A stretch of DNA of 64,000 nt from Mytilus galloprovincialis (taxonomy: Eukaryota; Mollusca; Bivalvia; Mytilida; Mytilidae), in NCBI RefSeq assembly GCF_965363235.1, contig NC_134847.1, positions 72,918,268 to 72,982,267 of the forward strand, read 5' to 3'. This document shows positions 1 to 64,000 of the stretch, in pieces; the stretch's first letter is position 1; the number at the start of each line of letters is the position of its first letter. A program made the translations under genes and the position numbers. Below the pieces are notes generated by a model, which did no database searches, was not told where the DNA came from, and worked only from the letters and a program-made list of their open reading frames with translations.

Positions 1-233
1 AAAAATTCAGTGCGAACCTGCAATGTTTATAAATGGAGGGCAGTAAAACTTGAAAATATGCCGCACAGCCCTATATGTCTTTTATTAGTGCAAAAAAAAA
101 GTAGTGCATGTCTCCTATCCAGGGAAATATAACATTCTCCATCAAAACTTCCTGAATGAAGAGTGACTGCATATGCAATTTAGGCAGTTCCTATGGAAAA
201 CTGCATTGCTGGTTTTACAAAGTGCAACCTATA
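1..233 (+). repeat. Left terminal inverted repeat of the MULE (only copy)
   Basis: This stretch is the reverse complement of 3838-4066, with about six small differences that are mostly 1-2 base indels. A TIR of roughly 230 bp is typical of Mutator-type elements. The pairing is intact at base 1, so the true outer end and any target-site duplication lie left of the window. The other four units have spacer DNA here in place of this repeat. Confidence 0.9.
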
Positions 234-934
234 CTGTACTTTCAAACCCCTTTTAGTATCAAAATATTCTTATATTCTTGTTGTTATTTATGTAAGTAAT
301 AGAAAATAATAAGTTACAATGGTAGTTTTTTCATTATTGTATTTTTATAGTACTTCTAGTAACTATACCCTGTTTGCGGCAAGATGTGTTTTTTTCCTGT
401 TCACTATTTTTTTTTTTTTATTCAAATTATTATTTTTTTTGTCTACTTAATAAACTCATTATATATTTGTGTTTTTCTTGTGCCTTTGTGTAATAGCTAT
501 TTGAATCATGGTTAGTTTTACTACAATCTGTTTATTTTGTTGAATTTTTGTCTTCTTTATGTACTATACCATAAAATGCATAAAAAGTTGTCATACAAGC
601 TTCAAAAAACTATCCCTATAACAAAAACATACACCTTATCTTTACTTTCTGTTTATGTTATAGCACACAAGCCTGTCAGCACTGATAAAAAAATTAAATG
701 AAGGGAGGTCAAATTATATGAACTTGTCAAATTACAAAATAAGGAGATTAGCCATCATGATGATTTTTATATGATTTATATAAAAAATCTTACATCTGGG
801 GTCACCTTCAGTTCCATCAGATATAAACAAAAAACTTAGTCATTCATGATTGTTTAGTTGTAAGGTCCTATATTTGATGTTTAAATATTAAAATACTGGA
901 ATAAAGTGCATTTCAAACAATTCTTACAATAACA

Positions 935-3359
935 ATGGGTCTAATCCCATGGCGTCTAAGGAAATACACATTTCAGAAAGGAAACAAGCCATATAATAAG
1001 GGGAAAAAATACAGAAATAAGACTTTACCTGCTGAAAAAGGCAAATTTGTGAGACTACCAAAAGACTTGTATGACTTAGTGACTAAATCTGTTCATAAAA
1101 AGAATGTTCAACTAATTCCTGCCTCTACAAAGTCAGCTCGCTTTCTAAGGCCGAAGCCTCCGACAAAAACAGAAGTTGAAAAATGTGCTGAAAATGAAAC
1201 AAAAACAGGGTAAGAATACTTTTTTTGTTATTAAGCTTTCAAAAATAATTAAACTTGCTTAAAAAAGCCATTTATAAACAACTATGAAGAAAAAGGCATG
1301 TGTCTTATATGCCAATTCTTTAAATGTGACATCTGAAGAAAATGCAAGCTAGGATTATACTTATTTTAAAATTTCTAGTCCTATATATATTTTCAAGAGC
1401 TAAATAATGCATGGTTTTTATATATAATATATATAAAAACACAGGCAAAGAAAAAAATATGCACTTTTGAGAGTACATTTGATCAAAAAGCTTATTTAAA
1501 GAAAACACTATTGTAAGGGAGGTAATTCAAAATAAAATTATTTTCACATTTTCCAAACTTAGTTTAACAAATAAAAAAACTAATTCACTTCAATTTTGGC
1601 AACATTTTTCAACTTCAGGTCAGAGAAAAATAGTTTTCGACTCCTTCGGATCAATGAACTTGAACAGATGTGGAATGAGGTTTTCATAGAACACAGACAA
1701 ATATCCCCTATGTGTACAGGGTTCATATCATGGGATTTAAGTGCAGAGCAGCAAAGAGGGGCTGCCTGGAGGGAAAAGGCAAGCTGCAATGAGTGTTCTT
1801 ACCATTCAAAAATGTTCAACCTTTACAATGAGGTGATCGCTAAGAAACGTGGTCGTCGAACAGCAGCTATTAATCTATCCATACAAGTCGCACTTAATCA
1901 TATAGCTATCAGCACAACTGGTCTACAGAAATTATTTCTTGGTTCTAATATACCAGCTCCTTCCACTTCAAGTATGCAACACAGTGCTAATGTTGTTTCT
2001 GAAATTATAGAAGAGTACAATCAAAAGGATTTGGTTCAGAAAAGAAAATTAATTAAGGAAATAAACATATTAAGAGGTGATAATCCTAATATTATTAACA
2101 TTCAGGCCGACGGAATGTATAATAACCCTATTTATTCCGGAATGGGTAAAACACCATTTCAACCAGCTACCCAATGTACATATAACATGTTAGAAAATAA
2201 TACTTATAAGCACAGTATTGTAAGCACAAGACAAGTGTCTAAGCTTTGCTCAAATAAGAGTGAACATAAAACAAAAACAAAAGTTAAATCTCACAAAGGT
2301 CACTGTTCTGCAAACATTGAAATGCATGACAGCATAGGCAGTGAGGAGCGATGGGCTAAAGACTGCTTGTTAGACCTGAAAAATGATGGTCTGGAAGTTC
2401 AAGAAATTACCACTGACCCTGACAGCAGTGCATTTAGAGCTGCAGAGTCTCTTTTTAAAGCTGGTACAACCAATACTCAGCCAATTCATTTTCTAGATAC
2501 AAGACATGTGTCCGCAAATCATAGAAATTTTATTAAAAAAATGTCAGGTCTGAAGGAAATAATGCCGGCACGATTAGTTTCAGAGAAAGATAAAATGCTA
2601 AAAAGGTTTGCATTAGATATGGCAGCACGTTGTCAGGCAGAGTACAATGCTGCCTTTGATAAATTCAATATGGACTCTGTACGGGTAAAAGTTCACCTAT
2701 CATATGCATGTCATGCTATAGTTTCTTGCTATCAGGGTGATCATAACGGGTGTACAAAATATTCCCTTGTTTGTTCAAATAGGAACAGTTTGAAGACATG
2801 GACTGAAAAATCAGCTTATCTGAAAAATAACTTTAAATTAAATAAATCAGAGAACACAGCAGCATTGTTACGTGAATGCGTAAAATATCGCCTTGGACCT
2901 ACCATGCTAAACCGTACATGCAAAAACACTAACACACAAAAAGCTGAAGCAACTAACCGTGCAATACGTGCAACTGTACCTAGCAATGTAACATTTACCA
3001 GAAACTATAAAGGAAGGGTACATACAGCTATACACAATGTAAATAATGGCCCTGGAGAATCCATCGTTAAACTCTGTAAAGCGGCTGGGGTTCCCATCGA
3101 ACCAGGAAGTCGTGCTGCCAGAGGTCTGAAAAATATTCAACAACACAATGAAAAACATAAATTATATAAGCAGTCAAAGCAGTACACAGATCAGAGATGC
3201 TCAAAAAAGCATGAACTATATAAAATATATGATGAGTATCAAGAGGAAAAAGACTATGAGAAAAACAAACTTTTACCGACAAAACGGCTGGCCGCAAAAC
3301 AGCCTCAAGAGTATTCGTTTGCCAAAAAACTCCGATCAAGACATGTTAAAAATAAATAA
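935..3359 (+). CDS. Mutator-like (MULE) transposase, two exons, copy 1
   Basis: Exons 935-1209 and 1619-3359 flank a 409-bp intron with a GTAAGA donor and a TTTTCAACTTCAG acceptor. The junction is phase 2 and gives a 671-aa protein plus stop. The long exon has no ATG at its upstream end, only a TTG inside the intron, so the ATG at 935 is the supported start. The N-terminus is short and basic (FQKGNKPYNKGK). A CxxC pair follows, then the transposase core: a first acidic motif ADGMYNNP near residue 256, a second TTDPDSS near 358-360, a His/Cys cluster (CYQGDHNGC), and TQKAE, whose Glu near 535 is a candidate third catalytic acid. This order fits invertebrate proteins annotated with a Mutator-like transposase domain (DDE superfamily), which cut and paste DNA at the TIRs. 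No break is seen. Confidence 0.88.
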
Positions 3360-3369
3360 ATTACCTGCA

Positions 3370-3828
3370 TCAGATAAGACAACACGGTAAATGATTATTT
3401 GTACACTGTTTTGTCCGTCTACAGAAAATTCTCTCTATGTTTATACTGTGCGACTCTAAAATCAGGTGCTCCGGTTTAATACATTTGGGGTTATGGCAAA
3501 GGTGTGAAATATCTAAAGGATCGCCGTTTGGAGAGAAACGGGGAAGATTTTCTTTTAATATTCTTTTATCTAGCATATAAGATAATCTGTGAGCTCTTTC
3601 AAGAGTTCTAGTGCCATCAGGCCAATTCATAACTTTTTTCCCATAGACCCCATGCTCCAAAGCTCCAACCCACACTGTACAGTCATAATTTCCATAATTT
3701 TTTTCACTTTTCTTAGACAAAGCTAAAGCCAATGCATTCCAAAATGATTCCATGTTGTTTCTGTAAAATGAAAACCCAAAAGGGGTCCGAAATTGGGATC
3801 CCAGGGAGGCTGAGGGGTGAATTCCCAT
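3370..3828 (-). CDS. I-PpoI-like His-Me finger endonuclease carried by the MULE, copy 1
   Basis: 152 aa, convergent with the transposase gene (10 bp between the two stops) and starting 10 bp inside the right TIR. The core SHLCHNPKCIKPEHL...N lines up with I-PpoI at exact spacing. H109 matches the catalytic His98, N130 matches metal-binding Asn119, and C111, C116 and H121 match the first zinc-site ligands. C50 is the likely fourth ligand (I-PpoI Cys41). A second Cys/His cluster (C136, C142, H146, C149) follows. All active-site residues are present, so it is probably a working DNA endonuclease, but this is not shown. The start is uncertain: on the minus strand a good acceptor (TTTTCATTTTACAG) lies just before Met26, so residues 1-25 may be intron or leader. 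Confidence 0.85.
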   Translation of the reverse strand: MGIHPSASLGSQFRTPFGFSFYRNNMESFWNALALALSKKSEKNYGNYDCTVWVGALEHGVYGKKVMNWPDGTRTLERAHRLSYMLDKRILKENLPRFSPNGDPLDISHLCHNPKCIKPEHLILESHSINIERIFCRRTKQCTNNHLPCCLI

Positions 3829-3837
3829 TATTTACCT

Positions 3838-4066
3838 TATAGGTTGCACTTGTGTAAAACCAGCAATGCAGTTTTCCATAGGAACTGCCTAAATTGCATA
3901 TGCAGTCACTCTTCATTCAGGAAGTTTTGAGGAGAATGTTATATTTCCCTGGAAAGGAGACATGCACTACTTTTTTTTGCACTAATAAAAACATATAGCT
4001 GTGCGGCATATTTTCAAGTTTTACTGCCCTCCATTTATAAACATTGCAGGTTCGCACTGAATTTTT
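3838..4066 (-). repeat. Right terminal inverted repeat, unit 1
   Basis: Reverse complement of 1-233. The endonuclease ATG lies just inside it, so this repeat is the likely place for the endonuclease promoter, by analogy with MuDR TIR promoters (inference). Confidence 0.9.
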
Positions 4067-5005
4067 CCATTAAATTTGACTCAACACCCAAATGTCTTCC
4101 AGTCCTCCTGAAAAATAAGTTAAATAAATAGACATTTTTATTTATATCCATTTAATTCTCCAATCAAGTCTTAATTAAAAAAAAATTACTTTGCATCCAT
4201 GGCAACAACTATGTAAACAGTAGCAGTATTTTATGCACATTCAATTTCTCCCCAAAAGAGGCGTGACTTGCAAATCACACGTGATTTACAAAGTGCAACC
4301 TATACTGTACTTTCAAACCCCTTTTAGTATCAAAATATTCTTATATTCTTGTTGTTATTTATGTAAGTAATAGAAAATAATAAGTTACAATGGTAGTTTT
4401 TTCATTATTGTATTTTTATAGTACTTCTAGTAACTATACCCTGTTTGCGGCAAGATGTGTTTTTTTCCTGTTCACTATTTTTTTTTTTTTATTCAAATTA
4501 TTATTTTTTTTGTCTACTTAATAAACTCATTATATATTTGTGTTTTTCTTGTGCCTTTGTGTAATAGCTATTTGAATCATGGTTAGTTTTACTACAATCT
4601 GTTTATTTTGTTGAATTTTTGTCTTCTTTATGTACTATACCATAAAATGCATAAAAAGTTGTCATACAAGCTTCAAAAAACTATCCCTATAACAAAAACA
4701 TACACCTTATCTTTACTTTCTGTTTATGTTATAGCACACAAGCCTGTCAGCACTGATAAAAAAATTAAATGAAGGGAGGTCAAATTATATGAACTTGTCA
4801 AATTACAAAATAAGGAGATTAGCCATCATGATGATTTTTATATGATTTATATAAAAAATCTTACATCTGGGGTCACCTTCAGTTCCATCAGATATAAACA
4901 AAAAACTTAGTCATTCATGATTGTTTAGTTGTAAGGTCCTATATTTGATGTTTAAATATTAAAATACTGGAATAAAGTGCATTTCAAACAATTCTTACAA
5001 TAACA

Positions 5006-7430
5006 ATGGGTCTAATCCCATGGCGTCTAAGGAAATACACATTTCAGAAAGGAAACAAGCCATATAATAAGGGGAAAAAATACAGAAATAAGACTTTACC
5101 TGCTGAAAAAGGCAAATTTGTGAGACTACCAAAAGACTTGTATGACTTAGTGACTAAATCTGTTCATAAAAAGAATGTTCAACTAATTCCTGCCTCTACA
5201 AAGTCAGCTCGCTTTCTAAGGCCGAAGCCTCCGACAAAAACAGAAGTTGAAAAATGTGCTGAAAATGAAACAAAAACAGGGTAAGAATACTTTTTTTGTT
5301 ATTAAGCTTTCAAAAATAATTAAACTTGCTTAAAAAAGCCATTTATAAACAACTATGAAGAAAAAGGCATGTGTCTTATATGCCAATTCTTTAAATGTGA
5401 CATCTGAAGAAAATGCAAGCTAGGATTATACTTATTTTAAAATTTCTAGTCCTATATATATTTTCAAGAGCTAAATAATGCATGGTTTTTATATATAATA
5501 TATATAAAAACACAGGCAAAGAAAAAAATATGCACTTTTGAGAGTACATTTGATCAAAAAGCTTATTTAAAGAAAACACTATTGTAAGGGAGGTAATTCA
5601 AAATAAAATTATTTTCACATTTTCCAAACTTAGTTTAACAAATAAAAAAACTAATTCACTTCAATTTTGGCAACATTTTTCAACTTCAGGTCAGAGAAAA
5701 ATAGTTTTCGACTCCTTCGGATCAATGAACTTGAACAGATGTGGAATGAGGTTTTCATAGAACACAGACAAATATCCCCTATGTGTACAGGGTTCATATC
5801 ATGGGATTTAAGTGCAGAGCAGCAAAGAGGGGCTGCCTGGAGGGAAAAGGCAAGCTGCAATGAGTGTTCTTACCATTCAAAAATGTTCAACCTTTACAAT
5901 GAGGTGATCGCTAAGAAACGTGGTCGTCGAACAGCAGCTATTAATCTATCCATACAAGTCGCACTTAATCATATAGCTATCAGCACAACTGGTCTACAGA
6001 AATTATTTCTTGGTTCTAATATACCAGCTCCTTCCACTTCAAGTATGCAACACAGTGCTAATGTTGTTTCTGAAATTATAGAAGAGTACAATCAAAAGGA
6101 TTTGGTTCAGAAAAGAAAATTAATTAAGGAAATAAACATATTAAGAGGTGATAATCCTAATATTATTAACATTCAGGCCGACGGAATGTATAATAACCCT
6201 ATTTATTCCGGAATGGGTAAAACACCATTTCAACCAGCTACCCAATGTACATATAACATGTTAGAAAATAATACTTATAAGCACAGTATTGTAAGCACAA
6301 GACAAGTGTCTAAGCTTTGCTCAAATAAGAGTGAACATAAAACAAAAACAAAAGTTAAATCTCACAAAGGTCACTGTTCTGCAAACATTGAAATGCATGA
6401 CAGCATAGGCAGTGAGGAGCGATGGGCTAAAGACTGCTTGTTAGACCTGAAAAATGATGGTCTGGAAGTTCAAGAAATTACCACTGACCCTGACAGCAGT
6501 GCATTTAGAGCTGCAGAGTCTCTTTTTAAAGCTGGTACAACCAATACTCAGCCAATTCATTTTCTAGATACAAGACATGTGTCCGCAAATCATAGAAATT
6601 TTATTAAAAAAATGTCAGGTCTGAAGGAAATAATGCCGGCACGATTAGTTTCAGAGAAAGATAAAATGCTAAAAAGGTTTGCATTAGATATGGCAGCACG
6701 TTGTCAGGCAGAGTACAATGCTGCCTTTGATAAATTCAATATGGACTCTGTACGGGTAAAAGTTCACCTATCATATGCATGTCATGCTATAGTTTCTTGC
6801 TATCAGGGTGATCATAACGGGTGTACAAAATATTCCCTTGTTTGTTCAAATAGGAACAGTTTGAAGACATGGACTGAAAAATCAGCTTATCTGAAAAATA
6901 ACTTTAAATTAAATAAATCAGAGAACACAGCAGCATTGTTACGTGAATGCGTAAAATATCGCCTTGGACCTACCATGCTAAACCGTACATGCAAAAACAC
7001 TAACACACAAAAAGCTGAAGCAACTAACCGTGCAATACGTGCAACTGTACCTAGCAATGTAACATTTACCAGAAACTATAAAGGAAGGGTACATACAGCT
7101 ATACACAATGTAAATAATGGCCCTGGAGAATCCATCGTTAAACTCTGTAAAGCGGCTGGGGTTCCCATCGAACCAGGAAGTCGTGCTGCCAGAGGTCTGA
7201 AAAATATTCAACAACACAATGAAAAACATAAATTATATAAGCAGTCAAAGCAGTACACAGATCAGAGATGCTCAAAAAAGCATGAACTATATAAAATATA
7301 TGATGAGTATCAAGAGGAAAAAGACTATGAGAAAAACAAACTTTTACCGACAAAACGGCTGGCCGCAAAACAGCCTCAAGAGTATTCGTTTGCCAAAAAA
7401 CTCCGATCAAGACATGTTAAAAATAAATAA
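5006..7430 (+). CDS. MULE transposase, copy 2
   Basis: Exons 5006-5280 and 5690-7430 with the same splice sites. The protein is identical to copy 1. Its upstream region has spacer DNA where copy 1 has the left TIR, so if the TIR holds the promoter this copy may be driven differently. Confidence 0.88.
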
Positions 7431-7440
7431 ATTACCTGCA

Positions 7441-7899
7441 TCAGATAAGACAACACGGTAAATGATTATTTGTACACTGTTTTGTCCGTCTACAGAAAAT
7501 TCTCTCTATGTTTATACTGTGCGACTCTAAAATCAGGTGCTCCGGTTTAATACATTTGGGGTTATGGCAAAGGTGTGAAATATCTAAAGGATCGCCGTTT
7601 GGAGAGAAACGGGGAAGATTTTCTTTTAATATTCTTTTATCTAGCATATAAGATAATCTGTGAGCTCTTTCAAGAGTTCTAGTGCCATCAGGCCAATTCA
7701 TAACTTTTTTCCCATAGACCCCATGCTCCAAAGCTCCAACCCACACTGTACAGTCATAATTTCCATAATTTTTTTCACTTTTCTTAGACAAAGCTAAAGC
7801 CAATGCATTCCAAAATGATTCCATGTTGTTTCTGTAAAATGAAAACCCAAAAGGGGTCCGAAATTGGGATCCCAGGGAGGCTGAGGGGTGAATTCCCAT
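7441..7899 (-). CDS. I-PpoI-like endonuclease, copy 2
   Basis: Identical 152-aa product, in the same convergent position downstream of transposase copy 2. Confidence 0.85.
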   Translation of the reverse strand: MGIHPSASLGSQFRTPFGFSFYRNNMESFWNALALALSKKSEKNYGNYDCTVWVGALEHGVYGKKVMNWPDGTRTLERAHRLSYMLDKRILKENLPRFSPNGDPLDISHLCHNPKCIKPEHLILESHSINIERIFCRRTKQCTNNHLPCCLI

Positions 7900-7908
7900 T
7901 ATTTACCT

Positions 7909-8137
7909 TATAGGTTGCACTTGTGTAAAACCAGCAATGCAGTTTTCCATAGGAACTGCCTAAATTGCATATGCAGTCACTCTTCATTCAGGAAGTTTTG
8001 AGGAGAATGTTATATTTCCCTGGAAAGGAGACATGCACTACTTTTTTTTGCACTAATAAAAACATATAGCTGTGCGGCATATTTTCAAGTTTTACTGCCC
8101 TCCATTTATAAACATTGCAGGTTCGCACTGAATTTTT
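7909..8137 (-). repeat. Right terminal inverted repeat, unit 2
   Basis: Identical to 3838-4066. It has no partner left TIR in its own unit. Confidence 0.9.
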
Positions 8138-9076
8138 CCATTAAATTTGACTCAACACCCAAATGTCTTCCAGTCCTCCTGAAAAATAAGTTAAATAAAT
8201 AGACATTTTTATTTATATCCATTTAATTCTCCAATCAAGTCTTAATTAAAAAAAAATTACTTTGCATCCATGGCAACAACTATGTAAACAGTAGCAGTAT
8301 TTTATGCACATTCAATTTCTCCCCAAAAGAGGCGTGACTTGCAAATCACACGTGATTTACAAAGTGCAACCTATACTGTACTTTCAAACCCCTTTTAGTA
8401 TCAAAATATTCTTATATTCTTGTTGTTATTTATGTAAGTAATAGAAAATAATAAGTTACAATGGTAGTTTTTTCATTATTGTATTTTTATAGTACTTCTA
8501 GTAACTATACCCTGTTTGCGGCAAGATGTGTTTTTTTCCTGTTCACTATTTTTTTTTTTTTATTCAAATTATTATTTTTTTTGTCTACTTAATAAACTCA
8601 TTATATATTTGTGTTTTTCTTGTGCCTTTGTGTAATAGCTATTTGAATCATGGTTAGTTTTACTACAATCTGTTTATTTTGTTGAATTTTTGTCTTCTTT
8701 ATGTACTATACCATAAAATGCATAAAAAGTTGTCATACAAGCTTCAAAAAACTATCCCTATAACAAAAACATACACCTTATCTTTACTTTCTGTTTATGT
8801 TATAGCACACAAGCCTGTCAGCACTGATAAAAAAATTAAATGAAGGGAGGTCAAATTATATGAACTTGTCAAATTACAAAATAAGGAGATTAGCCATCAT
8901 GATGATTTTTATATGATTTATATAAAAAATCTTACATCTGGGGTCACCTTCAGTTCCATCAGATATAAACAAAAAACTTAGTCATTCATGATTGTTTAGT
9001 TGTAAGGTCCTATATTTGATGTTTAAATATTAAAATACTGGAATAAAGTGCATTTCAAACAATTCTTACAATAACA

Positions 9077-11501
9077 ATGGGTCTAATCCCATGGCGTCTA
9101 AGGAAATACACATTTCAGAAAGGAAACAAGCCATATAATAAGGGGAAAAAATACAGAAATAAGACTTTACCTGCTGAAAAAGGCAAATTTGTGAGACTAC
9201 CAAAAGACTTGTATGACTTAGTGACTAAATCTGTTCATAAAAAGAATGTTCAACTAATTCCTGCCTCTACAAAGTCAGCTCGCTTTCTAAGGCCGAAGCC
9301 TCCGACAAAAACAGAAGTTGAAAAATGTGCTGAAAATGAAACAAAAACAGGGTAAGAATACTTTTTTTGTTATTAAGCTTTCAAAAATAATTAAACTTGC
9401 TTAAAAAAGCCATTTATAAACAACTATGAAGAAAAAGGCATGTGTCTTATATGCCAATTCTTTAAATGTGACATCTGAAGAAAATGCAAGCTAGGATTAT
9501 ACTTATTTTAAAATTTCTAGTCCTATATATATTTTCAAGAGCTAAATAATGCATGGTTTTTATATATAATATATATAAAAACACAGGCAAAGAAAAAAAT
9601 ATGCACTTTTGAGAGTACATTTGATCAAAAAGCTTATTTAAAGAAAACACTATTGTAAGGGAGGTAATTCAAAATAAAATTATTTTCACATTTTCCAAAC
9701 TTAGTTTAACAAATAAAAAAACTAATTCACTTCAATTTTGGCAACATTTTTCAACTTCAGGTCAGAGAAAAATAGTTTTCGACTCCTTCGGATCAATGAA
9801 CTTGAACAGATGTGGAATGAGGTTTTCATAGAACACAGACAAATATCCCCTATGTGTACAGGGTTCATATCATGGGATTTAAGTGCAGAGCAGCAAAGAG
9901 GGGCTGCCTGGAGGGAAAAGGCAAGCTGCAATGAGTGTTCTTACCATTCAAAAATGTTCAACCTTTACAATGAGGTGATCGCTAAGAAACGTGGTCGTCG
10001 AACAGCAGCTATTAATCTATCCATACAAGTCGCACTTAATCATATAGCTATCAGCACAACTGGTCTACAGAAATTATTTCTTGGTTCTAATATACCAGCT
10101 CCTTCCACTTCAAGTATGCAACACAGTGCTAATGTTGTTTCTGAAATTATAGAAGAGTACAATCAAAAGGATTTGGTTCAGAAAAGAAAATTAATTAAGG
10201 AAATAAACATATTAAGAGGTGATAATCCTAATATTATTAACATTCAGGCCGACGGAATGTATAATAACCCTATTTATTCCGGAATGGGTAAAACACCATT
10301 TCAACCAGCTACCCAATGTACATATAACATGTTAGAAAATAATACTTATAAGCACAGTATTGTAAGCACAAGACAAGTGTCTAAGCTTTGCTCAAATAAG
10401 AGTGAACATAAAACAAAAACAAAAGTTAAATCTCACAAAGGTCACTGTTCTGCAAACATTGAAATGCATGACAGCATAGGCAGTGAGGAGCGATGGGCTA
10501 AAGACTGCTTGTTAGACCTGAAAAATGATGGTCTGGAAGTTCAAGAAATTACCACTGACCCTGACAGCAGTGCATTTAGAGCTGCAGAGTCTCTTTTTAA
10601 AGCTGGTACAACCAATACTCAGCCAATTCATTTTCTAGATACAAGACATGTGTCCGCAAATCATAGAAATTTTATTAAAAAAATGTCAGGTCTGAAGGAA
10701 ATAATGCCGGCACGATTAGTTTCAGAGAAAGATAAAATGCTAAAAAGGTTTGCATTAGATATGGCAGCACGTTGTCAGGCAGAGTACAATGCTGCCTTTG
10801 ATAAATTCAATATGGACTCTGTACGGGTAAAAGTTCACCTATCATATGCATGTCATGCTATAGTTTCTTGCTATCAGGGTGATCATAACGGGTGTACAAA
10901 ATATTCCCTTGTTTGTTCAAATAGGAACAGTTTGAAGACATGGACTGAAAAATCAGCTTATCTGAAAAATAACTTTAAATTAAATAAATCAGAGAACACA
11001 GCAGCATTGTTACGTGAATGCGTAAAATATCGCCTTGGACCTACCATGCTAAACCGTACATGCAAAAACACTAACACACAAAAAGCTGAAGCAACTAACC
11101 GTGCAATACGTGCAACTGTACCTAGCAATGTAACATTTACCAGAAACTATAAAGGAAGGGTACATACAGCTATACACAATGTAAATAATGGCCCTGGAGA
11201 ATCCATCGTTAAACTCTGTAAAGCGGCTGGGGTTCCCATCGAACCAGGAAGTCGTGCTGCCAGAGGTCTGAAAAATATTCAACAACACAATGAAAAACAT
11301 AAATTATATAAGCAGTCAAAGCAGTACACAGATCAGAGATGCTCAAAAAAGCATGAACTATATAAAATATATGATGAGTATCAAGAGGAAAAAGACTATG
11401 AGAAAAACAAACTTTTACCGACAAAACGGCTGGCCGCAAAACAGCCTCAAGAGTATTCGTTTGCCAAAAAACTCCGATCAAGACATGTTAAAAATAAATA
11501 A
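9077..11501 (+). CDS. MULE transposase, copy 3
   Basis: Exons 9077-9351 and 9761-11501. The product is identical to copy 1. Confidence 0.88.
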
Positions 11502-11511
11502 ATTACCTGCA

Positions 11512-11970
11512 TCAGATAAGACAACACGGTAAATGATTATTTGTACACTGTTTTGTCCGTCTACAGAAAATTCTCTCTATGTTTATACTGTGCGACTCTA
11601 AAATCAGGTGCTCCGGTTTAATACATTTGGGGTTATGGCAAAGGTGTGAAATATCTAAAGGATCGCCGTTTGGAGAGAAACGGGGAAGATTTTCTTTTAA
11701 TATTCTTTTATCTAGCATATAAGATAATCTGTGAGCTCTTTCAAGAGTTCTAGTGCCATCAGGCCAATTCATAACTTTTTTCCCATAGACCCCATGCTCC
11801 AAAGCTCCAACCCACACTGTACAGTCATAATTTCCATAATTTTTTTCACTTTTCTTAGACAAAGCTAAAGCCAATGCATTCCAAAATGATTCCATGTTGT
11901 TTCTGTAAAATGAAAACCCAAAAGGGGTCCGAAATTGGGATCCCAGGGAGGCTGAGGGGTGAATTCCCAT
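11512..11970 (-). CDS. I-PpoI-like endonuclease, copy 3
   Basis: Identical to copy 1, in the same position relative to transposase copy 3. Confidence 0.85.
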   Translation of the reverse strand: MGIHPSASLGSQFRTPFGFSFYRNNMESFWNALALALSKKSEKNYGNYDCTVWVGALEHGVYGKKVMNWPDGTRTLERAHRLSYMLDKRILKENLPRFSPNGDPLDISHLCHNPKCIKPEHLILESHSINIERIFCRRTKQCTNNHLPCCLI

Positions 11971-11979
11971 TATTTACCT

Positions 11980-12208
11980 TATAGGTTGCACTTGTGTAAA
12001 ACCAGCAATGCAGTTTTCCATAGGAACTGCCTAAATTGCATATGCAGTCACTCTTCATTCAGGAAGTTTTGAGGAGAATGTTATATTTCCCTGGAAAGGA
12101 GACATGCACTACTTTTTTTTGCACTAATAAAAACATATAGCTGTGCGGCATATTTTCAAGTTTTACTGCCCTCCATTTATAAACATTGCAGGTTCGCACT
12201 GAATTTTT
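11980..12208 (-). repeat. Right terminal inverted repeat, unit 3
   Basis: Identical to 3838-4066. Confidence 0.9.
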
Positions 12209-13147
12209 CCATTAAATTTGACTCAACACCCAAATGTCTTCCAGTCCTCCTGAAAAATAAGTTAAATAAATAGACATTTTTATTTATATCCATTTAATTC
12301 TCCAATCAAGTCTTAATTAAAAAAAAATTACTTTGCATCCATGGCAACAACTATGTAAACAGTAGCAGTATTTTATGCACATTCAATTTCTCCCCAAAAG
12401 AGGCGTGACTTGCAAATCACACGTGATTTACAAAGTGCAACCTATACTGTACTTTCAAACCCCTTTTAGTATCAAAATATTCTTATATTCTTGTTGTTAT
12501 TTATGTAAGTAATAGAAAATAATAAGTTACAATGGTAGTTTTTTCATTATTGTATTTTTATAGTACTTCTAGTAACTATACCCTGTTTGCGGCAAGATGT
12601 GTTTTTTTCCTGTTCACTATTTTTTTTTTTTTATTCAAATTATTATTTTTTTTGTCTACTTAATAAACTCATTATATATTTGTGTTTTTCTTGTGCCTTT
12701 GTGTAATAGCTATTTGAATCATGGTTAGTTTTACTACAATCTGTTTATTTTGTTGAATTTTTGTCTTCTTTATGTACTATACCATAAAATGCATAAAAAG
12801 TTGTCATACAAGCTTCAAAAAACTATCCCTATAACAAAAACATACACCTTATCTTTACTTTCTGTTTATGTTATAGCACACAAGCCTGTCAGCACTGATA
12901 AAAAAATTAAATGAAGGGAGGTCAAATTATATGAACTTGTCAAATTACAAAATAAGGAGATTAGCCATCATGATGATTTTTATATGATTTATATAAAAAA
13001 TCTTACATCTGGGGTCACCTTCAGTTCCATCAGATATAAACAAAAAACTTAGTCATTCATGATTGTTTAGTTGTAAGGTCCTATATTTGATGTTTAAATA
13101 TTAAAATACTGGAATAAAGTGCATTTCAAACAATTCTTACAATAACA

Positions 13148-15572
13148 ATGGGTCTAATCCCATGGCGTCTAAGGAAATACACATTTCAGAAAGGAAACAA
13201 GCCATATAATAAGGGGAAAAAATACAGAAATAAGACTTTACCTGCTGAAAAAGGCAAATTTGTGAGACTACCAAAAGACTTGTATGACTTAGTGACTAAA
13301 TCTGTTCATAAAAAGAATGTTCAACTAATTCCTGCCTCTACAAAGTCAGCTCGCTTTCTAAGGCCGAAGCCTCCGACAAAAACAGAAGTTGAAAAATGTG
13401 CTGAAAATGAAACAAAAACAGGGTAAGAATACTTTTTTTGTTATTAAGCTTTCAAAAATAATTAAACTTGCTTAAAAAAGCCATTTATAAACAACTATGA
13501 AGAAAAAGGCATGTGTCTTATATGCCAATTCTTTAAATGTGACATCTGAAGAAAATGCAAGCTAGGATTATACTTATTTTAAAATTTCTAGTCCTATATA
13601 TATTTTCAAGAGCTAAATAATGCATGGTTTTTATATATAATATATATAAAAACACAGGCAAAGAAAAAAATATGCACTTTTGAGAGTACATTTGATCAAA
13701 AAGCTTATTTAAAGAAAACACTATTGTAAGGGAGGTAATTCAAAATAAAATTATTTTCACATTTTCCAAACTTAGTTTAACAAATAAAAAAACTAATTCA
13801 CTTCAATTTTGGCAACATTTTTCAACTTCAGGTCAGAGAAAAATAGTTTTCGACTCCTTCGGATCAATGAACTTGAACAGATGTGGAATGAGGTTTTCAT
13901 AGAACACAGACAAATATCCCCTATGTGTACAGGGTTCATATCATGGGATTTAAGTGCAGAGCAGCAAAGAGGGGCTGCCTGGAGGGAAAAGGCAAGCTGC
14001 AATGAGTGTTCTTACCATTCAAAAATGTTCAACCTTTACAATGAGGTGATCGCTAAGAAACGTGGTCGTCGAACAGCAGCTATTAATCTATCCATACAAG
14101 TCGCACTTAATCATATAGCTATCAGCACAACTGGTCTACAGAAATTATTTCTTGGTTCTAATATACCAGCTCCTTCCACTTCAAGTATGCAACACAGTGC
14201 TAATGTTGTTTCTGAAATTATAGAAGAGTACAATCAAAAGGATTTGGTTCAGAAAAGAAAATTAATTAAGGAAATAAACATATTAAGAGGTGATAATCCT
14301 AATATTATTAACATTCAGGCCGACGGAATGTATAATAACCCTATTTATTCCGGAATGGGTAAAACACCATTTCAACCAGCTACCCAATGTACATATAACA
14401 TGTTAGAAAATAATACTTATAAGCACAGTATTGTAAGCACAAGACAAGTGTCTAAGCTTTGCTCAAATAAGAGTGAACATAAAACAAAAACAAAAGTTAA
14501 ATCTCACAAAGGTCACTGTTCTGCAAACATTGAAATGCATGACAGCATAGGCAGTGAGGAGCGATGGGCTAAAGACTGCTTGTTAGACCTGAAAAATGAT
14601 GGTCTGGAAGTTCAAGAAATTACCACTGACCCTGACAGCAGTGCATTTAGAGCTGCAGAGTCTCTTTTTAAAGCTGGTACAACCAATACTCAGCCAATTC
14701 ATTTTCTAGATACAAGACATGTGTCCGCAAATCATAGAAATTTTATTAAAAAAATGTCAGGTCTGAAGGAAATAATGCCGGCACGATTAGTTTCAGAGAA
14801 AGATAAAATGCTAAAAAGGTTTGCATTAGATATGGCAGCACGTTGTCAGGCAGAGTACAATGCTGCCTTTGATAAATTCAATATGGACTCTGTACGGGTA
14901 AAAGTTCACCTATCATATGCATGTCATGCTATAGTTTCTTGCTATCAGGGTGATCATAACGGGTGTACAAAATATTCCCTTGTTTGTTCAAATAGGAACA
15001 GTTTGAAGACATGGACTGAAAAATCAGCTTATCTGAAAAATAACTTTAAATTAAATAAATCAGAGAACACAGCAGCATTGTTACGTGAATGCGTAAAATA
15101 TCGCCTTGGACCTACCATGCTAAACCGTACATGCAAAAACACTAACACACAAAAAGCTGAAGCAACTAACCGTGCAATACGTGCAACTGTACCTAGCAAT
15201 GTAACATTTACCAGAAACTATAAAGGAAGGGTACATACAGCTATACACAATGTAAATAATGGCCCTGGAGAATCCATCGTTAAACTCTGTAAAGCGGCTG
15301 GGGTTCCCATCGAACCAGGAAGTCGTGCTGCCAGAGGTCTGAAAAATATTCAACAACACAATGAAAAACATAAATTATATAAGCAGTCAAAGCAGTACAC
15401 AGATCAGAGATGCTCAAAAAAGCATGAACTATATAAAATATATGATGAGTATCAAGAGGAAAAAGACTATGAGAAAAACAAACTTTTACCGACAAAACGG
15501 CTGGCCGCAAAACAGCCTCAAGAGTATTCGTTTGCCAAAAAACTCCGATCAAGACATGTTAAAAATAAATAA
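13148..15572 (+). CDS. MULE transposase, copy 4
   Basis: Exons 13148-13422 and 13832-15572. The product is identical to copy 1. Confidence 0.88.
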
Positions 15573-15582
15573 ATTACCTGCA

Positions 15583-16041
15583 TCAGATAAGACAACACGG
15601 TAAATGATTATTTGTACACTGTTTTGTCCGTCTACAGAAAATTCTCTCTATGTTTATACTGTGCGACTCTAAAATCAGGTGCTCCGGTTTAATACATTTG
15701 GGGTTATGGCAAAGGTGTGAAATATCTAAAGGATCGCCGTTTGGAGAGAAACGGGGAAGATTTTCTTTTAATATTCTTTTATCTAGCATATAAGATAATC
15801 TGTGAGCTCTTTCAAGAGTTCTAGTGCCATCAGGCCAATTCATAACTTTTTTCCCATAGACCCCATGCTCCAAAGCTCCAACCCACACTGTACAGTCATA
15901 ATTTCCATAATTTTTTTCACTTTTCTTAGACAAAGCTAAAGCCAATGCATTCCAAAATGATTCCATGTTGTTTCTGTAAAATGAAAACCCAAAAGGGGTC
16001 CGAAATTGGGATCCCAGGGAGGCTGAGGGGTGAATTCCCAT
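15583..16041 (-). CDS. I-PpoI-like endonuclease, copy 4
   Basis: Identical to copy 1, in the same position relative to transposase copy 4. Confidence 0.85.
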   Translation of the reverse strand: MGIHPSASLGSQFRTPFGFSFYRNNMESFWNALALALSKKSEKNYGNYDCTVWVGALEHGVYGKKVMNWPDGTRTLERAHRLSYMLDKRILKENLPRFSPNGDPLDISHLCHNPKCIKPEHLILESHSINIERIFCRRTKQCTNNHLPCCLI

Positions 16042-16050
16042 TATTTACCT

Positions 16051-16279
16051 TATAGGTTGCACTTGTGTAAAACCAGCAATGCAGTTTTCCATAGGAACTG
16101 CCTAAATTGCATATGCAGTCACTCTTCATTCAGGAAGTTTTGAGGAGAATGTTATATTTCCCTGGAAAGGAGACATGCACTACTTTTTTTTGCACTAATA
16201 AAAACATATAGCTGTGCGGCATATTTTCAAGTTTTACTGCCCTCCATTTATAAACATTGCAGGTTCGCACTGAATTTTT
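16051..16279 (-). repeat. Right terminal inverted repeat, unit 4
   Basis: Identical to 3838-4066. Confidence 0.9.
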
Positions 16280-17218
16280 CCATTAAATTTGACTCAACAC
16301 CCAAATGTCTTCCAGTCCTCCTGAAAAATAAGTTAAATAAATAGACATTTTTATTTATATCCATTTAATTCTCCAATCAAGTCTTAATTAAAAAAAAATT
16401 ACTTTGCATCCATGGCAACAACTATGTAAACAGTAGCAGTATTTTATGCACATTCAATTTCTCCCCAAAAGAGGCGTGACTTGCAAATCACACGTGATTT
16501 ACAAAGTGCAACCTATACTGTACTTTCAAACCCCTTTTAGTATCAAAATATTCTTATATTCTTGTTGTTATTTATGTAAGTAATAGAAAATAATAAGTTA
16601 CAATGGTAGTTTTTTCATTATTGTATTTTTATAGTACTTCTAGTAACTATACCCTGTTTGCGGCAAGATGTGTTTTTTTCCTGTTCACTATTTTTTTTTT
16701 TTTATTCAAATTATTATTTTTTTTGTCTACTTAATAAACTCATTATATATTTGTGTTTTTCTTGTGCCTTTGTGTAATAGCTATTTGAATCATGGTTAGT
16801 TTTACTACAATCTGTTTATTTTGTTGAATTTTTGTCTTCTTTATGTACTATACCATAAAATGCATAAAAAGTTGTCATACAAGCTTCAAAAAACTATCCC
16901 TATAACAAAAACATACACCTTATCTTTACTTTCTGTTTATGTTATAGCACACAAGCCTGTCAGCACTGATAAAAAAATTAAATGAAGGGAGGTCAAATTA
17001 TATGAACTTGTCAAATTACAAAATAAGGAGATTAGCCATCATGATGATTTTTATATGATTTATATAAAAAATCTTACATCTGGGGTCACCTTCAGTTCCA
17101 TCAGATATAAACAAAAAACTTAGTCATTCATGATTGTTTAGTTGTAAGGTCCTATATTTGATGTTTAAATATTAAAATACTGGAATAAAGTGCATTTCAA
17201 ACAATTCTTACAATAACA

Positions 17219-19643
17219 ATGGGTCTAATCCCATGGCGTCTAAGGAAATACACATTTCAGAAAGGAAACAAGCCATATAATAAGGGGAAAAAATACAGAA
17301 ATAAGACTTTACCTGCTGAAAAAGGCAAATTTGTGAGACTACCAAAAGACTTGTATGACTTAGTGACTAAATCTGTTCATAAAAAGAATGTTCAACTAAT
17401 TCCTGCCTCTACAAAGTCAGCTCGCTTTCTAAGGCCGAAGCCTCCGACAAAAACAGAAGTTGAAAAATGTGCTGAAAATGAAACAAAAACAGGGTAAGAA
17501 TACTTTTTTTGTTATTAAGCTTTCAAAAATAATTAAACTTGCTTAAAAAAGCCATTTATAAACAACTATGAAGAAAAAGGCATGTGTCTTATATGCCAAT
17601 TCTTTAAATGTGACATCTGAAGAAAATGCAAGCTAGGATTATACTTATTTTAAAATTTCTAGTCCTATATATATTTTCAAGAGCTAAATAATGCATGGTT
17701 TTTATATATAATATATATAAAAACACAGGCAAAGAAAAAAATATGCACTTTTGAGAGTACATTTGATCAAAAAGCTTATTTAAAGAAAACACTATTGTAA
17801 GGGAGGTAATTCAAAATAAAATTATTTTCACATTTTCCAAACTTAGTTTAACAAATAAAAAAACTAATTCACTTCAATTTTGGCAACATTTTTCAACTTC
17901 AGGTCAGAGAAAAATAGTTTTCGACTCCTTCGGATCAATGAACTTGAACAGATGTGGAATGAGGTTTTCATAGAACACAGACAAATATCCCCTATGTGTA
18001 CAGGGTTCATATCATGGGATTTAAGTGCAGAGCAGCAAAGAGGGGCTGCCTGGAGGGAAAAGGCAAGCTGCAATGAGTGTTCTTACCATTCAAAAATGTT
18101 CAACCTTTACAATGAGGTGATCGCTAAGAAACGTGGTCGTCGAACAGCAGCTATTAATCTATCCATACAAGTCGCACTTAATCATATAGCTATCAGCACA
18201 ACTGGTCTACAGAAATTATTTCTTGGTTCTAATATACCAGCTCCTTCCACTTCAAGTATGCAACACAGTGCTAATGTTGTTTCTGAAATTATAGAAGAGT
18301 ACAATCAAAAGGATTTGGTTCAGAAAAGAAAATTAATTAAGGAAATAAACATATTAAGAGGTGATAATCCTAATATTATTAACATTCAGGCCGACGGAAT
18401 GTATAATAACCCTATTTATTCCGGAATGGGTAAAACACCATTTCAACCAGCTACCCAATGTACATATAACATGTTAGAAAATAATACTTATAAGCACAGT
18501 ATTGTAAGCACAAGACAAGTGTCTAAGCTTTGCTCAAATAAGAGTGAACATAAAACAAAAACAAAAGTTAAATCTCACAAAGGTCACTGTTCTGCAAACA
18601 TTGAAATGCATGACAGCATAGGCAGTGAGGAGCGATGGGCTAAAGACTGCTTGTTAGACCTGAAAAATGATGGTCTGGAAGTTCAAGAAATTACCACTGA
18701 CCCTGACAGCAGTGCATTTAGAGCTGCAGAGTCTCTTTTTAAAGCTGGTACAACCAATACTCAGCCAATTCATTTTCTAGATACAAGACATGTGTCCGCA
18801 AATCATAGAAATTTTATTAAAAAAATGTCAGGTCTGAAGGAAATAATGCCGGCACGATTAGTTTCAGAGAAAGATAAAATGCTAAAAAGGTTTGCATTAG
18901 ATATGGCAGCACGTTGTCAGGCAGAGTACAATGCTGCCTTTGATAAATTCAATATGGACTCTGTACGGGTAAAAGTTCACCTATCATATGCATGTCATGC
19001 TATAGTTTCTTGCTATCAGGGTGATCATAACGGGTGTACAAAATATTCCCTTGTTTGTTCAAATAGGAACAGTTTGAAGACATGGACTGAAAAATCAGCT
19101 TATCTGAAAAATAACTTTAAATTAAATAAATCAGAGAACACAGCAGCATTGTTACGTGAATGCGTAAAATATCGCCTTGGACCTACCATGCTAAACCGTA
19201 CATGCAAAAACACTAACACACAAAAAGCTGAAGCAACTAACCGTGCAATACGTGCAACTGTACCTAGCAATGTAACATTTACCAGAAACTATAAAGGAAG
19301 GGTACATACAGCTATACACAATGTAAATAATGGCCCTGGAGAATCCATCGTTAAACTCTGTAAAGCGGCTGGGGTTCCCATCGAACCAGGAAGTCGTGCT
19401 GCCAGAGGTCTGAAAAATATTCAACAACACAATGAAAAACATAAATTATATAAGCAGTCAAAGCAGTACACAGATCAGAGATGCTCAAAAAAGCATGAAC
19501 TATATAAAATATATGATGAGTATCAAGAGGAAAAAGACTATGAGAAAAACAAACTTTTACCGACAAAACGGCTGGCCGCAAAACAGCCTCAAGAGTATTC
19601 GTTTGCCAAAAAACTCCGATCAAGACATGTTAAAAATAAATAA
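17219..19643 (+). CDS. MULE transposase, copy 5
   Basis: Exons 17219-17493 and 17903-19643. The product is identical to copy 1. Confidence 0.88.
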
Positions 19644-19653
19644 ATTACCTGCA

Positions 19654-20112
19654 TCAGATAAGACAACACGGTAAATGATTATTTGTACACTGTTTTGTCC
19701 GTCTACAGAAAATTCTCTCTATGTTTATACTGTGCGACTCTAAAATCAGGTGCTCCGGTTTAATACATTTGGGGTTATGGCAAAGGTGTGAAATATCTAA
19801 AGGATCGCCGTTTGGAGAGAAACGGGGAAGATTTTCTTTTAATATTCTTTTATCTAGCATATAAGATAATCTGTGAGCTCTTTCAAGAGTTCTAGTGCCA
19901 TCAGGCCAATTCATAACTTTTTTCCCATAGACCCCATGCTCCAAAGCTCCAACCCACACTGTACAGTCATAATTTCCATAATTTTTTTCACTTTTCTTAG
20001 ACAAAGCTAAAGCCAATGCATTCCAAAATGATTCCATGTTGTTTCTGTAAAATGAAAACCCAAAAGGGGTCCGAAATTGGGATCCCAGGGAGGCTGAGGG
20101 GTGAATTCCCAT
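19654..20112 (-). CDS. I-PpoI-like endonuclease, copy 5
   Basis: Identical to copy 1, in the same position relative to transposase copy 5. Confidence 0.85.
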   Translation of the reverse strand: MGIHPSASLGSQFRTPFGFSFYRNNMESFWNALALALSKKSEKNYGNYDCTVWVGALEHGVYGKKVMNWPDGTRTLERAHRLSYMLDKRILKENLPRFSPNGDPLDISHLCHNPKCIKPEHLILESHSINIERIFCRRTKQCTNNHLPCCLI

Positions 20113-20121
20113 TATTTACCT

Positions 20122-20350
20122 TATAGGTTGCACTTGTGTAAAACCAGCAATGCAGTTTTCCATAGGAACTGCCTAAATTGCATATGCAGTCACTCTTCAT
20201 TCAGGAAGTTTTGAGGAGAATGTTATATTTCCCTGGAAAGGAGACATGCACTACTTTTTTTTGCACTAATAAAAACATATAGCTGTGCGGCATATTTTCA
20301 AGTTTTACTGCCCTCCATTTATAAACATTGCAGGTTCGCACTGAATTTTT
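20122..20350 (-). repeat. Right terminal inverted repeat, unit 5
   Basis: Identical to 3838-4066. This is the outermost right end of the array. Confidence 0.9.
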
Positions 20351-20588
20351 CCATTAAATTTGACTCAACACCCAAATGTCTTCCAGTCCTCCTGAAAAAT
20401 AAGTTAAATAAATAGACATTTTTATTTATATCCATTTAATTCTCCAATCAAGTCTTAATTAAAAAAAAATTACTTTGCATCCATGGCAACAACTATGTAA
20501 ACAGTAGCAGTATTTTATGCACATTCAATTTCTCCCCAAAAGAGGCGTGACTTGCAAATCACACGTGATTTACAAAGTGCAACCTATA

Positions 20589-20930
20589 AGTCAAAATAGT
20601 TATTACGTACATTTCAAAAATAATAACTTAAGGTGGTACCTAACACTACAGGGAGATAATTCTGTAAATTCAGCTAAACGTACCTGTGACTGTTATTGAG
20701 CTGGAATCTGTTTTTCGTAAGTTAACAGAGGAAGGATTAGCAGTGGTGACAGATAGCTCTACGAAAAACAACGAAGATTGAATCGATCTTTAAGTGTACA
20801 CTAACATAAGCGTTATACTTCTTCTTTATTTTCTATCTGCTGAAAAATCCCTAAATCTTCCCAAAATGTTTTTTTCTTCAGTAGAACCATATTGATGCGA
20901 TGTTAACAATATCATAACAATACCACCTTG
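20589..20930. other. Non-coding flank between MULE array and LINE
   Basis: No gene is seen. It includes a segment around 20630-20690 (AAGGTGGTACCTAACACTAC) that I recall as a recurrent mussel repeat. It also has a perfect 10-bp inverted pair at 20710-20719 and 20760-20769 with a 40-bp loop. Confidence 0.5.
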
Positions 20931-23900
20931 AAATTACCTTAATACATCCTGTTGGAAAGATGCGTGGTTCCGTCTTCAGGTGAATCCTCCTTCCTCGGCT
21001 GTTTCGGCGCTGTCCACTACAACCTCCAGAGGTGCGCCGACTGGGGTGATCAAGTCCCAGCCCGAAACCACTTGGCTATCCATCCCTGCCTCTACACTTT
21101 ACTGCTTCCACTGTTCTGACCTTTTCCTCCATAACCACATTGATGCTGTCTCTGCCTCTTTACACAAGTTCCCTATCAGTTTACTTCTTTCCCCTCCAAC
21201 AATACCAAGTGCTCTCAATGCTCGCCACATAGACTGTCCAACAAACCCTCTGCTTCCCACTTCCACTGGAAATAACCAAACCCGCCATCCATTGTCTCTA
21301 CATTCTGCAAGTAGATCTTGGTACTTCAGTCTCTTTCTTTCGTAGGCATCTTCTATTCTTTCTTCCCATGGTACAGTTAATTCCAGCAGGATTGCCTGTT
21401 TTGTTGAGGCGGACCAAATGACGATGTCAGGTCTCTGGTTTGTTACTGCAATCTGTGGAGGGAATTGTAACTTCTGTTTAAGATCTACCAACATTTGCCA
21501 ATCAGTTGCTGTTACCAATAAACCACTTCCTTCCACCTTCTTCTTCTGACCTTTCTCTCCTTCCTTAACAAAATTGACAAAAGTAAGTCCTTCCTTGTTT
21601 TTCCTTGGCTTCCTGATGTTTCTCTCTAGGGTGTCTGCTAGTGTCCCTAATACCTTGTCGTGTCGCCATGTATACCTCCCGTCTTTTAAAGCACTCGAGC
21701 ATGATGATAATATGTGCTCCAAGTTTGCTGGCTTACCACAAAGAACACACTTTGGGTCGTCTATCAATCCCCATGTTGCTAGATTTGTTGGGCTTGGCAA
21801 TACATCATATACTGACTTCAGCTTAAATTGCAACCTATGTGGCTCCATCTTCCAGATCTCATTCCATCCTAACTTCTGCTGTCTTGCTCCCTCCCAGTTT
21901 AGCCAGCTTCCCTGCTTCTTCATGCTCACTGCCTTTACCATTCTACTTTCTTCTTCCATTGATCGTACCTCTTTCTGTACCAGATGTCTTTTTTCTTCCA
22001 CTGTTGCTGTTCTCCATTTTGCTGTAGGTGTAACATCCAGCCCCTGTCTTCCAACAGCAACTCTGCCCACTATCTCACTGTGTTTTAATCGTGACTCAGC
22101 ATCTTCTATCGTCTTCTTTGTTGACCACTTCCTTCCAGTTCTTATTTCTACTTTTGCTGATCGTACTTTCTCATCCCTGCTGTTTTTTAACGTCAGATGT
22201 TGTCTAACCTTGGTCACCTTGAATTCCTCAGTGATTGACTTGAGTGGTAGCTGTAACTTGGTTCCTAAACTGTATAGGCCCACACTGCTGAAACTGCGTG
22301 GTACTCCAAGCCATCTACGTAAGTAACTGTTTGATATTCTTTCCATTCCCTCTACCGTTGTCATTGGTACATCATACACAAGAAGTGGCCACAGCAGCCG
22401 AGGCAATATCCCATGCTGGTAAATCCATGCCTTGTACTTTCCTGGTAGTCCACTCTTATCTACTGCCTTTAACCAGTCGTCCAACTGCTTATATGTATCT
22501 TCCACATTCAACTTATCTGACAAGGTGTTGTTGAACCATTTTCCGAGACACTTAACTGGCTTCTCTGAGACTGTTGGTATTATTTCGTCTCCTATTTTAA
22601 ACCTTTCCTCCTTGACTTTACCATTCTTCACTACCAAACTTCTGGATTTGCTAGGCTTCACTTTCATTCTTGCCCAGGTGATCATCTTATCAAGCTCTTG
22701 TAGTGTCCACCTGGCTTCGATAACTGTCTTTGTGCTTATTGTCATATCATCCATGAATGCTCTTCCTGGTGGTTGCCGTACTCCTGACTTCATCCATGGA
22801 CCTCTGCTCTTCTTCTCTACTGACTTCACAATCATATTCATTGCTGCGGAGAAAAGGATGACAGATATCGTGCATCCTGTCACTATTCCCACTTCTAAAC
22901 GTTGCCATGATGTTGTAAAATCCCCAACGGTAAATCTCAGCTGCAGATGGTTGAAGTACTCTCTTATCAGCTCTCTTACACCGTCAGGTACATGGTATCT
23001 CTCCAGCATCAACTCAACTAACTTGTGTGGTACTGTCCCATATGCATTTGCTAAATCCAGCCAGACAACTGCGAGCTCTCCCTTTGAATCTTTCGCTTCT
23101 CGGATTATCTGTGATAATACGCTTGTGTGTTCAATGCAGCCTGATACACCTGGTACCCCTCCTTTCTGTACTGCAATGTCAATGTACTCGTTGCTCAGCA
23201 TGTAGTTTGTCATCCTTTTAGCAAGAATAGCAAGAAATATCTTTCCTTCTACATTTAACAGTGAGATGGTTCTAAACTGTTTTAATGTTTCTGACTTCTC
23301 TTCCTTTGGTATAAAGCACCCTTCTGCCTTGTGCCAACTCTCTGCTAGTCGACCTCTTCTCCAGATGACTCTTATTAACTTCCATAGACGTCTTGTAATT
23401 CTCTGACAGTTCTTGTATACCTTATATGGTACTCCATTTGGACCTGGTGCTGATGCTGCCCTTCCTTTCTTGATAACATCTACTACCTCTTTCAACTTTG
23501 GTGGTGATTCATCAAAAACCTGCTCTGGATCCTCCGGGCGTATAAGTTGTTCTATATCTGGGAGTTCGTCTTCCCTTTTTGGATCACTGTGCATTTCTCT
23601 TAAATATTCTTCTACTTCCTCTTTACTAGCTTTTAGTTGTCCTGACCCTTTCTTCCCCAACAATCTTGATGTAAATTGGAAAGGATCTGATGTAAATTGA
23701 GCTCTTGCTTTCTCTCTCTTTTTCCTCCTTTTCCTAGTTCTCTCTGCTCTCCTTGTGATCTTGAGTTTCTTCCTGATGGTGTCCCTCAGCTCAGATAATG
23801 CTGGTTTTTCATCCTCTGATGCCTGATTATATCTTTTCTTAAGTTGCCTTAGGTCTTTCCTCATCTTTGCTATTTTGGATTCTCTTCTGTTCTTTTGACC

Positions 23901-24674
23901 CTCTCGCCTCACCACCTCTTTCTCATCTGCACCAAATCTGTCCATACCTATGTTGTAAATAAATGATGTCATTGATTCTATCTTCCTGTCTATGTTACCT
24001 GCCAATGTTGTGTTCAAAATTGCATCCACATCCTCATCAAACTGTTGCCATTCACTTTTACTTTTATTGTTGGGCCATTTTACTTTCTTTCTTCTTATGT
24101 TCTCACTTGTGTCTGGTGTTCTTTTTGGCTCTTGTGGCTGTCTGTTGTTGTCTAAGCCCTCCTTTTCCTGTTGATTCCCCTCTACCGTGCTGTCCTCCTC
24201 ATTGTACAACACATGGAGGCTGTGGTCGCTGTGGTTTGTATCCTGAACCACCTCCTCCTCCGTCTCACCAGGTTGCCCTGTGCGTTGTGTTATGCTCTGA
24301 TTTGCCTTGCATTTCATCTTTCCCATATGTATCTTCAGACCTCGTTGGTTCTTGCAAACTTTCCCACAGATGCATACATTTCCGTTGTTCAAATTCGTAG
24401 TCGTTGTTCGTTCCTGTGTCGTTTCCGGTGTTACCAATCCTGTAGGTTGCTCATCCTCCCCCGCTCTCGCACAACCTTGGGGGTGTCTTATTATATATCG
24501 TTCCATAGCTAGATGTAAGTGGGTTCTTCCTCACAGAAGATGTGCTTCGGCCTGCCAAGCCTCTGCACCCCTTGATCCCAGTCTCTCCTGAAAGTCTCCT
24601 GTCTCTCCAGGTTGTCACTGTTCTGTTCTCAGTTGTCATCCAGACTTTCCTGGCTGTCACTGGTTTCCCAGGTT
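20931..24674 (-). mobile_element. Intact R2-superclade LINE (RLE-type non-LTR retrotransposon), 3744 bp
   Basis: On the minus strand it has a 5' leader of about 168 bp, one long ORF (21099-24506) and a 3' UTR of about 168 bp ending GTATTAAGGTAATTT with no long poly(A). The right edge (the 5' end of the element) is set by the start of a second copy of its 3' end at 24675. The left edge is set by where those two copies stop matching. The offset between the copies (3744 bp) equals the element length. An unbroken ORF and an apparently perfect match over 565 bp point to very recent insertion. Confidence 0.88.
21099..24506 (-). CDS. LINE reverse transcriptase / restriction-like endonuclease polyprotein
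   Basis: 1135 aa from an ATG at 24506, no break seen. The N-terminus carries one CCHC/C2H2-type DNA-binding finger (C47, C51, H60, C66, with GLKIH). A charged basic linker follows. The reverse transcriptase spans about residues 395-600, with the first catalytic Asp in LDLANAYG (D484) and the pair in FMDD (D586, D587). Downstream is a CCHC knuckle (C920, C923, H931, C936). A restriction-like endonuclease of PD-(D/E)XK type follows, with RPD (D1027), LLEL (E1042) and RKRLKY. This order of finger, RT, CCHC and RLE defines the R2/R4/NeSL/CRE type of single-ORF elements, which prime reverse transcription at a nick made by the RLE. The exact clade cannot be fixed by eye, and the site is not an rRNA gene. 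Confidence 0.9.
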   Translation of the reverse strand: MERYIIRHPQGCARAGEDEQPTGLVTPETTQERTTTTNLNNGNVCICGKVCKNQRGLKIHMGKMKCKANQSITQRTGQPGETEEEVVQDTNHSDHSLHVLYNEEDSTVEGNQQEKEGLDNNRQPQEPKRTPDTSENIRRKKVKWPNNKSKSEWQQFDEDVDAILNTTLAGNIDRKIESMTSFIYNIGMDRFGADEKEVVRREGQKNRRESKIAKMRKDLRQLKKRYNQASEDEKPALSELRDTIRKKLKITRRAERTRKRRKKREKARAQFTSDPFQFTSRLLGKKGSGQLKASKEEVEEYLREMHSDPKREDELPDIEQLIRPEDPEQVFDESPPKLKEVVDVIKKGRAASAPGPNGVPYKVYKNCQRITRRLWKLIRVIWRRGRLAESWHKAEGCFIPKEEKSETLKQFRTISLLNVEGKIFLAILAKRMTNYMLSNEYIDIAVQKGGVPGVSGCIEHTSVLSQIIREAKDSKGELAVVWLDLANAYGTVPHKLVELMLERYHVPDGVRELIREYFNHLQLRFTVGDFTTSWQRLEVGIVTGCTISVILFSAAMNMIVKSVEKKSRGPWMKSGVRQPPGRAFMDDMTISTKTVIEARWTLQELDKMITWARMKVKPSKSRSLVVKNGKVKEERFKIGDEIIPTVSEKPVKCLGKWFNNTLSDKLNVEDTYKQLDDWLKAVDKSGLPGKYKAWIYQHGILPRLLWPLLVYDVPMTTVEGMERISNSYLRRWLGVPRSFSSVGLYSLGTKLQLPLKSITEEFKVTKVRQHLTLKNSRDEKVRSAKVEIRTGRKWSTKKTIEDAESRLKHSEIVGRVAVGRQGLDVTPTAKWRTATVEEKRHLVQKEVRSMEEESRMVKAVSMKKQGSWLNWEGARQQKLGWNEIWKMEPHRLQFKLKSVYDVLPSPTNLATWGLIDDPKCVLCGKPANLEHILSSCSSALKDGRYTWRHDKVLGTLADTLERNIRKPRKNKEGLTFVNFVKEGEKGQKKKVEGSGLLVTATDWQMLVDLKQKLQFPPQIAVTNQRPDIVIWSASTKQAILLELTVPWEERIEDAYERKRLKYQDLLAECRDNGWRVWLFPVEVGSRGFVGQSMWRALRALGIVGGERSKLIGNLCKEAETASMWLWRKRSEQWKQ

Positions 24675-25239
24675 AAATTACCTTAATACATCCTGTTGGA
24701 AAGATGCGTGGTTCCGTCTTCAGGTGAATCCTCCTTCCTCGGCTGTTTCGGCGCTGTCCACTACAACCTCCAGAGGTGCGCCGACTGGGGTGATCAAGTC
24801 CCAGCCCGAAACCACTTGGCTATCCATCCCTGCCTCTACACTTTACTGCTTCCACTGTTCTGACCTTTTCCTCCATAACCACATTGATGCTGTCTCTGCC
24901 TCTTTACACAAGTTCCCTATCAGTTTACTTCTTTCCCCTCCAACAATACCAAGTGCTCTCAATGCTCGCCACATAGACTGTCCAACAAACCCTCTGCTTC
25001 CCACTTCCACTGGAAATAACCAAACCCGCCATCCATTGTCTCTACATTCTGCAAGTAGATCTTGGTACTTCAGTCTCTTTCTTTCGTAGGCATCTTCTAT
25101 TCTTTCTTCCCATGGTACAGTTAATTCCAGCAGGATTGCCTGTTTTGTTGAGGCGGACCAAATGACGATGTCAGGTCTCTGGTTTGTTACTGCAATCTGT
25201 GGAGGGAATTGTAACTTCTGTTTAAGATCTACCAACATT
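24675..25239 (-). mobile_element. 5'-truncated copy of the same LINE, abutting the intact copy
   Basis: It matches 20931-21495 over 565 bp with no difference seen, then diverges after AGATCTACCAACATT. It holds the endonuclease C-terminus (to about 24843) and the 3' UTR. Its 3' end touches the 5' end of the intact copy directly, so the full element is bracketed by direct repeats of its own 3' end. Confidence 0.9.
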
Positions 25240-25500
25240 GGTCTTATTGATTGTACTATGATGCATAGCGTTTTAAAAATATACAAGTTTTTAAATAACT
25301 CATGCAGTCTATCCTATTCCGGGCAAAGTTTTTTAAATTGTTTTTTTGATAGGTTTTAGTTTGAAAAGAGATGAATGTGTTCATTTTGTTGTTACATTCT
25401 TGTTTCTCTTTATTTGCATTTTAGGAGTGATGGTAAAAAGCATAATAGTTTTATACATGTTACTTAATCTCGAATGATCCGTCTGGTCTTTCATACTTAC
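25240..25500. other. Non-coding stretch
   Basis: AT-rich DNA between the truncated LINE and the lectin exon. No gene or repeat was recognised. Confidence 0.4.
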
Positions 25501-25782
25501 CAGACTTTCTACATTTATAACGTAATCGGAGATAAGGATTAGCATATCCACAATTACTTCCTTGTAGAACTACAGGGTAAACAGAGACGTCACATACAGA
25601 TTTTCCATCACATGTTTGTCGTATTATATTTTCTGTTTTGTTAGATGAACAATAAGAATGACTTCCTGGCTGACATATTAAGTTGTTGTCCCGTCCATAG
25701 AAAACATCAATTATGTAGATATAATTCGGCTCACATCCCAAAGTTTGATATCGTTCATTGCATAATGTAAGATTGTGCTCAC
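25501..25782 (-). CDS. SUEL / rhamnose-binding-lectin domain exon (partial gene)
   Basis: A single 282-bp exon on the minus strand between an acceptor (TTTTTTTTCAG at 25783 and above) and a donor (GTAAGTATG below 25501). Both boundaries are phase 1, the usual pattern of a shuffled extracellular domain. The translation fits the SUEL galactose/rhamnose-binding lectin domain: eight to nine cysteines, NLTLC near the start, the YGR motif (FYGRDNNLIC), a central C-G-x-x-x-C, and a final PYLRLRYKC in place of the usual DPC...KYL.V.Y.C. Such domains bind L-rhamnose or D-galactose on cell or microbial surfaces and are usually secreted. The DPC motif is degenerate (SNCGYANP), so binding may be altered. 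No following exon was found below 25495, where the LINEs begin, so the gene may be broken or have distant exons. Confidence 0.75.
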
Positions 25783-26054
25783 CTGAAAAAAATTTGATAC
25801 AGTACATGTATAATATTTTGATTAGTTGCATATTGATGAGCTGCCATTGTTAATTATATTTTATGTTACTTTAGGACTTTGACACTGATGAAAGATGTTT
25901 TGTTTTGTCTGTAAAATTATTTCTTATGTATTCTGCTTTACAAAAAAAAACAAACATTTTTGAAATGCGTTTTGTGTGTTTAAGAGAGCAGACAAAATCG
26001 ATAGTTCTATAAGAGAGGCAAAATATTCCTAATCATAATCATAAGTCGAAAATA

Positions 26055-26330
26055 AACTGAAAAGCCGTGGTAAAAAAAGAAAATATCAACAGACTGACAA
26101 TAGTACACAAAACACAACATAACAATCTAAAGGCTGAGCAGCATGAACCCAACAAAACATGGGGTGATATTTGGTGCTCTAGAAGGGTATGCAGATCCTG
26201 CTCCAGATGTGGCATACGTCGTGTTACTCGTGAATTAGTACAAACCCGGTCATTAGTCTTATTCGGTATTACATTAGTTTATGTACGACTTCTATAGCTG
26301 ACTTTCAATTCAAGTCGGTTCTAGTCTCCA
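26055..26330. repeat. Mussel interspersed repeat, partial copy
   Basis: The segment from about AAGCCGTGGTAAAAAAAG through GGTGCTCTAGAAGGG and GTCGTGTTACTC matches, from memory, a very abundant mussel repeat. Diverged relatives occur at 35588-35960 and, inverted, at 42827-42975. The open frame inside it is not a gene. Confidence 0.55.
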
Positions 26331-26345
26331 GAAGCATTTGCATGA

Positions 26346-26586
26346 TTGTAAATAAACTCATCATAGATACCAGGACTAAATTTTGTATATACGCCAGACG
26401 CGCGTTTCGTCTACAAAAGACTCATCAGTGACGCTCGAATCCAAAAAAGTTAAAAAGGACAAATAAAGTACGAAGTTGAAGAGCATTGAGGACCAAAATT
26501 CCTAAATGTTTTGCCAAATCCAGCTAAGGTAATTTATGCCTGAGGTAGAAAAGCCTTAGTATTTCAAAAATTCTAACTTTTGTAAA
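26346..26586 (+). repeat. Mussel tandem repeat, monomer part 1
   Basis: 241 bp, about 97% identical to 26709-26949, giving a period of 363 bp. It contains a small hairpin around CAGACGCGCGTTTCGTCT. Confidence 0.85.
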
Positions 26587-26708
26587 CAGTAAATTTATAA
26601 ATATAACCATATCAATGATAATTCATGTCAGCACAAACGTGCTGACTACTGGGCTGGTGATACCCTCGGGGAAATAAATCTCCACCAGCAGTGGCATCGA
26701 CCCAGTGG
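26587..26708 (+). repeat. Structured spacer of the 363-bp repeat
   Basis: A perfect 8-bp hairpin lies at 26627-26646 (GTCAGCAC and GTGCTGAC). Nested pairs follow: 26648-26653 with 26701-26706 (ACTGGG/CCCAGT) and 26654-26659 with 26683-26688 (CTGGTG/CACCAG). The strand could fold into two adjacent stems. I recall this segment as part of the same mussel repeat. Confidence 0.6.
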
Positions 26709-26949
26709 TTGTAAATAAATTCATCATAGATACCAGGACTAAATTTTGTATATACGCCAGACGTGCGTTTCGTCTACAAAATACTCATCAGTGACGCTCG
26801 AATCCAAAAAAGTTAAAAAGGCCAAATAAAGTACGAAGTTGAAGAGCATTGGGGACCAAAATTCCTAAAAGTTTTGCCAAATCCAGCTAAGGTAATCTAT
26901 GCCTGAGGTAGAAAAGCCTTAGTATTTCAAAAATTCTAACTTTTGTAAA
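26709..26949 (+). repeat. Mussel tandem repeat, monomer part 2
   Basis: Second copy of 26346-26586 with about eight substitutions. The structured spacer does not follow it. Confidence 0.85.
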
Positions 26950-27109
26950 TGGTCTGCTATATAAAGGGATTGAGACCATTTTGCATCTCCATCTGATGCA
27001 TATGCACTCATATACAATTCAAAATCAATTCACTCTACTATCAAAAACACTATAAAACCCATTCAATCTAATATTTCTTAAAAACATATAAATATTATGT
27101 GATACTTAC

Positions 27110-27146
27110 TTCCAGAGGATATCTGCCATGTAAGAAGATTCAACAT
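27110..27146 (-). other. Possible first exon of the lectin gene (weak)
   Basis: On the minus strand an ATG at 27146 opens 12 codons plus one base, ending at a good donor (GTAAGTATC). The phase matches the lectin exon (A joined to GT gives Ser). The peptide MLNLLTWQISSG is too short to be a full signal peptide, and an in-frame stop lies three codons upstream. It could be chance. Confidence 0.2.
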
Positions 27147-27258
27147 TTCACTTTCCTAGTACATGGTTCAATACATTAGATTAAATCTATTTGTTAACGG
27201 AAATTTCAATTCAGTTCCCACGAAATTGATATTACATTTTCCTAGTAGAAATACTTAT

Positions 27259-27754
27259 ATGGGGACGGAGTCCCCAATAACAGTAGAAAATTCAATAAAA
27301 AAAAAATACGGGAAAATTTCCCGAATTTTTCATTGTATATATTCATACTAATGAACTCAAAATCGTTCAAATTTTTTTTGTCGTGTTTTGAAATCCCGGA
27401 CCTGCGCAGAAATGTACAATGTACTTCCTTTTTCCGGTCTCGTTTGTATGAAACTTTGAGTAAAATATATATTTATCAGTCTAGTATAAAATAGGAAGGA
27501 ACGCGCAATACCAATTTCATTTTTAATAATTCCTTGATATGAAAAAACGTTACCTAATGATAGCGTGTCTTTGTTTACATTGCATATGACGTCATAATTT
27601 AAATAACGTCACAACTAAATCCCTAACAACAGAACAAAAATCGGAAACGTTACGGTATTTCCGTTTCTTTTTTTTTAAACAAATATTTAAGTTACAAAAA
27701 AATAATTCATACAGACTTCGTCCCCATTTACAGGTAATGCCTGCCTCATATTAT
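27259..27754 (+). mobile_element. MITE with GGGGACG termini, copy 1
   Basis: Terminal inverted repeats ATGGGGACGGAGTC and GACTTCGTCCCCAT (27259 and 27727 edges) enclose about 470 bp of non-coding DNA. A further 27 bp (to CCTCATATTAT) is shared by all copies and so belongs to the element. It is nearly identical to the copy at 31469. Confidence 0.75.
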
Positions 27755-30700
27755 GAGAAAATTATACGCATTCAAATATATTCATATGGTTGAATTTTTG
27801 AAGTACAAGGTTCATCTTAATTTCGAAAATGTTTAACAAAATGGCACAGTAATATATACCAGTAACAAAAAATCCATCATATGCAATCATATATTCACAT
27901 TTAAACTTATCTTTACAGAAACAAAACAATGAATAATCAAATAAAACATAACTATAAATCAAAGCTATTGAATGCAAATTCAAAACAAATGAAAACTTCT
28001 ACAGTACAATATTTATAAAGAAAAATACTTGATTACACATCTTTCAAAAATTCATAAGAGATGAGTCAACACTTTAAATGTTAGACATGTAGACAACTAT
28101 CCGAAAGAGAATTAAAAAATAAAAATAATCAACAAACAAAAAATGTGCATTGTAACATATTTCAACCTATAAAACTGAAGTGTTCAAAGCTAAAGCATCA
28201 TACCATAATATTTACAACAAAGCCACTGACATTCTATGTCTGCACGAACATCGGCTCTATAGATAGAAAATAGCATACATCATTTGGTATCTGGTGGAGA
28301 GTTGTCTTATTGAGAATCTTACTGAATCTTAGTATTTATGCTGCTAAATTACTCCTAGAAACCTATGCAACTCGTGTTTAGATGAAAATAACCTTGATAT
28401 CGAAATACACAAAAGGAGAGGAGAACAGTTGATAAATTAAAGCAACATACAGTATTGTGTTCTTATGCCAATAAGCGAGTTAGACTATAAAAACAAGATA
28501 ACAAACAAAAACCGAAGAAATCCCATGAACTTTAAAAGGAGCGATTCGATATCAATGCGATAAATACACTAAAGGGTCCAATTTTTAGATATAAAAGGGA
28601 AAAAAACTTGGAAAGTAGAAAGGAAAGTATTGTTGTTATTGAAATGTGTGCAAAATTTCACTAGTTATTCTAATCAACAACTACTATCCATTACGAACCA
28701 TAACATGATCGTTACCTCAAAAAATATGGCACCAATAAAAGATAAATATAAAGACACAATTTTTTTCATTTTTTTTAACTGGTGACCTTAACAGAACATT
28801 AATAGGAACGAGAAATAACATTCATTATAAACTACTGAGACAGTTTTCAAGTAGATTTATTTTAATGAATACCGTGAATCAAAAACTGTCACTAGTACTT
28901 TTCTACATTCTACAATTATAATGAAAAAAGAAAACTCTCATATAGATAATATTTTTTGAAAGCAATTTCCTTGATTTGCCAAATTATAATTAATTTCCTG
29001 CTTTTTTGCAAATATATATCAAAAAAGAGAATTAAGAGACGTTTTCTAGTTACAGGTTTGTGCAAATTTTTCAGATTGTGTGAAGTTTATACATGTGAAA
29101 CCCAAGTTTGTGTGATAAATGGAAAACTTAACGATATAATTTAAAGATAAATTATTAGATGATAGCTTTTATATTGTGCTTTCAGAAATGAAAAGAAAAA
29201 TAGTGGTCATAGAACTCGTGTTTTTGTTACATTTTTTTTTTAGATAATTTCATAACAAATTCTTTTAAATCTCACCTGATATGGAAAAAATTAACCAATT
29301 ATGTATTTGTAAAAATTAGATACAAGTTAAGACAAAATAGCCAAAACAAATCACTTCCTTTATCAGCGGTTTGTAGCAAATAATTAATGTGGCAGTTGAT
29401 TGCGTTCCGTTCGTTCTGGAAGTTGATAAGTCCATTGTTTGGTTTTGTCTGTTTTTATGGACTCCTCCTCTTTTTAAATTTAACCTTGGAGTTTAACCTT
29501 GGAGTTTTATATTTTTGTGCTTTGGATGAAACATCTTACGAACGAATATGCACATTTCAGTAAAGATCTTGTCCAATTGTGTTCAGCTATTTTAACCATT
29601 CAAGATGACGAAATACGCCTTATCTAACTTAAGGGGGCTCGCGGGTATGATTTTTTTTATATAGGAGGTTTTGAACCCTCCTTAAAAGCAATACTTCAAT
29701 ACAAAACTATTTTGAAATAGGAAAATAGCAATGTATCTTTATGTCGGAAATCTATAGAAGAAATTAAGAAACAGATTGTTACATTCAAACAAATATTAAC
29801 ATAGAGGAAAATGCACCATTTTATCTTTAACAGCTTACTCAATACTAATTGCAGAAAAAAATATTATCTATAAAAAGTCTCTTTAAAAAGGACGAACCCT
29901 TATACGTGTTATTAAGGATGGATACTTTTTTTATGATTTCAAGCAAACATGAAAACAGTAGAGGCAATGTAAAATTAAAAACAAAATCTAAGGTCTGACA
30001 AAACAGACCCACAAGGAAGCAAACAGGGAAACATTTAGGCAATGCAGAACTAAGGAAATTTAAATTTAAAAAAAAATGTGTCAAAATAGATCCGCAGGGA
30101 GGGACACATGGAGAACCATCTTTTTCATAATTTTTTATTGATAATATTGGCATACCATCCGATTATTTGAAAAGTAAAGCAAAACCAAATACTTCTTCAA
30201 TACTGGTTATAAACAAACAAAATGTTGAAAATATCGTTGAATATAAAAACACACTAATCTGTTCCGAAGACTATAGGAAAAAGTAAAATTACAAAAATGC
30301 GTGAACAAAACTGACATAGTAAATAAAATAATAAAAAAATATCGGTACAAAGAAGGCCAATATCTCAGTAAGGGGAGACTATTTTAATTTAGATTGAATG
30401 GGGGAATTCATATACCACTAAATCAACACAATTGTTCAACGATCTACCGGTACATGTAACTCACAAATTTATTCAGAGGATATAAAAATGTTAAATATGC
30501 ATCATATATATACCATGCTTAACGCGTTTAGGTTTTTATCCATTGGTGTCATTATAAAAAAAAATCCCTGCTAACCCCTTCTTTTCTTTACATAATTTTA
30601 TTACATAAAGTTTCAAAAGCCATATTTGAAAATTCTATAAAATCCTTGTTATTTTTCATCTTGAATAAATAATTTATTATTTAAGAATAAGGGGGAAAAT

Positions 30701-31004
30701 ATTTATTCTAAAGAATAAGGGTCACAGTGCCAATGTTTACATGTGTGAAAAGTCTAGAGAGAATTCATTCCCGCCAAAAAATGTGTCCGATGACCCCGCC
30801 CGTGGATTTAGATGGCCGACATGGCTAAAACAGTACATAGTGTAAAGTGCAGTTGTTGGCTCATTTCTCTGTTACCAAATTAACGAATTTAAAGCAAATC
30901 TGACAGAATTAAACTGTTTATTACGTCAGGATCTATCTTTCCAGACATTATTAGACCATTCAGTCAACCCTTTGTTGGGTTGCCGCCCCTGAATTGGTAA
31001 TTAT
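27755..31004. other. 3.2 kb without recognisable genes
   Basis: AT-rich, with only short chance open frames lacking motifs or splice context. A diverged trace of the mussel repeat ending in GGTGGAGAGTTGTC is seen near 28260-28320. A short hairpin (GGAGG...CCTCC) lies near 29665. Confidence 0.5.
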
Positions 31005-31468
31005 ATGGGGACGAAGTCCCCAATAACGGTAGAAAAATCAATAAAAAAAATAAAATTTCCCGAATTTTTCATTCTACTAATGAACTCAAAATCGTTAACT
31101 TTTTTTTCAGATCTAGTTCCTGTTCCGGTTTGCCCCGCATTTGCGCAGAAATCTGTCTTGTTTGCATGAGACTTTGAAAAGAAAATTATATGTATCAGTC
31201 TAGTAAAATATAAGATTGGAACTCAATACAATTTCATTTTTAATAATTGTTTGATTTGAAAAAAAAACGTTACCTGATGGAAGCGTTTCTTTTGTGTACA
31301 TTGAATATGACGTCATAACTTAAACAACGTCACAGCTAAATCCCTAACCACAAAACCGAAATCGGGAACGTTACGGTATTTCCGTTTCTTTTATTAACAT
31401 GTTTGAGGCAAAAAAAAATAATACATACAGACTTCGTCCCCATTCACAGGTTATGTCTGCCTCATATT
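31005..31468 (+). mobile_element. MITE with GGGGACG termini, copy 2
   Basis: The most diverged of the three copies. TIR ATGGGGACGAAGTC at 31005 and its complement ending at 31443, followed by the shared 3' tail. It sits head-to-tail against copy 3. Confidence 0.75.
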
Positions 31469-31954
31469 ATGGGGACGGAGTCCCCAATAACAGTAGAAAA
31501 TTCAATAAAAAAAAAAATACGGGAAAATTTCCCGAATTTTTCATTGTACTAATGAACTCAAAATCGTTCAAATTTTTTTTGTCGTGTTTTGAAATCCCGG
31601 ACCTGCGCAGAAATGTACAATGTACTTCCTTTTTCCGGTCTCGTTTGTATGAAACTTTGAGTAAAATATATATTTATCAGTCTAGTATAAAATAGGAAGG
31701 AACGCGCAATACCAATTTCATTTTTAATAATTCCTTGATATGAAAAAACGTTACCTGATAATAGCGTTTCTTTGTTTACATTGCATATGACGTCATAATT
31801 TAGATAACGTCACAACTAAATCCCTAACAACAGAACCAAAATCGGAAACGTTACGGTATTTCCGTTTCTTTTTTTTTTAAACAAATATTTAAGTTACAAA
31901 AAAATAATTCATACAGACTTCGTCCCCATTTACAGGTAATGCCTGCCTCATATT
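31469..31954 (+). mobile_element. MITE with GGGGACG termini, copy 3
   Basis: It starts in the last bases of copy 2 (ATTATGGGGACGG) and ends with the same tail (CCTCATATTA). Its interior is almost the same as copy 1, 4.2 kb away. Confidence 0.75.
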
Positions 31955-31959
31955 AAGAA

Positions 31960-32945
31960 AATTTTGCAGCTTTTGGTTATTAAATTCAATATTAATATAG
32001 ATAGAGATAAACTGTTAACAACAATAATGTACAGCAAAGTAAGAACTAGAAATAAGTCTCAAGTTTAAAATTGTCAGTTGACCCCTAAAGGAGTTATTGC
32101 CCTTTATAGTCAATTTTTAACAATTTTCCTAAATTTTGTAATTTTTTTTAATTTACAAAATATTTTCAACTGTAACGATTTCACCAAGTTCATTATAGAT
32201 AACGTGACGGTACCCAAATTGCACATATTTTGACAGTTTTTTCAACTAAGTTTTTTTATGATCAAGACAAAAATTTCCATTTTGTGTTTATTTTGTAGCC
32301 GTATCCTTCTTTATTATAAAGGTACAACAATTTGATTTTCAATCCATAAGGAATCATAGAAAAATTGGTCTGAACTTACCTCCAAACCATCCCAGATTCT
32401 GTAATGAGGAGTGCCCAAATTGCATCCATGCTTAAATTCCCATCGTCAAAAGTCGAATAACAGAGCTTTTGTTTATTTTTTTCAAATATTTTGAACAATT
32501 GGATATTTGTCCATGCTTACTCTTCATTTTTTAAGAAATGGATACTTCAAACGTATTGTATTTGTTAATTTTAAAAAGATGACGTTTTGATGACGTCGCA
32601 TGGCGACGTTTCAGTACATTTTGCTTTTTCAGTAAACACTTCATCTGTTGATAAATATTGTGAACGTTTTGTGTATATCTAAATATTTTTACCTATGTTG
32701 AAAGACGTGCATAGTATCAAATCATAAAAATACCATTTTTTTAGTCTCTAGGAAATCTTATTAGATTTTCGCTGCTATTTTTGATAAATAGGTGCAATTT
32801 GGGTACCGTTACGTTAGAGATAATTGTAAGCAGCAAGAAAGTTCAATAAAGTCAGATCTAAAAACACATCACTTTCACCAAAACACAATTTTGTCAGGAA
32901 TTCATCAGTATCCGTGACCAAGGTGAGCGACACAGGATCTTTAGT
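31960..32945. repeat. Older interspersed repeat, split by a MITE
   Basis: The two halves, about 31960-32201 (GTTGACCCCTAAAGGAGTT) and 32815-32945 (AGAGATAATTGTAAGCAG, CCAAGGTGAGCGACACAGG), read as one continuous bivalve repeat that I recall from memory. The 613-bp element between them is a later insertion. Confidence 0.6.
32202..32814 (+). mobile_element. TA-flanked MITE (Tc1/mariner-like target), 613 bp
   Basis: Inverted termini ACGTGACGGTACCCAAATTG and its complement (one mismatch in the first 23 bp). TA lies on both sides (32200-32201 and 32815-32816). Removing the element and one TA restores the host repeat. No coding region. Confidence 0.8.
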
Positions 32946-33045
32946 TTTTTTTTATACTGAACACTTTCTTGTGTTCACTGATGTTTGAAAAATGATGGTT
33001 TTAAACATTGGATTTATAGATGTATATCGACCATGCGACGGGTAC

Positions 33046-33957
33046 AAGTCAAATCGGCACCTGGTCAAATCGGCACCCATAGAAAAAGTCAAATCGGCAC
33101 CTGGTTAAATCAGCATCTAGTCAAATCGGCACCTATTTAAAGTCAATTCGGCATCCAATAATATTTGATATAATATATGGGACTGGGACTATTATGCTAA
33201 GTTAGTAATTTAAGTATACTAGCATAATAGTCCCAAATATATATAGATATTTCTAAAAATGTATAAATTCGATCATGATTTATTTTGTTAAAAAGCATCA
33301 AGCTGTAAAAATACAAAAGTTGATCATTTAAAGTTTTCTCAACATTATGTGACTGATGTTTTCATGGTTTTGATAAATTTTCTTTTCAATTAATAAATAA
33401 TTTTAATCAAGTACATAGTGAAAACACAATGTAACACCAGCTTTTGTTTCGCATATTTCTGTCATATTTTCACAACTATATGATATAATCTAATAGCGAG
33501 AATTAATAGATTCTTAATACACAAACATGATTAGACCACAAAAAGACTTTTTATGGATATATGTGGTATCAGGAGAAATTAAAATTCGAATGTAAACTAT
33601 TCAGGTATCCTCATTTCCATTGTGAGGACAAGGATAATAGCACGAAATGTTAGGTTAAAGTATATAAATTTGAATTTAAAGATTGAACTAGAACATTTTT
33701 AAAGATAAACTTGTATCATCTGGTGTAAGAAAATGTGTGTCAAAAAACTTATAACTTGTACAAAAACCCTGTACAAATTATAAATTGTACAAAGTTATAT
33801 TTTGTACACATCATATATTAAACAAATTTAACATGGGTGCCGAATTGACTACATCAAGTGCCGATTTAACAGGTGCCAATTTGACTAGGTGCCGATTTGA
33901 CTATACTGGGTGCCGATTTGACCAAGTGCCGATTTAACCAGGTGCCGATTTGACTAG
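33046..33957. mobile_element. Foldback-like element with repeat-array termini
   Basis: The left arm (33046-33156) holds about six units of AGTCAAATCGGCACCTGG type. The right arm (33835-33957) holds about seven units of the same motif in reverse complement. The 680-bp core is AT-rich and non-coding. Inverted ends built of short tandem repeats are the hallmark of foldback elements. Confidence 0.75.
33185..33234. repeat. 15-bp perfect hairpin inside the foldback element
   Basis: GGGACTATTATGCTA at 33185-33199 pairs perfectly with 33220-33234 across a 20-bp loop. Confidence 0.85.
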
Positions 33958-34300
33958 ATGCATGGCAAGTCACGGCAATGTCTTCATAGTAATACCCCTT
34001 TTTGTAGTAGCCAGGTAATTAATTGTTTTACACTATTTTATGCCCAGGGATGAGTACAAGATCAGCTGCTTTGTTAATATTCATATTGTTAGGTTGTGTA
34101 TGCACGATTTTATATAATTTAATTTCTGTTTTCTATGTATTTGGTGGTGTTCCGTAACATAGGAAATTAATACAAATAAAACCACATCAACACGATTACA
34201 GTGCTTTCATTCCCCAGTACTTTACTGTTCCCGCTTCTTTCAATCATTGAAAATATTTTGCTTTTCACCAACATTGTGTGTAGCTTTAGAATTCATAATC

Positions 34301-37300
34301 ATGATCCGAACATCCAAGAATATAAAAACAGGAGACAAAAGAATCCATTCCGATATGGAAGGTGATAATGTTCCTCCTAATAGTAATACAAATGATTGTA
34401 ATGTGGATGTTTTCAGCAGTGATTTACAATTAAGTTTCAGATATGAGGAAGACCCGAGATCGTTGTTTATTATAGGATATCATAGATTTCTTGGTAGGAA
34501 TGTTCATCACAAAGAGTTCATGAGAAAACATTACTTAAATCCAGATGAAGATTATTTAGCAAAGGAGAGTTGTCTTCAGTTTGCATTGGCTGAATGGGAA
34601 AACATGATAAACACTGAAGTCATCAATGATGTTCAGGCGGTAGATGTGTTTCAAATGAATCAAGAATTAGAAAAACCCTTCTTACACTCTGCTTTTAATG
34701 AATATTTATTGAAAGAAGATAAAAAGTTTGAAGGCTCAGAACTTTTAGAACATGTAAAAGAGAAGAAAAAACTTCTGCAAGAAACATGTCAAAAGTATGT
34801 AAAGCTTTTAATTTTGCATGTACATGTAACTAAGGCGATAACTGTATTGTAATTTAAACTCTTACAGCATCAATTGCTGATTTGATGATTGAATAAACAT
34901 GATAACATTGTCTAATGAAACTGATCATGCTGATAGAAACAAGATTAAAACTCTGTCATATGTTCATATGATATGTTGTCTGCCCTTGCATACAACTGTG
35001 TGTTTATGTTTTCATAGTGAATTGAAGCCATGCAAATTACTAATAAAAATGAATGTTACAAATGTTGGTGGATATATCAAGTTTCTGCAGACAGTTTCAA
35101 GAATTCACAAGTGCCCACTAAAATTAAAGAATTTATATCATGTATATATCGATACAGATACAGATGGAACAAAGAGTAGACAACTCATAAGTATTTGTAA
35201 TAACAGTAAACACATGCATGCAGCTATGTTTAACATTTTCTCTAATAGCCCTTTAGACAATGTTAGAGTTAAATCTGTGACTGATGACTTGCTTTAGAAA
35301 ATATTTATTTGTTTTCTTCTATTTTTCAGAATATATACAAAGATTAAATTGTTTTCAGATCAATTATTAAGTGTAGTCAGTCATAAGAAAAGTGCTTCTG
35401 AGAGAATGATGCAGGATTTATTCCTGTCCTTTGTAAAGATATTTGATCTAACAATTTTGTAAGTACATGTACATGTAGTTATTTTCAATGAGTTGTGAAA
35501 ACCTTAAAGGAAAGTTTTCTTAATTTTTTGGGGTTTATTTTTTGTATATATACCTCCACTTAAATAATTACATAAAGAATACTATAAGAGGTGGGAGATA
35601 CCAAAGGGACATTTGATAATCATGATAATCATGAGTGAGAAAAAAAAAACACACCTGAAAAATTCACGTTATAAAAGAATACAACAGCGTGAACAAAAAT
35701 TTGACAAAGTTCACAAAACTGTACATAGAAATTAAAGCTTAAGACTGGGCAACATGAACACAACAAAAAACTGGGGATGAATTCAGCAGGTTCACTGGAA
35801 GGGTTGACATTTTCTGCTCCACATCTTGAACATGTGCCTCCCTTCATGCTTATCATGCTTATGTAGCTGATGGAATTGCAAATTCTGGTGATTAGTCTCA
35901 TTCTGTGATGCAACAATCAAGAACAAAAGGACAGGATTGTGGTTACGATAATTGACACATACATCATTTGTACATTTTACATGTATGGGTGTGGGAATTC
36001 TCGCTTCATTGAAGACCCATAAGGCATTCGGCTGTTGTCTGCTCTATGGTCGGGTTGTTGTCGCTTTGACACATTCCCAATTTCCTTTCTCAGTGTTATG
36101 TCCATCTCGTCTTTGAAACAGATATTACTACATGTAGATTACATTGCATAAACTGGTTTATACATATATGATATACCATGTATACATTGTACATTAAAAA
36201 TGTAAATGTTTTACAACTGATTGTTCTACGTGTACATATATTCACACATAATTTAAAACTAATAAATGATAATGTAGATTTTTGTGCAATATTTTTGTTA
36301 TAACTTGTTCATTGACTCAAATTTACCACTAAATCTAAAATAGATATGCTTTTCACCACCATTTTAAATGGTTGGAGTCTCAAAATGACCATTAAATACA
36401 ATTGTTATAAAAATTAAACATAACCTACCCCAAAAATACTATTTCAATGAGATTTTATTACAATGTAAATAGTACTAGTATTAAACCAAATGACTTATTA
36501 TCATTCATGAAGTTTTGCAGTTTATTTTATCTTAAATTGGTACATTTAACTTGCTTAAATCTACTAAATTTTTTTGGTGATGCATTTATATAATTGGAAT
36601 ATCAGTACTGTACTTGAAGAGTTGGTGCTGTCAATTAGAATTTGAAAATGCCTGTTCCTGCAATGCGATGTCAATAAAACTGCATTTGAGACTTTCAAAA
36701 AAATGATTGACAGTGGCAACTACAGACTAAAGTACTGTTATTTCTTAAATCTATGGAAGTGTGATGTACAGCATACAATTGCTATGAAATGTCCCCTGTA
36801 AAATTACCTTTTTATTACTGTCTCAAACATAACACATAATAACATGTACATAAAATTGAGAATGGAAATGGGGAATGTGTTGAAGAGACAATGTCAAACC
36901 AAACAAAAAATAAGTTAACAGTCGAAGGCCGCCAAACCGTTCTTCCAAACTATGACAGTCAGAAAAGTCAAGCACCTAGAGGCGAGCTTCAGCTGGGCCC
37001 TAAACAAAAAATTGTACTAGTTCAAAACTAGTGAAATTGTTTATTTATCACTGAAACCCTTCTGTATATGTACCATGTTATTTATTCCTCCTATACATGT
37101 ACATATATTTAACCTGAATGAATTTTTATTTTCTGTACAGTGATACAACATATTCGCCAAACCTTGGCTTTTATTTTCATAATGGAAGAAATGTAATACA
37201 ATCAGAGCCAGATGCGTTAATTTTAAGCAATAAACTAACGCCTGAGATGGAAATAGAATCCAAAGTTATAGCTGTAGTGAAGGTTAGTTGCTGTAAATGT

Positions 37301-39417
37301 CACATTTTCTTGCTGCTTATAGTTTGCTATGAGATTTGGGTTTTGCTCATTGTTGAAGCCGTATAATGGTCAACCGTTTTTTACTTCTACATTTGTACAT
37401 GTACATCATTTCAATTGGTCTCTGGTGGAGAGTTAATTCATTGGCTATCATACCACATCCTTTTTTAATATCATACAAAAGAGAAAAAGATGCTTTATCG
37501 ATAAAATTTGGTTATTTATGTAGAATACAGGTTAGTTAAGATAACTGTAAGTCATTCATGGTTCTGTGAACTTATAAGTTTATGAGCTTACATTTACATG
37601 TAGAGGTCAACTTTCCAATTACCATGCAGTTCTGATTTTATATATTTGATATGGAATAAACATGCACAGATATTATACAAAACATTTTAAATTAAGCCTG
37701 TACTAAATTTAATGTTACATTCTGCATACATCAACTACTAAACTTGTTTATTCTATTACTAATCTAAGGTAAGACAAAACTACAGTAACGACAGAAGAAA
37801 TGAACCACCAGATAAGAAATTGAAGGTCAGATCTGTTGCTAGGGATAAAATGACTGGAAATATTGCTGCTGAACACATAGATCCTTTATTAAAAGGTCAA
37901 CATATTGGTGATATGTTAGCAGTTGCTGAATCCTCATCTGTTTTTGGACAAAATGGAGTTTTTGGATTCATTGTTCAAGGAACAAAGGTTAGTTTTATCA
38001 TTGAACAGTACATTCTATTTTGAACTCTTTAATTATGGAGTGTTTAGATTGTTATAACCTGCCTAATTTTATCTCTGTTAAAAAAGTGTTTTAACCCCAT
38101 AATGACTACTCGAAGGATCCAGAAATTTGCATAAGGAGGGTTTGGAATTGTCTGCCATCAGTTGGCCCAATCAAGTCAGACTTCATTGATTCCCTAAATA
38201 ATCAACCAAATTTTCCCCATAAAATGGAAAGGGAGGGTATGTCAATCTCTTCACGAAACCGTAAAACATCAAGATCAAGAAATTACATCTGAAGTAAACA
38301 AATTAGAATCTTTTTTACTTTTTGTAAGTTTCAAAGTAAAAATTTCTAACATGTCTAATAAATGGACTTAGTTTTTGGCAGTCAACATTACACTTTTACA
38401 ATAACAGCAGCATTTTCAGTCAAGACACAAGGTTCTGCAAGACCCATTAACATTTGTATGCCCGATTTATGGGCATTATGTTTTTTCGGTCTGTGCTACC
38501 GTTCATCAGTCTGTTTGTCCGTTCTTCTGTCCATCTATCTGTCTGTCCTGCTTCAGGTTAAAGTTTTTGGTTGAGGTAGTTTTTGATGAAGTTGAAGTCC
38601 AATCAACTTGAACTTTAGTACACATATTCCATATGATATGATCTTTTTAATTTAATGCCAAATCAGAGTTTTGACCCCAATTTCACGGTCCACTGAACAT
38701 AGAAAATGATAGTGCAAGTGGGGGATCCGTGTATTATTGACATATTCTTGTTTTTACTTTTATTGGTTTCATTCAAGCCATTTACTACATAGAAATAAAA
38801 TCAACAAAGGAACTGTTTAATTAGATACTAGTACACAGATGTATAAAAAAGTTTTGGGAGTGTATACCAATACACATTTAAACCCAAAAAAGAGGTCAAT
38901 AATACTCAAGTGTCATCAATATATGTCAAGCTCTTAACCATTTTAAATCAGAAAAGTGGTAGACTAATTTAAAGGAAAAAAAAACAGATCATCAAATACC
39001 GAATTTATTGTATCTTAAGAAATCCTTGATTAGAATTGTGTATGCTGACAAGTGTTTCATCTACATCACTATTGTATACTTTCTATTTTTAGAACAAAAC
39101 AATTGTCTATGGTCTCCATTGAAAATTTATGCTTTTGCTTCATCTAAGCAAATTAGGGAACAAGAGTATCAATAATTGTTAGCTAATACTACTAACTGTT
39201 ATTCTAGTTTTAATATATATATGCTTATATCATTTTACAGGTTACCTTAGTATCTCTAGAAACTAAAAAGGAATACTTTGAATATATAAAGACAAAAGAT
39301 CAAAAATTGTTTGAAGCAGAAGTCACTTACAGTAAAGAATGTAACTTTTTATCGAAGAATGGGCGAAAAGAGTTAATTCCAATACTTTTGGGAATGGAAA
39401 AGTTAGTGAAACTCTGA
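34301..39417 (+). CDS. Unrecognised five-exon gene, 386-aa protein
   Basis: Exons 34301-34794, 35330-35458, 37141-37282, 37769-37987 and 39241-39417. All junctions have GT/AG sites and matching phases (2, 2, 0, 0) and give 387 codons with the stop. The first ATG of the open frame is at 34301. No signal peptide or membrane segment is seen. The N-terminal half is acidic and helical (FIIGYHRFLGRNVHHKEF, LKEDKKFEGSELLEHVKEKKK). The C-terminal half has SEPDALIL, VIAVVKV, then QHIGDMLAVAESS and VFGFIVQGTKVTLVSLE. That pattern recalls restriction-endonuclease-like (PD-(D/E)XK) folds, but the Glu expected before the Lys is Val, so catalysis is doubtful and the match is only a guess. Possible poly(A) signals lie at 39663 and 39712. 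The gene model is firm; the function is unknown. Confidence 0.7.
35018..35297 (+). other. Possible alternative terminal exon of the 386-aa gene
   Basis: A good acceptor (TTTATGTTTTCATAG) precedes 92 open codons ending at TAG 35295-35297. The phase also fits exon 1 (Asn at the joint). No phase-compatible donor leads on to exon 35330-35458, so it would be a last exon of a shorter form. It may be a chance frame. Confidence 0.35.
35588..35960 (-). repeat. Intronic copy of mussel interspersed repeat
   Basis: Diverged relative of 26055-26330 (AGATACCAAAGGGACATT, TGGGCAACATGAACACAAC, GAACATGTGCCTCCCTT). The open frame on its minus strand is not a gene. Confidence 0.55.
36856..37030. repeat. Intronic copy of a second mussel repeat family
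   Basis: Contains GGGGAATGTGTTGAAGAGAC and CAGTCGAAGGCCGCC. Relatives lie at 50127-50440 and 62400-63080. An inverted trace (TCGGGTTGTTGTCGCTTTGA) lies near 36000-36110. Confidence 0.55.
37300..37470 (+). repeat. Intronic copy of repeat ending GGTGGAGAGTT..ATACCACAT
   Basis: It begins just after exon 37141-37282. It shares TTTGCTCATTGTTGAAGCCGT and the terminal block with the 420-bp insertion at 62531-62950. Confidence 0.55.
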
Positions 39418-39662
39418 ATGAAAATAAGATATTAAAATCAAATCTCTGAATGACTGAAAATAAGAGATTAAAATAAATATCTAGGAATTGTTGTTGAATG
39501 ACTGATAACATGCTTTTTGCACACCTCCATGATAAAGTTAGTTAGATCTACTTAAGGACAAAATATAGCAAAAGGTTTGTTTTGTTTACAACACGATTAT
39601 TTAGATGTGTGAAAAAAGACATTGGAAAGAGACATGGAATTATAGCAAGCTTGCCTAAAATG

Positions 39663-39717
39663 AATAAATCAAATTGAAATTCGAACATAAGTATATGAAG
39701 AAAAAATTTATAATAAA
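39663..39717 (+). terminator. Candidate poly(A) signals
   Basis: AATAAA at 39663-39668 and 39712-39717, 246 and 295 bp after the stop of the five-exon gene. Confidence 0.35.
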
Positions 39718-41520
39718 GAAAACAAAAAGGTTTTACAACATTTCATATTCTTTTATTGACAAAATGAAAAAGACAAAAAAAATCAGAAAATATGTTGCAT
39801 CACAATAAAAATATATGTTTAACAATTGTTTTTATGTATTGCTGAATGTTGCATTTTGATTAGTATCTGACTGAATTTAGTTTTGTCAATTATTACTTAC
39901 ACATTATGAATTTGTAAGAAATGTAAGCAAAGAGAACAGAGGACTTAGTTGATTATATTTATGTGTGAGAACTTTATATAGAAAAATTGATCAGCAAGAC
40001 AAGATCTACAAATAAGTCAACATGGGTGAAATGGTATGATGACTTTTACCATTATGTTTTAGTTTTTGCCATTCATCTGAAAATCAATAAAAGATAGCAA
40101 GAAAATGTCATGTAACAAAAATGACCAGCAATCAAAGGTCTACAAATAAGTTATAATTCACTTCCTTAAGAGGAGTGATTATAAGATTTTTTTTTACCTT
40201 TTTGGTGTTTCTAGTAAAAATTAAAGATGATAGATTTTAGAAACTGATAACAGAAAATTATCAGCAATACAAGATCAGAATAAAAGAAACTTTTGTGATG
40301 AATTCTATTCTAGTCTTATTCTACATTGTTGTAGAGTACATTGTTGAAGAGGCACATAGACATTAGCATAAGAGCTTCCAGTTTTTATGTGACTTTAATA
40401 TAATGTCAGAAATAATACATGACATTTTCCAAATATATTATTTAGAATTAATAAATATGTGCACTTGACAGGCCTTATTTAACCTTGATCTCTATTTTAT
40501 AGATCCATTTTGATTGATTAGTATTCTAAAATGTAGGGAGTCTTGAAAATTTTGACTGCAGATCTGATATTTGTGTATCTGAAAAAAAAATAAACAGGAA
40601 TAAAAGAAATTGCTAGAAACATAGCTCAGTACAACATCAGCTACCAGCTACTTAACAAGACAAATAACAAAGAATAATACATGGTCCAAATATACAGACT
40701 TAAGTGGATTAATGGATAATGTCTTTTAAAATAAGTGGTTCATGTTGATTGGTTTATTTTCTCAATGTTTAAATTAGTTCATCTTGTTGGCAGTTTCAAA
40801 AATAATCTTTTTTGAAATAATTGAGCCAAATAGTTTGAAACTGAGCAGTAAGAAGTTTTCACCCTATCGAATGAAAAAATAGTTTGTGTCATCTGATGTT
40901 ATAAACTTTTTAAAAATATCTCATTTAAAACCACTGGACCAATTTCTACCAAATGTTTGGCTGAAAGATCTTTAAGGTGTTAAGTTTGATATTTTCAGGT
41001 TCAAAAAGTAAGATCACAACAAAACCGAACACTGAGGAACATTTAAAAAGGAGGTCCCTAATCAAATGGCAAATTCAAAGATCTAATACATCAAACGAAT
41101 GGATAGCAGCTATCATATTCCTGACTTGGAACAAGCATTTTCTTATGTAGAAAATGGTGGATTAAACCTGATTTTATAGATAGCTTAACAGCTCACTTGT
41201 ATGACAGTGTGGCATAAACTTCCATCCAAGCTCATCAACCAACATGGAAATCAAGACTAAAAATAGAACTTATGCAAGATATTCTCTAATATTTGTATGC
41301 ATGTATAATGAAACCATAATGGATCTGACCAAGCAAAAATATTTTCATAACTTTAATGACAAATATTTTTACAAGTTGAGTCATGCTGAGTGACTCCTTG
41401 GATACTCTAGTGCTATAAATGTTATCAACTCTGGTCAATGAGACAGCATTGGTTGTCTCACAGTAGACTGTTCTCAACACTTATGTGGAATTTTCTTGGT
41501 TCATACCCTTGCAAGAGCAC
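39718..41520. other. 1.8 kb without recognisable features
   Basis: AT-rich DNA, with no exon-like frame, RNA gene or repeat structure seen. Confidence 0.45.
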
Positions 41521-41675
41521 CATAGGCGGATCCAGGGGGGGGCCTGGCCGGGCCCCCCTTTCGTGGGAAAAGTTTGGTTGATTATATAGGGAATCATTGA
41601 AGCATGACTGGAGCGGGCCCCCCTTAGGTCAGTCAGCGCCCCCCTCCCTTTAGGAAAAGTTCTGGATCCGCCACT
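41521..41675. mobile_element. Short MITE with GGCGGATCCAG termini
   Basis: Perfect 11-bp inverted ends at 41525-41535 and 41662-41672, extendable to CA..GGCGGATCC / GGATCCGCCACTG. The 5-bp direct repeat AGCAC sits on both sides. The interior is strongly G/C-rich against the AT background. This CAGTGGCGGATCC end is one I associate with hAT-type MITEs, though their usual target duplication is 8 bp. Confidence 0.6.
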
Positions 41676-42826
41676 GAGCACATTGGAAATTGTTTTTGTG
41701 CTATTTGGCCACTTAACACAAACTATTAATATGAAAATCATGGATTTAATTCTATCATAGCATTGTTATGTTCTGCAAAGTATCCTAAGATTCGTCCTAA
41801 GTCATAGATAAGACAAATTTTAGGATGGACTTAAGATCAATTTAGGACACTCTTAAGTTGTGTCTCGAAGCTATATCAGACGTAGACGTCCTTAGAAACA
41901 TATCTTAAGTCGATATTTTAAATCGTTAGAATTTTTTTTTTATTAATAACGAAACCAATTAATAAAATTGTTTACGAATTTAAAATTACATGTATAGAAT
42001 TAAATCCATGATTTTAAATGTAATACTAAAATTATATCAAAAAGGATTGTAATTTAAACTGGAAAACAATTTGTTTTGAAATGAGAATTGCATTGGTAGT
42101 ATTATCGTAAGAACAAAGTTCAAAGTTTAAAATAATACATTATTATACGACCGCAAAAATTTTAATTTTTTGGTCGTATATTGCTATCACGTTGGCGTCG
42201 TCGTCGTCGTCGTCCGAATACTTTTAGTTTTCGCACTCTAACTTTAGTAAAAGTTAATAGAAACCAATGAAATTTTAACACAAGGTTTATGACCACAAAA
42301 GGAAGGTTGGGATTGATTTTGGGAGTTTTGGTCCCAACATTTTAGGAATTAGGGGCCAAAAAGGGCCCAAATAAGCATTTTCTTGGTTTTCGCACTATAA
42401 CTTTAGTTTAAGTAAATTGAAATCTATGAAATTTTGACACAAGGTTTATGACAACAAAAGGAAGGTTGGGATTGATTTTGGGAGTTTTGGTTCCAACAGT
42501 TTAGGAATTAAGGGCCAAAAAAGGGCCCAAATAAGCATTATTTTTGGTTTTTGCACCATAACTCTAGTATAAGTAAATAGAAATCTATGAAATTTAAACA
42601 CAAGGTTTATGACCATAAAAGGAAGGTTGGGTTTGATTTTGGGAGTTTTGGTCCTAACAGTTTAGGAATAAGGGGCCCAAAGGGTCCAAAATTGAACTTT
42701 GTGTGATTTCATCAAAAATTGAATAATTGGGGTTCTTTGATATGCCGAATCTAACTATGTATGTAGATTCTTAATTTTTGGTCCCGTTTTCAAATTGGTC
42801 TACATTAAGGTCCAAAGGGTCCAAAG

Positions 42827-42975
42827 TTCGTGTTGTTTATTCTTTAGTTTTCTATGTTGTGTCGTGTGTACTATTGTTTTTCTGTTTGTCTTTTTCATTT
42901 TTAGCCATGGCGTTGTCAGTTTGTTTTGGATTTATGAGTTTGACTGTCCCTTTGGTATCTTTCGTCCCTCTTTTA
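42827..42975 (-). repeat. Nested mussel repeat within the 3.2-kb element
   Basis: Inverted, truncated member of the 26055/35588 family (TAGCCATGGCGTTGTCAG, CCCTTTGGTATCTTTCG). The element sequence resumes after it with TTAAACTTAGTTTG. The hydrophobic open frames here are by-products. Confidence 0.6.
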
Positions 42976-43019
42976 AACTTAGTTTGATTTTAACAAAAAT
43001 TGAATCCTTGGGGTTCTTT

Positions 43020-43978
43020 TGCGTACTGACGTTGTTTATCATCTTAATTGCGTGTTATATTATTCTTTTATTTGTCTTTATTAATATTACTTTTACTGTT
43101 GTCTGTTTTTTGAGATATCCTTTTGACGTAACTCTGTGCTTATGTATCCCATCCTACTTTCCTATTTTATGATGTGACTCTGTACCTATGTATCTTGTCA
43201 TACTTTGAATGACAAAATTATTTTATGATGTGACTCTGTACCTATGTATCTTGTCATACTTTGAATGACAAAATTATTTTATTCATTAATATTACTTTTA
43301 CTGTTAACCAACTTTTTTTGTGATATACATTTTACGTGACTCTGTAATTATGTATCACGTCATACTTTGAACCACACTATTATTTTATTTATTATTATTA
43401 CTTTAACTGCTAAGTCAGTGTTTGTTATATCTATTTTGCGTGACTGTATTTATGCATCCCGTCATACTTTGAACGACAAAATTATTTCATGTCTACCTGT
43501 GCGAATTTCAAACGCGCAATTTTACACCAGTACCCATACCCTCCTTCCTTGATGGGTGCATTTTACATAGACAAATATAATCGTATAATATAATCAAAAT
43601 GAGGATGTTAATTTGATGTATGCCTTTTTGTGCTTCTTCGTTACATTTGTTGTTTTTATAGTGATTAAGATGATAACACAATGTTGACTGCTGTACCCCT
43701 ATTTTTGACATTTTTACCTATTATGTCTATTTGTTTTGTTCACGCATCGGTGACTATATAATGGAATTTGATGCGACTGTCATACAAGTGAGAGGTTTAG
43801 CTAGCTATAAAACCAGGTTCAATCCACCATTTTCTACATTTGAAAATTCCTGTACCAAGTCAGGAATATGACAGTTCTTGTCCATTCGTTTTTGATGCGT
43901 TTTGTTATTTGATTTTGCCATGTGATTATGGACTTTCCGAATTGATTTTCTTCTGAGTTCAGTATTTTTGTGATTTTA
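43020..43978. repeat. Nested insertion with degenerate tandem repeats
   Basis: It interrupts GGGTTCTTT...TGATATGC of the host element. A 56-bp unit is present twice in identical form (43171-43226, 43227-43282), with diverged relatives near 43040-43170, 43320-43380 and 43430-43490. After that comes a mussel repeat segment (TAGCTAGCTATAAAACCAGG, AAGTCAGGAATATGACAG). Confidence 0.6.
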
Positions 43979-44459
43979 CTTTTTGATATGCTGAATTTAA
44001 AAATGTACTTAGATTTTCAATTATTGGCCTAGTTTTCAAGTTGGTCCAAATGGGGGCCCAAAATTAAACTTTGTTTGATTTCATCAAAAATTGAATAAAT
44101 GGGTTCTTTGATATGCCAAATCTAACTGTGTATGTAGATTCTTAATTTTTGGTCCAGTTTTCAAATTGGTCTACATTAAGGTCCAAAGGGTCCAAAATTA
44201 AACTAAGTTTGGTTTTAACAAAATTTAAATTCTTGGGCTTATTTGATATGCTTTATCTAAATATGTACTTTGATTATGGATTATGGGCCTAGTTTTCAAG
44301 TTGGTCCAAATCAGGATTCCATATCAAGTATTGTGCAATAGCAAGAAATTTTCAATTGCACAGTATTGCACAATAGCAAGAAATATCTAATTGCACAATA
44401 TTGTGCAATAGCAATTAATTTTCAATTGGAGTTATCTTTCTTTGTATAGAATAGTAGTT

Positions 44460-44742
44460 GATAATATATGTTGGAAATTTGCCAGACATGACTATGATGT
44501 CTTTTTCTATTTTTCTTTACCAATAACTTTATGTAAATAACTTCATTGGAAATTTGCCAATATAAAATGTTGCTGATGAAGCTTTTTTTCCTTATCTTAT
44601 CTAAAATGTTTTTAGATAATGTATGTTGGACATTTGCCAGACATGACTATGATGTCATTTTCTATTTTTATTTGCCAATAACTTTATGCAAATAACTTCA
44701 TTGGAAATTTGCCAATATAAAATGTTGCTGATGAAGTTTTTT
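44460..44742 (+). repeat. Direct repeat pair in the 3.2-kb element
   Basis: About 128 bp at 44460-44588 recurs at 44615-44742 (GCCAGACATGACTATGATGT; TTGCCAATATAAAATGTTGC), roughly 93% identical. It is preceded at 44320-44430 by three short copies of TTGCACAATA/TAGCAAGAAAT. Confidence 0.75.
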
Positions 44743-45337
44743 TTATTGTTTTATACAATAAACAATGTATATTCACTTTTACTACCAACCAATCTTTACC
44801 ATTCAGTGATAACAAGCACTTTATTTTACATTTTAATATTTTATGATGTCTTTAAAAGAGTAGTTAGTGTTGCAAACTCCATTAGAAATTTGAATTGATA
44901 TCAGTTTTGGAAAAAGGGAAACTGGGATGTGAAAAAAAAGGGGGGGGTTTAATTTTTCTCATTTCAGATTTCATAAATAAAAAGAAAATTTCTTCAAACA
45001 TTTTTTTGAGAGGATTAATATTCAACAGCATAGTGAATTGCTCAAAGGCAAAACAAACTTTTAAGTTCATTAGACCACATTCATTCTGTGTCAGAAACCT
45101 ATGCTGTGTCAACTATTTAATTTTAGATTTAAAAAGTTTGAAGAAGAAATCTTTAATTGATTTGTAAAATCTTGAAATTTGTTTTGTGTAAAAAAAAAAC
45201 CCATGTAATGTCAAAAATTTGATCACAATCCAAATTCAGAGCTGTATCACGCTTGAATGTTTTGTCCATACTTGCCCCAACTGTTCAGGGTTCGACCTCT
45301 GCGGTCGTATAAAGCTGCGCCCTGCGGAGCACCTGGT

Positions 45338-47540
45338 TTCTATATATACAAGTTAAAACCGATGGTGTGTTTCATTTCATGGTCATCTTCAGGGTAAAAC
45401 AAAAGGATCGAAAAGCGAAATTCAAACTTTATTATGTTAGGATGAAGATAAGATGATCCTAAGACACCTAAAGTTAGAACGAAAACTGCGATATATCATA
45501 AGTTAAGAGAGCTTCGAGAACACGACTTAGGACAAATACATGTCATATGATGGACTTAGGACACGTCCTAGTCCTAAGATAGCTTCGAGAACACCACCCA
45601 GGTTTCTTGAGTAACAATTATAAGCTGACATGACAGTTTTTACATAAACATATAATATGTAATTTATCTGAACGAAAATGTTAAGTGAACGAAATTTTTG
45701 CGCGAATAGGGCAGTTGTAGCAATACACCAAAGATGTATATTATAAAGTAAAATCTTCATAGATTTTGTACGGCATACGTGCGTTTTATCTTCAAAAGAC
45801 TCGCATTGACTTTCAAATAAACATGGATAAAAGTTATAAATTGTCTTTATGTCAACACTTCCGGGTTATATATAACAAGTAGAAGTATCTATCATTCAAT
45901 TGTTCAATAACTTTCTTGTTTTAGACATGTTCAGATTAACATTTATATGAAGACAATTTCAATTGCACTGCACATGTAGTATATTGGTGAAATAAAGTAA
46001 ATCGATGCATTAAACAAACACTTCTTACACTTTCTTATACCGAAAAAATACCCGTTATCTTTAGCAAACTACGACTCGCTACGTGTAAAGCAAAACGTGA
46101 CATCCTTGTTTAAAAGAATTAGACCAAAGCCTGGTGACATTTTTCTACAGATAAAAATTTAACGCAATGCGGATATTTTATCAGGTATAATATGTTTTTA
46201 TGATATATTTTTTTCATTTTTATTTTTGTCTTCAATCGAAATAATAAGAACTTTAACATAATCGTATTATTATACTATATGAAGTTTATTGGTTAGTACT
46301 ATAATGAATAGGCTTGTAAAATAATGACGCAATAATGTGTACAGTTAGTTTCCTGTAAAAGGTACTTCTATGTAATTTACAATCCGGTACTTGATTCAAA
46401 GGTTGACCGTAAATAAACTATTTACATGGCATGCCCGAATATGTAGATTTCCAGTGCTGATTTTGAAAAGGAGGAAACCTTGAAGGCAATCGTCTGGAGT
46501 AAAACTTACAAAACATCAATGCGTTTATATATAAAACTCCATAAGGGGGGAAGAGGGGGCTGGACCTCCATACATCCGCCTCTCATTTTACATTCGACAT
46601 ATATAAAGTCTTTTTCCCAATGCCGTAATGAACCCTTAATTTAGAGATAAATTTGTAGGAGGGTTTTTTTGTATCGATTTCTTTTCTTCATAAGTTATAA
46701 ACTAAATAGGCGATCTGGTGTATGAATAAATTGCAACACTTAAATTCCCCATGCTATTGTTGCTTACATTTAAGTGATTTGTTATCAGCAAGACAATTGT
46801 CTGATTGGCAATTATACTGCATCATATTTCTATACGGAGGGAAGTTAGTTTGGCTTAACATGATACAAACAATGGGGTGCCTTATGTTAGGGGCGGTCAA
46901 TTTCCTGTATTAATAAATATTCCAGGTCTCCACCCTAATCGATACATGTTGCTGATTGATTGTTCTGCATATGCATGAACTATTTGTCACTGGACGGTTT
47001 TCAATTTAGTTTTCTAATAATAATCTTTTGTAATAGTTAATCTTTTCAGTATACGTTATAACCATTTTGAAGACACCTTTGTTTGTCTTTATTATAATTT
47101 ATAACACAAATATTTTTTTAACATTTTTTCTGCTTTCTTGCGCCAATACCAGATCAATATGCACAATCTATATCTCAAAACTCGACAGACATCTACTCTG
47201 CTGTCACTGAACCGAATGCATGTAGCTTTGTATTTAACTGCATTTCTCTCCAAAAAAATGCACGAATAAATGTCGTTTTGTGCAATGGAATACAAATTGA
47301 AATCAAGTCAAATGAAATATACACAACATATTTTTTGTTTTAATAAAATTAGATAAAAAGTTAGTTTTAGAATAACCAATTCTATTTGCTAATTGAAAAG
47401 CGGAATAAAATAATTTGAGACAGCAGGTAATATTAATTATGTAGCTCTATAGCTTTAACTGTTACAATGTCTCTGTCATCATTGTGATGGGCCAGTGGGT
47501 CAGATTTGTCTAATTTTATTATTTGATTAATTGTCTGAAT
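45338..47540. other. Duplicated non-coding DNA upstream of TLR gene 1
   Basis: It matches block B (about 55276-57290, then 59756 on) with scattered substitutions and indels. A 66-codon frame open to TAA at about 47146-47343 has an open counterpart at 57056-57268, but no splice or start support. No other gene is seen. Confidence 0.6.
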
Positions 47541-47548
47541 TATATAAA
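47541..47548 (+). promoter_or_regulatory. TATA-like box upstream of TLR gene 1
   Basis: TATATAAA lies 57 bp before the ATG, within a block conserved in both duplicates. The matching position upstream of TLR gene 2 (59839-59846) reads TATACAAC. Confidence 0.35.
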
Positions 47549-47604
47549 ACTGTGTAATAGTTATCAAATCAGTTTTTTCCCAATAATACTATGAAGAGTA
47601 AATA

Positions 47605-49908
47605 ATGATATTATTTTGTTTACAGGTGTATGTTTGCATTATATTTATACTTTTACTTGATGAAAGTAAAGCAATATTGGAGAATACACAAAATACTGGC
47701 TGGAACAATTGGACACACGAAAGTGTCGTTTCAACACAATGGGTTTGTCCTAAACGTTGTAATGATACATTCGAAACGTCAGACGAACTGAGGTTAGACA
47801 AGATTAACAAATGCTGTTTTCATTATGCAAGACCCTTCTGGAATTTACAATTATGGCATCATCTTGTTAGAAAGCTTCATGTAGAATATTTAAGTCGAAC
47901 TGGAAAAGCAGTTCTGTATAATATCAACTCCAACACAACTTCATTGTCGTTTTTTGAGGTCGTACATCCAAACGGATTTCTTTCAAAAATGCCAATAAAT
48001 ATTTGCACTTTCAAAACAATAGTTAACCTGGATTTTTCCAACAATAGTATTAGACAAATAGCAAACTTACGATGTCTGTCTAAACTAGACAAACTTATAT
48101 TAAAAGGAAACAAGGTCACATCAGTAAATAATTCAACTTTTACAGGAATGAAATATTTGAGGTTTGTTGATCTCTCTCACAACAGAATAGACCATATAGA
48201 CCCACTGTCATTTTCTATCACCCCAGGTAGTTTAATGCATGTATATTTGTCCTATAACCAATTGGTATCTGTTGATATTACAAATGTAGTTTTGGAGAAG
48301 TTTTTTGCTGTTATAGATTATTCCTATAACCAAATCGAGAATTTAAGTAACAGACTTAATTGGAAATGTTGTAAAAAAAAAGAAGAACAGGCGGATGGCG
48401 GAGTCATTAGATGGCAATATAATAGCTTCAGATCTTTTCCAAATTTAACAGAGATTGGTTTTTCTGATCCGATTTCTACTGCTAAACTTACACGTGATTA
48501 TGGGATGAATGTTACGAATAATAAATGGAATTGCGACTGTAAGTTCTATCCTTTTTTAGAAAAAGCCTTAGAACATTTTGATCGCTATCCGACGATGACT
48601 GATCAATATGATGCTAAGTGCAACGAGCCTTCACATTTGACAAATTATTCGGTCATTGATTTCAAAGATAAGTACGATTTACTAATATGCAATCTAAACA
48701 TGTCAGACAAATGTCCAATTCAATTTGGGTGTAATTGTTTTTATCAGCCTTCACAAAATAGAACGGTAGTTAATTGTTCTGGACTTAACATGACCGAATT
48801 TCCAAAAATTCCACAGGTAATGCCCGACTTCGACAATCTTGAGATAGACTTTTCGAATAACAATTTCGAACCTAAACCAAATTGGAGCGAAATTGATTAT
48901 CTCATTCGTGTGAAGAAATTAGATTTATCAAATAACAATTTGTTGGACATAGATTTCACAGCTTTCAATGCAGAAAAACTTACCTCACTGATATTGCTTA
49001 ACAACCCCATTGTGTCAATTTACAGATCAATTGAAAACCTAGCACCATGTGTTACTCAGATTGGAAACATTTCTATCGATTGTGAATGTAATTCCATGTG
49101 GATGGAAAGATGGGTAAAGAATCAAATGTCTCATAATTGTTATTTGGGAAAGGAAATTCTTTGCAAGATAGGCTCTAAATACATAACACTTAGCAATTTG
49201 ACCAGTGTGAGAGATCAAATATGCCCCGAAGAATCTGTACCTTTTGGTTTTATCTTTGCATTAATATCTACTCACGCAGTTGTCATTTCATTTTTGTGTT
49301 TCAAATTCCGATATGAAATTTTCTTAATCTATCGTAAAATAGGAAAGAGAAACTATGAAAAATGTACAGATGATCTTAAATATGACGCATACTTTTCTTT
49401 TGACGGAGAACTATACGAATTGAGACTGTGGACGAGTAAGATTCTACTTCGATACCTTGAGAAAAGGGGCTACAAGGTATTCTATCCATTGAGAGATTGT
49501 ATTCTGGGTTACCCTAGAGAAGAAGACATTTGTCGGAAAATTTCCCAGAGTGCAACATTCATAGTGTTTTTGAGCCACAGCTTTTTAGATTCCCCAAATT
49601 TAAGATCAGAGTGGAAATACATTTGGCATTCCTATAAGGAAAATAAATATAAACAACTTATAGTTATCAACTTCGATGATATGGAACCGATACACGTTGA
49701 GGACGATAGAATGAGGGCATTTGTTAGACTCAGTTATTATTTCGAATTTTTCAATACAAACAGTAAGCTGTTATCAGATATCGAAAAACAGCTTTTTTGT
49801 CGAAAACTTAAAACCAAAAGAAATCGAATCCACCCTGGACCATATAAAGGATTATATAAAATATGCAGTGAAATTAAGAATCCACAGCAGATAATAAGAT
49901 CGAAATAA
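47605..49908 (+). CDS. Toll-like receptor 1 (767 aa, intronless)
   Basis: Type I membrane receptor of the innate immune system. Signal peptide: about residues 1-20. A first leucine-rich-repeat stretch (about 135-300) is capped by an LRRCT cysteine cluster (C310, C312, C339, C362). An internal LRRNT (C370, C376, C378, C391), a second LRR stretch (410-475) and a second LRRCT (C493, C495, C512, C520, C540) follow. This is the multiple-cysteine-cluster layout of protostome Toll receptors. A membrane span lies at about 547-567. The cytoplasmic TIR domain (592-735) has box 1 YDAYFSF and box 2 RDCILG at 630-635. The usual BB-loop proline of RDxxPG is Leu. It is shorter than Drosophila Toll. The ATG at 47605 opens a good signal peptide, but TTTTGTTTACAG just after it also looks like a splice acceptor, so an upstream exon is possible. 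Confidence 0.9.
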   Translation: MILFCLQVYVCIIFILLLDESKAILENTQNTGWNNWTHESVVSTQWVCPKRCNDTFETSDELRLDKINKCCFHYARPFWNLQLWHHLVRKLHVEYLSRTGKAVLYNINSNTTSLSFFEVVHPNGFLSKMPINICTFKTIVNLDFSNNSIRQIANLRCLSKLDKLILKGNKVTSVNNSTFTGMKYLRFVDLSHNRIDHIDPLSFSITPGSLMHVYLSYNQLVSVDITNVVLEKFFAVIDYSYNQIENLSNRLNWKCCKKKEEQADGGVIRWQYNSFRSFPNLTEIGFSDPISTAKLTRDYGMNVTNNKWNCDCKFYPFLEKALEHFDRYPTMTDQYDAKCNEPSHLTNYSVIDFKDKYDLLICNLNMSDKCPIQFGCNCFYQPSQNRTVVNCSGLNMTEFPKIPQVMPDFDNLEIDFSNNNFEPKPNWSEIDYLIRVKKLDLSNNNLLDIDFTAFNAEKLTSLILLNNPIVSIYRSIENLAPCVTQIGNISIDCECNSMWMERWVKNQMSHNCYLGKEILCKIGSKYITLSNLTSVRDQICPEESVPFGFIFALISTHAVVISFLCFKFRYEIFLIYRKIGKRNYEKCTDDLKYDAYFSFDGELYELRLWTSKILLRYLEKRGYKVFYPLRDCILGYPREEDICRKISQSATFIVFLSHSFLDSPNLRSEWKYIWHSYKENKYKQLIVINFDDMEPIHVEDDRMRAFVRLSYYFEFFNTNSKLLSDIEKQLFCRKLKTKRNRIHPGPYKGLYKICSEIKNPQQIIRSK

Positions 49909-51300
49909 AATGGTTGCTATTAGTGTTCAACGTGTAACAATCAGATAGTGGAAAACAGTTTTAGCGTCGACGAAGCCTTACTTGTAGACAGATAAAATAG
50001 AAATCACCAAGAGGCATAGAAAGTTCTAAACGTATTTGAAAGCAGTAGCTAACTTTGAAATTCACAATATAATGATAAATTTGAAATAAAAATGTTAGTT
50101 TGGATGTTAATAGCATGAACCTATATATAATAAAACTGAGAATGAAAAGGGGAATGTGTCGAAAAGACAACAACCCGAGCAATGAACAGCCGAAGGCCAC
50201 CAGTTGGTCTTCAACACAGCGTGAAAATCCTGCAACCAGAGGCGGGATTCAGCGTACCCGTTAAAAAGTATACTAGTTCAGCAAAATTGGACGTCACACT
50301 TAACTCTGAAACATACAAATGAACCCAAATTATAAAAAAACAAACCTACCAGACTATCAAAGGCCAGAGGTAACTAGGTCCTGACTTGTGATAGGCACAA
50401 ATAAAATGTATGTTTATAGCATTGGAAAAGAAAGGATATTCATATTACATAAATCTCAGCCATGATCACACAAAATCACTACATGCCATTCAAAAACGCA
50501 AAATCATATGCCTATTGAGTTTATTGCTGTCATTACAATAAGCCTTTATACAATAATGCAGCAGCAGATGGAACAAACAGTACATTGTAGAAGTCATAAT
50601 ACAAACATACATAATTGAAACATTCACAAAATAGATTTGATATGCCATTAGACCTTTCTTTTTTATTGTAACCGGGAGACTGGTTACTGAAATGACAATG
50701 ATAACGAGATGCAACACGACTGGTTGCAGAAATTGGCGAAGCAAACCATAGACAATGACTTAGAGATAGTCACTTGCCTGAAAATACTTTAACTCCACAT
50801 GTACACAAGTCATATGCAATAGTTACCATTTAATGATTTCAGGGTGCAATTCGTGTAATTTAACAAATAGGCGGACGTTGTCAGTCGATTGTCTGGTTCT
50901 CACTGAAGTTACTACTTCAGAATACATATATCTTTTGCTTAACTGTATAATTTTTTTGTATACTGTAGCTGTGTTAATTGCGTAGTCAAATTGCATTGAC
51001 TGTATAATCATTTCGGATCATTTCTGTCATTTCTGATGTACAGCCGAGGACCGCATATCTCCATATTTATGAAGTTGACATTATTCTTTTCCGTTGATTT
51101 TATTTATCATAGCAAGGTTGTCAACTTAATGACCCCTTGATCAGCATATATATGACATTGGTAGTTCCAATGAATGTTAGCACCCCTTACAAGAAAGTAG
51201 TTTTACAGCTCAACATGATTAAAAATAAGAATCAGTTGGAAAGGATTTGACTCGTCTGATAGGACGGGGCACAAAAAATTAACAACTAACAAAAAGACAA
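49909..51300. other. Duplicated non-coding DNA downstream of TLR gene 1
   Basis: It aligns with 62182-64000. A possible poly(A) signal (AATAAA at 50085) is present here but not in block B. No gene is seen. Confidence 0.6.
50127..50440 (-). repeat. Mussel repeat family copy in block A
   Basis: Spans GGGGAATGTGTCGAAAAGAC, CAGCCGAAGGCCACC, GGACGTCACACTTAACTC and GGCCAGAGGTAACTAGG. It was present before the duplication, since block B carries it too. Confidence 0.6.
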
Positions 51301-51776
51301 AAAGACAAATGACATTCAGCACCTAACTGAAGAATATATAGTTATTGAAAACTTATTCAATTGCAAGTGAAATACCGATTTATATTATTCATGTTTCCCA
51401 GACTAAAATATCTAGCAGTACACATCCAACAGGTTTAGTGTAAAGACATCATAGATAGTATAAGAATAGAATGCACTGCTTCTAATGATGATATCAACCC
51501 ATTAGTATTCAATAAACTTCTGTTTCGTTTGACGCGAATTATCTATATTTCACTTCATACTAGCACGTACACATCAGATATTGATGGTATTGTGTTGTTT
51601 GGTTGCTGTTAATACTAATACACCAGAATTCTTATTTATACATGTATCTCATCCCTTCTTCTCGTTCATGCCATGATATACATGTTATGTTTGTTACTGG
51701 ACACTAAATACTAACAAGTAAATGCAACTTGTTGAGCAGGAAGAGCGCACACATTTAGAGCAACTAAGCATGATCA

Positions 51777-51808
51777 GAGACATATATACACATGTGTATA
51801 TATGTCTC
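51777..51808. repeat. 32-bp perfect palindrome
   Basis: Two 16-bp halves (GAGACATATATACACA and its reverse complement) meet with no loop. GATC-rich bases on both sides extend the pairing imperfectly with one bulge. Confidence 0.9.
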
Positions 51809-52041
51809 GATCTGGCATGATATATCTTTATTTAATCTCTTTTCTAAACATTTGTAGTAAACAAATATAGTATAGCTGCAGCATATTTAAGACATTAGGC
51901 ATAATTGAACTGCTTAAACATGATAATACGACAACATTAAACAAATGAAAATATAAGGGTAAAATATATACTTTTAAAAAGCTAGATTGTCATGGAACAG
52001 ATATACATATTTTTGAACACTCTGGCACTTGAAATTTCTAG

Positions 52042-52068
52042 GAGGTAAAATTCTCGGGATTTTACCTC
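52042..52068. repeat. 10-bp hairpin
   Basis: GAGGTAAAAT (52042-52051) pairs with ATTTTACCTC (52059-52068) across a 7-base loop. Confidence 0.8.
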
Positions 52069-53159
52069 AAAATCTATGGGAAAATACAATTTCTAATTCC
52101 AATTTAAAACCAAACAGTAAAAGATATCACAAAGATGTTTAAAACACATGTCTAGTATGATAAGGAGATTTGAAGAAACGATCTCAAATTTAATTTAAAT
52201 GATTCAACAAAAAAATAATTGAGTTTTAAGTTTGTGTACTTATATATGGTAAAACCCGAGGATTTGCCACTGCTTCAACTCCAATATTCAAATAGATAAA
52301 CACAATCTAATTATCTGATTGGTCAATCTTCAGATGTGATGCAAGCATGAAATTATGTATTCTTGTGGTAGAGCTATATTTTTATGTTTTATGTTAAGAT
52401 TGTATGTTATTAGAATATATACTGGATATATTCTATTTACAGTTATTATAATTTGTAATATGCTAGTTTACTCAGGTAGAACATTTCTCATTGTTTATAT
52501 CTTTTCTATTGGTCAGTATGATTTAGGCGGGAATCTTTTGTTAAACTATTCTTTGTTCTGGTCACTTGGCTAAAATATTTATATGAAGTGGTAGCCATTT
52601 TCTTCAGCTCCATTGGAAGTTGTTATATCTTTAATTTGATATTGAAATAGTCTAGGACTTTCATATTTCTTTTATAAGGTCAGTTTATTACTAATATATT
52701 CATTACAATAACATTCAAGTTTTAATGTTCAAGAGTGAGTGATATACAAGTGTATAATTGTATGAATAGGTGACCGTATTATGAAAGGTGTGTGCGATTG
52801 ATTAAATAGTAAAGTTATGTGTAAACTATTCATAACTCATAAAGTAATAAAGATAAACTTGATAATATAGTTTTATTTGTAAGATTTAATAAACTATATA
52901 AATTCTACATAAAACTGGTAAAAGTATGATTTATACTTTAATTTCTAGTAACATTAATATATAATCTATTTTAACAGTTTGTATGAGTAAGCGTTAAATG
53001 ATTTTATACTTCTTTAAAGTTAATACAAGTAAATATTTGATTAACCAGATTTAAGGATAGATAACTCTGATTATTCTAATCTAGCAGTACAAATGATTTT
53101 ATTATTTTGTCTTCAGGTTATATTATTGAAACATAATGTAAACTGATTCAAATCAATCA

Positions 53160-53670
53160 GTTGGTGAAAAGACCTTTGCACTACATGTGAGGTATGTTTA
53201 TATGTATACAGTTTGTATTGTTCATGTTACTTTTATGTTGCTTTGCTTAAATGTATTGTCTGCTTTGTGTAACTGTTGCAAAACGGAATGTCTTGTTTGT
53301 ACTTACAATTGCGTGTTATTATTATGTTAAACTAACTATTTTTGGTATGATACTACAAGCGTAGCTATGTATTAGCTGTGAACTTAGTCTGTCGTTGCAT
53401 ATTTCACAAAGCACTAAATACAGAGAAATATAGAATGTACTTATTTAATACAGAATTCGGAATGGTGTAATATCGTTTTGTGTAGCTTGTAAAACTATTA
53501 TTTTAAGGGCAAAGGAAATCTACAGTTTTCTTCTATGCATATAGATATATTGATTTTATAGTAATTGATAATTAATACTGATTGAATTGTATAAGAATTA
53601 TATTGTTATTATTTCAGGGTCATTTTTGTTAGAATATTAACATCAATTCTGATGAAATAAAGAACCTAAG
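53160..53670 (+). ncRNA. Possible non-coding transcript exon pair (weak)
   Basis: A good donor (GTGAG then GTATGT, GT at 53192) is followed by a good acceptor (TTATTATTTCAG ending 53617). The last exon has AATAAA at 53656-53661. No long open frame crosses the joint. It is a guess from splice-like sequence only. Confidence 0.2.
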
Positions 53671-54175
53671 ACCTATCAACGTGTTTGTGTTTATTTGAAT
53701 ACATGGGAAGCACGACTACATTCTTTGATATCACTAGTATAACTAGTCACAATTTGATTCTGTTAAACTGACTGTTGTATATACTTTCAATGTTAAAAAA
53801 GATGGAATGGTCTCTTCTGATACTTAAATAAGTTAGAAGACAACCCATGCTTTGCAACTTTTAGGGGGCGCACGCCCGCCACGCCCCCGCCTAAATCCGC
53901 CCCTGACAGACGGGGGTTGCATTGTGAAACGACAAAAAACAAAATGACAATATATGTTCTTTATGAACTCAATGGTATATATTATGTGTTCCAGTAGGAA
54001 AAGATATCGTAGCATTGTTCATAACCAGAGGTGGTGTTCTCGAAAGTATCATAAGATTCGTCCTAAGTCATAGATAAGACCAATTTTAGGATGGACTTAG
54101 GATCAGTTTAGGACACTCTTAAGTTGTGTCTCGAAGCTATCTCAGACGTATCTTATGTTAGGGCGTTCTTAGAAA

Positions 54176-54387
54176 TAAAGGCAACAGTAGTATACCGCTG
54201 TTAAAAACTCATAAACCCATGGACAAAAAACAAAATCGGGGTAACAAACTAAAACCGAGGGAAACGCATTAAATATAAGAGGAGAACAACGACACTACAC
54301 CGAAACGCAACACACACAGAAACGGACCAAGCAACAGACAAAACACCACGAGAATAACAAATATAACATCAAAACCAAATACATGAA
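54176..54387 (-). mobile_element. SINE-sized insertion, 212 bp, with 7-bp target duplication
   Basis: TTAGAAA stands on both sides (54169-54175, 54388-54394), and block A has a single TTAGAAA followed directly by CATATC. The minus-strand 3' end is CTACTGTTGCCTTTATTT. I recall the family (AACAAAATCGGGGTAACAAA) as abundant in mussels. I see no clear tRNA-like head. Confidence 0.75.
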
Positions 54388-54498
54388 TTAGAAACATATC
54401 CGAAGTCCAAATTGTAAATCTTTAAGTAATTTTTTGATAAAACATTTATTAATAACGAAACCAATTAATAAAATTGTTTACGAATTTTGTAATTACAT

Positions 54499-55106
54499 TT
54501 GGGCATCCCGTAAATATAATTTGAAAGACATTGGCCTTATTGTGTTGCACGACTTCTTAATCCAGTGAAGCGCTTAAAACTTTTATTTAATTAAATGCAC
54601 GTTAATCAAATATTTACGGTCACAAATTTGTTACTGCCATTCAGTAGCGAAACTGTTTAATTGATCCAAGGGAATGTTCAATTCTTGTCCTTTTCGGCTA
54701 CAGGAGCAGCGGACCAGTTTAACGTTTCTTTACAAAATAGAAAAATTTGATCACTGAATACATAGTCCCAAACATGCTAATTAGTTTGTGATAACAACTC
54801 ACCAGTTCATTAAACCTCAAATACCCTCGAGATACTCTGTCATCCTGTGTTTGTTTAATTAAAGCATGCAAATCCTTAAATATACTTTTTTGTTTTGATT
54901 GCTATCGATTGATTTTGACAGGTAATTTTTAAATACCTATTTACTAACGAGCCTTCAAAAAGAGTTCGGAATTCGGTGTTGACAGGGTTCGGTTTTTTCA
55001 GGTTAGATTACGTTAATTGATAGGGAAATTTTGTGGGACTTTGAAAATTGTTCGGTTTAAACTGAAATTCGGTTTTATCAGGGTTCGGTTTACCCAGGTT
55101 TCACTG
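54499..55106. mobile_element. 608-bp insertion in block B with TACAT duplication
   Basis: TACAT at 54494-54498 and 55107-55111 flanks it. Block A has one copy in uninterrupted ATTACATGTATAG. The right part repeats a short motif (GACAGGGTTCGGTT, TCAGGGTTCGGTTTACCCAG). Non-coding. Confidence 0.65.
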
Positions 55107-57290
55107 TACATGTATAGAATTAAATTAATGATTTTAAATGTAATACTGAAATTATATCAAAAAAGATTTTATTATACTAATTTAAACTGGAAAACAATTT
55201 GTTTTAAAATGAGAATTGAATTGGTAGTGTTATCGTAAAAACGAAGTTCAAAGTTTAAAATAAGGTATTATTTCTATATATATGAGTTAAAACCGATGGT
55301 GTGTGTCATTTCATGGTCATCTTTAGGGTAAAAAAAAAAGAATAAAAAAGCGAAATCCAAACTTTATTATGTAAGGATGAAGATATGATGATCCTAAGAC
55401 ACCTAATTAGGTGTCTTAAAGTTAGAGCGAAAACTGCGATATATCATAAGTTAGTGAGCTTCGAGAACACCACCCCAGGTTTCTTGAGTAACAATTATAA
55501 GCTGACATGACAGTTTTTACATATACATATAATATGTAATTTATCTGAACGAAAATGTTAAGTGAACGAACTTATCAGTTTTGGCGAATAGGGCAGTTGT
55601 AGCAATAAACCAAAGATTTATATTAAATAAAATATTCATAGATTTTGTACTCGACCCATCTGTTTTATCGTCAAAAGACTCGGCATTGACTTTCGAATAA
55701 ACATCAATCAAAGTTATAAATTGTCTTTATGTCAACACTTCCGGGTTATATACAACAACTTCAAGTAGAAGTATCTTTGATCCAAGTGTTCAATAACTTT
55801 TTTGTTTTAGACATGTTCAAATAAAAATTTATAGTATGACAATTTCAATTGCACTGTACAAGTAGTACCTTGGTGAAATAAAGTAAAAATCGATACATTA
55901 AACAAACACTTTCTTACACTTTCTTATACAGAAAAAATACCCGTTATCTTTAGCAATCTACGACTCGTTACGTGTAAAGCAAAACGTGACATCCTTGTTT
56001 AAGAATTAGACCAAAGCCTGGGGAAATTTTTCAGCAGAGAAAATTTTAACACAATGTGGATATTTTATCAGTTAAGTATATGTTATTATTAAATTATTTT
56101 TTCATTTTTATTTTGGTCTTCAATCGAAATAATAAAAACTTTAACATAATCGTATCATTATACTATATGTATTTTATTGGCTAGTACTATAATGAATAGG
56201 CTTGTAAAATATTGTAAACAGTTATTTTTTTGTAAAAATGTACTTCGGTCTATGTTCATTACAATCCGGTACTTGATTCAAAGGTTGACCGTAAATAAAC
56301 TATTTACATGACATGCCTGAGTATGTAGATTTCCAGTGCCGATTTAGAAAAGGAGGAGGCCTTGAAGGCAAACGTTGGGAGTGAAACTAGCAAACCATCA
56401 ATACATTTATCATATATAAAACTCCATAAAGGGGGAAGAGTGAGGCTGGACCTCCGTACATTCGCCTCTCATTTTACATTCGTAATATAAAGTCTTTTTC
56501 CCAATGCCGTGATGAACCTTCAATTTATAGATTTATTTGTAGGAGGTTTTTTTGTATCGCGTTCTTGTCTTCATAAGTTATAAACTAAATAGGCGATCTG
56601 GTGTATGAATAAATTGCAACACTTAAATTCTTAAAACCCATGCTATTGTTGCTTACATTTAAGTCATTTGTTATCAGCAAGACAATTGTCTCAACGGTAA
56701 TTATACTGCATCATATTTCTATACAGAGGGAAGTTACATATGTAGTTTGGTTTTACATGAAACAAACAACGGGGTGCCTTATGTAAGGGGCCGTCAATTT
56801 CCTGTAGCAATAAAAAATTCCAGGTCTCCACCCTAATCGATACATGTTGCTGATTGATTTGTTGGAATTTTTTTGTCGTATGCATGAACTTTTTGTCACT
56901 GGACGGTTTTCAATTTAGTTTTCTAATAATAATCTTTTGTAATAGTTAATTATTTCTGTATACCTGATGTTAAAACCATTTTGAAGCCACCTTTTTTTGT
57001 TTGTATTATAATTTCTTACACAAAGGCCCTTTTTACATGTTTCTGCCTTCTTGAGCCAATACCAGATCACTATGCAGAATCTATATCTCAAAACTCGACA
57101 GTCATTTCCTCTGCTTTCACTGAACCGAATGCATCTAGGCATGTATTTAACCGAATTTCTCTCAAAATAAATGCACGATTAAATGTTGTTTTGGGCTATA
57201 GAATAGAATACAAATTGATATCAAGTATCACGAAATATATAAACAACATTTTTTTTCATTTAAATTAAATAAAAGGTTAGTTTTAGAATA
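55107..57290. other. Duplicated non-coding DNA of block B
   Basis: Counterpart of block A 41990-42143 and 45338-47380. No gene is seen apart from the doubtful 57056-57268 frame. Confidence 0.55.
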
Positions 57291-58146
57291 ACCAACATTA
57301 AAATCTCCATCAGGCATACTTTGCATGTCAACTTGCCAAATGACATGAGTTAAATTCCTTTTACAAAAAAGGTTTAACTACGACTTCCTTTGTCCGACAT
57401 TTGCGATGAAGCTCACATTCTTCACAAACAAATTTATACAAATTGATGGCGTTAAAAGTCACATTTTCATATTTCTGCAATTAAGTGTTCGAATACATAT
57501 GCCTTCGGTAAGTCATAATTTGTAAAAGTAAATCACTATGGGTCAAAATACGGTCTTGAAAACAGAGTACAAGTTTTTAAAACATTTATTAGATTTCATA
57601 AACCTACCTGAATTTTTACCAAATTTTGACAGAAGCTTCTTACAGAACTAGTCAAAAGATAGTATTTAGAGGAAAATTTTACTATGATAATTTTGTTCCT
57701 CGTTGCTGTTTCATGGGGCCTGCGACTCGCAGCAAAATAATGCGAGTGACTGGGTTCTGCGAAACCCTTACAAATTTGATAGCTGAATACATCGGTTACC
57801 CATCTCCAGCTAGAGGTTAAATTAAAGGTCAAATGAATATATATGTATTCAATGAGGCCCAATTATTAACTTGGAAGTGCACAACTCATCAACCATGTTT
57901 CTCAGCTTATTCAACAAAATGGAAACAGATAGGCTGCTGAAAGTGAAATATAATTTCACTATTATAACCCTTTCATTAATGATTTAACAACAACAAAAAT
58001 CATATTTTTTTTAAATATCCTAACTAATGCACCTATAGCAAAAAGATACATTTAAGGCTGATCACTTTTTAAGAGTACTCACTGATTTTCTAGTTAGTAT
58101 AACAATACCTTTTGATCAGTTGACCATATTACAACATTGTTTTAAC

Positions 58147-58300
58147 AGTTAGTAAATAGGTGTAAAAATTCATTTTAAAATTAGTAATTACTGGGCCATT
58201 TTAGGAATTACATGTATTTACTAAGTGCATCTGGTATTACAAGTAATTCCTAAATTTTAGTAATTACATGTAATTCCTAATTTCACCTATTTACTGTAAC
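58147..58300. mobile_element. Small MITE, about 150 bp
   Basis: Perfect 12-bp inverted ends AGTAAATAGGTG (58151-58162) and CACCTATTTACT (58284-58295). The interior repeats TAATTACATGTAATTCCTAA in both orientations, so the whole element can fold. Confidence 0.7.
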
Positions 58301-58462
58301 ATATACATATATGACAAATATGACAGAATACAGAGAACAATTAAATAAATTAAATAATGCAGAAATAACTTATAATAATATGAATAATATATTAACTGAT
58401 CATTTGCAATCTTAGTTTCCATGCAGCTTTATGATAATTACATAGATTTTTAGTTAAGCTTT

Positions 58463-58860
58463 TTAACCCAGCTTGTAAAGAAAAATTAGCTTTCGTGTAT
58501 TTGGCCATAAACAATAATACTTTGGCAAAAAATTACATCTACGTGTTCTATACGCAGAACAAATCAACACAAAATGATATTCATCTTCAATATTATTCAT
58601 TTTACAACATCTACAAATACGATTGTCTCTAGGAATATTGTCATAGCGACCTGTTTCTAAATATAATTTCAAACTTCCACTACGTATTTTGTAAGTATAT
58701 TGGTATTAAAATCACTAGTATTGTAAATAATTCTCCAAACAAAAATCTAGTTTGAAACATTTATAGATAGACAGTTTTTCACAAGCATTAATATTAGCAT
58801 ACCAGCTTTGATAGTGTTGATCGTTGATACGTGATTTAATAAGGTCGAATGACACAAGAC
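58463..58860 (-). pseudogene. LINE reverse-transcriptase C-terminal fragment 1
   Basis: A decayed 3' piece of a non-LTR retrotransposon. The best frame reads LYLETGRYDN, then CRCC...EDEYHFVLICSAY, the Cys/His end region common to many LINE proteins. Two adjacent stops (TAG TGA) near 58722 and at least one frame change separate it from the upstream part (LIKSRINDQHYQSWYAN). Confidence 0.6.
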
Positions 58861-59018
58861 AAGAGACAAGACAAATACTATATTAAAGTCTCATCACTTG
58901 TTACATATAAAATATACAGCTTTTTAAAACACAAATTAACAACAAGAGCCACTCTATAAAGAGTTATGAGAGACTATAAAACAATTTTTCTTAACTTATA
59001 ATACAAATACAACTTAAG

Positions 59019-59706
59019 TCAACTATCATGAATAAAAAATACATTTTCGTTTTTTTTTTTAAATTTCATAGCAGATTTTGGCAGTAAAAATACCATATTT
59101 TCATTTGTAAAAAGAAATATAAATTTCTCATTATCAAACATATGTAAAAAATTCTCATCAACAATACTAGCATGGTTAAAAATAACATTACGAATATCTG
59201 AATATACAGGACAGTTTAACAAAACATGTTTTTCATCTTCAACGTCATCAGTACAGTTAAAACATAATCTATTTTCAATATCAATATTCTCATAACGACC
59301 AGTTTCAATTCTGATGGGTGCTACCCCACATCTAAATTTTGCTAAAGCACTCCTGTATCTACCTGGTATATTAAAAATTAAATAATTTTCTACACCATAT
59401 ACATTTTTGAACATTCTATATGTACGTAATTTATTTTTATCATCTGACATAATCTTGTCATACCATTCTTCCTTAAATTTTGCAAAACATACATTTTCAA
59501 TATTCTTAACTAAATCCTTGTTCAAAATAAATTTATGTGACCCAGGTTTATCCATATATAATTTAAACCTAAACTAAACAAATTAAGGTCTCTTACATTG
59601 GATGCCCAATTTGTTTTGCCATTAGTAGGATCAATACATAAAACTTTATATACATCATACACAATATTTGGTTGGTCCTTAATTAAATGCAACCAATATT
59701 TAACAA
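59019..59706 (-). pseudogene. LINE reverse-transcriptase C-terminal fragment 2
   Basis: 178 codons are open (59019-59555), with RFRCG-like AKFRCGVAPIRIETGRYENI, CFNC...EDEKHVLLNCPVYSD. A frame change near 59550 joins it to upstream WASNVRDLNLFSLGLNYIW in another frame. The two fragments share the ETGRY...C..C...EDE.H motif but belong to different families. Both are 5'-truncated, same strand. Confidence 0.65.
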
Positions 59707-59928
59707 TTCTATATTATTTTGAAATTGTGTAGTTTGATATCAAGAGTGAGAAATCTATACTGTACTTGTTATGATGTCTCTGTCACGGGCCAGTGGGTCA
59801 TATTCGTCTAATTTTATTATTTGATTAATTGTCTTAATTATACAACACTGTGTAATAGTTATCAAATCAGTTTTTTTTTCTTTCAATAATGCTATGAAGA
59901 GTAAATAAAGATATTATTTTGTTTACAG

Positions 59929-62181
59929 ATGTGTATTTGCATTGTTCTTATACTTTTACCTGATGAAAGTAAAGCAATATTGGAGAGTACACAAAACACT
60001 GGCTGGCAAAACTGGACACACGAAAGTGTCGTTTCAACCCAATGGATTTGTCCTAAATCTTGTAAAGAATTAGGAAAGGAAACCAACATTGTCAAATGTT
60101 GTTTCTATTTCGCAAAACCTTACTGGGATTTACATTTGTGGCACCATGTTGTTGGAATGCTTCATGTAGAATATTTAAGTCGAAATGGAAAAGCAGTTCT
60201 GTATAATACCAACTTTAACACAAGTTCATTTTCGTTTTATGAGGTCGTACATCCAAACGGATTTCTTTCAAGAATGCCATTAAATATTTGCACATTTAAA
60301 ACAATAGTACACCTAGATTTTTCCGACAATGATATAGCGCAAATAATAAACTTGCAATGTCTACATAAATTAGACAAACTTATCTTAAAGGGAAACAAGA
60401 TCACATCGGTAAATAATTCAACTTTGACAGGAATGAAATATTTGAGGTTTGTTGATCTCTCTCACAATAGAATAGGCCATATAGACCCACTATCATTTTC
60501 TATAAAACCAGGTAGTTTAATGCATGTGTATTTGTCCTATAACAAACTGACATCTGTTGATATTACAATTGCAATTTTGGAGAAGTTTTTTGCTCTTATA
60601 GATTATTCCCATAACCAAATCAAACATTTCAATAACGAACTTAACTGGAAATGTTGCAAACAAGTAAATGTTACTGGCGGATTTATTAACTTGCAATATA
60701 ATAACTTCACATATTTTCCAAATTTAACAGAAGTAGGTTTTCGTGATGTACTTTCTACAGCTAAATTGGCAAGTAATCATGGATTTGACATTAGGAATAA
60801 TTTATGGAGTTGTGACTGTTTCTTCTTTCCGTTTTTAAACAAAGCTTTAGAATATTTTCATTACTATCCGAAATTAACTGATCAGTACAATGCCAAGTGC
60901 AGAGAGCCAACATATTTGACAAATTATTCGGTAATTGATTTTAAAGATAAGTACGACTTACTAATATGCAATCTGAGCATGTCAGATAAATGTCCAACTG
61001 GTTGTGATTGTTTTTATCAACCGTCACAAGATAGAACAGTAGTTAATTGTTCTGGAATTAACCTGCACTTTTTAGAGGTAATGCCCGACTTCGACAATCT
61101 TGAGATAGATTTATCGAAGAACAATTTAGACTCAAAATGGAGCGACATTGATTATCTCAAACGTGTTAGGAAATTAGATTTATCAAATAACAAACTGTCG
61201 GACATAGATTTCACAGCTTTCAATGCAGAAAAACTGACTTCGCTGATTTTGCTGAACAACCCCATTGTGTCAATAAACAGATCAATTGAAAATCTAGAAC
61301 CATGTGTCACTCAGATTGGAAACATTTCTATCGATTGTGATTGTAATTCAATGTGGATGAAAAGATGGATGGATAAACAAATAAATCAAGGTTGTTATTT
61401 TGGAAAGGAAATTCTTTGCAAGATAGGCTCTAAATATATAGCACCTAGCAATTTGACCAGGGACCAAGTGTGCCCTGAAGAAGATAATGGTTTCAAATCT
61501 ACATTTTACAGTTTTATTTTTGCATTAATGTCAACTCACGCAGTTGTCATTTCACTTTTGTGTTTCAAATTCCGATATGAAATTTTCTTAATTTATCGTA
61601 AAAAATGGTTGAAATTTAACAAAAGTTATGAAAATTTTTCAGATGATCTTACATATGATGCATACTTTTCTTTTGACGGAGAAATATACGAATTGAGACT
61701 GTGGATGAGTAAAATTCTACTTCGATATCTAGAGAAAAGGGGCTATAAGGTATTCTATCCATTGAGAGATTGTATTGTGGGATACCCAAGAGAAGAAGAC
61801 ATTTGTCGGAAAATTTCCCAGAGTGCAACATTCATAGTGTTTTTAAGCCAGAGCTTTTTAGATTCCCCAAATTTAAGATCAGAGTGGAAATATGTTTGGC
61901 ATTCCTATAAGGAAAATAAATATAAACAACTTATAGTTATCAACTTCGATGATATGGAACCGATACATGTTGAGGACGATAGAATGAGGGCATTTGTAAG
62001 ACTCAGTTATTATTTCGAATTTTTCAATACAAATAGTAAGCTGTTGTCAGATATCGAAAAACAACTTTTTTGTCGAAAACTTAAAACCAAAAGAAATCGT
62101 ATCCACCCTGGACCATATAAAGGATTATATAAAATATGCAGTGAAATTAAGAATCCACAGCAGATAATAAAACCGAAATAA
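59929..62181 (+). CDS. Toll-like receptor 2 (750 aa, intronless), paralogue of TLR 1
   Basis: Same architecture as its neighbour: LRRs at about 125-290, LRRCT (C295, C297, C324, C347), LRRNT (C355, C359, C361, C374), LRRs at 385-455, LRRCT (C470, C472, C489, C497, C515), a membrane span at about 527-547, and TIR from 576 with box 2 RDCIVG (613-618), again without the BB-loop proline. The ectodomain is clearly diverged from TLR 1, with many substitutions and small indels, while the TIR and tail differ at about seven residues in 172. The ATG matching the TLR 1 start is AAG here. The first usable ATG is seven codons later, where TLR 1 has GTG, and leaves a short signal peptide (CICIVLILL). An upstream exon spliced at TTTTGTTTACAG would solve this and cannot be excluded. 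Confidence 0.88.
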   Translation: MCICIVLILLPDESKAILESTQNTGWQNWTHESVVSTQWICPKSCKELGKETNIVKCCFYFAKPYWDLHLWHHVVGMLHVEYLSRNGKAVLYNTNFNTSSFSFYEVVHPNGFLSRMPLNICTFKTIVHLDFSDNDIAQIINLQCLHKLDKLILKGNKITSVNNSTLTGMKYLRFVDLSHNRIGHIDPLSFSIKPGSLMHVYLSYNKLTSVDITIAILEKFFALIDYSHNQIKHFNNELNWKCCKQVNVTGGFINLQYNNFTYFPNLTEVGFRDVLSTAKLASNHGFDIRNNLWSCDCFFFPFLNKALEYFHYYPKLTDQYNAKCREPTYLTNYSVIDFKDKYDLLICNLSMSDKCPTGCDCFYQPSQDRTVVNCSGINLHFLEVMPDFDNLEIDLSKNNLDSKWSDIDYLKRVRKLDLSNNKLSDIDFTAFNAEKLTSLILLNNPIVSINRSIENLEPCVTQIGNISIDCDCNSMWMKRWMDKQINQGCYFGKEILCKIGSKYIAPSNLTRDQVCPEEDNGFKSTFYSFIFALMSTHAVVISLLCFKFRYEIFLIYRKKWLKFNKSYENFSDDLTYDAYFSFDGEIYELRLWMSKILLRYLEKRGYKVFYPLRDCIVGYPREEDICRKISQSATFIVFLSQSFLDSPNLRSEWKYVWHSYKENKYKQLIVINFDDMEPIHVEDDRMRAFVRLSYYFEFFNTNSKLLSDIEKQLFCRKLKTKRNRIHPGPYKGLYKICSEIKNPQQIIKPK

Positions 62182-64000
62182 AACTTTTGCTATTAGTGTT
62201 TGAATTGTGTAACAATCAGATAGTGGAAAACAAGTTTTAAAGCGTCGACGAAGCCTTGGTAGTAATAGACTATACAGAAAAAATAGAAATCACCAAGAGC
62301 CATAGAAAGTTCTTAACGTATTTGGAAGCAGTAGCTAACTTTGAAATTTAAAATATAATGATAAATTTGAAATAATCTTTTTATTTTGGATGTTTATTAC
62401 ATATACCTGTGTCGAAAAGACAACAACCGACCAATGAGAAATAAGCAGTCGAAGGTAACTAATTGGTCTTTAACACAGCGTGAAAATCCCGCAACCAGAC
62501 AGGCTTCAGCTTGTCCCTTAAAATGTATACTGTTTGTATCTGATGAGTTAAGCTTTTTCATCTGATTTTTATAGTTCGTTCTGATGTTTTTCTTTAACAC
62601 CACTGTCCCAGGTTAGGGGGAGGGGAGGGTCCCGCTAACATGTTTAACCCCGCCACATTCTATATATGTGTACCTGTCCCAAGTCAGGAGTCTGTAATTC
62701 AGTGGTTGTTGTTTGTTGATGTGTTGCATATTTGTTTTTCGTTCATTGGTTGCGCATAAATTGGGCATTTAGTTTTCTCGTTTGAATTGTTTTACACCTG
62801 TCATTTCGGAGCCTTTAATGGCTGACCATGCGGTATGAGCTTTGCTCATTGTTTAAGGCCGTACGGTGACCTATAGTTGTTAATTTCTGTGTCATTTGGT
62901 CTCTTGTGGAGAGTTGTCTCATTGGCAATCATACCACATTTTCTTTTTTATAGTTCAGCAAAATGGACGTCACACTTAACATTGAAACATACAAATGAAC
63001 CAAAATTAAAATTTAAAAAACCATATCAGACTAACCAAGGCCAGAGGTAAAGAAGTTCTGACTTGGGACAGGCACACATATGATGTATGTTTATAGCATT
63101 GGAAAAGAAAGGATATTCATATTACGTAAATCTCAGCCTTGATGACACAAAATCACTACATGCCATTCAAAAACCCAAATCATATGCCTATTTAGTTTAT
63201 TGCTGTTATTCATCTTAAAATTACAATAAGCCTTTATACAATAATGAGCACCAGATGGAATAAATAGTACTTTGTAGAAGTTATAATACAAACATACAGA
63301 ATTAAAACATTCACAAAATAGATTTAATATGCCATTAGACTGTTCTTTTGTATTGTAACCGGGAGACTGGCTACTGAAATGACAATGATCGACCGTTGCT
63401 AAAATTGGCGAGGCCAACGTTAGACAATGAAATGACTCAGAGACAGTCACTCGCATGAAAATACTTCAAACTCCACACAAGTCTTATGAAGTAGTTACCA
63501 TTTATTGATTTCAGGATGCAATTCGTGTAATTTAACAAATAGGCAGACGTTGTCAGTCGATTGTCTGGTTACTAAGTGACTACTTCAGAATACATATATC
63601 TTGACTGTATAAGTTTTGTGTATAATGTAGCTGTGCTATTTGCGCAGTCAAATTGCATTGACCGTATAATCATTTTTGTCATTTCTGATGTACAGTCACT
63701 GTCCGCATGCATATAAGGCTCTCCTTATTTATGACATTGACATTATTCTTTTCCGTTGATTTTATTTCGCATACATGTAGCAATGTTGTCAACTTAAGTT
63801 ACCCCTTGATCAGCAAATGCATGACATTGATAGTTCTAATATGATGTATTACATTTCAATTGTTCTCTTGTCGTCGTTTATGGATGTTAGCACCCCTTAC
63901 AAGAAAGTAGTTTTACATCACAACATGAATAAAACTGTAAGAATCAGTTAAAAAGGAATTGACTCGTCTGATAGGACGGGGCACAAAAAATTAATAACTA
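62182..64000. other. Duplicated non-coding DNA downstream of TLR gene 2
   Basis: It aligns with 49909-51300 apart from the 420-bp insertion and a roughly 40-bp indel near 63840. It includes the block B copy of the 50127-50440 repeat (about 62400-62530 and 62951-63080). Confidence 0.6.
62531..62950 (+). repeat. 420-bp mussel repeat inserted in block B
   Basis: It sits between GTATAC and TAGTTCAGCAAAAT, which are adjacent in block A. Contains CCTGTCCCAAGTCAGGAG and ends with TGTGGAGAGTTGTCTCATTG, then ATACCACAT and a T-rich tail. The same 3' block occurs at 37300-37470. Confidence 0.65.

Follow-up and report, generated by a model that had tools for sequence, protein, structure and literature searches.

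The first 20,584 positions of the window, by which we mean the whole stretch of 64,000 nucleotides of Mytilus galloprovincialis DNA that was analysed, are almost certainly occupied by a transposon multimer of the KolobokP type, to judge from a comparison with the published description of that lineage. The multimer consists of five tandem pairs of an internal region (INT) and a long terminal direct repeat (LTDR), written (INT-LTDR)5, with one inverted LTDR at the left. We assign it to KolobokP because the gene pair, the strands of the two genes, the length and ends of the LTDRs, the size of the monomer and the multimeric state all match the account in PMC9587614. KolobokP was described by Kojima and Bao in 2022 in bivalves and other animals, and the available portions of their paper give 228 families, autonomous and nonautonomous, in seven animal phyla, with bivalves the richest (PMC9587614). 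The available text of another report, which cites Kojima and Bao, mentions tandem-like sequences of bivalves that resemble Mytilus Kolobok elements (PMC12750733). A preliminary description of the same DNA had considered the association of such a nuclease with a transposon to be undescribed. This view does not survive the comparison, since in KolobokP the two genes are paired and arranged in just this way (PMC9587614), and what seemed a surprising pair of genes belongs to an already described transposon lineage.

Anatomy of the array

The content and orientation of the genes, the anatomy of the LTDRs and the structure of the array were established directly, and the coordinates of the features are collected in Table 1. 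The array has a period of 4071 bp, which holds across positions 214-20588; when the segment 214-16517 was compared with its own copy at an offset of 4071, no mismatch was found over 16,304 bp. Each unit of 4071 bp is made up of an INT of 3612 bp and an LTDR of 459 bp, and a monomer of the form LTDR-INT-LTDR measures 4530 bp. The five tandem units are base-for-base identical. The identity among them stops at 20588, and the right edge of the array is formed by an LTDR end and TATA, after which comes a flank unlike INT. All five direct LTDRs, the last one included, have TATA on either side; the left flank of the insertion lies beyond the edge of the window. The LTDR begins with GGTTGCACTTGTGTAAA and finishes with TTTACAAAGTGCAACC; apart from one indel, these termini are inverted copies of each other over 16-17 bp, of the type 5'-GG...CC-3' (GGTTGCACTT(G)TGTAAA). 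No relative, and in particular no solo LTDR, turned up when the unit and its proteins were compared by blastn and tblastn with positions 20589-64000 of the window; the best E values were 0.52 and 5.5.

Table 1. Coordinates of the array and of the genes in its first unit
Feature	Positions	Strand	Remarks
Leftmost visible LTDR, partial, inverted, cut by the window edge	1..229	-	reverse complement aligns with positions 3842-4066 of the LTDR
INT of unit 1, 3612 bp	230..3841	+	TATA at start and end
Transposase exon 1	935..1209	+	open frame, joins exon 2 in frame; putative splice from frame and GT/AG only
Transposase exon 2, with the PF20700 domain	1619..3359	+	Pfam E 1.5e-45
I-PpoI-like His-Me (His-Cys box) nuclease, 152 aa from first Met	3370..3828	-	PF05551 E 1.8e-15; phmmer to I-PpoI E 0.0066
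LTDR of unit 1, 459 bp	3842..4300	+	16-17-bp inverted ends
Unit 2	4301..8371	+	INT 4301-7912, LTDR 7913-8371; identical to unit 1
Unit 3	8372..12442	+	INT 8372-11983, LTDR 11984-12442
Unit 4	12443..16513	+	INT 12443-16054, LTDR 16055-16513
Unit 5	16514..20584	+	INT 16514-20125, last LTDR 20126-20584; then TATA and non-INT flank

In the available description of KolobokP, LTDRs of about 450 or 660 bp flank INT, they have inverted ends of their own, 11-18 bp long and of the form 5'-RR...YY-3', insertions are accompanied by target site duplications (TSDs) of 3-5 bp, and autonomous families from oysters measure 4022-4748 bp (PMC9587614). The LTDR of the array falls in the class of about 450 bp, its GG...CC ends fit the 5'-RR...YY-3' form, and the 4530-bp monomer lies within the range of the autonomous oyster families. 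TATA stands at both ends of INT in KolobokP-1_MeMe as well. Common to both is also the combination of a transposase with a downstream antisense I-PpoI-like nuclease, and the multimeric form (LTDR-INT)n, here with five units. The array differs from KolobokP in its leftmost visible LTDR, which is inverted, whereas the LTDRs of KolobokP are described as direct.

The transposase and nuclease genes

The preliminary description had proposed convergent genes for a transposase and a nuclease, 10 bp apart, and the reading frames together with the Pfam matches PF20700 and PF05551 bear this out, the 10 bp lying between the two stop codons. It was also right in seeing a DDE-type transposon with an I-PpoI-like nuclease as its second gene, as indicated by PF20700, PF05551 and phmmer. 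It had further reported that both genes are free of breaks in five copies. The frames are indeed unbroken, but the copies do not amount to five independent tests; because the units are identical, they provide a single observation.

Joined at the putative splice, the two transposase exons encode 671 aa with no internal stop. The product matched PF20700, which bears the name 'Mutator-like transposase' in Pfam, with an E value of 1.5e-45. By eye on the translation, D256, D358 or D360, and E535 are candidate catalytic residues. A CCHC finger, which barely varies in KolobokP transposases according to the available text (PMC9587614), is not clearly complete by eye in the transposase of the array, where C302-x2-K305 is followed by H317/H320 and C321. 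C462, H467, C470 and C477, likewise picked out by eye, may constitute the other zinc finger, and inspection of the translation by eye led to no assignment of a literal C/DxxH motif. A PHROGs search with the transposase gave a best E value of 0.14. The structures predicted by AlphaFold without an alignment had a mean pLDDT too low for use, both for transposase exon 2 (39.9) and for the nuclease (32.3).

In a phmmer search of PDB sequences the five best matches of the nuclease were all I-PpoI, with E values from 0.0066 to 0.14 and about 40 residues aligned. With 152 aa the nuclease is similar in length to the solved chains of I-PpoI, which have 162-163. According to this alignment, and numbered from the Met, the nuclease keeps S108, H109, C111, C116, H121, E125 and N130, so that the residues H109, C111, C116, H121 and N130 of the preliminary description were correctly identified. 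H109 and N130 align with the catalytic H98 and N119 of I-PpoI, and C111, C116 and H121 with three ligands of its first zinc site; these active-site and zinc-site residues, with their matching spacing, are what the nuclease shares with the His-Cys box group. S108, H109, H121, E125 and N130 correspond to S97, H98, H110, E114 and N119, the residues given as conserved in the KolobokP nuclease in the available text (PMC9587614).

Eight zinc ligands can be proposed for the nuclease if five candidates chosen by eye only, namely C50 and C136, C142, H146, C149 or C150, are added to those of the alignment. The second zinc site would then be spaced differently from that of I-PpoI. For R61 of I-PpoI, inspection by eye points to a candidate outside the phmmer alignment, the Arg of TRTLER, which precedes the catalytic His by 35 residues. 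The setting is another difference: the I-PpoI gene is housed in a group I intron, the nuclease gene of the array in a DNA transposon, within its INT.

We also asked how unusual the length of the nuclease frame is; for this, 400 units were simulated under a first-order Markov model based on the unit, and the longest stop-to-stop frame of each was taken. The nuclease frame comprises 153 codons from stop to stop, against a simulated 95th percentile of 138 and a maximum of 181. Length by itself therefore does not settle the matter, whereas the family match does. The nuclease gene begins close to an LTDR: just 13 bp separate its first ATG (3828-3826) from the boundary at 3842. From this short distance we infer that transcription of the nuclease very probably begins within the LTDR, which would probably contain the promoter. 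If the transcript does start there, losing that LTDR would silence the nuclease.

Four scans of viral and genome contigs with the nuclease and the transposase did not confirm a relative in any case (24, 7, 69 and 66 stretches with the peptide pattern, none of which passed tblastn). Phages and plasmids yielded nothing but remote HNH proteins, in 353 phage records, of which 20 were listed, and in six plasmid records, with E values up to 0.1 and identities all below 60%, and in PHROGs the nuclease matched families of HNH endonucleases (best E 3.4e-9). The phage, plasmid and PHROGs matches reflect the wider HNH group and nothing closer.

The inverted LTDR and alternative readings

The left end of the array differs from the rest. 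Positions 1-229 align to the reverse complement of the LTDR (3842-4066) with one substitution and five indels, and this arm meets the INT of unit 1 at the exact LTDR boundary, at TATA. A seed taken from the arm occurs once and its reverse complement five times; the inverted arm is found on the left of copy 1 only, and copies 2-5 have a direct LTDR in that place. Because the arm is a part of an oppositely oriented LTDR, only the first unit resembles an element with long terminal inverted repeats (TIRs). The earlier idea that both genes lie inside the long TIRs of the element must thus be abandoned, the supposed TIR being a partial 459-bp LTDR that is inverted only to the left of copy 1.

Could the element nevertheless be a true Mutator-like element (MULE), with TIRs of about 230 bp, that acquired a homing endonuclease, as its first classification as a MULE implied? 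MULEs have long TIRs at both ends and TSDs of 8-11 bp. Like them, the array encodes a DDE transposase that is matched by PF20700, and the Mutator-like name of that family speaks for this reading, as do the inverted flanks of about 229 bp around unit 1 and the zinc fingers of the Kolobok type, which could be assigned only partly in the transposase. However, four of the five units are without the inverted left arm, no duplication of 9-11 bp was seen by eye around the direct LTDRs, and the inverted repeat covers just part of a 459-bp direct repeat which has short inverted ends of its own and flanking TATA. This anatomy matches that of KolobokP in the available description (PMC9587614). The Mutator label comes here from the name of a Pfam family, the GG...CC ends and TATA flanks fit KolobokP better, and we regard a true MULE as highly improbable. 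The array rather illustrates how the inverted flanks within one window can pass for the TIRs of a MULE.

The perfect identity of the units has one of three explanations: the array is young, or its units are kept alike by exchange, or it is a product of assembly. That assembly created the array, or just the inverted arm at its left, is in our opinion decidedly unlikely, even though 16,304 bp without a single difference at an offset of 4071 is what such a product might show, and the left arm, right where the window begins, has an error-like pattern with five indels against one substitution. On the other hand, the right end of the array is an LTDR end and TATA followed by different sequence, the left arm joins INT precisely at the LTDR boundary, and multimers of the form (LTDR-INT)n-LTDR are common in KolobokP, including in three genomes picked for their completeness, as far as the available text goes (PMC9587614).

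If the KolobokP multimer is taken as real, its inverted left LTDR may be new for this lineage. The available portions of PMC9587614 call LTDRs direct only and describe no inverted ones, among the 12 of 20 term matches listed, and within the literature searched KolobokP is named in no other paper. Where it meets INT, the inverted LTDR has an end of the right-end type, TTTACAAAG, whereas plain inversion would have put TTTACACAAG there, with one base more. On the basis of this single base, the TTTACAAAG end would fit a flip of the LTDR on the spot, through exchange between its two ends; against this, the many indels of the arm and its place at the window edge could stem from a poor consensus.

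Mobility, array growth and neighbouring repeats

Mobility, the activity of the nuclease, its cutting site and the origin of the array are matters that we infer. Following Kojima and Bao, the transposase would recognise the short inverted ends of the LTDR and move monomers or solo LTDRs. The array would have grown probably by unequal exchange between the LTDRs of sister copies, or else by integration of an LTDR-INT circle, either recently or with its units being kept alike. Both models of growth come from Kojima and Bao (PMC9587614). The nuclease would cut within the LTDR or at its end, and the neighbouring LTDR would be the template for repair; such a cut as the start of the exchange was likewise proposed by these authors, who themselves call it speculative in the available text, and abutted LTDR ends, as they point out, could make a semi-palindromic target (PMC9587614).

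Whether the nuclease is the trigger of array growth seems to us an evenly balanced matter. Perhaps it is a passive passenger without any role in mobility or growth. Its activity is predicted from sequence, its second zinc site is, by eye, spaced unlike that of I-PpoI, and some KolobokP families are apparently without a nuclease in the available description (PMC9587614). Yet the alignment shows that the His and Asn of the active site are kept, together with three ligands of the first zinc site, and most KolobokP families encode both proteins, which neutral decay of the nuclease would hardly explain (PMC9587614, available text). We consider a mere passenger unlikely, albeit to be kept in mind. 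A clean KolobokP multimer with unbroken genes, as found here, is useful for asking whether the nuclease drives the growth of arrays.

What could the nuclease cut? If two LTDR ends were to abut with TATA between them, the result would be a perfect palindrome of 20 bp, GTGCAACCTATAGGTTGCAC. We scanned for targets with the I-PpoI site CTCTCTTAAGGTAGC, as printed in the available part of PMC6294500, and with its palindromised form. The best score in the linear unit was 10/15 against the I-PpoI site and 10/16 against the palindromised form. The junction of a virtual LTDR circle reached 12/16 against the palindromised form, with the same 4-bp centre, and 9/15 against the true site, a score equalled at two other places in the circle. 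Agreement at six of eight independent half-site positions has, by arithmetic, a chance near 0.004, or near 0.04 if GG, which Kolobok-type ends share, is left out of the count. Elsewhere in the window 12/16 occurs at at least three places and 11/15 at at least six, and because equal scores are found there, the likeness of the palindrome to the I-PpoI site is a weak lead. There is a slender chance that the LTDR end is itself the homing site, and that cutting there flips LTDRs as well as multiplying them; we raise this because of the 20-bp junction palindrome and the right-end type of end on the inverted LTDR. Concrete substrates for testing growth driven by the nuclease are thus available, namely the LTDR in inverted orientation and the palindrome at the LTDR-LTDR junction.

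Several other repeats occur in the window. A segment of 565 bp is present twice without a difference. One copy, at 20931-21495, overlaps the 3' end of a reverse transcriptase frame of 1143 aa on the minus strand (21102-24530, PF00078), and the other, at 24675-25239, lies immediately past the 5' end of that frame; next to the KolobokP array, the region 20931-25239 thus has the appearance of a retroelement partially copied head to tail. Direct repeats of about 500 bp (27258-27763, 31004-31469 and 31468-31963), 77-96% alike and each beginning near ATGGGGACG(G/A)AGTCCCC, are arranged around 3.2 kb without long frames. We considered these repeats as a possible old KolobokP copy and set this reading aside: the longest frame between them has 105 codons, there is no match to the two proteins, and their ends are unlike LTDR ends. 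A tandem repeat with a 16-bp unit, GTGCCGATTTGACTAG, lies at 33836-33961, and its near reverse complement is arrayed at 33048-33134. Farther on, positions 45581-64000 contain duplicated blocks of several kb with 80-86% identity, in which a gene for an LRR-TIR (Toll-like) receptor (47602-49908) and a similar frame (59905-62181) are located.
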